Source of the DNA: a virus
Strand: one strand, 5' to 3'
DNA: 55,177 bases
Virus record (IMG/VR): IMGVR_UViG_3300034101_000800
Span: 1-55,177 of that record
Shown one piece after another: positions 1 through 55,177 of this stretch (within the stretch, counting starts at the first letter, position 1; each line of letters begins with the position of its first letter). The notes under the pieces are model-generated. The model was not told where the DNA came from, did no database searches, and saw only the letters and a program-made list of their open reading frames with translations. Position numbers and translations under genes: made by a program.

Positions 1-2232
1 CTTCTTGTATAGAGTGGCTGAGTCTGCGTACTTGTCCATACCCTTCACCCCGCGAGGGAACGCAATTGCTTGCGGAGGCATCTGATTGAACTCGGCGCGG
101 AACGATTCGATGTGCTGAATCACGGTTTCCTGATCGGTTGTAAGGATCAAATTGATTGCCTTGGTAAGCGCATCGCGCACAACCTGTGGAGTAGACGAGC
201 GAGTAGTTTCGATACCCATGATCTTGAGAGCAGGCTTGGCGTAACGCACACCCTCAGAGTCATGCACATTCAGAATGTAACGCTTCTTGGCAGTCCAAAT
301 ACCTGCGTCAGCGATCACCTCGCGCTTCATCACCATCTTGTTTGAGTAGGCATTCATGTACCGTGCCAGAGAGTCGTACTGAGACTCAATATACGGTTCA
401 ATCTTGTCTTCCACGCACTTGTGCAGGAAGTTCACAATCTTGGTGTGGTCTGCTCCGTTTGGAAACACCCGCTTCACAAGCGCACCCATACGCAGATACA
501 CGGAGTCTGTGTCTGAGGCAACCACATAGTCAACGCCTGTGGTTTTCAGCAAGTCATTCATGTACTGATTCAGCGCGTTCTCAATCCACCGAATGCTGAG
601 TTGCCCCGAAAGCGTAATCGCTTCTGCTTGCCTGATGTCAAAGAAGCGGAAGTACTCGTTACCAAGTGCGCCGTAAGCGGAGTTCAGCGCGATCTTGAGT
701 GCCATTTGCTTGGTGGAGTAGTACGCAATCTTGTTCTCTGCTTCTCGTTTTGCGGCAGGATCGGTCAGCGTTTCCTTGTGCTTCTTGGCAGCAATCATAC
801 CCGCCTTTGCTGCCTTGCGATCCTCGTACATACGATCCATCAGCGCAGGCAAGAATCCCTGCTTGTCCTTGCGGAAGCATTGTCCGTTTGCCGCCATGGC
901 GTATCCAAGACCAGGCAGATGCGAGGTGTCTACCTTGCGAACAAGCAGATCGTCTACCGTGCTTGCCTTGCTCATCCCGATGTGGTTCACAATGGTATCG
1001 GGCGAGATGTTGTACTGCATGATAAGGTGCGGATACAGCGAGTTCAAGTCAAGCGATACCACCCAATCGTGTCTACCAAGCAGAGGAGTCTTCACATACG
1101 CGCCAGCGTACTGGAAGTCTTTGCGCGAATCCTTCTTCATGGGAATCACAGTCTTGTTGTCCATCAGGTACGAATGGATAAGGCAGTCCCATGTACGCAC
1201 CTGAGAGAACACATCTTCGTAGTTGCACTTGGCAAGATACGCAATCGACAGTTGCAGTTCGATTAGTTTCAGTTTGTCGTCCAGGCGCCGTACAAGCGCA
1301 ACATCCTTGATGTTGTACTCTACGAATCGCTTAAAGTTCTGCTTGTAGAAGTCTGACATGGAGCCAAACTCCTCATACGACAATTTGCGTTCACCTAGTT
1401 CCACAAAGGCGATATGATCAAGTTTGTAACTCTCTTGGGTTACAAAGGTGTACTGCTTGTACAACTCAAAGTAGTCAAGTGATGAGATGCCCACCAGTTC
1501 GTAGCAGATAGTCTCGCGCTGCTTGATAACAACGCGCTTCTCTTTCACTTTACGCCACGGTGACAACCGCAGCACATCGCGCTCGCCGAGGACACGAACA
1601 ATACGATTATGCAGATACGGCAGATCAAAGAATCGTGTGTTCCATCCCGTGATTACATCGGGTGGATTCTGCTCCCAATACTCCAAGAATGCCTCGAGCA
1701 GGTCTTGCTCTCGCGTGAAAGTATGAAGTTCCACGGGAGCGTCTGTGTCCAAATCACCAGGCACATCTCCAAGCGCCCAACAATGGTAGCGATCCTTGCG
1801 CCACAAGGTGATGACATTAATCTCTTCGTTTGGGTCTTCAGGTAGAGGAAACCCTGACTCACAGGTGGTTTCGATGTCGATTACAACAACATCAATGTGA
1901 TCCATCGACCACGGAATGTCGTCTTTCCAATGCTGGCGAGTGTAGTCGTAGGCAAACTGATACTGGTACTGCGTGTTTCCGAAAATCTCGAAACCCTGCA
2001 CACCCTCGTACTGATCCAAGAACTCCCTGCAATCACGCACGGTGCCTGGTAGCACAGGCTCAACCCGCTTGCCGTCCACGGTGCGATACTGAGCGCCTGG
2101 TTTATTGCTAGGCACCCAAAGCGTTGGTTGGTATTCTTGTGTCTCAGTAAAGCGCAATCCTGTTGCGGAGTCTACACCGCGCAACAGGATGCGATTGCCA
2201 AGCAGAGAAATGTTGGTGTAGTACTTGCTCAT
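1..2232 (-). CDS. 43: DNA polymerase gp43, family B (3' part outside window)
   Basis: Replicative DNA polymerase with 3'-5' proofreading exonuclease. The frame is open for 744 codons from an ATG at 2232 to the window edge, so the C-terminus is missing. Exonuclease motifs are visible: DIETTCESGFP near residue 118 (Exo I), GWNTRFFDLPYLHNR (Exo II) and YNIKDVALVRR (Exo III). Polymerase motifs follow in order: SLDLNSLYPHLI near 394 (motif A), KIALNSAYGALGN near 512 (motif B) and ASDTDSVY near 570 (motif C), with the catalytic aspartates present. The last visible stretch carries the FPRGV motif of T4 gp43. No intron or intein interrupts it. No Shine-Dalgarno precedes the ATG; a sigma70-like promoter sits 8 bp upstream. 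In most relatives regA is adjacent, but here a 9-kb glycan island and a lysozyme gene intervene. Confidence 0.97.
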   Translation of the reverse strand, partial: MSKYYTNISLLGNRILLRGVDSATGLRFTETQEYQPTLWVPSNKPGAQYRTVDGKRVEPVLPGTVRDCREFLDQYEGVQGFEIFGNTQYQYQFAYDYTRQHWKDDIPWSMDHIDVVVIDIETTCESGFPLPEDPNEEINVITLWRKDRYHCWALGDVPGDLDTDAPVELHTFTREQDLLEAFLEYWEQNPPDVITGWNTRFFDLPYLHNRIVRVLGERDVLRLSPWRKVKEKRVVIKQRETICYELVGISSLDYFELYKQYTFVTQESYKLDHIAFVELGERKLSYEEFGSMSDFYKQNFKRFVEYNIKDVALVRRLDDKLKLIELQLSIAYLAKCNYEDVFSQVRTWDCLIHSYLMDNKTVIPMKKDSRKDFQYAGAYVKTPLLGRHDWVVSLDLNSLYPHLIMQYNISPDTIVNHIGMSKASTVDDLLVRKVDTSHLPGLGYAMAANGQCFRKDKQGFLPALMDRMYEDRKAAKAGMIAAKKHKETLTDPAAKREAENKIAYYSTKQMALKIALNSAYGALGNEYFRFFDIRQAEAITLSGQLSIRWIENALNQYMNDLLKTTGVDYVVASDTDSVYLRMGALVKRVFPNGADHTKIVNFLHKCVEDKIEPYIESQYDSLARYMNAYSNKMVMKREVIADAGIWTAKKRYILNVHDSEGVRYAKPALKIMGIETTRSSTPQVVRDALTKAINLILTTDQETVIQHIESFRAEFNQMPPQAIAFPRGVKGMDKYADSATLYKK

Positions 2233-2240
2233 ACTTCATA

Positions 2241-2268
2241 AGCATAGCACATAAACCGTACTATGCAA
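2241..2268 (-). promoter_or_regulatory. Sigma70-like promoter for gene 43
   Basis: On the minus strand, TTGCAT (2263-2268), a 16-bp spacer and TATGCT (2241-2246). The -10 element ends 8 bp before the gene 43 ATG, so the predicted start site falls about two bases upstream of the ATG, leaving almost no leader. It overlaps the stop codon region of the lysozyme gene. Confidence 0.65.
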
Positions 2269-2269
2269 G

Positions 2270-2671
2270 TCACTTCATCGCTTTCTTCACCTTGTTCCAA
2301 TACTTGGTTGTCGCTGCTTTCTTGTGTCCTCGCGGGCCGCCATTGTGAATGCGGGCAAGAGTTTCATCTGAAGCATTGGCAGGAGCGTACCGATCCATGT
2401 ACGCTATCACGATGCGGCGAGCGTACTCAGGATCACGGCAGTCCTCGTAGCAACCACCGATGCTCGGATCGTGCTGTACTGCATCTTGCCAGTACACACG
2501 CCAAATCTGAAACACTCCAATGGCCTTGCCGCCGTCGCCGACTACATTGGGATTGTTACCTGATTCCACCGTTGCGATGGCGTCGAGCAACCGTTCTGAC
2601 GGCGGCGCGGCATTAGCAGAGCAAACAATGACGGAGATGCTGGCAGCAACCAATAGCAGAGAGCGAATCAT
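2270..2671 (-). CDS. Secreted invertebrate-type (destabilase-like) lysozyme
   Basis: Likely peptidoglycan-cleaving muramidase exported by the Sec system. Residues 1-21 form a signal peptide: MIRS, a hydrophobic core, and a cleavage site near ANA/A. The mature part matches the i-type lysozyme (destabilase) pattern: VESGN (catalytic Glu, E36), VGDGGKAIGVFQI (possible catalytic Asp, D46), YWQDA, AYMDRYA and the family hallmark ARIHNGGPRG...TKYWNKV. At 133 residues it is about the usual size, but most of the disulfide cysteines of animal members are missing; only three cysteines remain outside the signal peptide or at its end. It differs from the T4 gpe lysozyme fold normally found in this phage group. 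No Shine-Dalgarno precedes the ATG, and the -10 box is six bases upstream. A generic lytic transglycosylase is the alternative, but the HNGGP signature favours i-type. Confidence 0.8.
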   Translation of the reverse strand: MIRSLLLVAASISVIVCSANAAPPSERLLDAIATVESGNNPNVVGDGGKAIGVFQIWRVYWQDAVQHDPSIGGCYEDCRDPEYARRIVIAYMDRYAPANASDETLARIHNGGPRGHKKAATTKYWNKVKKAMK

Positions 2672-2677
2672 GTAGGT

Positions 2678-2705
2678 AGTATACTACCTGAATCAGTAGA
2701 GTCAA
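2678..2705 (-). promoter_or_regulatory. Sigma70-like promoter for the lysozyme gene (leaderless)
   Basis: TTGACT (2700-2705), 16-bp spacer, TATACT (2678-2683) on the minus strand. Only six bases separate the -10 element from the ATG at 2671, so the expected start site is the A of the ATG. The -10 lies in a perfect 16-bp palindrome, AGGTAGTATACTACCT (2674-2689), which could also be an operator. Confidence 0.7.
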
Positions 2706-2729
2706 GCCAGATTCTAAATGCCATTTCAT

Positions 2730-3707
2730 TTATTTTGTTGAGTCTTCGTGAGTTCTTTTCATCAAAGCAGGCCAATTGGCTGTATCGTAATTGCCTGTGT
2801 CTACCGCTATGAAACTATTTGGCAACAGACCCTCTGAATATAGGTCCGTTAAGAACTTCTGTTCATTTACATTACTGTTAGGGTGATCGTAAAGAAGGTT
2901 ATCATTACAAACAGATGAAACATAGTTTGGAAAGTGTTCCTTATAGACAGACATCGCCGCCACTACTCCTTCGCGTGTTCCACCAAATAATCCAGCAGCA
3001 ATGCGGCCGCCCGACCACATAAACAAGCATTCACCTGGCCTATTTATCATCGTGTCGTGCATATTGGTGTAATATGATCCACTTGCTATTTGTAGGATAT
3101 CATCTACAGATTTACCACTTTGCAGTCCACCAGAAGTTGCATTGCTAGTCCACATAGCAGTATCAATCCAATACACTTGATCTGTGTTGCACTCTAAAGC
3201 ACTATCTAATAACAGATTTGGTTTTTCACAGGTTACTATAGTGTAGTATGGTGTTTGAACTTCTCGGGCGCAAATCGCTGTGTTAAATATACCCGTGTTG
3301 TGTTGTTTTTGCAAAAATCGTTCATGTGGTATCAATGCTGACGAATCTAAATCATAGTACTTAATTTTAGCGGTGTTCCATACCTCTTGAACAGATAGTC
3401 TGCAATCTACAGTCGGAAACACCCTATGTGGATCAGAAATGAATTGGTTTTCCTCCATTCGCAATATGTGTTCAGTATATGGGTCTGTCCATAACACAAG
3501 ATCACAGTTTGCTTCTTTCGCAATCTTGCCGAGACACATCAATCCAAAATTCCAACCATTTATAGAACCCCGTCCGTAAATAGGATTCGCTGTTTTTCCG
3601 GCTGTAGATAGTCTATAGTCGCCAATAGTTATCATGCCAGATTCTCTATAGGTTGGCAACAACCAAATAGCACTAACAATTGTTCCTTGTTTTTGGTTCA
3701 TATTCAT
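2730..3707 (-). CDS. HtrL/YibB-like glycosyltransferase
   Basis: Probable cytoplasmic glycosyltransferase of 325 residues. It resembles the N-terminal domain of the large glycosyltransferase at 7281-8915 and the HtrL/YibB (WlaTC) family. Shared landmarks are a central YWIDTAMW strand (the equivalent of FLWIDGGI in the neighbour) and RIAAGLFGGTREGV (neighbour RVARGGLFGGTKDS). The acidic residue in the IDxx strand is the likely nucleotide-sugar/metal contact. No signal peptide or membrane segment is seen. It overlaps the FkbM gene by four bases (ATGA), so the two are translationally coupled. It is the last gene of the glycan island in the direction of transcription. The sugar donor and acceptor cannot be read from sequence. 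Confidence 0.6.
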   Translation of the reverse strand: MNMNQKQGTIVSAIWLLPTYRESGMITIGDYRLSTAGKTANPIYGRGSINGWNFGLMCLGKIAKEANCDLVLWTDPYTEHILRMEENQFISDPHRVFPTVDCRLSVQEVWNTAKIKYYDLDSSALIPHERFLQKQHNTGIFNTAICAREVQTPYYTIVTCEKPNLLLDSALECNTDQVYWIDTAMWTSNATSGGLQSGKSVDDILQIASGSYYTNMHDTMINRPGECLFMWSGGRIAAGLFGGTREGVVAAMSVYKEHFPNYVSSVCNDNLLYDHPNSNVNEQKFLTDLYSEGLLPNSFIAVDTGNYDTANWPALMKRTHEDSTK

Positions 3708-4327
3708 ATAAGTATATCTCTCTTTCCGAATAGGATATCTTCTTGAGATAGTTTACAATCGTGGTAATGCTTTTCAACAACATCAATCTGTACAAAACCA
3801 ACAGAGTTCAAATACTCAACAACATCTTTTTGTGTAGGACATCCAATGTTGTATTGATTGACATCAGTTTCAACTAGAACAAGTTTTGCGCTTTTCAGTA
3901 CAGCATTACATCCCTTTAAAATATCTAGTTCACTTCCTTGAGTATCGAGTTTTATCATATCAAATGCAACTGTATCTGCGCGATGTGCTGTAAGAATAGC
4001 GTCCATAGTATCAGTATCAACCAGTTCTACAGTCACATTATCTTCTGAAAAATAATGAGTGTTTTCAAGATACAACGAGTTTCCACTACATCTCGGTTCA
4101 TTTGTCCTTTTGTAAAACTTGCGTGTATCTTTTTTATCAGATGGACAAGCAATGATGTAATTCAATCCAACATTCTGCAATGAAAATTCACATTCTCTAT
4201 TTGCTTCTATGCATAGGATGTATATGTTGGGATGCTGCGTTAAAACTTCGAGGGCAAACTGTCCTACATTTGCTCCTATGTCAAGAACACTTTTGATGTT
4301 GTAGAGATCAATATAACTGTGGTTCAT
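3704..4327 (-). CDS. FkbM-family methyltransferase
   Basis: Class I SAM-dependent methyltransferase of 207 residues. Motif I is SVLDIGANVGQFA near residues 14-26, the acidic residue that holds the SAM ribose is in CIEANRE, and the FkbM signature KLDTQGSELDILKG follows near 146. FkbM enzymes usually O-methylate sugars or small molecules. Its place among glycosyltransferases suggests that it caps or decorates a glycan. A TATACT box lies at 4359-4364 upstream, but no good -35 is spaced correctly, so a promoter here is uncertain. It is coupled to the downstream glycosyltransferase by an ATGA overlap. Confidence 0.8.
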   Translation of the reverse strand: MNHSYIDLYNIKSVLDIGANVGQFALEVLTQHPNIYILCIEANRECEFSLQNVGLNYIIACPSDKKDTRKFYKRTNEPRCSGNSLYLENTHYFSEDNVTVELVDTDTMDAILTAHRADTVAFDMIKLDTQGSELDILKGCNAVLKSAKLVLVETDVNQYNIGCPTQKDVVEYLNSVGFVQIDVVEKHYHDCKLSQEDILFGKRDILI

Positions 4328-4398
4328 TTTACATTCTCATTTACTAGCGGCTCCAGTAAGTATACTACAGAAATCAGAAGAGGCGAGTCATGCTGATA

Positions 4399-5034
4399 TC
4401 AATCTTCTACTAGACGGTTAAAGTAGCCCATCACCGCCGCAGTACCGGGGCCCATGTAATCGTCGTTTGCTATCTCCATTTCAAACGAATCCGACCAAAA
4501 AAAACTCAAATCAGAAGTTTGTTCAATATCTCGTCCCTGAAAAATACGACTTGCAATGTCTGTGTATTCTACAAAAGGAAGTTTCGGATATGCAACGAAT
4601 CTATTTCCCTCTTTGTTAAAGATCCAACGATGGTGAATCCACCCAAAATACGATCCTTCATGCCTAGTCATCTCTTTGAATTTTGATGGAACCGCAATAT
4701 AGCCCCCATTAGCAATCTTGGGTAACAATTCACACACTAAGCCTGGATTACAAATGTCCTCTAATGTATGAGTACATATTGCGAAATCATATTTCCCATT
4801 TTTATCCACATCATCTAATATCTTGCTCCATAGTTCATAGGAACAAATGTTTCCCAAAAATGAAATTAGATTGCTATTCGGATGCTGATTTATATCAGCA
4901 TAGTGCGTTATGAAGGGAGATGACCACCCATACCCCGATGCACCAATGTCTATGACTCTTTTGTGTTTTGACTGTGAAAGATATTCATAGACCTCGCTTA
5001 CATATCCATTGCCATACTTAAAGTTGTGTATCAT
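4399..5034 (-). CDS. Class I SAM-dependent methyltransferase
   Basis: A 211-residue Rossmann-fold methyltransferase. RVIDIGASGYGWSSPF is motif I, ADINQHP the SAM-binding acidic loop, and YDFAICTHTLEDICNPG the motif IV-like strand of small-molecule methyltransferases. The frame extends 11 codons upstream, but the ATG at 5034 is preceded at proper spacing by a strong AAGGAGAG Shine-Dalgarno, so this start is preferred. It has no membrane segment. The position between two glycosyltransferases suggests sugar modification. The substrate is unknown. Confidence 0.7.
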   Translation of the reverse strand: MIHNFKYGNGYVSEVYEYLSQSKHKRVIDIGASGYGWSSPFITHYADINQHPNSNLISFLGNICSYELWSKILDDVDKNGKYDFAICTHTLEDICNPGLVCELLPKIANGGYIAVPSKFKEMTRHEGSYFGWIHHRWIFNKEGNRFVAYPKLPFVEYTDIASRIFQGRDIEQTSDLSFFWSDSFEMEIANDDYMGPGTAAVMGYFNRLVED

Positions 5035-5089
5035 GTGTTTCTCTCCTTTGCGAGTCTCGCAGACCACTGCCTAGTGATTCTAATAGTTC

Positions 5090-5854
5090 TCATCGTGTCT
5101 CCAACTGCCTAATGTTGCAGGCTTCTGTAAGTTTGATTGTTTCTTCTCCCCATGGACCATTGTCGTGTATGACATACGCGGAGGCATCTATACCAATTGG
5201 ATTTCCAAGGTGATCTAAAACAGTCTTGTCTTTAGATAGATGGGTGCTGAAGAATAGTCTCTGATCCTCATCAAGCACTATGTCTGCTTTCTTAAGCAAA
5301 TACAGAGTTGCCCAAATACCCTGATCGTCCCCAGCGAAGGAGACATTAGGATCATCAGAATCAACCGCATACTGCAATGCAGAGATGATTGCAGTTGTTT
5401 TTCCTATCATGCATCCCGAATTCAAGTATTTGTATGAAGTAGAGGCTCCTATAGTTTCATACAGATGATTGTATGGTGTAGGCGGCCACAACCCCTTTTC
5501 TGCACACATCACAATGTCGTGTCCGTATTTCAAATACTCATCAAGCATCCCATCTACATTCTTGGTAAAGTTAGTGTCGGTTGCATCTAAAAACAAAGTG
5601 TACTCGTATTTCGATTGGATTTCAGTCAGGTACTCTAGATGCTTGTGTATCTTATACCATCGAAGTTTAGACATAAGAGACTCGTAGACATTATTTGACC
5701 ATGAGCATGGTGGAGAAACCCCATCACTATTGTAGCGTTGAACATGGATATCCGTTTGATATAGTCCCCTCTCAATACCAGTTTTGCAAAAACTAGGTTC
5801 ATAGGTGGATGGATAATCGAACAAAACTGTAGTGATAAGTAAACTCATGTTCAT
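5090..5854 (-). CDS. Glycosyltransferase, PLOD/procollagen-type GT domain
   Basis: A 254-residue GT-A-like glycosyltransferase. YTLFLDATDTNF holds the DxD-type metal/nucleotide-sugar site, KYLNSGCMIGKTTAI is the conserved glycine-rich acceptor-side loop, and SFAGDDQGIWATLYL gives the catalytic DDQ segment. This combination is the pattern of the glycosyltransferase domain of lysyl-hydroxylase (PLOD) and related enzymes, which glycosylate protein side chains. The start is the ATG at 5854, overlapping the upstream stop by one base (TGATG) behind a GAGG site; another ATG lies six bases on. Family level is reasonably clear, substrate is not. Confidence 0.65.
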   Translation of the reverse strand: MNMSLLITTVLFDYPSTYEPSFCKTGIERGLYQTDIHVQRYNSDGVSPPCSWSNNVYESLMSKLRWYKIHKHLEYLTEIQSKYEYTLFLDATDTNFTKNVDGMLDEYLKYGHDIVMCAEKGLWPPTPYNHLYETIGASTSYKYLNSGCMIGKTTAIISALQYAVDSDDPNVSFAGDDQGIWATLYLLKKADIVLDEDQRLFFSTHLSKDKTVLDHLGNPIGIDASAYVIHDNGPWGEETIKLTEACNIRQLETR

Positions 5855-6624
5855 CAAAACCTCAGTAGTCCTTCCGGCCGTGACGCGGGTGTAAACTTGT
5901 AATAGTCGTTCATAATTCTGAGGGGTATTAGAGAAGTTTTCATACCTGCAACCACAGTAGACATTCCTATCTCAACCCCCTCTGCAAATGCCCATATGTT
6001 CTCTGCTTGACTTTTATTGAAAAGTTCCATCCAGTTTGCACAGAACACAGACAACTTATCGTTATTCGCAAAAATCATATACTGTTCATTGCAAACATCA
6101 CCAGCATCATATCTGTCTGTTTCCATTAACCCATAGGCCGGTATCTTATGCCTCCAAAAACACCAATACGATGCTTCTGGTTGTTTTCCCGCACCAATAC
6201 CATGCGGTCTTTCAAAGAGAAAGTCTATGTTCTCCGTCTTCATCAGATTCAATACACGAAGCACACCGCTTTCTTCATAAAGGTCAGTAACTTCCCAATC
6301 TGCATCAACGAATATGATGTAATCAGAATCTTTGCATAGTTGATGGCTTTTTAAGATTGGTCGATGTTTAACATTGTAGTTAAACTGATCTGTGTAATAT
6401 CCATCTGGCATATTGAACAACCTGTAATCCGGCTCAATGATGTCAAAATGTATCTTCGGACTGATCTTATCTAAGTCTATGCCTTCTAGTGAAGATTCAT
6501 CCGTAGTTATCACAGAACACTTGTGATTGGAATACTTAGAAACCTTATCATGGAACAACAAAGCGGACGAGAGATACGTTTTACCTATGGCTACTGTGCA
6601 GTATGTGTATGTTAGTGCAGTCAT
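5854..6624 (-). CDS. GT-A-like glycosyltransferase
   Basis: A 256-residue probable glycosyltransferase. The core is YIIFVDADWEV near residue 100, a DxD motif after a hydrophobic strand, preceded by a Lys/His-rich segment (NYNVKHRPILKS). Later landmarks are GAGKQPEASYWCFWR and DVCNEQYMIFAN. There is no transmembrane helix, so it is soluble. The start overlaps the upstream stop by one base (TGATG) with a full AGGAGG site in front. It sits in the middle of the glycan operon. No named family is recognised with certainty. Confidence 0.55.
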   Translation of the reverse strand: MTALTYTYCTVAIGKTYLSSALLFHDKVSKYSNHKCSVITTDESSLEGIDLDKISPKIHFDIIEPDYRLFNMPDGYYTDQFNYNVKHRPILKSHQLCKDSDYIIFVDADWEVTDLYEESGVLRVLNLMKTENIDFLFERPHGIGAGKQPEASYWCFWRHKIPAYGLMETDRYDAGDVCNEQYMIFANNDKLSVFCANWMELFNKSQAENIWAFAEGVEIGMSTVVAGMKTSLIPLRIMNDYYKFTPASRPEGLLRF

Positions 6625-7268
6625 CAACCGCCTCCTTTTCTCTTACAAACCCACACAGCATTTGAAAACTCTTCATGCATGAAAGAAACAAGATTTTGTG
6701 CGATACAGGTTTCGGAAATATCATCATCAGTAATCTCACACCAGTTCCACAACTTGCCATTTATCTGTGTATCAAACACATCTATGTTGGGAGCATAATC
6801 ATGCGCAAGTATGATATCTCCAGGCTTCAAATGTTTTGCAGCACTATTAAACTCATGTTTCTTACTACCACCATCACACAACACAACAGTCGTTCCTTCT
6901 TGCTTGATGAAATCAATAGACTCTTGGCATATACCGCTTTCTAATACACCATTCTCCCATATAGACTTGGTTCTATAATCTGCAACTCCTTTAGCCTGCA
7001 AATCATCAAACCATGAATGTCGGGTAATGTCATATGTAACTATATCAAGAGGAAGGTCTATTTCTTGAGATATCTGTCTGAAGAATTCTGTTAGGCCTCC
7101 CAAAGCGGTTCCTATTTCTAGAATTCGCTTTGGTCTAACAGACTCTAACAAATTTGCAAATGCCAAGGGAGCATATTGATTTTGCTGTGCAGCAAGACCG
7201 TTTATAGTCATCAATCCTTGGTTTTCGTTTAGATTAGGTCCTACAATAGTGTATTTGTCAATGTTCAT
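6624..7268 (-). CDS. SAM-dependent methyltransferase (CmcI/cephalosporin-hydroxylase-like)
   Basis: A 214-residue Rossmann-fold protein with RILEIGTALGGLTEF as motif I, IVTYDITRH as the acidic motif II, TVVLCDGGSKKHEF as the metal-proximal strand and GDIILAHDYAP following. This arrangement matches the CmcI-like methyltransferase group often found beside rhamnosyl- and other glycosyltransferases in surface-glycan clusters. AAAGGA precedes the ATG at good spacing. It probably methylates a sugar hydroxyl, by inference from context only. Confidence 0.65.
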   Translation of the reverse strand: MNIDKYTIVGPNLNENQGLMTINGLAAQQNQYAPLAFANLLESVRPKRILEIGTALGGLTEFFRQISQEIDLPLDIVTYDITRHSWFDDLQAKGVADYRTKSIWENGVLESGICQESIDFIKQEGTTVVLCDGGSKKHEFNSAAKHLKPGDIILAHDYAPNIDVFDTQINGKLWNWCEITDDDISETCIAQNLVSFMHEEFSNAVWVCKRKGGG

Positions 7269-7280
7269 TGCTATCCTTTC

Positions 7281-8915
7281 TTATAAGTTTTCTTTCCTCT
7301 GCTTACCATCATAGTGAAATGCTCTATTATGGTTGATAGGACTGCTTAGTAGACAACCTGCTCGGATCTTTCCTTCAGATATCAGTTGATGTACATGACT
7401 CATCCATGTTTGCTCATATGGGTATGCCCATTTGGTATCTAGAAACACCTTGCGATTGCCTTCTTTGTTGAACATTACAGGCCAATTACAATAGTGAAAG
7501 TCCCCAACGGCATACGACAATCCATCTACAGAACCAGTATGAGTTATCTTGGTTTTATTACAAACTCCTGCGATCTGTGGGCCTGGAAAGTACTGCTCTT
7601 TCTTGTCAGATGGAAGATTGTGCCAAGACCAATTAAGATGGTTGTCTCCAAAGAATTCTGTAAAACACAATTTCAGATAGTCAAGAGATTCCTTTTCCAT
7701 GATGCTCATACACTTATGAAACAATCTAGAATCGTATCGTATCATTCCGTTCCTACACGGCTCTTCTTCCTTGCCACAAAGCATCATATCATCTTCAAAG
7801 AAGACCATATACTGATGATCAGATTCTTCAAACATTTCTGCAGCAAGTTGTCTAGCACCACATATTCCTAGATTCTCTGGCTTTCTTATCTCCCGAAACG
7901 AATGCTTTTTGTAAAGTGCAGAGAACTCGTCATCGGTTGACATATCTGTAGAATTGTTGATTACATACTTGGAAGCGTGTCTGAAAGTAGAGTCGTGGTT
8001 GCGCGTGGAATCCAACCAAAGCCTGTACTGTGCAGGAATGTTAAAGCACACAGAGTATATACCAAGTTTACTGTCGGTTCTACTCTCTTTTGGTTTCTTG
8101 AGAATACTATCGATCCAAGGCGCTATGAGTCCATTCTCTTCAATCATCTCATATCTGCACAGATCTGGGTGATTGTATGTTAGCAGAGTAAAAATGCTTT
8201 CCTCTGTACCCATCAGTCCTCTACCAAGACTATCAGTCAAGTAAGAATAGTACAGGCCATTCAACTTGTTGATACTATCTTTGGTGCCTCCAAACAACCC
8301 ACCCCTAGCAACCCTACTAACAACTGTTCCTCTGGCGAAATCATTCATGGCAAGTGCATCAAACCCATGTATTTCCCCGTCCGCTTTGTACGGGAAACAC
8401 AGAAACAAAGCAGCACCGTCCATGTACTTTACTACTTCACTTTCAAACTTAGCACCAAGTAGACTGTCATGTACTGTGTTGACTATACCTCCATCAATCC
8501 ACAGAAAATACTTGGTGTTGTATGGGTTGAAAAGCGTTGCGTCATTCAACCAAAACATCTTGGACATCACCAATGGATTGTACAGATCCAATCTTGCTTG
8601 AGTACTTTCCGACAACCATCCCTTTTGGTTATACCAGGCAGGATTGGTACGGATATCCTGAATCTGTTTGTAGAACGGCATCTTCGTTCGTAGATCATCT
8701 GCAGTAACAAACTTCAGAGTAGTGTTGCTTCTGTCTCTATGCTGCCACACAAACTCTTCTAGATCAGGACTAATGTAAAGAAACATCGGGCAAGTAACCG
8801 ATTTCAGTAACTTCCCGAATGTTTCTTTGTAGTGATCAAATGAGCGGGAGAAAGATGTTCCCATCTCTCCACGCCCAATATTAATCAATCCGCTTACTAT
8901 AGTAAGTGTACTCAT
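7281..8915 (-). CDS. Two-domain glycosyltransferase: HtrL/YibB-like plus second GT domain
   Basis: A 544-residue fusion. Residues 1 to about 290 are HtrL/YibB-like: TIVSGLINIGRGE at the N-terminus, KYFLWIDGGI and ARGGLFGGTKDS. Residues from about 300 on form a second glycosyltransferase-like domain, with RKPENLGICGARQLAAE and the acidic metal motif MVFFEDDMMLCG. Paralogy with the single-domain protein at 2730-3707 is clear in the GLFGGT region. The fusion suggests a bifunctional enzyme adding two sugars in sequence. No Shine-Dalgarno is visible before the ATG, which follows closely on the upstream gene, so translation may depend on coupling. No membrane segment. Confidence 0.6.
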   Translation of the reverse strand: MSTLTIVSGLINIGRGEMGTSFSRSFDHYKETFGKLLKSVTCPMFLYISPDLEEFVWQHRDRSNTTLKFVTADDLRTKMPFYKQIQDIRTNPAWYNQKGWLSESTQARLDLYNPLVMSKMFWLNDATLFNPYNTKYFLWIDGGIVNTVHDSLLGAKFESEVVKYMDGAALFLCFPYKADGEIHGFDALAMNDFARGTVVSRVARGGLFGGTKDSINKLNGLYYSYLTDSLGRGLMGTEESIFTLLTYNHPDLCRYEMIEENGLIAPWIDSILKKPKESRTDSKLGIYSVCFNIPAQYRLWLDSTRNHDSTFRHASKYVINNSTDMSTDDEFSALYKKHSFREIRKPENLGICGARQLAAEMFEESDHQYMVFFEDDMMLCGKEEEPCRNGMIRYDSRLFHKCMSIMEKESLDYLKLCFTEFFGDNHLNWSWHNLPSDKKEQYFPGPQIAGVCNKTKITHTGSVDGLSYAVGDFHYCNWPVMFNKEGNRKVFLDTKWAYPYEQTWMSHVHQLISEGKIRAGCLLSSPINHNRAFHYDGKQRKENL

Positions 8916-8925
8916 GTGAGATTAC

Positions 8926-10266
8926 TTAGTAACCAAATGAAAGTGGAATCTCTACTTTGTTTAACCACCCCTTAGACTTACTATAAGGCCATAGTATGAA
9001 TTTAGATGGAGATGCTTCTTTATCGCATGTAAATGATATGGCAAATTTAGTGTACCCTTCTCGGAGAGAATCCGTTGGGGTTATACTTCTATCCCACATA
9101 AAAGGTTTAGTAGTAGGATTGAAGTCTTCTCTCCACAGAGTATCATTCTGTTCGTTGTGAACAGCACACACTACAAAATCTAAATCAGTTGCTTGATGAA
9201 ATTGTTTCTCATCCCACCGCAGTAGAGATGCATGACGAACCTTGTTGTCAGGCAAAATCTCGCATCTTTTCTTAAAGTCGAGTTGTGCGTACTCTTCGTA
9301 TTGCTGAAGAGTTCTTTCTTTACCCTTACCATATTTGCCAAATACGATATTTGGATCGTAATCCATTTCAAACAGTACACGATTTCTGTGGTGACAGATG
9401 TTGTTTCTGTCTACCCAGTTTAGACCATCAACAAGTTTTTCTTTGTTTTCGTCTACATGATCTACCCAATGCTTGTGGGTTCTGTACTCTCGGGTGTATT
9501 CGTGCCATATCACATTACGATGTGGCGTAAACAGATCATATCCGTGTGTATAGCATCTCATCGCCAGCGAAATTTCTTCACCGTGAAAGTAGTAATTTGG
9601 ATCATGTGGAACTTCTCTCACCATATCACCAAGGGTAAAAGCAAAATGTGCAGAAAAGAATCTACACGGAATGGGAGAGGTTAATTCAGCAAACTTTTTA
9701 CCATTACCCGCCCAAAAGGTTGTACCATCAATGTAATGTGGTTTAAAGAACACGCACCCCTCTGGAGTAAATCTATCAAATTCCAAGTACAGGGCATGAT
9801 TCTTCTCCAACATATCATCGTGTTGTCTTCCTCTGTGTTGCTCCGGGTTAAACGGAGTAACATATGAAGTTAGCAAAGGTTTGCGATGACCCTTTGCTTG
9901 TAACTCTTTAATCCACCCAATCAGAGTCTCGTCCCAATCTTGTGCAAATCGGTGATGAGAATCCAGTTGAAGAGTGTATTCTTCGCCATCATACAGTTGT
10001 TCTTGAATAGAATTACGGGCCCAACATGCTCCCTTACTTTGATTCCATGGCACATCAATGATCTTAAACCGGGGATCGTTTTTGAACTCTGCTAGTTCTG
10101 CGTCCCAAGGATCCGTTGGTTCATGTTGCCAACAAATTCCAAACCGCAGGCGTTCAGGATGCTTGGCCTTGTCTAAGCAATCCTTGATGGTTGGAACCAG
10201 TTCAGGATCCCGATACGCTGCAATCTGAATAAAAATACGGTTATCGTTTTCCATTTTCTTTGTCAT
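8926..10266 (-). CDS. GT60-like polypeptide N-acetylglucosaminyltransferase
   Basis: A 446-residue protein matching the GlcNAc-transferase family (CAZy GT60) that includes eukaryotic Skp1 hydroxyproline and mucin threonine alpha-GlcNAc transferases. Landmarks: IFIQIAAYRDPELVPTI at residues 11-27, FGICWQHEP, GACWARN, the DxH-like metal site LQLDSHHRF, SAHFAFTLGDM, HGEEISLAMRCYTHGYD and VIWHEYTR. The C-terminal 90 residues are an additional beta-rich part. The gene starts in an ATGA overlap with the DUF1599 gene. Known GT60 enzymes glycosylate Thr or hydroxyproline in proteins; the phage also encodes a Pro/Thr-rich giant fibre, a plausible but untested substrate. Confidence 0.75.
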   Translation of the reverse strand: MTKKMENDNRIFIQIAAYRDPELVPTIKDCLDKAKHPERLRFGICWQHEPTDPWDAELAEFKNDPRFKIIDVPWNQSKGACWARNSIQEQLYDGEEYTLQLDSHHRFAQDWDETLIGWIKELQAKGHRKPLLTSYVTPFNPEQHRGRQHDDMLEKNHALYLEFDRFTPEGCVFFKPHYIDGTTFWAGNGKKFAELTSPIPCRFFSAHFAFTLGDMVREVPHDPNYYFHGEEISLAMRCYTHGYDLFTPHRNVIWHEYTREYRTHKHWVDHVDENKEKLVDGLNWVDRNNICHHRNRVLFEMDYDPNIVFGKYGKGKERTLQQYEEYAQLDFKKRCEILPDNKVRHASLLRWDEKQFHQATDLDFVVCAVHNEQNDTLWREDFNPTTKPFMWDRSITPTDSLREGYTKFAISFTCDKEASPSKFILWPYSKSKGWLNKVEIPLSFGY

Positions 10267-10589
10267 TGTTTTGATCTCTCTTTCTCTTTCAAGTAAGCAC
10301 TCAACAGTACCATGTAGTTGATTACATCAACACAAGTATCCATAAAACTCTCATTGGAAACATGAAGTTTGCCAGACTCTACAAACGAACTAAGTCTACT
10401 CATCTTATCGGTAAGACGAACCAAGAACCCCTGCTCGGTGGAGCAGATGCCCATTGATTCTACTCTTGTGAAATTTGCGAACGGTTCTAGTCCGTCATTG
10501 CCTGCGTAGTCTCTGTTCTTCGCATCCATAAGTGTGCGGCCAGAGTCGCAGATTGATTTGTGCCATGCCAAAAGTTCATCACGGGTCAT
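10263..10589 (-). CDS. DUF1599 (nucleotide-modification-associated) protein
   Basis: A 108-residue all-alpha protein. NRDYAGNDGLEPFANFTRVE followed by GFLVRLTDKMSRLSSFVE and ESFMDTCVDVINYMVLLSAYL is the DUF1599 pattern, related in architecture to MazG-like pyrophosphatases. The domain recurs in phages with nucleotide or base modification genes, but its activity is not established. It lies between dUTPase and the GT60-like gene; an AGGAG lies 11 bases before its ATG, and its stop overlaps the next start (ATGA). A role in controlling the dNTP pool is likely by association only. Confidence 0.65.
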   Translation of the reverse strand: MTRDELLAWHKSICDSGRTLMDAKNRDYAGNDGLEPFANFTRVESMGICSTEQGFLVRLTDKMSRLSSFVESGKLHVSNESFMDTCVDVINYMVLLSAYLKEKERSKQ

Positions 10590-10595
10590 AATGTA

Positions 10596-11108
10596 TTACA
10601 CTCCTGTTGATCCAAACCCACCTGAACGATCTGTGGTTTGGTTGGGTCTAGTATGTATCTGTTCAATAGGTAATCGAATCGTGTTTACTAGATCACCCTG
10701 ACAAATTCTTTCGCCATGTTTAACTGTAACAAAGGCGCTTGATGCGTTCCTGACCATCAGGAACAACTCATCAAAGTAGTCTGCATCAATTATTCCTTCT
10801 CCATTCGGTAAGATCAGTCCGCGCTTTAACGCAACACCGGATCGCATATGCACACGAACAGAATATCCAACAGGGATTTTCGCAATTAGTCCAGTTGGAA
10901 TCAGTACAGTAGTTTGCGGGGGAATGGTCAGATCAGAACTGACTCTGAGCATATCGCTCATAGTGTTCTGCGGATCGACAGATTTAATCGTTCTGAGATG
11001 CCCAGTATCATCTACAAGATGTGCCGTCAAATCAAAGCAAGCAGAATGCTCGGTTGCATAAGTGGGAAGCGGGGCATTCGCGTATAATTGATAAAAGCCA
11101 AACTGCAT
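10596..11108 (-). CDS. dut: dUTP diphosphatase
   Basis: Trimeric-type dUTPase, hydrolysing dUTP to dUMP and so protecting phage DNA from uracil and feeding dTMP synthesis. All five motifs can be read: ACFDLTA (I), MRSGVALK (II), GIIDADYFDEL (III, with the substrate-binding Asp and Tyr), GERICQ (IV) and the C-terminal RSGGFGSTG (V). At about 170 residues it is slightly longer than the typical 150 because of an insertion after motif I. Two adjacent ATGs occur; GGAG is better spaced for the second, chosen here. Confidence 0.93.
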   Translation of the reverse strand: MQFGFYQLYANAPLPTYATEHSACFDLTAHLVDDTGHLRTIKSVDPQNTMSDMLRVSSDLTIPPQTTVLIPTGLIAKIPVGYSVRVHMRSGVALKRGLILPNGEGIIDADYFDELFLMVRNASSAFVTVKHGERICQGDLVNTIRLPIEQIHTRPNQTTDRSGGFGSTGV

Positions 11109-11118
11109 CATGTCTCCA

Positions 11119-11793
11119 TTACTTAGAGGGAATAGGAATCAACTCATTCAATGCTTGTACATGAGTCGGAACAAGTGGACGATCAGTAAGAGTTTGCCAC
11201 TTGTTTTCGCTTTGTCTCAGAGCGGACTGGATGAACATTGGAACTGGAGCAGCAATTACTTTGAACTTAGACTGTGCTGCTGCAAAGCCATTGTCCATAG
11301 GAATCTGCTTAGAATATAGACACATGTGCGCTATATCTGCTGCGTAATTCTTGTATCTATCGGACACATAGAGTACTGCGTGTGCTGCAAGCATACCAAA
11401 GATTCTATACCATCCATTGTTCAAGTCAACGATTGCTTGCTTTTGATTTCCATGAGAAATCCCAAGATACACGGCATCAGTATCGTCTGGCACTTCTATG
11501 CTCGGAACAAATGCTTCAGTTGCAAGCGCATCATCTTCTAACACAAGAACAGGCGCCTTGTTGATTGATAACAAGGCGTCAATGTGCGCTTGTCCGCATC
11601 CCATGAAATGTGTACCGAATGCCTTGAGTTTTGCGGGAGACATAGACTTGGGAGGAGGAATGATCCTGCCAGGGATTCGCATATGAGATGTGAATCCCAA
11701 GCGATCAAATTGATCGGTCATCTGCTTGGCGTTAAGGGTCGCTCGGTCTAGATTGATCCATCTAGTTTGTACATTACGAAGGTCGATTTTCAT
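11119..11793 (-). CDS. Glycosyltransferase family 25-like protein
   Basis: A 224-residue probable glycosyltransferase. RWINLDRAT at the start, then GCGQAHIDALLSINKAPVLV and LEDDALAT, match the GT25 layout (INLD, H-x-x-x, EDD) of lipooligosaccharide galactosyltransferases and of the collagen galactosyltransferases. It is the first gene of the glycan island after regA. It is shorter than bacterial GT25 enzymes (about 250-280). Soluble, with no signal peptide. The donor is not predictable. Confidence 0.65.
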   Translation of the reverse strand: MKIDLRNVQTRWINLDRATLNAKQMTDQFDRLGFTSHMRIPGRIIPPPKSMSPAKLKAFGTHFMGCGQAHIDALLSINKAPVLVLEDDALATEAFVPSIEVPDDTDAVYLGISHGNQKQAIVDLNNGWYRIFGMLAAHAVLYVSDRYKNYAADIAHMCLYSKQIPMDNGFAAAQSKFKVIAAPVPMFIQSALRQSENKWQTLTDRPLVPTHVQALNELIPIPSK

Positions 11794-11804
11794 GTCACTC
11801 TCAC

Positions 11805-12215
11805 TTAGAACTTTTTACCGATATGATACTTGGGAACCAGTTCCCAATCTCCCTTTTCTTTATGCGGAATAATCTTGATTTGCCCAAGACCTGCGGCAAC
11901 ATTTGCAGTCTTCGCGGGGTCAACATTTTTTACAAGTCCCCACTCGTCTAGCAATGTCACAATGGTATTGCGCCTGGCGATATCGGCCTCGGTCAGAGTG
12001 GACGGCAGGCCGTCGAGCGCAAACAGTTCCTTAAAGTGTACGATGTAGTATTTGCCCCGCTTGTGTAGAATATGGCAAGACTGATACAGTTTCTTCTCAG
12101 TCTTGGAGGAAATCCCAATACGGGTTAAGGTTTCTTTTACCTTTAGGAAATCGTCTGGCTTTGCCAGCGTGATCTCTACTAGTTCTTCAACGGTGATTTT
12201 CGGTTGGTATTCCAT
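11805..12215 (-). CDS. regA: RegA translational repressor
   Basis: RNA-binding protein that represses translation of many early T4 mRNAs by occupying their ribosome-binding sites, including its own. Recognised from EITLAKPDDFLKVKETLTRI, LYQSCHILHKRGKYYIVHFK and ELVPKYHIGK, nearly word for word the conserved core of T4 RegA. The protein is 136 residues against 122 in T4, with an extra N-terminal segment. The frame has an earlier ATG at 12230, but GGAG sits 8 bases before the ATG at 12215, so this start is preferred. A small hairpin lies just upstream. Confidence 0.95.
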   Translation of the reverse strand: MEYQPKITVEELVEITLAKPDDFLKVKETLTRIGISSKTEKKLYQSCHILHKRGKYYIVHFKELFALDGLPSTLTEADIARRNTIVTLLDEWGLVKNVDPAKTANVAAGLGQIKIIPHKEKGDWELVPKYHIGKKF

Positions 12216-12234
12216 ACATATGCACTCCATGCCA

Positions 12235-12249
12235 ATGAGTATGCCTCAT
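12235..12249 (-). promoter_or_regulatory. Hairpin in the regA leader, possible autoregulatory site
   Basis: ATGAG, loop GCATA, CTCAT: a perfect 5-bp inverted repeat 20 bases before the chosen regA start. In T4, RegA represses its own message at the ribosome-binding region. The stem is short, so this could be chance. Confidence 0.3.
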
Positions 12250-12277
12250 CTTTACAAATATGTAGGAACACGATAAC

Positions 12278-12658
12278 TTAGGCGCCACCTCTATAGGTTG
12301 AGCGCACAATGTCTGCGATTTGCTCAGGGGTCAGGACTCGCATGATATCTTTAGCCTTAGCATCAGAGCAACCGTAACGCTCTTTGATAGATGCCAGATT
12401 CTGCGCTTCCTCTGCCTTGAACCACTTGCTGAAACGCTTTCTGGCACGAACACTATGGCGCAAGAAATCAAACTGCATCCGCTTACGCAAGGCACCGTAC
12501 CGATTCATTTCGTTTGCTTGCAGAATGGTATCGGGAAAGTAAGACAGTCCTCTGTTCACCAAGAATGGAATGTACCCCTTCTCGTCATGCTCCTCGTCGC
12601 ACAGCGGATTCTTGTTTACATTGATGGCGTTCAAGTAGTCGGTTAGTTTAAGCGTCAT
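12278..12658 (-). CDS. 62: Clamp-loader small subunit gp62
   Basis: Small subunit of the sliding-clamp loader, working with gp44. The 126-residue protein matches the short cyanophage form of gp62 rather than the 187-residue T4 form. Landmarks: LTDYLNAINVNKNPL, YIPFLVNRGLSYFPDTIL, ANEMNRYGALRKRMQFDFL and VRARKRFSKW. It overlaps the GroES-like gene by 11 bases and precedes regA, the canonical 45-44-62-regA order apart from the inserted chaperonin-like gene. Confidence 0.9.
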   Translation of the reverse strand: MTLKLTDYLNAINVNKNPLCDEEHDEKGYIPFLVNRGLSYFPDTILQANEMNRYGALRKRMQFDFLRHSVRARKRFSKWFKAEEAQNLASIKERYGCSDAKAKDIMRVLTPEQIADIVRSTYRGGA

Positions 12659-12923
12659 CTCTCACCACCAATGCAATATGATCCTGATGCACCAAGTCTA
12701 GATCGCCGTAATGATTTCCACGATTGGTTGCCAGTTCCCAATATACCGTATCACCAACGCGAACATCCTCAGTTAGATCATTGCCAACTGCAACAACTTC
12801 GGCAATGACATAGTGTCCTTTAGTCTTATCGTCCTTAAAGATGATACCACTCTCGGTCTTCTTTTCTTTTCCAAGATCAGTTCGTACCGCAATCCATTTG
12901 CCAATTGGTCTAAACGGCATCAT
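12648..12923 (-). CDS. GroES-like (Cpn10) co-chaperonin
   Basis: A 91-residue protein with the Cpn10 fold pattern: FRPIGKWIAVRTD, the mobile-loop region KKTESGIIF, VIAEVVAVGND and VRVGDTVYWEL. T4 uses gp31 as a GroES substitute for folding its capsid protein, and this protein could serve the same purpose by pairing with host GroEL. The mobile-loop IIF tripeptide resembles the hydrophobic GroEL contact of GroES. The ATG at 12923 overlaps the gp44 stop (ATGA), preferred over an upstream GTG. Its place between the two clamp-loader genes is unusual. Confidence 0.8.
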   Translation of the reverse strand: MMPFRPIGKWIAVRTDLGKEKKTESGIIFKDDKTKGHYVIAEVVAVGNDLTEDVRVGDTVYWELATNRGNHYGDLDLVHQDHIALVVRDDA

Positions 12924-13867
12924 TTGAACTCGCACTCCATCATAATCTCAGTCAAGCAAGCAGTCATATTGATCTCTGCATCGGCAACAAATGCTGCCTT
13001 GTATTGGTATTCAGCAAGAATCAACACCAGTTTCGGAATGCTAGACGGAGCAAAGCACTCGTACATAGACTCGTAAATCTTGCGGAACAGAGATGCTGAA
13101 TCTGCATCAGAGTTCTCCACCACCCACTTACGAACCGATGTAAAATCCTTTTGCTTCAAGGCAGAAATGAGTTCCTTGATCTTGATTTCACCAAGTTGGG
13201 TCAAGATACCGACATCAATTTTGCCAGACACCGAGTACCGCTGCAACTCATTCAAGATGCGGCGGAAGTCGGGAAAGTGCTTCATAATGAGTTCTACAAG
13301 CACCTTGTCATCGTAAGCAACCCCTTCGGCATCCAAGATACCCTTGACACGCTGAAGCATTTGCTTTGCGAGGCCGGGGCGTTCTTTGGTTGGGATCTGA
13401 AAGTTAATGCAAGTACACCGCGAGTGTAGCGGTTCAATGATCCTGTTCTTAAAGTTACAAGTCAGAACAAACCTGCAGTTTGCGCTGAACTCTTCCATGA
13501 ATCCACGCAAAGCAGGCTGTGTGCTTTGAGCGTTGGAGTAGTCAAACTCGTCTAGGATCACAACCTTCTTGTTTCCTGACATGGAAACTGTACTCGCAAA
13601 GTTACGAATGCGAGTACGCAGCGTATCAATGTTACCGTCTTCTGAGCAGTTAACAATGATGTAGTCTGCGTCTAGTTCACTACACAGAGCGCGGGCAACT
13701 GTAGTCTTTCCGCATCCTGCACCACCTGATAGCAGGAGATTCTGCACCTCCCCTGATTCCACCATATCGGTGAAGGTCTTCTTCATTGCGGACGGAAGAA
13801 TACAATCCGCGATCACCTTTGGGCGGTACTTCTCCACCCAAAGGTATTCGGTTGCCGTAGCAGTCAT
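12920..13867 (-). CDS. 44: Clamp-loader large subunit gp44 (AAA+ ATPase)
   Basis: ATPase that opens the gp45 clamp and places it on primer-template DNA. A 315-residue AAA+ protein with VEKYRPKVIADCI at the N-terminus, Walker A GGAGCGKTT (48-56), Walker B VVILDEFD (102-109), sensor 1 near FVLTCNFKNRI and the arginine-finger SRC motif in LHSRCTCINF. Length agrees with T4 gp44 (319). It follows gene 45 by two bases, so the two are in one operon. Confidence 0.96.
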   Translation of the reverse strand: MTATATEYLWVEKYRPKVIADCILPSAMKKTFTDMVESGEVQNLLLSGGAGCGKTTVARALCSELDADYIIVNCSEDGNIDTLRTRIRNFASTVSMSGNKKVVILDEFDYSNAQSTQPALRGFMEEFSANCRFVLTCNFKNRIIEPLHSRCTCINFQIPTKERPGLAKQMLQRVKGILDAEGVAYDDKVLVELIMKHFPDFRRILNELQRYSVSGKIDVGILTQLGEIKIKELISALKQKDFTSVRKWVVENSDADSASLFRKIYESMYECFAPSSIPKLVLILAEYQYKAAFVADAEINMTACLTEIMMECEFK

Positions 13868-13869
13868 AT

Positions 13870-14589
13870 TTACTCCTTAGAGGCAGTACTAGAAGTCGCC
13901 TCAAGCGCAACGAAGTAAGTTAGATCCTTACTGCAATGCGAGAACTTGGCTACAATGCTCTTGCTAATATGAACATCGTAGTCGCCCGCCATGAGTTTCA
14001 GATTGTCTACCTTCATGTGGATATCAAACTTGGTCTTTGCCTTGTTCTCACCAACAACAATAGAGTAGGTATTGGAACCCTTGTCTGCCTTATCAAGAAC
14101 AACAACTTCGATCTTGTCCTTTGTTCCGCGCACGGAGATATCACCAACCTGTAACACCGAACTGGCACGCATAATCTCGGCAACATTGTCTGCCGTCAAC
14201 TTGAACGACACAAGAATATCGGGCATGGTGATGCTCTTCTTGGGCGAAGTCAACAGGCTTGGTTCGCAGTAGTAATAGTTCACGCTCGGAGCGTTCTTGC
14301 GAGTAGCATCAGAGACAACAACGGACTTCTCTCCGAAAGTCAGCATTGGTTCCTTGAACAACGAGATCACACCAAGGAACTTGTTCAAGTCCCAAATACC
14401 AAACTCAACATCAAAGGTTTCGTCAACTGTTGCCTCCGCCATAACATTCTTCACGGGAGTCACCGTAGCAATAGTGTTGCCAGGACGGATGAGAATGTTA
14501 GAGTTCAGAGAAGCGAAGTTCTTGAGAACAGCAAGAGTTTCTTGAGATAGTTTCATACCAGTTTCATTTTCAGTAGCAGTAGCAGTCAT
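13870..14589 (-). CDS. 45: Sliding clamp gp45
   Basis: Ring-shaped processivity factor for gp43; in T4 it also activates late transcription through gp55 and gp33. Recognised from MKLSQETLAVLKNFASLNSN and GIWDLNKFLGVISLF, which match T4 gp45. The frame runs upstream to 14649, but GGAG is six bases before the ATG at 14589, which gives a 239-residue protein close to T4 (228). It has its own sigma70-like promoter in the 170-bp intergenic region, where no other gene is seen. Confidence 0.95.
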   Translation of the reverse strand: MTATATENETGMKLSQETLAVLKNFASLNSNILIRPGNTIATVTPVKNVMAEATVDETFDVEFGIWDLNKFLGVISLFKEPMLTFGEKSVVVSDATRKNAPSVNYYYCEPSLLTSPKKSITMPDILVSFKLTADNVAEIMRASSVLQVGDISVRGTKDKIEVVVLDKADKGSNTYSIVVGENKAKTKFDIHMKVDNLKLMAGDYDVHISKSIVAKFSHCSKDLTYFVALEATSSTASKE

Positions 14590-14617
14590 TATGTCTCCAT
14601 TCTGTAGGGGTTCGTAT

Positions 14618-14645
14618 AGTATACTTTCACTTTGATTTCTTGCAA
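14618..14645 (-). promoter_or_regulatory. Sigma70-like promoter for gene 45
   Basis: TTGCAA (14640-14645), 16-bp spacer, TATACT (14618-14623) on the minus strand, 28 bases before the gene 45 ATG. The leader has room for the GGAG site. Confidence 0.7.
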
Positions 14646-14759
14646 CCACAACCTTTGGGTTTTGGGGGATTTGGTGGTGCAGAGTTTATCTGCCTGGCCT
14701 TAGGATCGATTGGTTGCCGAGGCGTCTGCCGTGCTGCTCCCCCGGTCCGGGTTGGTCTA

Positions 14760-15311
14760 TTAACTCTTCTCATCTGTTTGCTTGATCGTTAGGTCAACTT
14801 GCCTTTCGATCTGCTCCTTTCGGCTAAAGTCGTATCGCATTCTTCTTTCTACGCTTTCATCTGCACTAGGAGTGTAGTTGCTAAATCCAGGCATATTAAG
14901 AGGACACACCACTTTAGGAAAGTCTAGTTTGGTGTAGTCATCTGGCTGCTTTGCATTTAGCCATGTTGCTTTTCTATCTCCGCACCCACACTCACCGCAG
15001 TAGTATCTACCTTCTTCTGCGCTACTGTCGCGTCTAAATGGACAGGGGGCAATTCCGCGTTCGGGATCGCCATGACAAGAAACCAATCTAGTTTTCTTGA
15101 TATCTTCGGTGCATCGTTTATCTTGCGTAATTCCGCGAGAAGCGTATGCTTCAACAGCACTCTTTACTTTGTTCAGTAAAGACGGTGGATGCTGTGGTCC
15201 TGGAGTTGATACTGGAGTTGGTACTGGTAATGCAGCAGGTGTTCTAGCATTTGGTGATTTAGACCACCCACCAGTAGCAATAATTTTCTTACCGTTGTTT
15301 GGTGCGCTCAT
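14760..15311 (-). CDS. Cys-rich conserved hypothetical protein
   Basis: A 183-residue protein of unknown function. The N-terminal third is Pro/Ala/Ser-rich and probably disordered (APNNGKKIIATGGW, PVPTPVSTPGP). The C-terminal half has a cysteine pattern, RCTED...SCHGDPERGIAPCPFRRD...YYCGECGCGDRKATW...VVCPLNMPGFSNY, that could bind zinc or an iron-sulfur cluster. The ATG at 15311 follows GGAG at good spacing and overlaps the preceding small gene by 23 bases; an earlier in-frame start exists at 15350. It sits between RNase H and clamp genes, so a DNA-related role is possible. Confidence 0.65.
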   Translation of the reverse strand: MSAPNNGKKIIATGGWSKSPNARTPAALPVPTPVSTPGPQHPPSLLNKVKSAVEAYASRGITQDKRCTEDIKKTRLVSCHGDPERGIAPCPFRRDSSAEEGRYYCGECGCGDRKATWLNAKQPDDYTKLDFPKVVCPLNMPGFSNYTPSADESVERRMRYDFSRKEQIERQVDLTIKQTDEKS

Positions 15312-15486
15312 CTCGGTACTCCTCAAATGAATCGTCTTCGTATCTCTCAATGTCAGAAGATGCTTCTCGCATTTTTTGCTTCTGCGAATGTCGGTCGCCG
15401 CGCTTTTGCTTTTTCTTTATGCCGCGATCCTTATGAAAGCGTTCAAACGAACCAGTTTCATCCCAATTGTTCCATTCTCTGCTCAT
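15289..15486 (-). CDS. Small highly charged protein
   Basis: A 65-residue protein rich in Arg, Lys, Glu and Asp (RGIKKKQKRGDRHSQKQKMR; ERYEDDSFEEYRDERTK), with a WNNWDETGSFERF start. The ATG directly follows the RNase H stop and has GGAG six bases upstream, which supports real translation. No family is recognised. It overlaps the next gene out of frame. It could be a nucleic-acid-associated or inhibitory peptide, but nothing more can be said. Confidence 0.6.
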   Translation of the reverse strand: MSREWNNWDETGSFERFHKDRGIKKKQKRGDRHSQKQKMREASSDIERYEDDSFEEYRDERTKQR

Positions 15487-16356
15487 TCAAAACTCCGATA
15501 CAACTTCAACTAGATTCTTCATCTTATGCTCCATCAAATACGAGAGGATATTTCCCCTGCGCGTAGGAGTGGAGTCTGCGTACTTTTGCAGAATGGATTT
15601 CTCCAACTCCACAGGTATGTATCTGAAGTCAACCATACATCGGTTACGATCCCAATTTCTTTTCACTTTATCTGGCATGTTTGCACCAACATCAAAGGTA
15701 TTACCCAGTACCACAAGATTTTCGTGGATCGCTTCCGCCTTCTTTGACGTGAGAGGAGTCTGACGCTTTCCGTCTGTGACGAAGCAATCGTCATCAGATA
15801 GAACATTAGGCACACCATCGCTTGAGTCTCCACCCAAGATATGCTCAATCAAGAACTCGGTAGGTTCCTTGCACGGCACAAATCCCTTGGTCATGGGACT
15901 CCATTGCCGAACATTTGGATAAATCTGCAACTGCTTAAAGTCTTTATCGCTAGAGACAATCACGATCTGTTCTTTTGCAGAAAAGTGTTTGGTCAAAGTT
16001 GCAATCACATCGTCTGCTTCTGCTCCAGTAACCCGCATGTGACGATACGGAAACACATCACGAATCTCTTCGCGGATACCGTCAATCATTCCGTAAATCG
16101 CCTTCCAATCCACATCAGAGGCAGCCTTTGCTTTGTTTCTGTTCTGCTTATACTGAGGGAATACAGAGTTACGCCAGCACTTACCACCCTCATGGCACAG
16201 GACAATCTCACCGGCATCGCGGAACTTCTGTCGATATGTACGATAGATGTTCAACACCGTATGTCGTAGAAGGTCTTCTGAAAACTGAGAAGCATCGCCC
16301 TTAGTAAGGGCGAACAGGCTTCCCAACAGTACTTGGTTGTTGTCAATCAGAATCAT
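15487..16356 (-). CDS. rnh: RNase H / 5'-3' exonuclease (FEN family)
   Basis: Removes RNA primers and flaps from Okazaki fragments. A 289-residue protein close to T4 RNase H (305). Metal-binding acidic clusters are visible: MILIDNNQV at the N-terminus (first Asp), GAEADDVIATL (FEN signature), IVSSDKDFKQL (second cluster) and GGDSSDGVPN (helix-hairpin-helix region). The ATG overlaps the upstream stop (TAATG) with GGAG eight bases before it. Confidence 0.92.
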   Translation of the reverse strand: MILIDNNQVLLGSLFALTKGDASQFSEDLLRHTVLNIYRTYRQKFRDAGEIVLCHEGGKCWRNSVFPQYKQNRNKAKAASDVDWKAIYGMIDGIREEIRDVFPYRHMRVTGAEADDVIATLTKHFSAKEQIVIVSSDKDFKQLQIYPNVRQWSPMTKGFVPCKEPTEFLIEHILGGDSSDGVPNVLSDDDCFVTDGKRQTPLTSKKAEAIHENLVVLGNTFDVGANMPDKVKRNWDRNRCMVDFRYIPVELEKSILQKYADSTPTRRGNILSYLMEHKMKNLVEVVSEF

Positions 16357-17462
16357 TAGTAGGCTCCAACGAGAACACAGTTCTCGTTGATTCTTCCGCT
16401 CATCTTTGTGGGTTTAGTCTTAATAGAGTTCAAAGCGGTTTGCACAGAGCGAACACCAGTAAGTTTACTCAGCACATCCTTTGGTTTGCGGAGTTTCTTA
16501 GTAACAGACTTATCCTCATCGTAGTTGATAACGGTGGTTCCCTTTACGCTGAGTCCACGCGGATCTTTAGCAAAGAGTACAGTTAGTGTACGGTACTTCT
16601 CGTTAAACACAACCACCATTTCGCTGCCAACAATCTTTTCAGGAGAAATACTCTTGATGCCGTAATCTTTCGACTCGGACAAGTACTTCAGTTTCTTGGT
16701 GATCTGGCTAGGACTCTTCTCTTTCTTCTTACGAGGCTTGCGTTCGGATCTCTTCTCGTCTGCAAATGTACGGAAAGCGTTGGCGGTTTCAGATAGAACC
16801 TGTATGAGTTTCTTGAAACGCGGTCTAGTCAGGAACGAGTATCCTTCTACCAGTTGCTCGTCTTTGCCAGCATATGCAAGTGCCATCTCTTGTAGATAAG
16901 TTGTCTCAATGTAAGTGGCAATTTTACCACAATGCATAGGCTTAACACCCCTAGTTGTTGCCCATCCAACAGGGTCAAACTTTATCTCGCCCTTGCTTGC
17001 ACACGCGGTTACAGCCGCGTCCACAAGCATATCAATGTCTCCCAAGTATTCCCGACATTTCTGCTCTATCCTCTCTTGGATAGAAGGACCAGCACAGGCG
17101 TGACGCTTGGCAAGAACAGCAGCACCACTACACCGGAGTGCATCTATGTCACTTGTGATTTTCTCTTTGGTTTCATCTGAAAGCGGGGCCCCACGAGTGA
17201 GCATCCGGCAAAGATGTGCTATGCCAGAATAACTCTTGATGCAATTTTGGGCAACACACTTAATGTGTTCGGCATTCATCTTGACATGCTTACAGTATTC
17301 TAAAACCCACCGCTTCTTTTCTCGCTTTGTGCCTTTGCCCCAATACCAATTTAAAGCGCGTTGGAGCGCAGAGTCTCGCTCTTCTTCAGATGCAAAGGAC
17401 TCTGCGCTCCAAGATGGCTCTGTGCCATACGCGCGTTCTAGAGTTTTGTTGTAGTTCTTCAT
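16356..17462 (-). CDS. Conserved hypothetical protein, basic
   Basis: A 368-residue protein that I do not recognise. It is Lys/Arg-rich, with a strongly basic middle (EKRSERKPRKKKEKSPSQIT near residue 240) followed by a globular C-terminus (YGIKSISPEKIVGSEMVVVF, YRTLTVLFAKDP). The N-terminal half is helical with several Cys and Trp residues (NWYWGKGTKREKKRW). The gene has its own consensus promoter and precedes RNase H in the replication operon, so a DNA- or RNA-binding role in replication is plausible. No enzymatic motif is apparent. Confidence 0.6.
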   Translation of the reverse strand: MKNYNKTLERAYGTEPSWSAESFASEEERDSALQRALNWYWGKGTKREKKRWVLEYCKHVKMNAEHIKCVAQNCIKSYSGIAHLCRMLTRGAPLSDETKEKITSDIDALRCSGAAVLAKRHACAGPSIQERIEQKCREYLGDIDMLVDAAVTACASKGEIKFDPVGWATTRGVKPMHCGKIATYIETTYLQEMALAYAGKDEQLVEGYSFLTRPRFKKLIQVLSETANAFRTFADEKRSERKPRKKKEKSPSQITKKLKYLSESKDYGIKSISPEKIVGSEMVVVFNEKYRTLTVLFAKDPRGLSVKGTTVINYDEDKSVTKKLRKPKDVLSKLTGVRSVQTALNSIKTKPTKMSGRINENCVLVGAY

Positions 17463-17470
17463 TACACCTT

Positions 17471-17498
17471 AGTATAAGACGAACCCGATACAAGTCAA
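17471..17498 (-). promoter_or_regulatory. Sigma70-like promoter for the 368-residue gene and RNase H
   Basis: TTGACT (17493-17498), 16-bp spacer, TATACT (17471-17476). The -10 ends 8 bases before the ATG at 17462, so the predicted leader is about two bases. The -35 begins just after the stop codon of the glutamine-synthetase-like gene. Confidence 0.72.
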
Positions 17499-17499
17499 C

Positions 17500-18717
17500 T
17501 CAACTTACAAGTTTTGGTTCAAACTCTTTAGCAGATACTTCTGCCTTTGTAGGCACTTGCAGGTCTAGAACGCCCACAAGACTACGGCATAGTGCAAGAA
17601 CTCCAACATACGGATCGACTCCGGCACTTGGTCTACGATCTTCAAAATAAACATGATCGGTGGAGTCGCCCATCAGAGGTATTGTTGGTACGCAGATGGA
17701 AGCAGTTTTGTCTCCAAATCCCCAACTGAATTTGTTGTAGTCACTAATACCCCCTGTCTTCCCCACTAGGCGTGCTTCGTTGCCGGATCCATATGCTGCA
17801 ATATGCTCACGGTGATCTTGCCCTAAGGTTTCACAAATAGATTTGGCAAGACTAGCATTTCCACCGCTGCTTGTGTAATTTTCCAAGTACAACCGGAAAA
17901 TACAACCACTACCGTTCCATTCAGTTCCCGGAAAACTTTTTGGAGTGTAACTCACAACACACCTCGGAGATGTCTCTTCTTCAGCAACAGACTCGCAGAG
18001 GTATCGAGAAATGATAAGATCATCACACGCAGTCATAATATCGTTTTCTTGAACACTATAAGTCCATTGTGATAGACAAATTGCAGGATTGTAAGATCTG
18101 ATATTGATTCCTCTGTAGTTCATTCGATCTACAATCGAACTCATAATTCTTCTACCACGAACAAAGTCACCAGTACCTCCGTAGTATCGTCCTTGAGGAC
18201 CAGGGAAAACAACTTGCTCTTCTCCCTTTTCATTCTTTCCTAGTGGCCAAGAATATGGCTGTCTAGTATCCGGGTCTATAAAAAGAATGTCCTGATCCAT
18301 TCCAATCTTTACAGTAGAGAGTTTAGAGTTCTTGAGTAAGAACTTTTTCAGATCTGCTCTGCTGTTAGAAGCGTGGGGAGTTCCATCTGCAGTTTGTACT
18401 TCACAGAGTACAATAGAACTAGTAGGAGATATGCTGTCGTTTCCAAACAACACATCTGATACAACTCTGACAGGAACTAGAAACAGATCTGAATTATCCG
18501 TGGACGCTTGCTTGCAAGCAGATCCATCAAACCGCTGTACCTTTGGTGTCTTGCCTACAGAATTAAATACGGCACTACGAATGCTCCCGTCACCACTCAG
18601 CCAAATATATGTCCACTCGACTGTTCGGGAATCAGAAACTTCACTAGACTTTTTTGATTTCACAGAAGTAACATCAGATAGCGCACTATTTACAGACTTT
18701 GATTCATTCTTTGCCAT
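17500..18717 (-). CDS. Divergent type-II glutamine-synthetase homologue with altered active site
   Basis: A 405-residue protein with the eukaryotic-type glutamine synthetase (GSII) layout: TYIWLSGDGSIRS at 36-48, FDGSACKQASTDNSDLFLVP at 63-82, LCEVQTADGTP, SWPLG then FPGPQGRYYGGTG at 171-183, EWNGSGC at 266-272, EARLVGK at 314-320 and FEDRRPSA at 358-365. By manual alignment with human GS, key residues differ: E134 and E136 become D141 and D143, E196 becomes T219, E203 becomes D226, metal-binding H253 becomes I273, and SIR becomes SIC. Fold and ATP-side residues persist but ordinary glutamine synthesis looks unlikely. The ATG at 18717 fits GGAG better than that at 18723. It ends the cassette of methyltransferases and a PLP enzyme. 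Confidence 0.75.
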   Translation of the reverse strand: MAKNESKSVNSALSDVTSVKSKKSSEVSDSRTVEWTYIWLSGDGSIRSAVFNSVGKTPKVQRFDGSACKQASTDNSDLFLVPVRVVSDVLFGNDSISPTSSIVLCEVQTADGTPHASNSRADLKKFLLKNSKLSTVKIGMDQDILFIDPDTRQPYSWPLGKNEKGEEQVVFPGPQGRYYGGTGDFVRGRRIMSSIVDRMNYRGINIRSYNPAICLSQWTYSVQENDIMTACDDLIISRYLCESVAEEETSPRCVVSYTPKSFPGTEWNGSGCIFRLYLENYTSSGGNASLAKSICETLGQDHREHIAAYGSGNEARLVGKTGGISDYNKFSWGFGDKTASICVPTIPLMGDSTDHVYFEDRRPSAGVDPYVGVLALCRSLVGVLDLQVPTKAEVSAKEFEPKLVS

Positions 18718-18719
18718 TA

Positions 18720-20351
18720 TCATTCTCCTTTTGGCTTATAAAAAACATAAACAGGTTCATACTTCATGTAGTCTCCACCGACCTTACAATAGTTCTTACA
18801 CTTGGGCAATCCTGTCTCTTCGTCAAGACGATTCTGCCCAGGCATAGATTCCATCGCCATTTTCACTTTGTATTTATACACTAATCCAAACTCCTCAAGG
18901 AATCTTTTTGAATCTTCTTCAAGAGGCAGATAATCTCCACCAACCTGAATGTCTGCAATGTTCCATAGCAAGTATCGATCAGGCTTTAAGAACTCTGCAC
19001 AGGTCTTTAGCGTGGGACGCAAGAAGCCATCTCTCCAACTTTCGTAAGATGAACCATACTTCTTGTACGATTGATTCTCGTCCTTTGAGTAGGCTTCTCG
19101 GTTAAAATACGGAGGACTAGTAAAGATCATATCAATCTTTCCCCGGTACTTCTTAAATCGAGGATTGTTGCCAATCTCTTCGGAACCTAGTCTGTAGATT
19201 TCATATGTGTTGGTTTCGCTGAAGAAAGGATTGCCTCTATATGTCTTGGTGTTATAGAAATCTGCAACATCAGCATAGCGAGGCCGCTCTTCCCCTGTAT
19301 CGGTGTCAATGTAATAAAGTTCAGGGTTTGGATCAGTTCCAATGTAATGGATTTTACGATCATCGCGCACACTCATGGCGCCTAGAATGCGACCACCCCA
19401 TCCTGATGATGGATCGTAGATCACAATAGGATCTTTCTGCCCCTTGACATGTTCGGTAAATCGCTCGTACAAATACTTGGCAGTCATTGGAGGAAAGTTG
19501 TGGGCAACCTGAATGTATCCAATACGGAAAGCGGCGAATCCCTTTGGGAATACCCTCTCACCCTTCTTGTAAATACGGATGGTATACACCCGATCATCCG
19601 GCATAGAGTTCACATCAAAGGTAGAGAAGTGCCTGTATTGCAGCACTCCTTCATCTTTGAGTTGTTGCACTTGTTCTCGTGTTAGATTCAGAATGTCTGA
19701 CTGATTAAGTTGGAAATATCCCGTGTTGTTGCCTTCACGAACCTTCACCTGTTCAAGCATGAAGTCGTATCCCTTGAAGATTTCCTTGTTGGTTTGAAAT
19801 GCTTTGATCCACGACAAAGCATCAGGTACAGACACAAGAGCAGGCTTAGCATTATTACGCAAGCAAGACAAGGCATGCATATACAGCGAGTCTCTACGGA
19901 AGTGACGCATTGATCCCTTCACCATGCGATCAAGAAATCGATCTTCAGCAAACAGTTCATAAATGGAGTACCCATCGTCTTTCTCGCTGTAGTTGATACG
20001 AGTCTTCATCATGGTGGGAAACCATTGATCTACTTCGGAACCAAGTCTAGCCTTGTTTAAGATTACATCTTTGCCAATGTTTTCCAGTTCATCGTCAAAT
20101 TCAAAAGACTTCACAGGATACTCAGCCATCTTGTTCCACTCTTCAATGATATCCTCTTCGACCTTTCCAATGCGAGGAGGGCATCCCATGTTGTCCCAAA
20201 TATCAACAACAGCCTTACGCATGTCGATGACCCATTTGCGGAAGTCATCTGCATCCATCTCCAGTAGTTCATCGAAGGTAACATTTACTGGATGGTTCAG
20301 AAGGTGAGTGTTCTTCTCAAAGAAGGTTTTATGTGCTTGTAGAGTTTCCAT
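18720..20351 (-). CDS. DNA methyltransferase-like protein (N6-A/N4-C type)
   Basis: A 543-residue protein whose C-terminal half is an amino-methyltransferase: IVIYDPSSGWGGRILGAMS is the SAM-binding motif I, YIGTDPNPE motif II, and DMIFTSPPYFNREAY the catalytic motif IV (SPPY). The N-terminal 250 residues are a long extension without recognised motifs, perhaps for DNA target recognition or another activity. The start overlaps the PLP gene's stop by one base. Base methylation is the simplest function, but the neighbours leave room for another base modification. Confidence 0.75.
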   Translation of the reverse strand: METLQAHKTFFEKNTHLLNHPVNVTFDELLEMDADDFRKWVIDMRKAVVDIWDNMGCPPRIGKVEEDIIEEWNKMAEYPVKSFEFDDELENIGKDVILNKARLGSEVDQWFPTMMKTRINYSEKDDGYSIYELFAEDRFLDRMVKGSMRHFRRDSLYMHALSCLRNNAKPALVSVPDALSWIKAFQTNKEIFKGYDFMLEQVKVREGNNTGYFQLNQSDILNLTREQVQQLKDEGVLQYRHFSTFDVNSMPDDRVYTIRIYKKGERVFPKGFAAFRIGYIQVAHNFPPMTAKYLYERFTEHVKGQKDPIVIYDPSSGWGGRILGAMSVRDDRKIHYIGTDPNPELYYIDTDTGEERPRYADVADFYNTKTYRGNPFFSETNTYEIYRLGSEEIGNNPRFKKYRGKIDMIFTSPPYFNREAYSKDENQSYKKYGSSYESWRDGFLRPTLKTCAEFLKPDRYLLWNIADIQVGGDYLPLEEDSKRFLEEFGLVYKYKVKMAMESMPGQNRLDEETGLPKCKNYCKVGGDYMKYEPVYVFYKPKGE

Positions 20352-21235
20352 TATGATTCCATTCTTTTCTGTACTTCAGTTTCGCTTAGTCTACGCCCAA
20401 CCACCCAAAAGCAAGTACTCTTGTTTGTGTCGAGATTTTCTCGCATCCACTTGTGTGCCTTTGCTTCGTACAGATCGTCAAGGATTGTACCATCTGCAAT
20501 CTTTTCCACAAGAGGTTTTCCGTATACAGTATTTAGGCAATGTAACTCGTAGTCTGGCAGAGGATATCCTGCCATGGGATTCACCCATTTGTTGATGTTT
20601 TCTGTTCGCTTTGGACCAACACACAATCCAATTACCTTACCCACACTTAGACTGTACCGGTGAATGCCTCTGAGGATGGCAGCAAAGTGTACTCCACTTC
20701 CCACGGGCACCACCAACTGATCCAACTGATTCGGTAGATTAGCCACCTGATGCTCAATGCTATCGATGATTGCATCTTCTCTATTTTCTATATTGTGAGT
20801 AAAGACTCCATCGTATAGGTTTTCTGCTTTGGCAATCTCACGCATTCTAGCAAGTACAGGACCGTGCATTCCTGTTCCGCAAACATTGCGAACATCTGCA
20901 CCCAGCCACTTTGCGTATCGCATCATGTGATGATTGTCAATGGTTTCTGGCGAACTACCACCGATACAAATGACACAAGGAATCTCTAGATCCTTGCATA
21001 CTCTAGCAACAATGGCTCCTGTAGTGGAATGCACCTGTGTATGAGTCACTACTCCGCTTGTGCGTTCCTTCAAAATATCCCGCAAAGGATACAGCAAACG
21101 AATGGCTTGTCTTACCTTCCCTCCACTCACATCTCCAACCCCATAGGGGGTGTACATATCATCCCGCTTATACCACACGCCTTCAATAAACTGCACCGGG
21201 GTTCTAGTCAGAACATGGCTAGGAAATTCTTTCAT
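20351..21235 (-). CDS. PLP-dependent enzyme, fold type II (ACC deaminase/cysteine desulfhydrase-like)
   Basis: A 294-residue enzyme with the tryptophan-synthase-beta fold. VWYKRDDMYTPYG precedes the PLP lysine in SGGKVRQAIRLL, IPCVICIGGSSPET follows, and VVPVGSGVHFAAILRG is the phosphate-binding loop. Substrate-side motifs of true ACC deaminase are not clear. The frame is open to 21307, but the ATG at 21235 overlaps the upstream methyltransferase stop (ATGA) and is the likely start. PLP enzymes are rare in phages; some act in biosynthesis of hypermodified thymidines, which the two methyltransferase-like neighbours make worth considering. Confidence 0.75.
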   Translation of the reverse strand: MKEFPSHVLTRTPVQFIEGVWYKRDDMYTPYGVGDVSGGKVRQAIRLLYPLRDILKERTSGVVTHTQVHSTTGAIVARVCKDLEIPCVICIGGSSPETIDNHHMMRYAKWLGADVRNVCGTGMHGPVLARMREIAKAENLYDGVFTHNIENREDAIIDSIEHQVANLPNQLDQLVVPVGSGVHFAAILRGIHRYSLSVGKVIGLCVGPKRTENINKWVNPMAGYPLPDYELHCLNTVYGKPLVEKIADGTILDDLYEAKAHKWMRENLDTNKSTCFWVVGRRLSETEVQKRMES

Positions 21236-21897
21236 AGCGGAAGAGTAGCCTTGGAATGATTGAATTTTGGATCGTAGAACTTCTCTTCCAGTTCGCATCC
21301 CCACCATCTGCGTCCAGTAGTACTGGCAGCAAGCAAAACAGGGGCAACTCCTGCGAATGGATCAACAACCAAATCTCCTGGCTTGGTAAGGTTCTCAATC
21401 ACATACTTACAGAAGTCTTGTGACCACACCGATTGATTCAGCACCTTCTCTTGCTGATCCACATAGATGTCGCGCAACCAGTCTCCCTTGCGATGAATCA
21501 CTCCGTGGCTTGTATACACAAGCATGTGTTGAAAAGTGAAGTAGTACATGTCACGCTTACCTACTTCATTCCGAACGACAACCTTGTAATCCTTGAGACT
21601 TAGGCCTTCGTTCTCTAGACATTGTGCATACCACATATGATTCGACAGAATGAATCCATTTACTCTGCGGTCAGTTTGACACACCACAACAAACCCCGTT
21701 GGTTTCACAATACGAGCAAACTCTCGCATTGCCTTCTGTTGAAACTGGCGATATGAGTCAGTCTCATCTTTTCCAAATGGAGTCTGAGATAGGTCTGGGC
21801 AGGAAGTGAATACTAGGTCTACCGATTCAGAGGCAATGTTAGGTAGATAATCAAAGGCATCTCCCAACACATACGAGTTCTCTTGAAAGTTTGTCAT
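21232..21897 (-). CDS. Methyltransferase-like protein with altered catalytic motif
   Basis: A 221-residue protein with the circularly permuted layout of small DNA amino-methyltransferases: N-terminal VLGDAFDYLPNI and VDLVFTSCPDLSQTPFGKDE, C-terminal LTKPGDLVVDPFAGVAPVLL followed by WWGCELEE (SAM-binding). The usual catalytic DPPY/SPPY tetrapeptide is replaced by SCPD, so the aromatic residue that stacks on the flipped base is missing. It may have lost methyltransferase activity or act on a different group. It overlaps gene 46 by four bases (ATGA) with AGGA upstream. Confidence 0.7.
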   Translation of the reverse strand: MTNFQENSYVLGDAFDYLPNIASESVDLVFTSCPDLSQTPFGKDETDSYRQFQQKAMREFARIVKPTGFVVVCQTDRRVNGFILSNHMWYAQCLENEGLSLKDYKVVVRNEVGKRDMYYFTFQHMLVYTSHGVIHRKGDWLRDIYVDQQEKVLNQSVWSQDFCKYVIENLTKPGDLVVDPFAGVAPVLLAASTTGRRWWGCELEEKFYDPKFNHSKATLPL

Positions 21898-23618
21898 GGT
21901 GTAATCCTGCTGAAATTGTTCTTCTTCTCAAACGACATGGTGTGTTCAAATTTGTCTACCAACTGATCTGCTTTGTGAGAAATCACAAACACATTTGATG
22001 TGTTACCAAAGGAATGCAGAATCTTCATAAACTCTTCAGTTCCTGCGGTGTCAAGCGACGAATCAAATACCTCATCCAAGATGAGCAGATTGGTGTTTGC
22101 GCTGTTCTTGATTCGTGCAATCTCTCGCCACGCCAGTAGCAAGGCCAAATCGATACGCATCTTTTCTCCCTCGCTGAAACTCATGTAAGAGAAGGCGTCG
22201 CGGTGCCGACTCTTGATAGTTTCGTTGAACTCTTCGTCAAGTGTGAAGTTTGCAAAGAAATCCATCGTATTCAAATACTTGTTGATGGTTTTGTTGATGA
22301 TTGGCAGATAGTAGCGAATGATCTTTGCCTTGATACCACTATCTTTCAGAAGAGTTGCCGCTACGCTGTAGTAGTGCATCTCTTCAACTAGGCTGTGCTT
22401 GGAGGCCTCGTTCTTGTTCAAGTCTCCCTGAAAATCAATCAATCGTTTCTGATGATCGGTGTCTTCTGTTTCTTTGCTTTGAATCGCCTTGTTCTCTTTA
22501 CTGAGTTTGCCGATATAAGAGTTGCACGCCGTGATGGTGCTATTAGCCTCCATCGTCTGCGTGTTCAGAGATTCCAGTTCATTGGACACCTCTTCATACT
22601 CTTCGATTTGATTTCGCTTGGTTTCAATCTCGGTGACAATGGCATCAACTGCTTCGTTCAATTCACCTTGCTTGCTCTTCTTCTTACATAGCAACCCGTG
22701 AATGGGTTGACTTGCCTTATCGATAGACTGCTGACAAGTTGGGCACACTTCGTTGTTGTCAAAGAATGACAACTCTTCTCCAACCTTTTTACGATTGGAT
22801 TCCAGTTGCTTCTGCAAGATTTCCATCTTGCTGATCTGCTTCAACAAGGTAACCTTGCCTTGCAGTTTGACTTTCACCTGTTGAATCTGCTCGGTTAGAG
22901 CAGAAAGTTCTGCTTGCTTTTCTTCAATCAAGGATTCAGAGCGAGCGATCTCTTTCAGATTTCCCTGCACCTGCTCATCGGTCTTGCTTTTCAGTCCTGC
23001 GATTAGGTCTTTCTGAGCGCGGATAGACTCGCGCAGAATTTCAATCTTGCGTTCATTATCTGCAATCTCTTCCTTGAGGGTAGACATCTTTGCCTTGAGG
23101 ATTGTGTTCATGGTTGAGAACACATTGATATCAAGAATATCTTCAATCACCGCCCGGCGATCTGCAGCAGGCAACTGCATAAACGGAACAAACGAAGAAC
23201 TACCAAGTATAACCACCTGTGTAAATGACTTGTAGTTCATCTTCAGAATCTGCTCTTCAAGCATTTTCTGATAGTCCTTTGTGGTGGCGTGCTGATCCAA
23301 CAGATTGCCATTCTTCCACACTTCAAAGCGATTAGGTTTGATGCCTCGAACTACCTTGTAGGAATCGGTAGCAATACCGAACTCCACCTCTACCAAGCAA
23401 TCCTTTTCGTTTACACTATTCACCAACTGAGGAAGATTGATCTTTCTGAATGGCTTCCCGAACAACCCAAAGGTGATAGAATCAAGCAAAGCAAATGACT
23501 TACCGTGCCCATTACTACCCGACACAAGAACCATCTTGGCCTTGTTCAGTTGAATTTCGGTGAAGTTGTTCCCAAACGATCCAAAGTTTTTGAACCGAAC
23601 CCTTGTGAAGTTAATCAT
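21894..23618 (-). CDS. 46: Recombination endonuclease subunit gp46 (Rad50/SbcC-like)
   Basis: ATPase partner of gp47 in resection of DNA ends for recombination-dependent replication. A 574-residue SMC-like protein: Walker A GSNGHGKSF (34-42), long coiled coils, zinc-hook CPTC in the middle, ABC signature FSEGEKMRIDLALLL and Walker B LLILDEVFDSSLD near the C-terminus. It is close to the T4 length (560). Coupled to gene 47 by an ATGA overlap. Confidence 0.95.
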   Translation of the reverse strand: MINFTRVRFKNFGSFGNNFTEIQLNKAKMVLVSGSNGHGKSFALLDSITFGLFGKPFRKINLPQLVNSVNEKDCLVEVEFGIATDSYKVVRGIKPNRFEVWKNGNLLDQHATTKDYQKMLEEQILKMNYKSFTQVVILGSSSFVPFMQLPAADRRAVIEDILDINVFSTMNTILKAKMSTLKEEIADNERKIEILRESIRAQKDLIAGLKSKTDEQVQGNLKEIARSESLIEEKQAELSALTEQIQQVKVKLQGKVTLLKQISKMEILQKQLESNRKKVGEELSFFDNNEVCPTCQQSIDKASQPIHGLLCKKKSKQGELNEAVDAIVTEIETKRNQIEEYEEVSNELESLNTQTMEANSTITACNSYIGKLSKENKAIQSKETEDTDHQKRLIDFQGDLNKNEASKHSLVEEMHYYSVAATLLKDSGIKAKIIRYYLPIINKTINKYLNTMDFFANFTLDEEFNETIKSRHRDAFSYMSFSEGEKMRIDLALLLAWREIARIKNSANTNLLILDEVFDSSLDTAGTEEFMKILHSFGNTSNVFVISHKADQLVDKFEHTMSFEKKNNFSRITP

Positions 23619-24673
23619 AGAGACAGACTCTCCATGTACAAATCGCGCACAATGCGCTTCAGCATAGGCTTGTCGTGTACTTCTTCCATACCATCAATCT
23701 CTTTGTTGATTAGACCAAGCGTGTCTAGTGCCATATCTGCTGCGGGTTCACCTGTACTGGTATCAGGATTCTGTTCTACAACGGTGACGCCCATGGCAGG
23801 AGCGGTATAGATTCCATCCAAGAACTTGTCAAACATATACGGCTTGGTCTTCGAGTCCACAAAGACCTTGACAAAGGTGTTTGCGTACCGCGAGAAGTCT
23901 GCGTTCTCTAGAACTTTACTGTAGTCATGCCGAGAATCATCGTAGCGAATAGCATGAAACATTCTGTTGGGATTTTCGATGAACTCCAGTTGCCTGGTTT
24001 CTGTATCAAGTACATGGAATCCCTTACGGTCTTCCAAGTCGCTGAAGGTGATCTGATACTGTGTACCCAAATACTGCACATTCCCACCACCGTGCTTGTG
24101 GTGAAAGTGTCCCGACAGAACCATCTCGTAACGCGCAAGCAGATTGGCAGGCATACCACCATCGTGCTTTACGCCACGCATCACCTGATAGCCTTCCAGT
24201 TCAAAATGTCCACAGATCACAGGACACTTGCTCTTCTTGATGAAGCGCAGGAAGTCTTCGTGGTTATTCTTATTGATCCACGGAACCATCGCCACACGCA
24301 GAGAGCCAAACTGCAACTCAACTGGTTCTTCGTAAATAATGAAGTTGGTATAGCGTTCTCCAAACAATTCCTTTGGAGAGTTCACTAGGTTGGTGTTTTT
24401 GTAATACACATCGTGATTGCCAAGAATGCAATGCACGGTCATACCGCGCTGCAAAAGCGGTTCCATGAATCGGGTTCGCACTTGATTTAGCGTTTGAAAG
24501 TTAACAAACTTGCGACGATCCAGTAGATCACCTAGATGTAACACGGTGTCTATGCCGTGCTTGTCGCAGTAAGGAAAGAATACATCATCAAAGAACTTGA
24601 AGAAGTACTCACCAAATACTGGCGAATCAGATCTGGCGCCAAAGTGTGTGTCGTTGATAATGGCTAGTTTCAT
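23615..24673 (-). CDS. 47: Recombination endonuclease subunit gp47 (Mre11-like)
   Basis: Nuclease partner of gp46. A 352-residue metallophosphoesterase with the five phosphodiesterase motifs: INDTHFGARSDS, LHLGDLLDRRKF, CILGNHDVYY, VICGHFELEG and VLSGHFHHKHG. It has its own promoter at the end of gene 55. No clear Shine-Dalgarno precedes the ATG. The T4 protein is 339 residues. Confidence 0.95.
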   Translation of the reverse strand: MKLAIINDTHFGARSDSPVFGEYFFKFFDDVFFPYCDKHGIDTVLHLGDLLDRRKFVNFQTLNQVRTRFMEPLLQRGMTVHCILGNHDVYYKNTNLVNSPKELFGERYTNFIIYEEPVELQFGSLRVAMVPWINKNNHEDFLRFIKKSKCPVICGHFELEGYQVMRGVKHDGGMPANLLARYEMVLSGHFHHKHGGGNVQYLGTQYQITFSDLEDRKGFHVLDTETRQLEFIENPNRMFHAIRYDDSRHDYSKVLENADFSRYANTFVKVFVDSKTKPYMFDKFLDGIYTAPAMGVTVVEQNPDTSTGEPAADMALDTLGLINKEIDGMEEVHDKPMLKRIVRDLYMESLSL

Positions 24674-24693
24674 CGTGAATTACTTTACAACCA

Positions 24694-24721
24694 AGTATAC
24701 ACTCGGTTCACACATCGTCAA
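24694..24721 (-). promoter_or_regulatory. Sigma70-like promoter for genes 47-46
   Basis: TTGACG (24716-24721), 16-bp spacer, TATACT (24694-24699). The -35 lies inside the last codons of gene 55. The predicted leader is about 14 bases. Confidence 0.68.
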
Positions 24722-25343
24722 GTCGATTGCGTCTTGTCTTCTTGCTTTTCTTGCCTTTTCTTTTAGTGCTGTCTGCGTTAGAAAATTTGGCTAAATCAGT
24801 TGGTGATAGATGAAAGAACTCAGCAACAGGATCTTCTGCGTTACCCTCTGAAGAATCTAACAGATTGCGGCGTATTTTGCCTGTCTTGTCTGCCGCTTCT
24901 AGCATCTTGTATCTGATGTACATTTGCTTTTTCTCTTTGGCAATTCTGCGTAGAAAGGCAAAGTAGATGATCTGAGTGAAGTACGAGAATGGATTCTTAG
25001 ACTTGCTTGGATCGAAGTTGCTGGCATACATCAAGCAGTTCTCAATACCGTCACCGATCATCTCTTCTCGGTACGGATAATTGATGAAGTTAGGCCTGTA
25101 CGACAGATGCGTGGCAATGTCTAGAAAGCATTTCCCGATATAGTCGGTAACTGGTGGGGTCTTTCTGTCTGCTGCACGCTCAGCAACAACAACCTCTTTC
25201 CACTTCACCATCTCTGCGTAGAAAACCTTGTTGTCTATGTAATGCCCAGACTGTGTTTCTTCTTCGATGTCTTTCTTTATCTCTGATACATCTATCTCTA
25301 CTTCATCTTCGGAAGTCTGTGTTTTTGATTTGCGCTTCTTCAT
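24708..25343 (-). CDS. 55: Late-transcription sigma factor gp55
   Basis: Sigma-like subunit that, with gp33 and the gp45 clamp in T4, directs host RNA polymerase to TATAAATA late promoters. A 211-residue protein; YREEMIGDGIENCLMYASNF, SKNPFSYFTQIIYFAFLRRI and KEKKQMYIRYK align with T4 gp55 (185 residues). The C-terminal clamp-binding end of T4 gp55 is replaced by a basic tail ending RLDDV, with only the final DDV-like ending retained. GGAG is five bases before the ATG. The 135-bp region upstream has no gene. Confidence 0.9.
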   Translation of the reverse strand: MKKRKSKTQTSEDEVEIDVSEIKKDIEEETQSGHYIDNKVFYAEMVKWKEVVVAERAADRKTPPVTDYIGKCFLDIATHLSYRPNFINYPYREEMIGDGIENCLMYASNFDPSKSKNPFSYFTQIIYFAFLRRIAKEKKQMYIRYKMLEAADKTGKIRRNLLDSSEGNAEDPVAEFFHLSPTDLAKFSNADSTKRKGKKSKKTRRNRLDDV

Positions 25344-25478
25344 AAGTCTCCATTTCGATTACAACTATATCACAGTTTCACAATGGCGCTAGTCGCTTAG
25401 AAAAACTCTTGGATTTTCTCTGAGGCATTGACTGCACCTATACTACATAAAAGTGAAGATTTCACGGTCCATAGTATA

Positions 25479-26027
25479 CTAAAAGTAATCACGGGGATCA
25501 GGCGACCAATCATTCGGTCTGTTACCGTAATCCTTATCAGAACCACCGTTCTTATCTTCGTCGGGTAATTGCTCAGGTTCGGAAGCCTCTATTTCTTCCA
25601 TACGCTCGCTTTCGATGCGACCTTCTTCAATCATCTCTGGCGTAACTTCTCCGCTCTTGATTTGTTCAAGCAGTTCTTCCATGAACGAGGCTCCTGCTTC
25701 CAGTTCAGCCTGTTCTGTTGCATTCAACTTAAAAATGCCACCATTCTTCAACACCATGAGATAATGAGCAACTGCTTTGTCGCTTGGGGGCATGCAATCC
25801 AATATATGTGCTTTGGGCAAAGAGATCACATTATCCTTTGTCCAGTTGATCCACTTCTTCATCAGTATGCGTTCGTCCCTAGGTACTCCATTTTGGTCAA
25901 TGAGGGTAAGAGTCTCTAAAGTGAATGGATTTTCTAGTACCATGCGAGTCTTGGTGACATCACGCACGGTTGCAATGATATCGTCGCCAGTCTTTAGTTT
26001 GATTATGGTTGGATCGCTGAATTCCAT
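25479..26027 (-). CDS. Sm-like-domain hypothetical protein
   Basis: A 182-residue protein between uvsW and gene 55, a position usually holding a conserved hypothetical in related phages. The N-terminal 60 residues (IIKLKTGDDIIATVRDVTKT, MVLENPFTLETL) have the alternating beta pattern and G-D-x-I core of Sm/LSm folds. The C-terminal 80 residues are strongly acidic and probably disordered. A strong AGGAGG precedes the ATG. RNA binding is a guess from the fold pattern; it could also be a protein-interaction domain. Confidence 0.6.
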   Translation of the reverse strand: MEFSDPTIIKLKTGDDIIATVRDVTKTRMVLENPFTLETLTLIDQNGVPRDERILMKKWINWTKDNVISLPKAHILDCMPPSDKAVAHYLMVLKNGGIFKLNATEQAELEAGASFMEELLEQIKSGEVTPEMIEEGRIESERMEEIEASEPEQLPDEDKNGGSDKDYGNRPNDWSPDPRDYF

Positions 26028-26035
26028 TGCGCCTC

Positions 26036-27550
26036 CTATAGTTTGATTGTAACTGTGCTGTAATCAAACTTCTCAGTTGCGTAGATTTTCATACGCTCTA
26101 AGAAGTGATTCAAGGTGAAGTTCACCTTAGATTTCCACCGCAGATCATCTGCAACATCATATAGTCTTGCCTTTTCTTTATGCTCAGATTTGCGAAGTTG
26201 ACGACCGATACTTTGAAGCACCCTGATCCTGCTTTTGGATGGGGATGCGAACACAATATTATGTAGTCTGCGGATAGAGACTCCCGTACTGAATGTACCG
26301 TAAGATGCTACTATTATGGCATTGTCTTTGGTTTCAGCGATGGTACGCACATACTCGCGTTGTTCTACATCTGTTCCACCAAACACAAAAAACACTTCTT
26401 TTCCAAGCGTTTTGCCTTGTGCAAGAATCATATCGTACAGGGGTTTCCCGTGCTTTTCCACATACTGAAACAGGACTAGTGTGTTACCTTTAGTGTTGCA
26501 CGCCAGGTCTGTGATAAACTTGTTGCGCTTGGGGTGTGAAACCAAGAAGTCAATTTCCTCCTGATAACGTAAGGCTTTTACCGCTTTACAATCTTCGTCG
26601 GAGTACTTCAGCGTGATGCAATCGATGGTAAAATCGCTTAGTAGTTTCTGCTTGATGAGTTCTGTGGTGCTTGTGACCTTGTGAACAGCACCAAAGAGTC
26701 CTTCGATAATAAGGCGATGTGTTTGAGTACCGTCAAGCGTCCCGGTTGTTCCTATTCTGAACTCACAGTCGATTAAGCGCGACATTATGGTTGACAGCGA
26801 TTTCGCTTTGTACAGGTGGCACTCGTCACCAAACACCGAACCAAACTGCTGAAACCACTTCACAGGTTGTTTGTAGATGCTCTGCCATGTAGTGATAACC
26901 ACTTGTTTTTCTGTTGTTTTGCTCTGCCCTGCAAAAATCTTGTGAATATGCTTCTGTGCTTTCCAAGACTTATCTTCAGATGAGTAGTCGATGAAATCGT
27001 TCTCCATTTGTGCCACAAGTGATGTGGTAGGAACAACAACGAGAACTTTTCGCTTATCTTCTTCCAAACGTCTACGCATCAGCGTGTAAATGATGAGACT
27101 TTTACCTGAGCCGGTAGGAGAAAGAAGCAGACATCTTTCACGATTTAATGCATGGCATACAGCATCCAACTGGTGTGGATGCGGATCAATAGGTTTGCCT
27201 GCTGCTACTAATTTCAGGGTTTTCATGTACTTACGGACATCCTCGTGTGTCCATGCGTCTTGCGTTTCAGGAAACGAAACACCTACCCAGTAGTTGCGTT
27301 CAGTTGCAAAAGACTTCACATAGTCAAGCAGGCCACAGTACAGTTCCTGCGAATTCTGATTGTATAGTCTGATTTTGCCGTCCCACATTCTGCTGCGATA
27401 CGCAGGCATGAATTGGAATCCAGGCACCTTGAATGTAAAGAAATCTGAAAGTTCTTGTGCAACGCTCTTGCTGCCACAGTCTACTTTCAAGTACACAGAG
27501 TTCTTTTTGCTGACAATGATACTCTCCATGTTGGTATTTATGGAGTCCAT
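26036..27550 (-). CDS. uvsW: UvsW helicase
   Basis: Superfamily-2 RNA-DNA and DNA-DNA helicase that unwinds R-loops and branched DNA, shifting T4 from origin- to recombination-dependent replication. At 504 residues it matches T4 UvsW (503). Motifs: LLSPTGSGKSLIIYTL (I), VLVVVPTTSLVAQM (Ia), GDECHLYKAKS (II, DExH-type), GTTGTLDG (III), IIVASYGTFSTGVSIRRL (V) and QSIGRQLRKSE (VI). The start overlaps the dCMP deaminase end and has AGAGG six bases upstream. Confidence 0.94.
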   Translation of the reverse strand: MDSINTNMESIIVSKKNSVYLKVDCGSKSVAQELSDFFTFKVPGFQFMPAYRSRMWDGKIRLYNQNSQELYCGLLDYVKSFATERNYWVGVSFPETQDAWTHEDVRKYMKTLKLVAAGKPIDPHPHQLDAVCHALNRERCLLLSPTGSGKSLIIYTLMRRRLEEDKRKVLVVVPTTSLVAQMENDFIDYSSEDKSWKAQKHIHKIFAGQSKTTEKQVVITTWQSIYKQPVKWFQQFGSVFGDECHLYKAKSLSTIMSRLIDCEFRIGTTGTLDGTQTHRLIIEGLFGAVHKVTSTTELIKQKLLSDFTIDCITLKYSDEDCKAVKALRYQEEIDFLVSHPKRNKFITDLACNTKGNTLVLFQYVEKHGKPLYDMILAQGKTLGKEVFFVFGGTDVEQREYVRTIAETKDNAIIVASYGTFSTGVSIRRLHNIVFASPSKSRIRVLQSIGRQLRKSEHKEKARLYDVADDLRWKSKVNFTLNHFLERMKIYATEKFDYSTVTIKL

Positions 27551-28080
27551 TGCTTACCTCTTACTCGCACCGAAACTGTTTGAACTTGGAATACTGTACC
27601 AGACCACAAGACACACTTGATTCCTGCTTCGCACAGCATATTCCATCCTTGCTCAATACTTTCACGCCTAGGTATTGATGCATCAGGAGCATATCGATCA
27701 AGCATTTCTTGGTGAGCAACTACCTGAGTTATTCCTGATTGAATCAATCCTCTGGCGCAGTCTACACACGGAGGTAGAGTCACATACGCATGACAACCTG
27801 CAGTAGATAACAGGCTTTGGCAGCAACGATACAGAGCGTTTCTCTCTGCGTGTTCCATGTAAATGGATTTTTGCGAACGATCATTGAGTCTGTTTTCTGT
27901 TACTTTTAGACCTTCAGGCAAGGCATTTGATGCTCCTGCAATTACTCCCATTGTTGGATGCACAATTACACAGCCAACTTGAGTGGATGGATCAGGACTG
28001 TGTTGAGCAAAGCGATACGCTTGCTTCAGATACGAAGCGTATACTGCTCCTTCTCCAACAAATCCTCTGATGGTTTGCAT
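27538..28080 (-). CDS. cd: Deoxycytidylate (dCMP) deaminase
   Basis: Converts dCMP to dUMP, supplying the dTMP pathway; complements the dUTPase here. A 180-residue zinc enzyme: STQVGCVIVHP, the HAERNALYRC motif (His ligand and catalytic Glu) and PPCVDCARGLI (two Cys ligands). The ATG at 28080 overlaps the uvsY stop (TAATG); an in-frame GTG lies nine codons upstream. Placement between uvsY and uvsW is an insertion relative to the common order. Confidence 0.88.
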   Translation of the reverse strand: MQTIRGFVGEGAVYASYLKQAYRFAQHSPDPSTQVGCVIVHPTMGVIAGASNALPEGLKVTENRLNDRSQKSIYMEHAERNALYRCCQSLLSTAGCHAYVTLPPCVDCARGLIQSGITQVVAHQEMLDRYAPDASIPRRESIEQGWNMLCEAGIKCVLWSGTVFQVQTVSVRVRGKQWTP

Positions 28081-28514
28081 TATGCCCCGTGTGTGAACTT
28101 TTTCCACTCAATGGCACTACGAATGTTCCAATGCAGATTTCCAACCGCTTTGATAACACCTGTGAGGAATTCTACCTTCTCCTCGCAGAATGCAAGTTTC
28201 GTCATAATACCAGCCAAGTCTGCATCACTTTCCAAGTATTTGTCTAGGTCTTGTCTTAGAATCTTCAGATGAAACGGTTCCCATCCTAATTCCGTGAGGC
28301 GTTCTTCACTCATTCTGCCAGAGTAATACTCCCACTTGTCGCGCTTTAGTGCAGATAGTTCTAGTTTTAGTTTGCGAAGAATAAGTTTCTCGTCCATCAG
28401 TAAATTCAGATACTTGGAGTGCAACTGTGGCACCAAGAGAGATGCGATGTCGAGTTCTGTTGGATCTACAGTCAAGTCTTTCTTGACCATATTACGAAGT
28501 TCTTCTAGTTTCAT
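28080..28514 (-). CDS. uvsY: UvsY recombination mediator
   Basis: Loads UvsX recombinase onto gp32-covered ssDNA. A 144-residue protein recognised by MKLEELRNMVKKDL at the start and KRDKWEYYSGRMSEE in the middle, as in T4 UvsY (137). The frame has a TTG six codons upstream, but the ATG at 28514 is the conserved start. A -10 element ends six bases before this ATG and there is no Shine-Dalgarno, so the message is probably leaderless. It is tightly linked to downstream dCMP deaminase and uvsW. Confidence 0.88.
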   Translation of the reverse strand: MKLEELRNMVKKDLTVDPTELDIASLLVPQLHSKYLNLLMDEKLILRKLKLELSALKRDKWEYYSGRMSEERLTELGWEPFHLKILRQDLDKYLESDADLAGIMTKLAFCEEKVEFLTGVIKAVGNLHWNIRSAIEWKKFTHGA

Positions 28515-28520
28515 TACGAA

Positions 28521-28548
28521 AGAATACCTCAAACGGCAAACAAGTCAA
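28521..28548 (-). promoter_or_regulatory. Sigma70-like promoter for uvsY (leaderless)
   Basis: TTGACT (28543-28548), 16-bp spacer, TATTCT (28521-28526); six bases remain to the ATG, so transcription should start at the ATG itself. The -35 contains the stop codon of the upstream tube-like gene. Confidence 0.7.
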
Positions 28549-29075
28549 GGCGTTTCTACTGTAAAGTACTCAAATGCAAAAATGGCGGTTGCAGTCATTG
28601 CCTCAGGATTGTCTGTACCGCTATCGAAATCCAATGAGGATAACTCTTTGGGAAACATGTTGTGGAACTTGAATCTGCGAACTGCATTGTTGGCACTACT
28701 GAACACAATCATAGCACCTTCGTCTAGTTGCGATTCTGAGTCTAGTGTTACATTTCTAACAAACGGTTTTACGGTTTCCCAATCGTCTACCACGCGCAAA
28801 GCCTGAATCCAACTGTATATTTCTAACCAGTTGTGCATGGTTTCGTCCACCAAGAACTTGATCTGCAAATCCTCAAATTGGAGATTCTGAGAAGGAACCT
28901 TTAATGTTCTACCGCTGCGAGGATTGTTGGCAGTAACTTCTGCCACAGATACGCCTGGGATGTTTGCGGTTTGACAATTGTAGATAACGCCTGGAATGCG
29001 AGTAAGTGTAAACTTAAAAGCAGTTGGATACAGGTAGTTCTCTACTTGGGGTTTGCTGTTGTCAAAGTTGGTCAT
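28545..29075 (-). CDS. Tail-tube-family structural protein (second copy)
   Basis: A 176-residue virion protein of the T4 tail-tube fold family. It starts VENYLYPTAFKFTLTRIPG and continues YNCQTANIPGVSVAEV and LQFEDLQIKFLVDETMHNW, the layout of gp19-like tube, tube-initiator and terminator proteins. It is distinct from the true gp19 at 37038-37619. Its position directly after gene 23 matches cyanophage maps where a tail-completion (gp3-like) protein is annotated, so a terminal or adaptor ring of the tube is likely. The frame opens at a TTG inside the terminator; the ATG at 29075 has GGAG six bases before it and is chosen. Confidence 0.75.
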   Translation of the reverse strand: MTNFDNSKPQVENYLYPTAFKFTLTRIPGVIYNCQTANIPGVSVAEVTANNPRSGRTLKVPSQNLQFEDLQIKFLVDETMHNWLEIYSWIQALRVVDDWETVKPFVRNVTLDSESQLDEGAMIVFSSANNAVRRFKFHNMFPKELSSLDFDSGTDNPEAMTATAIFAFEYFTVETP

Positions 29076-29105
29076 TGTTTCTCCATAGTATGTATCCAAA
29101 AACAA

Positions 29106-29131
29106 AGCGGGGAGGATTTCTCCCCCCCGCT
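29106..29131 (-). terminator. Rho-independent terminator after gene 23
   Basis: On the minus strand an 11-bp stem (AGCGGGGGGGA / TCCTCCCCGCT, one G-U pair) closes a GAAA tetraloop and is followed by TTGTTTTT. It lies between the capsid gene stop and the next ATG, so it should end or attenuate the abundant capsid transcript. Confidence 0.88.
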
Positions 29132-29155
29132 CGTTTGGTTTCAGTAACCTGACGA

Positions 29156-30580
29156 TCAGCCAGCGATGTTGCTTACCGCAAAGATACGGAAGTATCTGTT
29201 GTTGCGGGTCAGCGCAGTCACTCCACCGATGTTGATGTCGATGGTTCCGCTTGACGGCGTTACATTGTATGGGTTAGTTGCCATACCGTAACGAGTCTTG
29301 AACGCGATCTTGGGTTGGAAGGTATCAGGATCTGTTGCGCGTACCATCTGTAGAGGTACATATGGGCAATAGAAGATACCTGCATCGTATGGGTTGGTTC
29401 CCTTGTAGCCAACCATGCAGTAGTCAGCGGTCACGAACGGATCGACATAAACCTTGATGCGACCGTTCAGAGTACCGACAAACAGTTCACCTGTCTCGTC
29501 TGGCTGAGCGATACCGTTGTTGTTGAACGGACCGCTGTAGTCTAGAAGACCTGCGAGTGAGAGAGCAGATGCAACATTGGTGCTGCAAATCAGGAAGTTA
29601 CCCTTGCCACGACGAGTGCGCTTGGCGATGATGTTTGCTTCCCTCTCGATGTTGTATACGAGATACTTGAAGCGTTCAACCATCCAACGGCCGTTTCCTG
29701 TGTTGGAAGCAGCGTTGTTGACATCTGTGCCACGCTCTGCTGTGAGGTAAGCAGTACGGATCACTTCGCGGTTGATTTCACCGAGAATTTCTGTCGAAAG
29801 AATGTTCGACAGTTCACTCTCAGCGTCAAGACCGTGAACAGCCTTGAGGTCTTGTGCGAGTTCTGTGGTGTACTCTGCCTTCAGAGCGCGAGCCTGTGCA
29901 GTTACCGTTCCCTTGTCGATGGTGAATGCCATCTCAGAGAATGGAGTTGCTTCTTCGCCACGCTTTTCAAGTTGAGCAGAGGTCATACCACCACCCACAG
30001 AGTAGTTACCTGATAGCGGATCGGTTTCGTTGGCTGCACCGAAGATACCGTATCCACCTGCATGACGACGGCCACCTTCAGCGTCAGGATCGTTACCGTT
30101 GCTTACTTCGGTGTCGCCTGTTACGCCACCTGCACCGACGCTGGCCGCGGTGATTCCAGTACCCGTTACAGGACGAGCGCCAGAGAAGTCGGTATCGGGT
30201 TCGTCGTATAGTGCTTCTGTACTTGAGAGAGTATTGTTTACAACATACTTCGAGCGCATTGCAAACACCAAGCCTGTTGGGCCACTCATCGGCTGTACCG
30301 ATGCAATGTCGTAGGCAATGATGTTTGGCAGGGCGCGCCGAACCAACGAGATCATCACCGGCGAGAACGAAGCGATGTTACCCAAGTTCGGGTCGCTACC
30401 GCTTGCGTATGTGCCGCTGAGTGAGTTAACTGCTGTTTCTCTGAGATCACGCTCGGTGTTCTCTAGAAGAACTGCGGTTACATTTTTACGATATGAGTCC
30501 TTGATAGCACCTGCTGATGCGTGGTTTAGGACTGGCGCCCACTTTTCGGTGAGCATGGCTGCGTTTGCGATCTTTTCCAT
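29156..30580 (-). CDS. 23: Major capsid protein gp23
   Basis: Forms the capsid hexamers. A 474-residue protein (T4: 521) with the typical start KIANAAMLTEKWAPVL and core ALPNIIAYDIASVQPMSGPT, IKVYVDPFVTADYCMVGYKG and GIFYCPYVPLQM. The N-terminal propeptide is probably removed by gp21; a candidate site of the L-x-E type is DLRE at 45-48 (LLE at 38-40 is an alternative). A Gly-rich insertion near 160-200 (GAGGVTGDTEVSNGNDPD) could be surface-exposed. AAAAAGGAGA precedes the start. Confidence 0.96.
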   Translation of the reverse strand: MEKIANAAMLTEKWAPVLNHASAGAIKDSYRKNVTAVLLENTERDLRETAVNSLSGTYASGSDPNLGNIASFSPVMISLVRRALPNIIAYDIASVQPMSGPTGLVFAMRSKYVVNNTLSSTEALYDEPDTDFSGARPVTGTGITAASVGAGGVTGDTEVSNGNDPDAEGGRRHAGGYGIFGAANETDPLSGNYSVGGGMTSAQLEKRGEEATPFSEMAFTIDKGTVTAQARALKAEYTTELAQDLKAVHGLDAESELSNILSTEILGEINREVIRTAYLTAERGTDVNNAASNTGNGRWMVERFKYLVYNIEREANIIAKRTRRGKGNFLICSTNVASALSLAGLLDYSGPFNNNGIAQPDETGELFVGTLNGRIKVYVDPFVTADYCMVGYKGTNPYDAGIFYCPYVPLQMVRATDPDTFQPKIAFKTRYGMATNPYNVTPSSGTIDINIGGVTALTRNNRYFRIFAVSNIAG

Positions 30581-30612
30581 CTGAATCTCCTTTTTATCCT
30601 CGGATGAGGGAA

Positions 30613-31659
30613 TTAGTTACGGAACTTTGAGAGTGTGCGAGTGTACGCCTGCATTGCAGGGGACAGTAGTGCATCGGATGATGCGGACGAATCTTCTACG
30701 AGAGTATCACGAGTTTCTTGTACTGGCGTCTTGAGATAAGTTTCTTTCAGCACATTGAGTTTGGTCTTGAATTCTCCTACAGAATCAAACTCAATGCTTT
30801 CTGATAGTTCTTTTAGTTTTTCAACCTCAGACAGCGTTAGACCATCAACCGACTCGGAGAAAGCAATCTTTGCTTCCAACTCGTTGATGCGCCGCGCTCT
30901 TTCCATGCTGTTCTTGATCTCTTCATTAACCTGCGAGGTCAACTCTTCGATCTTGGTGTTTGCTGCTTCAAGCACATCGACCTTTTCATCAGGAATAGTG
31001 ATGAAGTTGTCTGTGAACAGATTGCGAAGACCTTCCATGAAGTTCTCTGCAATTTCTGCACGAAGGCTGCGCTCTACTGCAATCTTATTTTCCTTGTACC
31101 ACTCTTCAACCACATATGACAGATATTCGTCAACCTTTTCTGCCAAATCTGCTTGAACGGTAGCATTTGCTTCTGCGAGTGCAGTTTCGTAGTGACTTCT
31201 AATTGCTGCTTCGCGCTCTGCGATAACAGCACCGAAGATTGCTTCTGCCTTGTTTCTAAAGTCTTCGGAGAGGTTCTGACCGTCAAAGAGAGGAGCAAGA
31301 TGTTCCTTCATCTTCTTTGGATATTCGTTTTTCTTAGCCTCTTCCATATCGTCTTCACAATCGTCACACCACGGAAGATCATCGTCTTCGTTGCACGAGC
31401 AATCCTTAGCGGCCTCTTCCATGTCTTCTTCGTCATCTGCCTTTTTTGCTTTGGCCTCTTCCATGTCTTCTTCGTCATCTGCCTTTTTTGCTTTGGCCTC
31501 TTCCATGTCTTCTTCTTTGCCTTTACCCTTCTTTTTCTTGTCTAGCCAGGGTGGCAACTTTCCTTCTTTAGTAACGGTAGTTTTCGTTGTTGATTCATCT
31601 AGTACTGTCTCTACACTTTCACGCAGGGACGTTTTCACAGGGTCTTTGGGATTGCTCAT
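30613..31659 (-). CDS. 22: Prohead core scaffold gp22
   Basis: Internal scaffolding protein degraded during head maturation. A 348-residue coiled-coil protein (T4: 269). The C-terminal 220 residues are helical and charged (EKVDEYLSYVVEEWYKENKI, SESVDGLTLSEVEKLKELSE). An N-terminal extension holds an acidic tandem repeat of EEDMEEAKAKKADD units and a Cys-rich stretch CSCNEDDDLPWCDDC not expected in a scaffold. Strong AAAGGAGA Shine-Dalgarno; late promoter 34 bases upstream. Confidence 0.88.
   Translation of the reverse strand: MSNPKDPVKTSLRESVETVLDESTTKTTVTKEGKLPPWLDKKKKGKGKEEDMEEAKAKKADDEEDMEEAKAKKADDEEDMEEAAKDCSCNEDDDLPWCDDCEDDMEEAKKNEYPKKMKEHLAPLFDGQNLSEDFRNKAEAIFGAVIAEREAAIRSHYETALAEANATVQADLAEKVDEYLSYVVEEWYKENKIAVERSLRAEIAENFMEGLRNLFTDNFITIPDEKVDVLEAANTKIEELTSQVNEEIKNSMERARRINELEAKIAFSESVDGLTLSEVEKLKELSESIEFDSVGEFKTKLNVLKETYLKTPVQETRDTLVEDSSASSDALLSPAMQAYTRTLSKFRN
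31411..31515 (-). repeat. 42-bp tandem repeat inside gene 22
   Basis: Two identical 42-bp units (31411-31452 and 31453-31494) followed by half a unit (31495-31515). They encode the acidic 14-residue repeat DDEEDMEEAKAKKA of gp22. Identity at DNA level suggests recent duplication and possible length variation. Confidence 0.9.
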
Positions 31660-31692
31660 CGGATATCTCCTTTAGGGTAATGAAACCACTTC

Positions 31693-31700
31693 TATTTATG
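31693..31700 (-). promoter_or_regulatory. Late promoter for gene 22
   Basis: CATAAATA on the minus strand, in TTAGGCATAAATAGAAG, 34 bases before the gene 22 start. It resembles the T4 late box TATAAATA and shares an extended match with the gene 18 promoter. Confidence 0.75.
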
Positions 31701-31713
31701 CCTAATCTGATTT

Positions 31714-32352
31714 TCACAGACCGCGCAAGAAGGCATTGAATGCTTGCAGTTTTGCTTCTTCCAAATTACGCTTGGAAGTGCGCTTGATTGTCTGTTTGAT
31801 TGCTTCCACCTGTCTCCAGTTGCCATTTTCGTAGACCCAATCTTTACCTTCCATGACACCTTCAACAAAAGCGTCAGGAGCAGATGGGTCTGCTACAATG
31901 TCTACCGCGGCAAGATTGAAGTCGTTTTGCACTTCATTGATGCCGTCTTTGGTGGTTTTCAGAGAACCAACACCACGGGAAGACACACCAAACTTAACAC
32001 CCTCGTCAATCATGTTTTTGACGATTTTGCCGTATGGGGTGTCCATGACCTTTGCTTTACCCCAAATGTTCTTGCCGTCCACCTTCATCTCTTTGATGAT
32101 ATGGGAAACACGGTCAAGATTAAGTTGTGGGCCTTCGGGATGACCTAGTTCGCCCATTGCTCGGTTCGATTCTACGAACTCTTTGTTGTAGCGCATGGCT
32201 TCCTTAACAAGCACTCCGTTTGGGTACACGCGACCGTTGCGATTCTTGATATCAGACTGCATAAAGACGCCTTCAATGAAGTACGCTTTCTTGCCATCCT
32301 TCTCTTCGGTGATGATCTGAATGTCGTCTGTGTGTTCGGTTATGAGTTTCAT
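31714..32352 (-). CDS. 21: Prohead protease gp21
   Basis: Serine-type maturation protease that cleaves scaffold and gp23 in the prohead. At 212 residues it equals T4 gp21. IKNRNGRVYPNGVL at 35-48 is the family start; the proposed catalytic His is in GELGHPEGP (H71) and the Ser in FGVSSRGVG (S124). DIVADPSAPDAFVEGVME marks the C-terminal part. The start overlaps the EF-hand gene stop by four bases. Confidence 0.94.
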   Translation of the reverse strand: MKLITEHTDDIQIITEEKDGKKAYFIEGVFMQSDIKNRNGRVYPNGVLVKEAMRYNKEFVESNRAMGELGHPEGPQLNLDRVSHIIKEMKVDGKNIWGKAKVMDTPYGKIVKNMIDEGVKFGVSSRGVGSLKTTKDGINEVQNDFNLAAVDIVADPSAPDAFVEGVMEGKDWVYENGNWRQVEAIKQTIKRTSKRNLEEAKLQAFNAFLRGL

Positions 32353-32690
32353 TCGTCTTTGCCTTTCTTCTTTTTACCGCGAATAATCTTGAAGTCTTGA
32401 CTGTCTAGTTCACCGTTGTGATTCTTGTCCAGTTTCTTCTGATTGGCGGTCATCTCTTCTACTTCAGAGCAACCACAGTCTTCTGCTACTTCTTCTTCTT
32501 CACATGAGCAGTTGCAGTCTCCCTTCGCTTCTGCTGCTGCACACGGTCCGTAAGCAACAGATGCCAAGCATCTGCGCTTGTCTTCCAAGTACACCTTGGT
32601 TTTTTGTGCCAAAAGGGCGTGAATGTTTTCTTTGGTTCTGATGATGTTTTCATCAAGAATGTTTGATATGATTGTTTGTCCGTTTATCAT
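32349..32690 (-). CDS. Small EF-hand, Cys-rich protein at the prohead-core locus
   Basis: A 113-residue protein between a fibre-like gene and gene 21, where T4 carries prohead-core genes 67 and 68. The C-terminus has a good EF-hand/dockerin loop, DKNHNGELDSQDF (ligands D, N, N, backbone, D, D), preceded by MTANQKKL. The middle is Cys-rich and acidic (CNCSCEEEEVAEDCGCSEVE). The N-terminus is helical (ISNILDENIIRTKENIHALL). Calcium binding is predicted, its role unknown. GAGGA is six bases before the ATG. Confidence 0.65.
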   Translation of the reverse strand: MINGQTIISNILDENIIRTKENIHALLAQKTKVYLEDKRRCLASVAYGPCAAAEAKGDCNCSCEEEEVAEDCGCSEVEEMTANQKKLDKNHNGELDSQDFKIIRGKKKKGKDE

Positions 32691-32702
32691 ACGATTCCTC
32701 TA

Positions 32703-34301
32703 TTAGAATGTACCGCAATCGATGGTTTTGTTGCTTAGTGTTTCTGATCCTGCAAGAGTTGCAAGTGTACCTGTTGTCGGAAGAGTAATGTTTGTGTTGT
32801 TTGTAGTGGTCAGGGTTAGCGTATGTGCGCCAGAATGCGTGAACGATCCTGCTGTGCTGATGTTTCCACCAAGAGTAATGGTATACGAACCGTTGTTTAC
32901 TCCAGTACCACCGTAGGTGGAACCTACGATACCACCCTGCCATACGCTACCTGTAGAGAGCGTCTTGTTGGTTAGCGTTTCTGATCCTGCAAGAGTTGCA
33001 AGTGTACCTGTTACCGGAAGAGTTACACTTGAACCGCTGGCGTTTGCATCAAATGTAATGTTTGCGGTATTGATTGTAAGTGTTCTACCTGCGTTGTTTA
33101 CTCCAGTACCGCCGTAGGTGGAGCCGATTACGCCGCCTTGCCATGTACCACTTGAAACTGTTCCAACCGTTGTGATGGACGATAGGTTTCCGGTAGTGAT
33201 TACTGTACCTGTTGCATCGGGCATCGTCCATACACGACCGGCACTAAGTGTTGCCGTTTTTAGATCACCGTTCAATGGCCCTGCTGCTGCTCCTGTAGGA
33301 TCAGATACTATTCTGAGGAAGCCGTCTACACCCAGTAAAGTTCCGTTTAGTTGGAAGTATCCTGCATCGAGTTTTGCGTATGCGCTTGCGGCAAGCGAAG
33401 CGTGACCGATCAGACTCAAATCTGCATCGTGTGTGTTATCACCCTTTAGAACCAATGCAGTACCACTAACGCTTTTTACCGAGTTGGTCTTGATGTCTCC
33501 CAAAGTTCCTGAGAATACTTCTGATGTGTTTGTTGCATCAGGAATAAACATGAAACTGCTGTCAGTATCATCGAATCCAAAGAAACCAAGTTTAGCGGCG
33601 CTACCGTTATGCCAACGGAACTCAATACCGCGATCCTTATTGTCATCGCTGCCTGGTGAAGAGTCTCCACCAAGAGTAAAGATGGGATCGTCTACTGATG
33701 TGGTTGTGGAATTTACCGTAGTTGTAGTGCCGTTAATGGTTAAGTTTCCGGTAACTGTAAGACTTCCACCAACAGTAACATCGTTTGGAAGACCAACTGT
33801 GATGGTTGTTCCACTCACAGACGTTTCTATTTCGTTTGCTGTGCCTGTGACAGTTATAGTACCGCTTGTTGTGATTGCGGTGCCGGATCCGCTCCCGGCA
33901 GCGGGGGTGATGCTAGTAACTGTTCCACCTGCATCAGTACTGCTTACGGTAATTGTATCTGTGCCCGCATCTGTGGTAATGGTGATACCTGAACCCGCTA
34001 CAAGCGTTAGAGTATCACCAGAAATGCTAGTATCAGCAACAACATTGCTCTGCCCTGTAACTGCAATGGTCTTGAAGTACGCCAGAGCATCAACTGCATC
34101 GGTATAGTACTTGCCGCCAATAGCAACCGCAGAAGTGCCAGCACTAGAATTCTGAATACCAAGATACACCTTGTTGGACGCACCGTTGTTGGTGCTATCC
34201 ATTGTAGTTGCCAACTCACCAATCACAATGTCGGTGCTTGCAACAGGTGCAGTTGTTCCTGTACTGCGCTTAATTTTGATGGTGCTATCTGTAGGCATCA
34301 C
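32703..34301 (-). CDS. Fibre-like structural protein with internal repeats
   Basis: A 532-residue Thr/Gly/Ser-rich beta-structured protein resembling phage tail or head fibres. The N-terminus KIKRSTGTTAPV and VIGELATTMDST is a common phage adhesin start (the IGELA motif). The C-terminus has near-identical repeats of TLATLAGSETLTNKTLSTGS and SVWQGGIVGSTYGGTGVNN, typical of trimeric beta-helix fibres. GGAG precedes the ATG; two adjacent ATGs (34301, 34298) are possible. A late promoter lies upstream. Its position between portal and protease genes is unusual for a tail fibre, so a head or whisker decoration is possible. Confidence 0.65.
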   Translation of the reverse strand: MMPTDSTIKIKRSTGTTAPVASTDIVIGELATTMDSTNNGASNKVYLGIQNSSAGTSAVAIGGKYYTDAVDALAYFKTIAVTGQSNVVADTSISGDTLTLVAGSGITITTDAGTDTITVSSTDAGGTVTSITPAAGSGSGTAITTSGTITVTGTANEIETSVSGTTITVGLPNDVTVGGSLTVTGNLTINGTTTTVNSTTTSVDDPIFTLGGDSSPGSDDNKDRGIEFRWHNGSAAKLGFFGFDDTDSSFMFIPDATNTSEVFSGTLGDIKTNSVKSVSGTALVLKGDNTHDADLSLIGHASLAASAYAKLDAGYFQLNGTLLGVDGFLRIVSDPTGAAAGPLNGDLKTATLSAGRVWTMPDATGTVITTGNLSSITTVGTVSSGTWQGGVIGSTYGGTGVNNAGRTLTINTANITFDANASGSSVTLPVTGTLATLAGSETLTNKTLSTGSVWQGGIVGSTYGGTGVNNGSYTITLGGNISTAGSFTHSGAHTLTLTTTNNTNITLPTTGTLATLAGSETLSNKTIDCGTF

Positions 34302-34309
34302 TCACTCCG

Positions 34310-34423
34310 TTAGAACCAAACTACTTTTGTGTCTGGTGGTTGTTGTCGAATAGTAATTCTATTTATGGTCCTGACAATTACTAGAGGCAGTTTTGCCTGC
34401 TTTACTCGTACTCGGTATCTCAT
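34310..34423 (-). CDS. 37-residue basic protein, overlooked small gene
   Basis: An open frame of 37 codons starting at an ATG that overlaps the upstream stop (ATGA) and preceded by AGGAG at eight bases, the same signals as its neighbours. The peptide starts MRYRVRVKQAKLPLVIV and ends TKVVWF: very basic with a beta-prone core. The late promoter for the next gene lies inside it. Too short for family recognition; the junction makes translation likely, function unknown. Confidence 0.55.
   Translation of the reverse strand: MRYRVRVKQAKLPLVIVRTINRITIRQQPPDTKVVWF
34360..34367 (-). promoter_or_regulatory. Late promoter for the fibre-like gene
   Basis: CATAAATA (in GACCATAAATAGAATT) on the minus strand, about 60 bases before the fibre-like gene. 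It falls inside the 37-residue gene. Confidence 0.65.
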
Positions 34424-34821
34424 CGAATTGCTCCTGATTCAACAATAAACCTACCACGAAGCAGTTTCATGGGAGTTGAAGCATTCATCAATTGGATCTC
34501 GTAGAAATACTTGCCAGCAGGAACATCTGACATGGTATCTGCTTCCACTTCAAGCAGAATGTTGCCAGTTATTCCATCGTATGTGAGCGTAAATTCTCCG
34601 GCGTATCCCGTTACACCCTCAACCGTTGCTTCATCGTCGTTCACTTCTAATACGATATCTGTGCTTATCTCTTCGGTTGATCGGCGCACTTGCATACGGG
34701 CGTGTGTATATCCCGAAGCACCTGTAAGATTTACACCGTTTTCGTTGGCGTCTTCGTACAGAAACTCAATCTCTAACTTTGATCCTTGCTCAGTATAGAT
34801 GTCGTAGATTGGAGTTGGCAT
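34420..34821 (-). CDS. Beta-sandwich structural hypothetical protein
   Basis: A 133-residue protein with an alternating beta pattern: YTEQGSKLEIEFLYEDANEN, GYTHARMQVRRSTEE, GNILLEVEADTM and GKYFYEIQLMNASTPMKLLR. This is the layout of BppU/Ig-like N-terminal domains in phage baseplate and fibre proteins. It lies two bases after the portal gene, with AAGGTG upstream. A virion role is likely from context; exact position unknown. Confidence 0.6.
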   Translation of the reverse strand: MPTPIYDIYTEQGSKLEIEFLYEDANENGVNLTGASGYTHARMQVRRSTEEISTDIVLEVNDDEATVEGVTGYAGEFTLTYDGITGNILLEVEADTMSDVPAGKYFYEIQLMNASTPMKLLRGRFIVESGAIR

Positions 34822-34824
34822 AAC

Positions 34825-37005
34825 TTACACCTTTGGTTTCTTTGGTGCTTTGGGAGCAGCAGGTTTTGCGCCAGGAATACTTGGTGCCTGAGGAACCATT
34901 GGTGGTGGGGCCTTGTCCGGTTCGATGGGATCGAAAATGGAGTTGATTTGCTCCCGTGTAAGCGAGGGAAATGCAGCATCCACAAGTGCTTTGCCTGCTT
35001 CTTTGGGCAGTAGTCCCATTTTCACATTGGTAACAATGGTGAGCAGACTCTCCACTTGCGCTCCGTTCAAAGCAGTATCTTGTACTGCGGTTGTCTCACC
35101 TCCACCTGCGACTTTTGGTTCTCCGTTAGTAGCAGATGTTTGTGTTTCTTGCGGAGCATTTGGATCGTTAGGATCAGCACTCATTGACGGATCTTTCTCT
35201 GAACCAATAGAGTCTAGGCCGGAATCTACATCTTTGGTGACATCGCTAGGGCTTTGATCGTATCCCATACCGTATGCCTTTGCACCACCAAGTGCCCTGA
35301 TAAGATCAGGACTGGGTTCTGGCTTGATACCCAACGCTTTCTCTGCTTCGATTTCTTTATCCATGGCAGCAATCTCCGATGGATTTTGTTGCAGGATATT
35401 CCTACGAATGTATCCAAGTGAGTAGTATTTGCCAATGTACTTGTCTATAGTTTCAAGAGCATCAATGCGGGTCTTGATTTGAGCGGTATCGCGCTCGCCT
35501 CCGATTATGCCTTCTTTCTTTTCATTGGTCACTTGTCCATCCAATTCTGCAACCAACTCTTCGGGTTGCATAAGAATGTTCTTACGAACCCATGCAGTAG
35601 AGAAGTATCGTCCCACATAGTTGTCTACACCGTTCAACAACTCTAGTCTGCTCTTCATAATTTCAGCATTCTTCAACTCAGTAAAGTGAGAATCCCGCAG
35701 ATAGTCCAAGTGTATCTTGAACTCGATATCAGGCCACTCTTCTGGGCGAATGATTTTCTTTAGCGTTAATTGTCTACGCAGAATCTGTAAGAACAATCCA
35801 TTAAACTTGCTGCGTAGTTTGCTGACAAATTTAGAGAACTTTAGTTCATCGCGGGTAATTTCGCTTGAGCGACCAAGGTTAAAGCCGTTGCTACTTTCTA
35901 GACGAGAAATAGGAACATTCAGCGAGCGATAGAGTTTCTTCTTGAAGTACTCTACATCTTGCATCTCGCTGAGATTCTGCCCGCCTGGTAGAGTTTGAAT
36001 CTCTGTGCCCTTTCCACCTTCGCGCCGAGGTAGCCAGTAGTCTTCAAGCATACTCATGTGGCGCTTTTCATCCCTGAGTTCTCCTGTTGCAGCATCGTAT
36101 ACCAGTTTGTTACGATACTTGTTCATCAGGCTTCTCATGTACTCTTCTGCCTTCATCTTTGGCAGAGAACCGATGTCGATATAGAAAATGCGGCGCTCAG
36201 GAGCGCGAGATATGCGATAGATCACAACAGCGTCTTCAATCATACGCAACTGGTTTAGTGGTTTAATCGCCTTGTGCAAGTAACTGATGATGAGTTTTTT
36301 CTGCGGATCAAATAGTCCCGAGTTAATGTACGAGATAGACTCAGGACTAATCTTGACTGCTTGACCTGTTCCCATGCCTGGTTTAGTTTCAGGGGTAAAC
36401 AAGAAGTATTCAACCACATCACCGATCAGGTCGATGTTGGTGCCTGGTTGTTTTTCTTTCTTGATCTCTTGAACTTTGCGGATGTTGATGGGATCGACAA
36501 ATCGCAACTCTTGAATGCCTTTGACTTGCTGTGTAGGATCGACAATCATGTGGAAGTAGATACGGCCATCCACATACCACTTACGGAAGATTTCATATCC
36601 GCGATTGTTGAAGTCAAGCATTCTAAGGATCTTGTCAAACTCATTACGGATAGCATCTTTTACTTTGTCGGGCATGTCTACATCATCAAGAACCAATCGA
36701 ACTGTTGGAGTGCCTTCTTCGGTTACGATTGCTTCGTTAATGATATCATCCACGGCGCTTTCAATTTCGCCGTGGTTAATCATGGTTCGATACTGAGCAA
36801 TTTGTGCGTTTTCATCTCTGATTTGACCGTCAAGGTCCAGAGTAGACGCATAAAAACCTGACGGTGCAATCTCTACCGATGCAGTTCCGTCACCGGCATT
36901 AGGGGCGACAACAGATTTTAGTCTGCTGTCGCCCCCGCTCGATAGTTCGCCGTTATCCCTACGCCGTCTTCCTAAAGGAAAACCAAACAGGTCGCTCAAA
37001 GCCAT
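34825..37005 (-). CDS. 20: Portal protein gp20
   Basis: Dodecameric portal at the head vertex, the DNA channel and packaging docking site. The 726-residue protein is longer than T4 gp20 (524) because of a C-terminal extension of about 170 residues rich in Pro, Ala and Gly, ending PAAPKAPKKPKV. Core motifs: YRTMINHGEIESAVDDIINE, RIYFHMIVDPTQ, APERRIFYIDIGSLPKMKAE, NKLVYDAATGE, MLEDYWLPRREGGKGTE and SLNVPISRLE. AGGAGA precedes the ATG. Confidence 0.95.
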   Translation of the reverse strand: MALSDLFGFPLGRRRRDNGELSSGGDSRLKSVVAPNAGDGTASVEIAPSGFYASTLDLDGQIRDENAQIAQYRTMINHGEIESAVDDIINEAIVTEEGTPTVRLVLDDVDMPDKVKDAIRNEFDKILRMLDFNNRGYEIFRKWYVDGRIYFHMIVDPTQQVKGIQELRFVDPINIRKVQEIKKEKQPGTNIDLIGDVVEYFLFTPETKPGMGTGQAVKISPESISYINSGLFDPQKKLIISYLHKAIKPLNQLRMIEDAVVIYRISRAPERRIFYIDIGSLPKMKAEEYMRSLMNKYRNKLVYDAATGELRDEKRHMSMLEDYWLPRREGGKGTEIQTLPGGQNLSEMQDVEYFKKKLYRSLNVPISRLESSNGFNLGRSSEITRDELKFSKFVSKLRSKFNGLFLQILRRQLTLKKIIRPEEWPDIEFKIHLDYLRDSHFTELKNAEIMKSRLELLNGVDNYVGRYFSTAWVRKNILMQPEELVAELDGQVTNEKKEGIIGGERDTAQIKTRIDALETIDKYIGKYYSLGYIRRNILQQNPSEIAAMDKEIEAEKALGIKPEPSPDLIRALGGAKAYGMGYDQSPSDVTKDVDSGLDSIGSEKDPSMSADPNDPNAPQETQTSATNGEPKVAGGGETTAVQDTALNGAQVESLLTIVTNVKMGLLPKEAGKALVDAAFPSLTREQINSIFDPIEPDKAPPPMVPQAPSIPGAKPAAPKAPKKPKV

Positions 37006-37029
37006 AGTAAAATCTCCTCACTATATGTA

Positions 37030-37047
37030 GACTTCTATTAAGAAGTC
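37030..37047 (-). other. Hairpin enclosing the gp19 stop codon
   Basis: GACTTCT - TAAT - AGAAGTC, a perfect 7-bp stem whose loop contains the TAA stop of gene 19. No U-tract follows, so it is not a standard terminator; it could stabilise or process the abundant tube mRNA. Confidence 0.5.
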
Positions 37048-37619
37048 GTTATTTCGCCTGCCTCGCCGTCGCGGCCGCTGGGGTTCTGTGGTTGATCGAC
37101 TGTCCACCACGAGTATGCCCATTGAATCTCAAATTCTTCGATAGCATCGTTGCTGTCTGCTGCCAGATCAATAGCAGCAACGCTTGAAGGCCATGCGTGC
37201 TTGAACTTGTAAGTACGCAGTCCTTTGCCATCGACATGGTGCAGTTGTGTTACCGTGATATCGGTGCTGTATCTGCTGATATCAGTTTCACCGATATTTC
37301 CTTCGTGCGAATGGATGGCATTCTGCCATGATTCCATTGCGCGACGAATCTTAAAGTCTGTATCGTTAATGACGGTGGTGTTCCATGTTTCTTCAAACTG
37401 ACGCACACCAGCCACATAGATGCTACGACCACGATACGGAACTGCAACGCGAGTTACTTCTGAAGACGGCAATGATGCCGACTTGCACAGGTAAGTCATC
37501 TTGGTTAGTTCCTGAGTGCCACCAATCTTTGGCGCAGTACCACAGAACACCTCAAAGATGTTTGGGCGCGCGCCTCCGCCTCTTAGGTTTGCTGCAAAAT
37601 CTGTTACTCTAATCGCCAT
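37038..37619 (-). CDS. 19: Tail tube protein gp19
   Basis: Stacks as hexamers to form the inner tail tube. A 193-residue protein (T4: 163) with the family start FAANLRGGGARPNIFEVFC, the SLPSSEVTRVAVPYRGRSIY segment and YKFKHAWPSSVAAIDLA near the C-terminus. It follows gene 18 and precedes gene 20, the usual order. AAAGGAGA is upstream of the following gene and supports an operon read in one late transcript. Confidence 0.93.
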   Translation of the reverse strand: MAIRVTDFAANLRGGGARPNIFEVFCGTAPKIGGTQELTKMTYLCKSASLPSSEVTRVAVPYRGRSIYVAGVRQFEETWNTTVINDTDFKIRRAMESWQNAIHSHEGNIGETDISRYSTDITVTQLHHVDGKGLRTYKFKHAWPSSVAAIDLAADSNDAIEEFEIQWAYSWWTVDQPQNPSGRDGEAGEITTS

Positions 37620-37648
37620 GTTAGTCTCCTTTAGTTACTTTGAATGGT

Positions 37649-39484
37649 TCAGAAACCACCCGCTACTTCTGAGAAGTCTACACCTGTGCGTGTAGCAACG
37701 AAGTTCAGAGTGATGAAGTTGATCGAACGAGCAGGCTTGATGTAGATGTCTGCAACGAAACGATTGCTGTCGATTACTTCGGGTGTGTTGTTACTTGCAT
37801 CGCATATAACCTTGAAGTCAGTTAGACCTCTGCGACCCTGAACATCCCGTAAGAATGGCTCAACGAGTGTTACAAACGAAGCGCGTGTAAACTCGTCGTT
37901 GAACTCGAACAGTTGGAACTTTGATGCAGTAGCAATCGCCTTTTCTAGCACAATGAACAAGCGACGCACATTGATGCGGTCGAATGCACTTGGCTTGGCA
38001 AGAGCAGTCTTGTCTCCGAAAAGAACTGTGCCCTGGCCAGGGAAGGATACCACAGGATTGATACCAGACTGATACAGTTCGTCGCGCTGAGTCTTGTTGG
38101 GATTATACGCCAACTTGACTACGCGCTTGATCTGACCACGGTTGTATCCTGCTGGCGAGTACCACGGGTCACGGTCAGAGTCTGTCTGAGCGCATAGACC
38201 TGCTGTATCACCGTTCAGCGGCACCCAACGGTACTTGTCGTTGTACGGATCGTACTGATACTTCCAGCCGCTATCGATTACTGCATACGAACTAGACACA
38301 TTGAACTTGGTCTGCGCGTATGTGGCACCTGCGGGTGCGTTACGCCATTCGATTAGACGATCTGTAACAAGTGCTGCATTGGATTGGTCAAAGATATTTG
38401 TGTAAGGTGCGCTTACAAATGCAACGCAGTCCTTACGCTTTTCTGCAATCTGTTGGATAATATCTTTGGCAAGAGTAGTGTGAGTTCCCGATGTGTCTTC
38501 ATCAGAACCAATTGGGGCACCAAGTAGAATCAGCGAAATATCTACTTGTTCAGCGTCGATGAACAGTCCGTATCCGCGTGTTCCATCACTTGAGAAATAA
38601 TCTCCACCTGCGGGTGTTGTTCCATCTGAACCACCAGTTAGACGGTATCCGTCAGTACCCACAACAGTTACAGGGGTTTTGGTAGCAAGTGTGATAACAT
38701 CGTCAATGGTTTCTCCGCTGATGGTTATTTCTTTACCCATCCAAATGTACTGAGAACCACTATTGACTACTGATCGAATGTAGTTTGATGATCCGTCTGG
38801 TTTCTTGGCAGCAGGGAACAGCGATACACCTTCAAATCTCTCAAGTATTGTATTAGCAACACCGGAGATGGCACCTGTACGGTCAACAACACACAGATTG
38901 ATTTCGTCACCGTATACAGCGTTGTCGTGAGCCCAAGCAGAACCACCCGTTAACTGATTTGCTCCTAAACCTTCTACGGAGTTTGGTGCGCGATCAAAGA
39001 TTTGGTTGAAATACAGTCCAGTTTCAGTATAGATGTCTGTTCCTGTTATTTCTCCGTGATCCGCTGAGAGACTGTAAGCGTAAACCGCAATGGCGTTTCC
39101 TAGAGCGCCAGGATATTTGGCAATAAAACCAACTGCCTGGGCGCTTGCTTCCCATGCAGTTTCGTTTGCGATGTATCCTGTTACACCACCTACTCCTCCC
39201 GCACCTGCGTTCAGCGCGGTGGCTGAGTCAACCACACGCACAACTTTCAGATTATTGCCGTAAGACAGGAAGTTTGCAGCAGCAAACCATCCTGCAGCAT
39301 TGGTGTCATTTGGTTTACCAAACACCGACTTGAGTTCGTTTTCGCTTGAGATGGTCAAAATTTCATCGACCGGACCCCAAACGAATTGTCCTGCATACGC
39401 ACCCGCTGAAGCGGACACGGCAGGAATGATGTTTGTAAAGTCAAATTCCTTGATTTCTACGCCTGGACTAAGTTGGAATCCCAT
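37649..39484 (-). CDS. 18: Contractile tail sheath protein gp18
   Basis: Outer sheath that contracts on infection. A 611-residue protein (T4: 659). Diagnostic N-terminus QLSPGVEIKEFDFTNIIPAV and AGAYAGQFVWGPVDEILTIS, and C-terminus GLTDFKVICDASNNTPEVID and ADIYIKPARSINFITLNFVA. Middle domains are variable. AAAAGGAGA lies before the ATG; a late promoter is 48 bases upstream. Confidence 0.96.
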   Translation of the reverse strand: MGFQLSPGVEIKEFDFTNIIPAVSASAGAYAGQFVWGPVDEILTISSENELKSVFGKPNDTNAAGWFAAANFLSYGNNLKVVRVVDSATALNAGAGGVGGVTGYIANETAWEASAQAVGFIAKYPGALGNAIAVYAYSLSADHGEITGTDIYTETGLYFNQIFDRAPNSVEGLGANQLTGGSAWAHDNAVYGDEINLCVVDRTGAISGVANTILERFEGVSLFPAAKKPDGSSNYIRSVVNSGSQYIWMGKEITISGETIDDVITLATKTPVTVVGTDGYRLTGGSDGTTPAGGDYFSSDGTRGYGLFIDAEQVDISLILLGAPIGSDEDTSGTHTTLAKDIIQQIAEKRKDCVAFVSAPYTNIFDQSNAALVTDRLIEWRNAPAGATYAQTKFNVSSSYAVIDSGWKYQYDPYNDKYRWVPLNGDTAGLCAQTDSDRDPWYSPAGYNRGQIKRVVKLAYNPNKTQRDELYQSGINPVVSFPGQGTVLFGDKTALAKPSAFDRINVRRLFIVLEKAIATASKFQLFEFNDEFTRASFVTLVEPFLRDVQGRRGLTDFKVICDASNNTPEVIDSNRFVADIYIKPARSINFITLNFVATRTGVDFSEVAGGF

Positions 39485-39531
39485 GTGTGTCTCCTTTTGT
39501 CAAACGGAAGTTCCGAATGGTTCTGTTCTTG

Positions 39532-39539
39532 TATTTATG
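39532..39539 (-). promoter_or_regulatory. Late promoter for gene 18
   Basis: CATAAATA in GTAGGCATAAATACAAG on the minus strand, about 48 bases before the sheath gene. The flanks match those of the gene 22 promoter (TAGGCATAAATA shared). Confidence 0.75.
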
Positions 39540-39565
39540 CCTACTCTTACTTTCAGAACAGGCAT

Positions 39566-41167
<1,602 letters not shown>

Positions 41168-41653
41168 TTACTCACTTTGGTCATCAAGCCGTTTGCGCTG
41201 TTCTTCCTTCTGTAGTTTCAAGTATTCTTGTAGGTCTTTAGTGCTTCCCAAATAGATGGCATTATTTGTGATGTTTTGCGCTGTTTGCTTTTCGTGCGCT
41301 GCTATGTGTCTAATGTCTTTCACCCGCTTATGCAGGTCAATCAGACTGTTGTTTGCATCTGCAATCTGACGCATGATGATTGCGGCAACCTCATACGCAC
41401 GGGGTGATTCACCTTCGCTGGCAACTTGTATGATGCCATCAAGAGCAGACTTGCCTACATCAATGAGTTCTTTCAGATTCTTGCGAACCTCGTTGTAGTC
41501 GTTTGCTGCATGGGGGTCTTCTTGTGCAAGAGGATGGGCAGTTTCAGGAACTCGTACTGCAATTGCTTTTACTGGTTTCTCTGCAGATGGAATATCGTTC
41601 TGTATTCCTAGCACCGATGCAAGTTTTTCATCTACGCCTTTGGTTGGTTCCAT
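41168..41653 (-). CDS. 16: Terminase small subunit gp16
   Basis: Regulates gp17 and DNA recognition. A 161-residue coiled-coil protein (T4: 164). DYNEVRKNLKELIDVGKSAL and SPRAYEVAAIIMRQIADANN match the T4 gp16 core. The frame begins seven codons upstream, but the ATG at 41653 has AGGAG eight bases before it and follows the gene 15 stop directly. Confidence 0.9.
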   Translation of the reverse strand: MEPTKGVDEKLASVLGIQNDIPSAEKPVKAIAVRVPETAHPLAQEDPHAANDYNEVRKNLKELIDVGKSALDGIIQVASEGESPRAYEVAAIIMRQIADANNSLIDLHKRVKDIRHIAAHEKQTAQNITNNAIYLGSTKDLQEYLKLQKEEQRKRLDDQSE

Positions 41654-41655
41654 AC

Positions 41656-42486
41656 TTACGCTCCTGCATTCCAAGACGGATCAATGTCTTCAAACAATTC
41701 GATATCTTGCCAAACATCGTATGCAGTACCTGTTACAGAAAGCGGTGCATTCGGTCCTGTGGTTCCTTCAACCACAGCACGATCCCATACTCGTACAAAG
41801 TCACGGGTTAATGCTCTTGTCTTTCCTAGATCTGCAAGTTCGTGTGCAGCGGTTTGAGTTTCCAATACAAACTTCGCATCGCGTAGCGGGCCAATGATGT
41901 ATCCTTTTGCTTCAAACGATAAGGTGTACATCATGCTTTTGCCTGCATCAAAGTTTCCTTCGTAGGTATCTTCCCATGTAACAGAATTCAAGGTAATGGG
42001 TAAATCAACTTTCTTGTCGATATCCGTGAAGTTAATACTCACGGTGTACGCCGGAGTAAAATACGGTAGAATCTGTTCAACTATGCGTAGTCCGTTGTCC
42101 ATTGTATCTGGCATAATATACAACTCAAAGGTGAATGTATACGGTACTTCTGCAAACCGATACACCTTTTGCTTATCTGCTGTGGGTGCGCTGGTGTCCA
42201 GTACCTTTTTAGTCATGGTTGTGCGCTTACGACCGCTATCGTATTCCCAATTAATCAAAGCAAATCCCAAGCGGGGTAAAGTCATGTTGAATGTTTGTCC
42301 GCTTTCTATTCTGCTTTCTGCTATACGACGAAGCCATTTCTGTTTTGGTGCGTATGTGAGAGGTATCCTTGCAGCGGGATTCTGTGCGCTATCTCCACCA
42401 ATATAGATGTTGTTGAACAGAGAACCAAATGCAACTACGGTTTTGCGAACACATTGATGATAGAATGGATTGTCGCCGTTAAACAT
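41656..42486 (-). CDS. 15: Tail sheath stabiliser / tail terminator gp15
   Basis: Caps the tail tube and sheath and joins the tail to the head. A 276-residue protein (T4: 272). SLFNNIYIGGD, RIPLTYAPKQKWLRRI, FTFELYIMPDTMDNGLRIVE and ILPYFTPAYTV match T4 gp15. The start overlaps the gene 14 stop by one base (TGATG) with GAGGA upstream. Confidence 0.92.
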   Translation of the reverse strand: MFNGDNPFYHQCVRKTVVAFGSLFNNIYIGGDSAQNPAARIPLTYAPKQKWLRRIAESRIESGQTFNMTLPRLGFALINWEYDSGRKRTTMTKKVLDTSAPTADKQKVYRFAEVPYTFTFELYIMPDTMDNGLRIVEQILPYFTPAYTVSINFTDIDKKVDLPITLNSVTWEDTYEGNFDAGKSMMYTLSFEAKGYIIGPLRDAKFVLETQTAAHELADLGKTRALTRDFVRVWDRAVVEGTTGPNAPLSVTGTAYDVWQDIELFEDIDPSWNAGA

Positions 42487-43391
42487 CAGATGTCCTCACT
42501 AAATGGATTGCTCTCGGTAAAGTCTACTATGCGATTCAACTCAATTTCAAAGTCTGCATTCTGATTCACGGTACTGTCTGTTGGACCAACAGATACATCT
42601 GTTGCGGTTTGTGCAGAGTACGACCAAGACGCTCCTGAGTCTGCTCCAACAATGGGAGTGGCACTGGCAGTAAATGCACCAACCACGCGCTCTAGTCGTA
42701 GTACAGCAAGTGTCATACCTGAAGGTGGAGTCCACTTGAGAACTTTGGCAGAAGCAGTACCTTGGGTTACTGTTTCTCCAAGTGCATAGGTTCCTGATCC
42801 AGTTACAAGAGTTACATCCAAAGCAAACTCGGAGTATCCTTGTTCTATACCTGTTCCTGCTGTGTCAATTTCAGTATTGTCTGTCTCGAATGTATCGCCA
42901 GCAGATGTTGCGAGTTCGCAAGAGATACTGTAGACATAGTTCTTACCAAACTGATAGAATGGCTTTTCATGTTCAACAAATTTGATCTCAAATATGCCTT
43001 TGGATAGTGGGAAGTACAAGAGATCGCCTTCTCTTGGACGCTCTGCATTTGCTCCAGGACCATCACCTCCTGTGATGCCGCTGAATTCTTGCTTCCATCT
43101 GCGCTTACTCACTACCAGTTTCATACTGTCGCGCACTTCCAAACCAAACTTTGCAATGAAATCTCCCTCTCCTTCAAAGCCATCCACGCTTTCCACATAC
43201 ATTTCGATTGGTTTACCAATCTTATACACAGATGGTAGCGAGTCTTCTCCGAATATCGTGTCAATCTCAGGAGACTCACGGAACAGATACACAACCTCGT
43301 GTCCGTGAATCTTGATGGTTTCTACCACCAAGTCTTCCACAAGAGTTTGCTCGCTCCGTTCGTATTTGGAGAAGTACGGATTTAGTGCCAT
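42486..43391 (-). CDS. 14: Neck protein gp14
   Basis: Head-completion/neck protein. A 301-residue protein (T4: 256). The N-terminal part LVVETIKIHGHEVVYLFRES and IDTIFGEDSLPSVYKI and the segment EGDLLYFPLSKGIFEIKFVE align with T4 gp14. A beta-rich insertion (TGSGTYALGETVTQGTASAK) near 190-240 resembles small phage Ig-like repeats and accounts for the extra length. Confidence 0.9.
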   Translation of the reverse strand: MALNPYFSKYERSEQTLVEDLVVETIKIHGHEVVYLFRESPEIDTIFGEDSLPSVYKIGKPIEMYVESVDGFEGEGDFIAKFGLEVRDSMKLVVSKRRWKQEFSGITGGDGPGANAERPREGDLLYFPLSKGIFEIKFVEHEKPFYQFGKNYVYSISCELATSAGDTFETDNTEIDTAGTGIEQGYSEFALDVTLVTGSGTYALGETVTQGTASAKVLKWTPPSGMTLAVLRLERVVGAFTASATPIVGADSGASWSYSAQTATDVSVGPTDSTVNQNADFEIELNRIVDFTESNPFSEDI

Positions 43392-43392
43392 G

Positions 43393-44145
43393 TTATCCTA
43401 CTATGAAATCGGGAGGAAGTTCAAATGAGGCGCGCATCTCCGCTTCTAGTTTGTCTGCTTCTGCTTTTGCATCCTCGTATATTGCCTTACCATCGAATGT
43501 AACTCCACCAGGCAACTGAATTCCGCTGTACTTGGACAGATTCTGCCCCCATTGCATCTTGACTAATGCGGTAGCATACTTCTTCAAGAAGTGATTGTCG
43601 TACACATCGGGATAGTTGGCTGGATTGACTTGTGAGTACACCTCAAATATCAGATTGGTGCCTACAGGAAAATCAACATCCCATTCAGCGTCAATGAACA
43701 ACTGGTTGGTGATGCGATTCCATCTGATCTGCTTTTCTGGCTCTAGCATCTGCTGAATCAAAGAAAGACGCTGCTGAACTATAGTCCAGTTGGCTAGATC
43801 CATTTCGATCAGGTTGTTGAAGTCTTGCAGGCTGTACTGAAATCTGGCGCCAAACACATTGTCTGTGCTAGTTTGTGATTCTCCACCAATCGGATACATG
43901 TTCACTATCGATAGGATATTGGGATTATCAATAGCGATATACTCCCGATCCATATCGGTTTGGGTGATCGTGTACGGTAGATAAATCCTCTCAACGCCGT
44001 CGTAGTGGTATTCGCCCAAGAACTGAACAGCATCATCAACGCGATCTTCCACCTGAGCGTCATCCACATTGATCTCAATGACAGGCGCGCCTAGTTTACG
44101 GTAGATGTAATCCTTGAGTTTCTTACGAGAATTGACTGTTGCCAT
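43393..44145 (-). CDS. 13: Neck protein gp13
   Basis: Head-completion/neck protein binding gp14 under the portal. A 250-residue protein (T4: 309). SRKKLKDYIYRKLGAPVIEI and VEDRVDDAVQFLGEYHYDG at the N-terminus and YATALVKMQWGQNLSKYSG near the C-terminus are characteristic. GGGAGA lies before the ATG. Confidence 0.92.
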   Translation of the reverse strand: MATVNSRKKLKDYIYRKLGAPVIEINVDDAQVEDRVDDAVQFLGEYHYDGVERIYLPYTITQTDMDREYIAIDNPNILSIVNMYPIGGESQTSTDNVFGARFQYSLQDFNNLIEMDLANWTIVQQRLSLIQQMLEPEKQIRWNRITNQLFIDAEWDVDFPVGTNLIFEVYSQVNPANYPDVYDNHFLKKYATALVKMQWGQNLSKYSGIQLPGGVTFDGKAIYEDAKAEADKLEAEMRASFELPPDFIVG

Positions 44146-44195
44146 GGCATATCTCCCGTGGTATGTATGGTTCTGAGATTATGCCAATCTAGCAG

Positions 44196-44558
44196 TTAGT
44201 TGCTGTTTGGTCTGCTTGGTAGTGGAGCAGCAAACATAAACCGCACAGAAGCCATCTCACGAACGGTAAATGCCAGTCCTGCGGCGTCTGCTTCTTCAGG
44301 AAGCAGGGGAACAAAAGATCCTAGATCAGCAGTCGTGGTGTTCAGGTATTCTGCAAACTGCTGAGACAGTTCATCGGGTGACTTTTCTTCTCCATCTGAC
44401 TGCAACGAGTCGCGGAATCTTTCAATAGCGATCAGATGCGGATTCAGCATATCAATGATGTCAACCAACTTGATGGCAACCGCTGCTGAGAATGGTCTAT
44501 TGGCAAGAACATTCAGAGAAGGTGCTGCTTGAAACACTTGTGCATACGAAATCTTCAT
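44196..44558 (-). CDS. Hypothetical protein beside the neck genes
   Basis: A 120-residue mostly helical protein without a recognised family. It reads KISYAQVFQAAPSLNVLANR, then AVAIKLVDIIDMLNPHLIAI and an acidic middle (QSDGEEKSPDELSQQFAEYL). Translation starts at the ATG at 44558 behind a perfect AAAGGAGATACC site; an earlier in-frame start has no such signal. Lying just after the fibre genes, it could be an assembly chaperone, by position only. Confidence 0.6.
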   Translation of the reverse strand: MKISYAQVFQAAPSLNVLANRPFSAAVAIKLVDIIDMLNPHLIAIERFRDSLQSDGEEKSPDELSQQFAEYLNTTTADLGSFVPLLPEEADAAGLAFTVREMASVRFMFAAPLPSRPNSN

Positions 44559-44581
44559 GGTATCTCCTTTAGTTATCACTT

Positions 44582-45097
44582 TCACTGGACCCCGAAAACG
44601 CTGTCAACACCGTTGTTTTTGCGATTTGCGGGGTATTTATTCTTGATATGTATTCGTTGAGACTGTATCTCTTGCACTCTTTGCATAGCCTTTGGGTTTG
44701 ATTCCACGACGAGTTCCCATAGAGCAACAATCAACTCATCGATGCCAGGATACTCTAGTTTTCTCTTTTCTGAATACGGGGTGGTCATTGCGTCTATTAG
44801 CCCGTCAATCTCTGCTGATTCTTCCTGTATGTTATCTGCTATTGCCTTTATGCTTTGAATGTTGGCAATATACTGATCCAGTTGTGGATACGGATGTGGC
44901 GCTCTAACATTGCGGGAGCCATTGTGTTGAAAATGATATCCTTGCTTGGTCTGTGGATCTACTGTATAGCGAACAGATTTGATACCTGTCGGCAAAGTAT
45001 ATTGCGGATCAAAAATCAACAAGGCTTCTAGTGGAATTCTGACTCCGTTTATCGAAATAGTATTGTCGGATCGATGAATAAAGGAATTATGAGTCAT
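44582..45097 (-). CDS. Fibre-associated small protein (tail assembly-like)
   Basis: A 171-residue protein. The N-terminal part looks like a short structural domain (ISINGVRIPLEALLIFDPQY, VRYTVDPQTKQGYHF). The C-terminal part has LEYPGIDELIVALWELVVE and a helical end RIHIKNKYP, a pattern common in small proteins encoded beside phage tail fibres. An in-frame GTG at 45106 overlaps the upstream stop; the ATG at 45097 is preferred although neither has a good Shine-Dalgarno. Role inferred from position. Confidence 0.6.
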   Translation of the reverse strand: MTHNSFIHRSDNTISINGVRIPLEALLIFDPQYTLPTGIKSVRYTVDPQTKQGYHFQHNGSRNVRAPHPYPQLDQYIANIQSIKAIADNIQEESAEIDGLIDAMTTPYSEKRKLEYPGIDELIVALWELVVESNPKAMQRVQEIQSQRIHIKNKYPANRKNNGVDSVFGVQ

Positions 45098-45098
45098 T

Positions 45099-46931
45099 TT
45101 AATCACTAAGCAGCCAATTAGACACCCCGTTTAGACCGTGGTTAGGAATATGATCGCCAACTTTAGTAATTGCTAAAGTACCATCAGCCTTTGCGTATAC
45201 TGTTCCTTTTGGAAGTGTAAATGTTGCGTTTGGGCCAATCCATCTGCTACTTGCTGCATTCCAAGTGTATCTTCTAATAGAAACTCGACCAGTAGCGTCT
45301 GTGTGAGTGCTGTAAAGTAGTTCTCCATCTGCAGACCCCGATCCTTTGGATCCTGTGGGATTGTTATCTACCCCGTTTACGGTGCTGTTGATTCCGGGCA
45401 AGAAAGGCATGACCAAGAATCCACGAACAAAGGTGTCTCCTGTAGTTGCTCTTACAGTAAATACAGGTGCATTGGAAGCAACTATGTTTCGGTATTCTCC
45501 GTTGGTTACTGCATCGGTTGGATTTGGTGCAATAGTAAACTGCCTTGCAGTTAAATCACTTCTGCTTCCAGTAGTTACTGAGGTGTCATACGATACATCT
45601 CCGTTTTCCAAAAACAACGAGAACTCATCGTTATTGTTGTCTCCTGACTTTACTTTGATTCCACCGCCATCGGGGTGTTTGTTTAGAAAGCCAGCAACAA
45701 AAGAGCCCGGATTTGCATAACCGTTGTCGTAAAACATGCTTCCAAATCCAGGCAAGAATCCAAACCTACCTGTAGATTGAGATGTGCTTACTAGAACTTG
45801 CTGCTGTTTGTCGTAGTAAACGGCCGTTGCGGGATCTCCTGCAGCACCTGTAAGAATAATATCCGCAGGATTTGCAGCAACTGCTCCAAAGAGTCTTGCG
45901 TATGTGGAGCCTCCTGACGCCGTAGAAGGATATCCTTCTTGATCTAGTATTTCCTCAGTATTAGCGTCTGCGGTTACCGGGGCTCCGTCTTCTATCAAGA
46001 ATCCACTAGGTAATAGTCGTGTACCTGCTCCAACGGCCATCTTGACTGCTGGCCAGGTTTGAGATGTGTCTTCGCCAATGACAAATTCGGTTCCGTTCCA
46101 GTCCACTACTGCTTGATGTTGCCTTACTACCTTTAGTAAAGAAAAGTCTACTGCTTGGCCGTTTGGTAGTGAAACTGATTCTACTACCTTGAACGCTTCA
46201 TTTTCCCCACCAGTTCTATTACTGTCTAGTCTGATAGTAAGTCCAGCCGGAGATGATATTTCATTCAGGCCGCCACCTTCTGTAAATGAAGCACCTACAT
46301 TTACACTAACTGTATTGCCTTGTATAGAAATTCCGTCTCCGGCAACCATTATGTCTTCAACCCGAGCAAAATATGTTTCTTTTGTGGTGGGATGTTTTGT
46401 TAGCAACCGCCCTGTTTTAAGACTATTCTGTACTGCATCAAGTTCCGCATCTGTATGTGACTTGATGGGAGTCTTGAAAATCAGGTATTCGGAGGTTGTA
46501 TCTGTGCCCACACCTCCCTGATAGTATTGAATTCTGCCCTTAATGTTTCCAGCCTCTACCCCGTTTCCCCACACCATCATGTTTCCAACCACTTCTAGTG
46601 TGTAGTTGGGCCTTCCACTAGGAAGATTAATACCAAGTCTTATGTCATTTACTTGAGGCACTCCGTTTAAGTTTAAAGAAGCAGCAAGAGTCATGCCTTT
46701 TGCAACTGCATCGGACCAAACAGAAGTTTCTGTTTGGTCTTTAACGGAAACATAAAAATCTAGTACTGCATTCTTGGTGAAGGGATACATGTCTCCGATG
46801 AGAGGTTTAAAGTTAACAAAAGTTCCACCCTGACCAAGAAGCGGATCAAACCTAAGCATATCTCCGGCCTCTGCGCTCGGGGCGTTAATGATACTGCCAG
46901 GTATTGGAATTCGTATTGCGCTGTTTGCCAT
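45099..46931 (-). CDS. Fibre-like structural protein
   Basis: A 610-residue beta-rich protein of low Cys content. It opens with RIPIPGSIINAPSAEAGDML and LGINLPSGRPNYTLEVVGNM, a chaperone-free fibre style found in marine myovirus long proteins, and ends with a compact domain (LLYSTHTDATGRVSIRRYTW). No enzymatic motif seen. Perfect AAGGAG before the ATG and a late promoter 16 bases further. It precedes the neck genes and follows the giant fibre gene, so it is probably part of the same distal tail structure. Confidence 0.6.
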   Translation of the reverse strand: MANSAIRIPIPGSIINAPSAEAGDMLRFDPLLGQGGTFVNFKPLIGDMYPFTKNAVLDFYVSVKDQTETSVWSDAVAKGMTLAASLNLNGVPQVNDIRLGINLPSGRPNYTLEVVGNMMVWGNGVEAGNIKGRIQYYQGGVGTDTTSEYLIFKTPIKSHTDAELDAVQNSLKTGRLLTKHPTTKETYFARVEDIMVAGDGISIQGNTVSVNVGASFTEGGGLNEISSPAGLTIRLDSNRTGGENEAFKVVESVSLPNGQAVDFSLLKVVRQHQAVVDWNGTEFVIGEDTSQTWPAVKMAVGAGTRLLPSGFLIEDGAPVTADANTEEILDQEGYPSTASGGSTYARLFGAVAANPADIILTGAAGDPATAVYYDKQQQVLVSTSQSTGRFGFLPGFGSMFYDNGYANPGSFVAGFLNKHPDGGGIKVKSGDNNNDEFSLFLENGDVSYDTSVTTGSRSDLTARQFTIAPNPTDAVTNGEYRNIVASNAPVFTVRATTGDTFVRGFLVMPFLPGINSTVNGVDNNPTGSKGSGSADGELLYSTHTDATGRVSIRRYTWNAASSRWIGPNATFTLPKGTVYAKADGTLAITKVGDHIPNHGLNGVSNWLLSD

Positions 46932-46946
46932 GGTTACTCCTTGTGA

Positions 46947-46954
46947 TATTTATG
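46947..46954 (-). promoter_or_regulatory. Late promoter for the 610-residue fibre-like gene
   Basis: CATAAATA (CTACATAAATATCACAAGG) on the minus strand, just after the giant gene's stop codon and 16 bases before the next ATG. Confidence 0.65.
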
Positions 46955-46959
46955 TAGCA

Positions 46960-49900
46960 TCATGCCGGTGCCGGTGGTGGAACTGATAAGGCGTCCAAGT
47001 CTACTGAACTCCCTACTCCGGTAGTAAATGCGGTTACTGGGAACAGGTTGATAGTCTCTAGAATGCCATCATACGCCTCTTGGCCACCGAGTGCAGTAAC
47101 AACATTCCACTCCGGCAAATACGTTCCAGTTTCAACCCACACCTTGACTGCATTGCTGTAGTGCAACTGGTAAGCAGACCATGCAAACTTGATAAATCTA
47201 TGCAAAGCAGGAGCGTACCATCCTTGACCTGTTCCTATACCGGCCATCGCACCCAACCGAGGATCGTTAGGATCGCTTGGATCTGCATTGTCTAGTAGTG
47301 CAACCCGATACAGTTTTCTCCACAAGTTTATTTCATTGTACAGCGCCTGCCGTTCAGAGGTATAACTTCTGCCATCAGTATGCCTGTATGGCCAGTTTAA
47401 TCCGTCCGGTGTGTTGGGGGTCTGGGGATGCGAAGCAATCCAGGCTGCGAGTGTTTGGTTGGATTCCAGCCCAAGTCTTGCAATTTCTTGACGCATTGCC
47501 AGTGGATACCTATCAATAACCGAATACCATCTAGCAACTTTAAGATCTTCTCCGTTCGAACCGGGATCGTCATACCCCCATCTAGTTCCATCAGGACCAG
47601 TTATACTGGTGGGGAAATCAGTAATGAGATACTGTGTGATATTTGGATTGGTTGCAGATACTGATGTCCACCAAGCGCCTTGTTGGACGGTTTGGCTTGC
47701 TGAAAGAGTTTGAGGGTACGCAGTAGTCCACCACATAACTGCACCCGGTTCTTTGATGCCTGCGTCGATAATTGGCTGGATTTGAAGGTCTATGAAATCT
47801 CGAACGCTGAGTACTTTGTCCCAACATCTCCAGTTTTCGTAACAGTCGCCTACTACTCCGCTAGGAGAGGTGGCCTCATTGCCTGCTCCGCGGCCTTGGC
47901 AGTCAGGATTACACATGGTGGTGAAGAACCAACCACGATACTCACTACCGCGTTCTATAGCATTACCTGCGCCCCAAAGCAGGGAACTAACTGCAGCGTA
48001 AACCGGTTTACCGGTACGCGCAGATATTTCTAGTCGATCTTTCAGGCACTCTGACCAAGATTGGGCAACCTGCTGCGCGCCGGCCCACGGAGTTTGCTTA
48101 AAGTACGGTGAGTAGTAAGGGCCTTGTGGGTTGTTGTTGTTTACGTTTCCATTCACGCCGGTGCCTATAACTGCGGAACTGTAAAGAGTATACAGAGTGG
48201 GCTGTATGTAATCAGATGCATCTATAATGCTTTGCACTCGATCAAGCGAATACGTTTTAAGGTCATTTCGGAGATCTTGATCAAGATTGATGTAGTAATT
48301 GCCTATACTATTGCCGAGGCCGTCGCGTAAGAGCGGCGAGCCCCACAGATCTACAGTTGGGAATCCATAGTAACCTGTTGGTTTACCTGCAAATCCCATA
48401 TCTGCTTCCGGTGCGGTTCTCATGTAGTTTGCAAGAGCAACCAAGTTGTCTACCATTGTGCGGTAGGTAACCTCAATGTTTTCTCCGCTGGTTCCGCTTA
48501 ACTGATGATAGATGTAGTCCTTTGATTCAGGAAGCAGAGGATCTATCCGCACAGCCTCCGGGCAGTTGTTTCTGTCTGGACATCCTCTTTGCTCCCAGTC
48601 TGTATAGTTGCTCCAATAGTTAAAGATTGATTGAGGATATAAAACTTCTCCAGTTTTAAACTCAAAGTCCAAGTTTGTAATCGTATACTCGTCTATACCT
48701 CTGGCATCCTGGAAATTGGAGTCTGATCGTTGCAGGCCCCATCCCCAACGGCCACGAACACTTCGATTGCACTTCGACCTACTCGCTTCAGAGGTTACTG
48801 ACCATTGCAAATCCGTTGTGTTGGCTGACCAAACTGCACCGGTGCCGTCGGTGCTGGTGGGCCCGTTAGGATCACATGGTCTACCAAGAGCATCAAATCT
48901 GGGACCAGTAATCATAATCCAGTAGTTGTTACGAGGATCTTCTCCACCAGGCTCACCTAAAGCGTATGGCCATTGTTCTACATTATTTTCGTACAGGAAG
49001 AAGCACATGCCTCCGTACATGGAACCCAAAACCTGTTCGTATTGCCAGTCTAGTTCCTTTGACGGGATTTCTCCGTAGAACAAAGTAAACTGCGGCTGTG
49101 GCGGAAGTGGTGGACAAAGATCGGGAATAAGCGTACTACTACATGTGCGTCCAACGCCTTCAAACTGGTATACACTCGATTGCGCCCCGAGCGCAACAGC
49201 AAAACATTGTTGCGATGAGGAAACATCCGTACAAAGCGTTTGTTGTGTTGGAGTTCCTTGGTTCAAGCAATAGAAACAGGCTCCAACAGTTGCCGGTGTC
49301 CCTGTTGGTGTGGGAGTGGGTGTGCTTGTAGGTGTAAGTGTTGGTGTGTTTGTGGGTGTTTGTGTCTGTGTAGGCGTCTGTGTTGGTGTTTGTGTAGGCG
49401 TCTGTGTAGGAGTTTCTGTGGGTGTGGGTGTGTTTGTAGGCGTTTGTGTAGGTGTTTGGGTCTGTGTTGGCGTCTGTGTTGGCGTCTGTGTTGGGGTTTC
49501 TGTGGGTGTTTGTGTCTGTGTGGGCGTCTGTGTTGGCGTCTGTGTGGGTGTTTCCGCCGGAGTACCACCTGGCGTCTGTGTAGGCGTCTGTGTAGGCGTC
49601 TGTGTAGGCGTCTGTGTAGGAGTTTCTGTGGGTGTGGGTGTGTTTGTGGGCGTTTGTGTGGGTGAATGTGTGGATGTTGGTGTTACAGATGCAGAGGCAC
49701 CAGGCGTCTGCGTGGGTGTCTGTGTTGGTGTTTGTGTAGGTGTGTTCGTGGGCGTTTGTGTTGGACTACCAGTTGGTGTTTGCGTGGGTGTTGGTGTTGT
49801 AGTCGGAGTTTGTGTTTGCGATAGCGTTTCTGTTACAGACGGGGTTGGAGTCTGTGTAGCAGAGACTGTATGAGATGGTGTTACTGTTGGTGTAACTGTT

Positions 49901-52900
49901 CTAGTAACTGTCGTGGTGGGGGTTACGGTAACAGAAGGCGTTACTGTTACTGTTGGTGTGGGATCCGGTACGACTTCTTCTTCGGCGTCTGTGCCACACG
50001 CAAACGTATTTTGCCAGTTAGGTATACATTGATACGCACTACGGCATGCAGTTTCTTCATCACATATCGTGGTGGTTCTGCCTATTGCTCCAGTTGTGGT
50101 GATTTCTGAATTGTTATAGAGAGGTAGTTCTGAATCTGCAATCCATGAGAATCTAAGTCTACGCAATCCACCAGTTCCGTCTAGTTTCTTTATGCCGGTT
50201 TCAACTGTAAATTTACGAGAATCCGCTTGCTCAACATTTATATCAAACACCGAAGTTGCGCCTTGTTCTGGCGTGATGAAAATGTTTGGGTTGTTTCTCT
50301 TTGTTCGTTTTAGTTGAACCAGTTTAAACATGCCTGGGTTTAGACTCACAGATTCCATAGAAACTGTCATGGTACTGGTTCCAGTTTCATAGAACCTCTG
50401 ACACTTTTCTAGTGTCTTGTACTGGTCTTCGTACACATAGTCGTGTGCTTCATTTCCTTCTTCCAATTGTACATTGGCAAGACTTACTACTCCTGTATAA
50501 ACAAAGTCATCCAAACTGTGCAAACACGGAGAAGATTTAATCACTTCCGGTGCATTAGATGGAGTTACGCTTGGGGTTGGAGTATGTGTAGGAGTTGGTG
50601 TATGTGAAGGAGTTTGTGTAGGCGTCTTTGTAGGCGTCTTTGTAGGCGTCTGTGTGGGTGTCTGTGTCTTTGTAGGCGTCTGCGTAGGTGTCTGTGTAGG
50701 TGTGTTTGTGGGCGTGCTTGTGGGTGTTTGTGTTGGTGTAGGTGTCTTTGTAGGCGTCTTTGTGGGTGTGTGTGTTGGTGTAGGTGTCTTTGTAGGCGTC
50801 TTTGTGGGTGTCTGTGTAGGAGTTTGGGTTGGTGTAGGTGTCTGTGTAGGCGTCTGTGTAGGTGTTTCGGTTGGTGTCTGCGTAGGCGTCTGTGTAGGAG
50901 TTTGGGTTGGTGTCTGTGTAAGTGTTTCGGTTGGTGTCTGCGTAGGTGTCTGTGTAGGTGTTTCGGTGGGTGTCTGCGTTGGTGTCTGTGTCTGCGAAGG
51001 CGTCTGTGTGGGTGTCTGTGTGGGTGTTTCCGCCGGAGTACCGTTCGGTGTCCGCGAAGGCGTCTGTGTAGGTGTTTCGGTGGGTGTCTGCGTTGGTGTC
51101 TGTGTGGGTGTCTGTGTCTGCGAAGGCGTCTGTGTGGGTGTCTGTGTCTGTGAAGGCGTCTGTGTGGGTGTGTTTGTAGGCGTCTGTGTAGGCGTCTGTG
51201 TAGGAGTTTGGGTTGGTGTAGGTGTCTGTGTAGGAGTTTGGGTTGGTGTAGGCGTCTGTGTAGGTGTTTGGGTTGGTGTCTGTGTAGGTGTTTGGGTTGG
51301 TGTCTGTGTGGGTGTCTGTGTCTGTGTGGGTGTTTGTGTTGGTGTCTGTGTCTGCGAAGGCGTCTGTGTTGGAGTTTCTGTCGGTGTCTGTGATGGCGTT
51401 TGTGTTGGTGTCTGTGTCTGCGAAGGCGTCTGTGTTGGAGTTTCTGTCGGTGTTTGTGATGGCGTTTGTGTTGGTGTCTGTGTCTGCGAAGGCGTCTGTG
51501 TAGGTGTTTCGGTGGGTGTCTGCGTTGGTGTCTGTGTTGGTGTCTGTGTCTGCGAAGGCGTCTGTGTAGGTGTTTCGGTGGGTGTCTGCGTTGGTGTCTG
51601 TGTGGGTGTCTGTGTCTGCGAAGGCGTCTGTGTGGGTGTTTGAGTTGGTGTTTCTGCAGGCGTCTGCGTGGGTGTCTGTGTGGGTGTGTTTGTAGGCGTC
51701 TGTGTAGGTGTCTGTGTAGCCGTCTGTGAAGGCGTCTGCGAAGGCGTCTGCGTGGGTGTGTTTGTAGGCGTCTGTGTAGGCGTCTGTGTAGGCGTCTGTG
51801 TGGGTGTTTGAGTTGGTGTCTGTGTCTGCGAAGGCGTCTGTGTAGGTGTTTGGGTTGGTGTCTGTGTAGGCGTCTGTGTAGGAGTTTGGGTTGGTGTAGG
51901 TGTCTGTGTAGGTGTTTGGGTTGGTGTCTGTGTAGGCGTCTGTGTGGGTGTCTGTGTCTGCGAAGGCGTCTGTGTGGGAGTTTCTGTGGGTGTCTGTGTG
52001 GGTGTGTTTGTAGGCGTCTGTGTCTGTGTAGGTGTTTGGGTTGGTGTCTGTGTGGGTGTTTGGGTTGGTGTCTGTGTCTGTGAAGGCGTCTGCGAAGGCG
52101 TCTGCGTGGGTGTGTTTGTAGGCGTCTGTGATGGCGTTTGTGTTGGTGTCTGTGTCTGTGAAGGCGTCTGTGTGGGTGTTTGAGTTGGTGTCTGTGTGGG
52201 TGTTTGAGTTGGTGTCTGTGTCTGCGTGGGTGTGTTTGTAGGCGTCTGTGTAGGCGTCTGTGTGGGAGTTTCTGTGGGTGTGTGTGTGGGTGTCTGTGTA
52301 GGTGTCTGTGTAGGTGTAGGTGTTTCTGTGGGCGTATGTGAAGGCGTTTGTGTCTGAGAGGGTGTTTGTGTTGGAGTTGGTGTTTGAGTCGGACATATAT
52401 CGGTGACATCAGCACATGTACTACCTACACCGTACCACCTCCAGCAGTTCGGAAACGCACCCGACGCTAACGCCGCGCCGAGGCATCCGCCTTCGCCCTG
52501 CGTAATGGTGCATTCTTCCACTTGCTGCGGTGTACCACAGAATTTACAAACCCAACAGGCTCCGAATCCACCCGTTGGTGTAATAGTAGGAGTGGGTGTC
52601 TGTGTGGGAGTTTCTGTGGGTGTCTGTGTGGGTGTGGGAGTTTCGGTGGGTGTCTGTGTGGGTGTCTGTGTGGGAGTTTCTGTGGGTGTCTGTGTAGGTG
52701 TCTGTGTAGGTGTCTGTGTAGGTGTCTGTGTTGGTGTCTGTGTCTGTGAAGGCGTCTGTGTGGGTGTTTGAGTTGGTGTCTGTGATGGCGTTTGTGTTGG
52801 TGTCTGTGTCTGTGAAGGCGTCTGTGTTGGAGTTTCTGTCGGTGTTTGTGATGGCGTTTGTGTTGGTGTCTGTGTCTGTGAAGGCGTCTGTGTAGGCGTG

Positions 52901-55177
52901 TTTGTGGGTGTGTTTGTGGGTGTGTTTGTGGGTGTCTGCGTAGGCGTCTGTGTGGGTGTCTGTGAGGGTGTACTAGCCGGTGTACCGCCTGGTGTCTTTG
53001 AGGGTGTTTGTGTAGGTGTGTTTGTAGGCGTCTGTGTGTTTGTAGGTGTCTGCGTGGGTGTGTTTGTAGGCGTCTGCGTAGGCGTCTTTGTAGGCGTCTG
53101 TGTGTTTGTAGGTGTCTTTGTAGGCGTCTGTGTGTTTGTAGGTGTCTGCGTAGGTGTCTGCGTAGGTGTCTTTGTAGGCGTCTTTGTAGGCGTCTGTGTG
53201 TTTGTAGGTGTCTGCGTAGGCGTCTGCGTAGGTGTCTGCGTAGGCGTCTTTGTAGGCGTCTGTGTGTTTGTAGGTGTCTGCGTAGGCGTCTTTGTAGGTG
53301 TCTGCGTAGGTGTCTTTGTGGGTGTCTGTGTGGGTGTAGGTGTCTTTGTGGGTGTCTTTGTGGGTGTCTGTGTGGGTGTAGGTGTCTTTGTGGGTGTCTT
53401 TGTGGGTGTCTGTGTGGGTGTAGGTGTAGCACTTTGTACTACCGTACTGCAAGAACTGCTACCGGTTTCACATGGGAAACCAAGTACCGCTGCTATGTTC
53501 TGCGGAGTCATGTTTTGTAGCCAAGACCAATCGGTACAACTGCAGGATATGGTTGGATCATCTGGATCACATATATCGCAGCCGGCCGCGGTACTTACAA
53601 TTGAGCCCACAAGGCAGCATCTTAGACGCTCAGGGTCCGGATCAAATGGATTTGCACTATTAAGCCAGTCTGTGGGACACCCCTGCTCCGCGAAGTCACT
53701 ACCAAGCATCGATATACTACCGCTGAGCCCGCCGCAAGTCCCTGGCGAGGCCGCGCACGGCGTGCAGATGCCGCTCACGCATCGCTTATAAACCACCCCG
53801 GCGCCGAGTGGTGCAGACTCATATCCACAGCAGTTTGCATCCGCCCGTATTTCGTCTACACAAATCCTGCACGGCTGGCCATTGCCCGGGCACACGCAGG
53901 TGTAGTCTACCGTAATCCTACACTCGCCCACACCAAGTCCAATTGGAATATTTTCTTCCAAACTGTCTACACCTAGATCTAAATCTAACGCTGCGCTTCT
54001 AAGAGCAATAGAGGCAGGAGAACAATCAGATCCGCGTGACATCTGGGTCCAGAAATACACACCCAAGTAATCGTCCCCGTTGTTGCCAATCACCTTTCCG
54101 TCAATGTCTGGAATTTCTACACTAATGTCGTATCGCTTCCAAGAACGATCCAACTGTATAGAAATTAGCGGAGAGAACACAGGAGAACTGGTTCCTAGTA
54201 TTGGGTCGTAATCAAAAGAATCGCAGCCAGAAATACCACTAGTTTCTGGCGACTCTATTTCAATTCCGTGTAGTTCGCTACACAGGCCAACAGTAGATGC
54301 GTTTGCACAGGAAGCAAACGTGAGATCTTCAGCAGGATCTTCAGCAAAGAAACCAATACATGTACTTTGTATTAACGATTCATCCATTTCTACAACAGCA
54401 ACACCACATCCATTACACGGGAACGGAGTTGGTGAAGGTGTGGGTGGAACGGAAGCACACGGAGTTCTCGATGGTGTTGGAGTGGGAGTAGATGTGCTTG
54501 TAGGTGTCTGTGTAGGCGTCTGTGTAGGCGTCTGTGTGGGTGTTTGAGTTGGTGTCTGTGTCTGTGTAGGCGTCTGTGTGGGTGTTTGAGTTGGTGTTTC
54601 TGCAGGCGTCTGTGAAGGCGTTTGTGTAGGTGTCTGCGTGGGCGTGGGAGTTTCGGTGGGTGTGTTTGTGGGTGTTTGGGTTGGTGTTTCTGCAGGCGTC
54701 TGCGTGGGTGTCTGTGTGGGTGTGGGAGTTTCTGCCGGTGTCTGCGAAGGCGTCTGTGTAGGCGTCTGTGTGGGAGTTTCTGTCGGTGTCTGCGTGGGCG
54801 TCTGTGTGGGTGTGGGTGTACTAGTTGGCGTCTGCGAAGGCGTCTGTGTAGGCGTCTGTGTGGGAGTTTCTGCCGGTGTACCGGCTGGTGTCCGTGAAGG
54901 CGTCTGTGTAGGTGTCTGTGTAGCCGTCTGTGTAGGTGTCTGCGTAGGCGTCTGTGTAGGTGTCTGTGTAGCCGTCTGTGTAGGTGTCTGCGTAGGCGTC
55001 TGTGTAGGAGTTTGTGTAGGCGTCTGTGTAGGAGTTTGTGTAGGTGTCTGTGTAGGTGTCTGTGTAGGTGTCTGTGTAGGTGTACTGGCTGGTGTACCTG
55101 TTGGTGTACTGGCTGGTGTACCTGTTGGTGTACTGGCTGGTGTACCTGTTGGTGTACTGGCTGGTGTACCTGTTGGT
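46960..55177 (-). CDS. Giant mucin-like tail-fibre protein (5' end outside window)
   Basis: At least 2738 residues; the frame is open from the stop at 46960 to the window edge, so an ATG at 54387 is internal. Order from the N-terminal side, numbered from the first in-window codon: Pro/Thr tract I (1-252); domain A (about 253-580) beginning a tail-fibre jelly-roll ([30 protein letters not shown]), then Cys-rich; tract II (to about 869); Cys module B (about 869-929, [12 protein letters not shown]); tract III (to about 1539); domain C (to about 1735), which completes the jelly-roll ([35 protein letters not shown]); tract IV (to about 1961); Cys module D ([12 protein letters not shown]), like B; and a C-terminal domain (2023-2738) like hyaluronidase-type TIM barrels, with NLDFEF near 2169 and [11 protein letters not shown]. 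Probably the host-surface-binding and glycan-degrading fibre. Confidence 0.88.
49296..49972 (-). repeat. Pro/Thr tract IV of the giant fibre
   Basis: About 225 residues of 4-residue periods ([12 protein letters not shown], with VTVTP at the start). The DNA has a 12-bp period with much synonymous variation, so repeats are conserved as protein rather than as identical DNA. Confidence 0.9.
50562..52391 (-). repeat. Pro/Thr tract III of the giant fibre (longest)
   Basis: About 610 residues of PTQTPTQT-type repeats with interspersed PSQTQTP, PTETP and PTPTQTP units, plus single variants such as PNGTPAETP and TLTQTP. Higher-order units of about 24-60 bp recur. Confidence 0.92.
52572..53433 (-). 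repeat. Pro/Thr tract II of the giant fibre
   Basis: About 287 residues. The start is Lys-rich ([13 protein letters not shown]), unlike the other tracts, and shifts toward PTNT/PSQT and [15 protein letters not shown] unit interrupts the middle. Confidence 0.9.
54424..55177 (-). repeat. Pro/Thr tract I of the giant fibre (runs off the window)
   Basis: At least 250 residues. The outermost part is a separate 24-bp repeat encoding PTGTPAST (near-identical copies at 55081-55177), followed by PTQT repeats with PAET and ATQT variants. Confidence 0.92.

Follow-up and report, generated by a model that had tools for sequence, protein, structure and literature searches.

In-frame Cys-rich and Thr/Pro-rich inserts at two sites of a tail-fibre domain in a T4-like phage lineage

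How can one tail-fibre domain be encoded in pieces that lie 3.5 kb apart within a single reading frame, and what might the protein between these pieces do? The question is raised by a fibre gene, gene C, at the end of a virus record of 55,177 bases, a linear fragment that was analysed at its full length and is called the window here. The window carries genes of a T4-like myovirus, including portal, major head protein, sheath, terminase and connector. Its nearest isolates are distant, as the portal is 44% identical to that of cyanophage S-RIM8 and 52% identical, over 68% of its length, to those of Methylophilales phages, and the major capsid protein is 52% identical to those of cyanophages. It is rather probable, in our judgement, that the protein between the pieces is a disulfide-stapled, exchangeable adhesive tentacle on the fibre domain.

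The interrupted domain in gene C

Gene C is truncated at its 5' end by the end of the record, and all elements of the split domain and of its inserts share one minus-strand frame, which runs from 46960 to beyond 55177. Contig L002, identical to the window over the shared 704 aa, extends the gene upstream to a start codon, and the joined protein has about 3,370 aa. The features of the part within the window are as follows (L-numbers denote related contigs, and "model" refers to the hidden Markov model, HMM, of the fibre domain described below):

46960-55177, minus: fibre gene C, 5' truncated by the record end, 2,738 codons in the window, single open frame
54436-55176, minus: Thr/Pro tract of insert 1 (site 1), cut at the window end
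54172-54435, minus: Cys-containing closing segment of insert 1 (CASVPP...GTSSPV), also in L003, L044, L008 and L009
54022-54171, minus: middle piece of the fibre domain, model 127-174 (PHROG profiles and HMM)
54022-54024, minus: left edge cysteine (GSDC), kept in occupied or looped sites and absent in the empty site of L044
50497-54021, minus: insert 2 (site 2), 3,525 nt or 1,175 aa, delimited by the HMM gap and the empty site in L044
53515-53928, minus: Cys-rich module 1 of insert 2 (138 aa), aligning with cassettes of site 1 and of paralogue A
52567-53466, minus: Thr/Pro tract a of insert 2, about 300 aa
52393-52563, minus: small Cys-rich module 2 of insert 2, 57 aa
50542-52407, minus: 622-aa Thr/Pro tract b of insert 2
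50524-50526, minus: right edge cysteine (SSPC)
50125-50496, minus: C-terminal piece of the fibre domain, model 185-305 (PHROG profiles and HMM)
49276-49980, minus: third Thr/Pro tract, after the fibre domain, absent from the complete gene in L045
49114-49290, minus: small Cys-rich module 3, 59 aa, by eye like module 2
46963-49098, minus: C-terminal 712-aa domain, conserved in relatives, no match to a known family

The earlier note had proposed, from the letters of the window, that a tail-fibre domain is split here by a 3.5-kb insertion. The motif of the one piece, ending in GVYFW, was located at 54049-54144, and that of the other, from GVVSLANVQ to FSWIADSEL, at 50125-50493. Two PHROG families and an independent HMM bear the split out. 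In the tail-fibre family PHROG_4492 the first piece corresponds to profile positions 908-957 and the second to 961-1096, and in PHROG_27782 the first corresponds to 449-508 and the second to 501-580. The HMM was seeded with proteins of Rhizobium phage RHph_Y65 and built from 28 uninterrupted phage domains, none of them of this lineage; it matches window residues 336-385 at model positions 127-174 (i-E 8e-8) and residues 1561-1684 at 185-305 (i-E 2e-10), and 200 shuffled sequences and the reversed protein gave no match. When the flanks were joined in silico, a single match of 86.2 bits replaced the two separate ones of 28.0 and 36.8 bits. The two pieces take complementary and consecutive profile positions; that each half would be a complete domain, the case which the note had set against its own proposal, did not hold. 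The content ascribed to the insertion, two Thr/Pro tracts and two Cys-rich modules, was likewise recovered, with the lengths listed above. What needs amending is the idea of a single split: the 3.5-kb insertion is real, but the domain is interrupted twice. Along the joined protein of L002 and the window the order is model 2-123, 537 aa, model 127-174, 1,175 aa and model 185-305, and the N-terminal part (model 2-123) lies outside the window in L002, upstream of this other Cys-rich and Thr/Pro-rich insert. The full-domain profile of PHROG_4492 is thus covered in order, whereas the contiguous chain is broken in gene C by the 537 and the 1,175 aa. The C-terminal piece used alone as query found no close relatives in phages or viral contigs.

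A natural empty site was found in L044, an orthologue whose site 2 is uninterrupted and reads FWTQVESEPAEYKGVVSLASVQLEEG; among the gene C sequences it is the only one contiguous at this site. L044 gives one unbroken HMM match (model 131-305, 88.8 bits) where L003 gives two separate ones, and its flanking DNA is 70-75% identical to that of L003 (L043) and colinear except for about 1.4 kb. The length of site 2 is about ten residues in L044, about 480 aa in L003 and 1,175 aa in the window. In contiguous relatives the turn at this site ranges from 2-3 residues (L030, L031) up to several tens (L035), a variation that would be expected of a hairpin tip.

Downstream of the fibre domain, the C-terminal 712-aa domain is conserved at about 40-57% identity in L003, L044, L045, L046 and L047 and had no match in Pfam, PHROG or PDB. 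A hyaluronidase-type glycosidase barrel, suggested by eye, was considered for it and set aside, since the AlphaFold model, at a pLDDT of 35.5, was of insufficient quality and the Pfam and PDB profile searches were empty.

Cassettes and tethers across ports, paralogues and phages

Gene C is the last of three tandem genes, A-B-C, in L002, L004, L008 and L009, each with an N-terminal tail-collar domain, and the insertion of the window belongs to a cassette system that spans several sites and several genes. In the following, sites 1 and 2 are called ports 1 and 2. Gene A has one Cys-rich and Thr/Pro-rich insert of 314-378 aa at port 2, and gene C has inserts in both ports. Inserts fill port 2 in gene C of the window/L002, L003, L008 and L045, as they do in the gene A copies of five phages. 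Gene B has a mostly non-repetitive insert of 400 aa at port 1 and a short loop of 40 aa at the port 2 site; in L002 and L004 it also carries a Cys-rich and Thr/Pro-rich cassette within the collar domain (FRVPDM...EGRILIG), which is uninterrupted in L008 and L009. Two further observations concern gene B: its port 1 insert is conserved in L002, L008 and L009 mainly in the last about 100 aa, and in L004, where the gene lies at 12259-16638, the interruption of the collar domain (PF07484) falls between FRVPDM and EGRILIG.

Cassette homology runs across ports. The cassette at port 2 of gene A in L002 resembles the one at port 1 of gene C (41%, E 1e-15), and the cassette at port 2 of gene A in L008 resembles the one in the gene B collar of L002 (35% over 200 aa, E 1e-17), whereas no match was obtained between these two gene A cassettes, which share a port. 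Module 1 of the window aligns with the cassettes of port 1 and of paralogue A in 12 invariant columns, ten of which are Cys. Between the near-identical phages L008 and L009 whole cassettes are replaced and the variation does not consist of point changes: around the gene A insert the two are 98.8% identical before and 96.7% identical after it, and about 570-610 bp in between cannot be aligned; the break points fall in Gly-rich linkers. L045 and L046 are 97.8% identical across 12.75 kb, beginning just past tethers that differ in type. With the patterns used, the cassettes were found neither in bacterial genomes nor in viral contigs outside this lineage. No Pfam family was obtained for three cassettes and module 3 at E < 0.1 or above the cut-off for the Cys-rich modules of the window, and a profile of six Cys-rich modules was without match in PDB, as was the paralogue B domain by sequence.

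The tracts that connect the modules are mucin-like in being long and rich in Thr, Ser and Pro, with up to 622 aa and 33-47% Thr. In gene C the Thr content stays within this range, and the shares of Pro, Gln, Ala, Val and Ser differ from phage to phage: of the near-identical L008 and L009, one has T-S-V-rich and the other T-A-rich gene C tethers, and a concerted change within the gene C tracts is suggested. It was also observed that the gene C tracts of L008 and L009 at ports 1 and 2 have one amino-acid style per phage, and that the gene A tracts do not take part in the switch. Elsewhere in L004/L005, a 323-aa protein encoded upstream of the fibre genes (4535-5503) ends in Thr/Pro tracts as well, so this repeat type is not limited to the three fibre paralogues.

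The retention of Thr is also what would be seen if the tracts were a glycan shield or spacer, with phage enzymes O-glycosylating Thr, an insert that protects or lengthens the fibre and Cys-rich modules with a structural role. Candidate genes that make tether glycosylation conceivable lie at 3704-10266 (minus strand) of the window in a low-GC block (about 38-42%), which encodes an FkbM methyltransferase, a PLOD-type glycosyltransferase domain, HtrL_YibB and a GlcNAc glycosyltransferase (PF11397), together with a weak rhamnosyl O-methyltransferase match; these enzymes could modify the host surface, the DNA or the fibre itself. PF11397 was found in the L003 record too, but neither it nor PF25342 turned up in L009 or the other relatives, whose records are fragmentary, and a study of related phages assigns such genes to host surface or DNA modification (PMC7029224). 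A shield would moreover leave the cassette swaps unexplained, and it is held to be an unlikely account of the insert as a whole.

Lower still is the probability that the tracts are functionless, neutral repeat expansions, tolerated since they lie in loops. They are built of repetitive 12-bp units, an insert-free orthologue exists, and their lengths vary, although low-complexity tract lengths taken from metagenome assemblies are uncertain. Against neutrality, the ports, the edge cysteines and the Cys-rich modules are conserved across distant phages, and the reading frame is kept over several hundred codons whose synonymous spelling varies. The largest tract of the window contains 81 TPTQ units in 16 DNA spellings, which indicates that the protein sequence has been kept beyond recent slippage.

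Predicted fold and the edges of the insertion

The fold was modelled with AlphaFold2 on the intact, insert-bearing paralogue A of L002 (771 aa, 21-row alignment) and not on gene C, and the alignment included contiguous relatives. The strands of the flanks were predicted at a pLDDT of about 60-91 and the insert mostly below 50, as disordered, which accounts for the low overall confidence of the model (mean pLDDT 54.6, pTM 0.52). In Foldseek searches the model aligns across both flanks, over 754-773 columns, with contiguous phage fibre proteins of 313-363 aa at a best target-normalised TM of 0.64-0.66, to be read with the low overall score of the model. Since contiguous relatives have roughly 170 of their 300 residues in the first part, that part alone would hardly reach these values. 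On this prediction the two flanks would co-fold around the insert. Among solved structures, the N-terminal part of the model resembles CBM4, CBM11, CBM16 and CBM22 over about 230-260 columns. As these matches are carbohydrate-binding modules (CBMs) and fall mainly in the first part, the insertion would be placed between the penultimate and the last strands of a CBM-like sandwich; after the last strand, a helix (CQRFYE) and another beta region would follow. The second part would then hold probably just one further jelly-roll strand, the helix and the beta region, and the description of it as half a jelly-roll, given in the earlier note, is not upheld by the model.

The note had further pointed to a cysteine at each edge of the insertion and suggested that the pair could clamp it as a loop. 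Both are present in the window (54022-54024 and 50524-50526), and relatives place them regularly. The left one lies 8-11 residues after the tryptophan of FW/LW in gene C (window, L003, L045), in gene A of five phages and in gene B, and the right one, where the right edge is readable (for gene A, in three phages), about 10-12 residues ahead of the G in GV/GT. Edge cysteines occur in all occupied or looped sites that were read in genes A, B and C, including the 40-aa loop of gene B, and neither is present in the empty L044. This conservation supports the clamp, in the form of a putative disulfide predicted from sequence. Against such a bond speaks that phage fibres are assembled in the reducing cytoplasm.

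With these data, it is very improbable that the two pieces are separate domains that do not fold together. The PDB matches lie mainly within the first part, so that most of the jelly-roll would already be there, but the domain is contiguous in about 30 relatives, in the PHROG profiles and in the orthologue L044, and the alignments with viral models span both parts. We give an equally slight chance to a post-translational removal of the insert, by intein-like splicing or proteolysis, that would leave a contiguous mature domain: the Cys at each edge recalls intein junctions, but the right junction reads KSSPC without the C-terminal His-Asn that would precede Cys, Ser or Thr, no splicing or homing (Hint) domain was found in the Cys-rich segment scanned, and the module content varies freely. 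An assembly chimera of unrelated fragments is the least credible reading. Low-complexity repeats do break assemblies, and contigs L002 and L004 end within such tracts, but the frame is single and open, the window equals L002 over 704 aa and the independent contigs L003 and L045 have the same architecture. Processing and artefact are both poorly supported.

A probably exchangeable insert and its relation to known systems

The preferred reading, a stapled and exchangeable tentacle, can be put together as follows. Gene C would be a receptor-contact fibre of a T4-like phage, in which a carbohydrate-binding-like beta domain offers at least two loops as insertion ports. Port 2 would be the turn from the strand DYLGVYFW to the next strand, and the domain would fold around the in-frame insert, which consists of Cys-rich knobs on long, presumably extended Thr/Pro tethers. 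The edge cysteines probably pair as a disulfide that staples the base of the loop, so that the insert would project as a tentacle. Recombination in the Gly-rich and Thr/Pro linkers may carry knob cassettes and tether types from one port, fibre paralogue or phage to another, and such exchange would alter what the fibre shows to the host surface. A broader version is put forward tentatively, as somewhat short of probable: this T4-like lineage may diversify its host recognition by a plug-in principle, with fixed ports (two CBM-like loops and one in the collar), interchangeable cassettes of knob and tether that move between ports, paralogues and phages, a Cys staple at the main port and tethers that are possibly glycosylated by phage enzymes.

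Modular phage fibres are known, and their diversification is usually attributed to swaps of terminal domains or to point changes. What varies here are loops of very large size, set into a folded domain at defined ports and probably stapled by a disulfide. As empty and swapped versions exist naturally, a comparison of natural variants can test what a giant disordered loop does in adsorption and how folding proceeds around an insertion of 1,000 residues. In the open-access literature, intradomain mucin-like or Cys-rich exchangeable inserts in fibres were not found described.

Pelagimyophages and cyanomyophages possess a hypervariable host-recognition cluster in which, according to the part of the source used here, variation occurs by whole genes (PMC7029224). 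The likeness to the present lineage is that fibre genes and glycosyltransferases lie in variable regions of T4-like aquatic phages; the difference is that cassettes are inserted within a domain in the lineage described here, which that part of the source does not describe for the cluster (PMC7029224). The collar domain PF07484, which all three paralogues carry in their N-terminal parts, provides a comparison within the lineage, as its interruption in paralogue B of L002 and L004 is absent in L008 and L009. The modules CBM4, CBM11, CBM16 and CBM22 (PDB 1k42, 6r31, 2zex, 4xup) share a beta-sandwich with the paralogue A model (TM by target up to about 0.5), but at about 10% identity and without inserts, so the likeness is one of predicted fold. 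Closest is the PHROG_4492 or CenC-like carbohydrate-binding C-terminal fibre domain, for example that of Rhizobium phage RHph_Y65 (QIG72885.1), whose profile positions run consecutively as in gene C and which shares with it the ordered motifs NG.F..WQRG, SW.RY..IP.I.GK..G.NGDDYL..FW, A.VQLEEG, CQR.YE and ADSEL; the other members seen are uninterrupted, whereas gene C contains two large in-frame inserts, with Cys-flanked edges at site 2.
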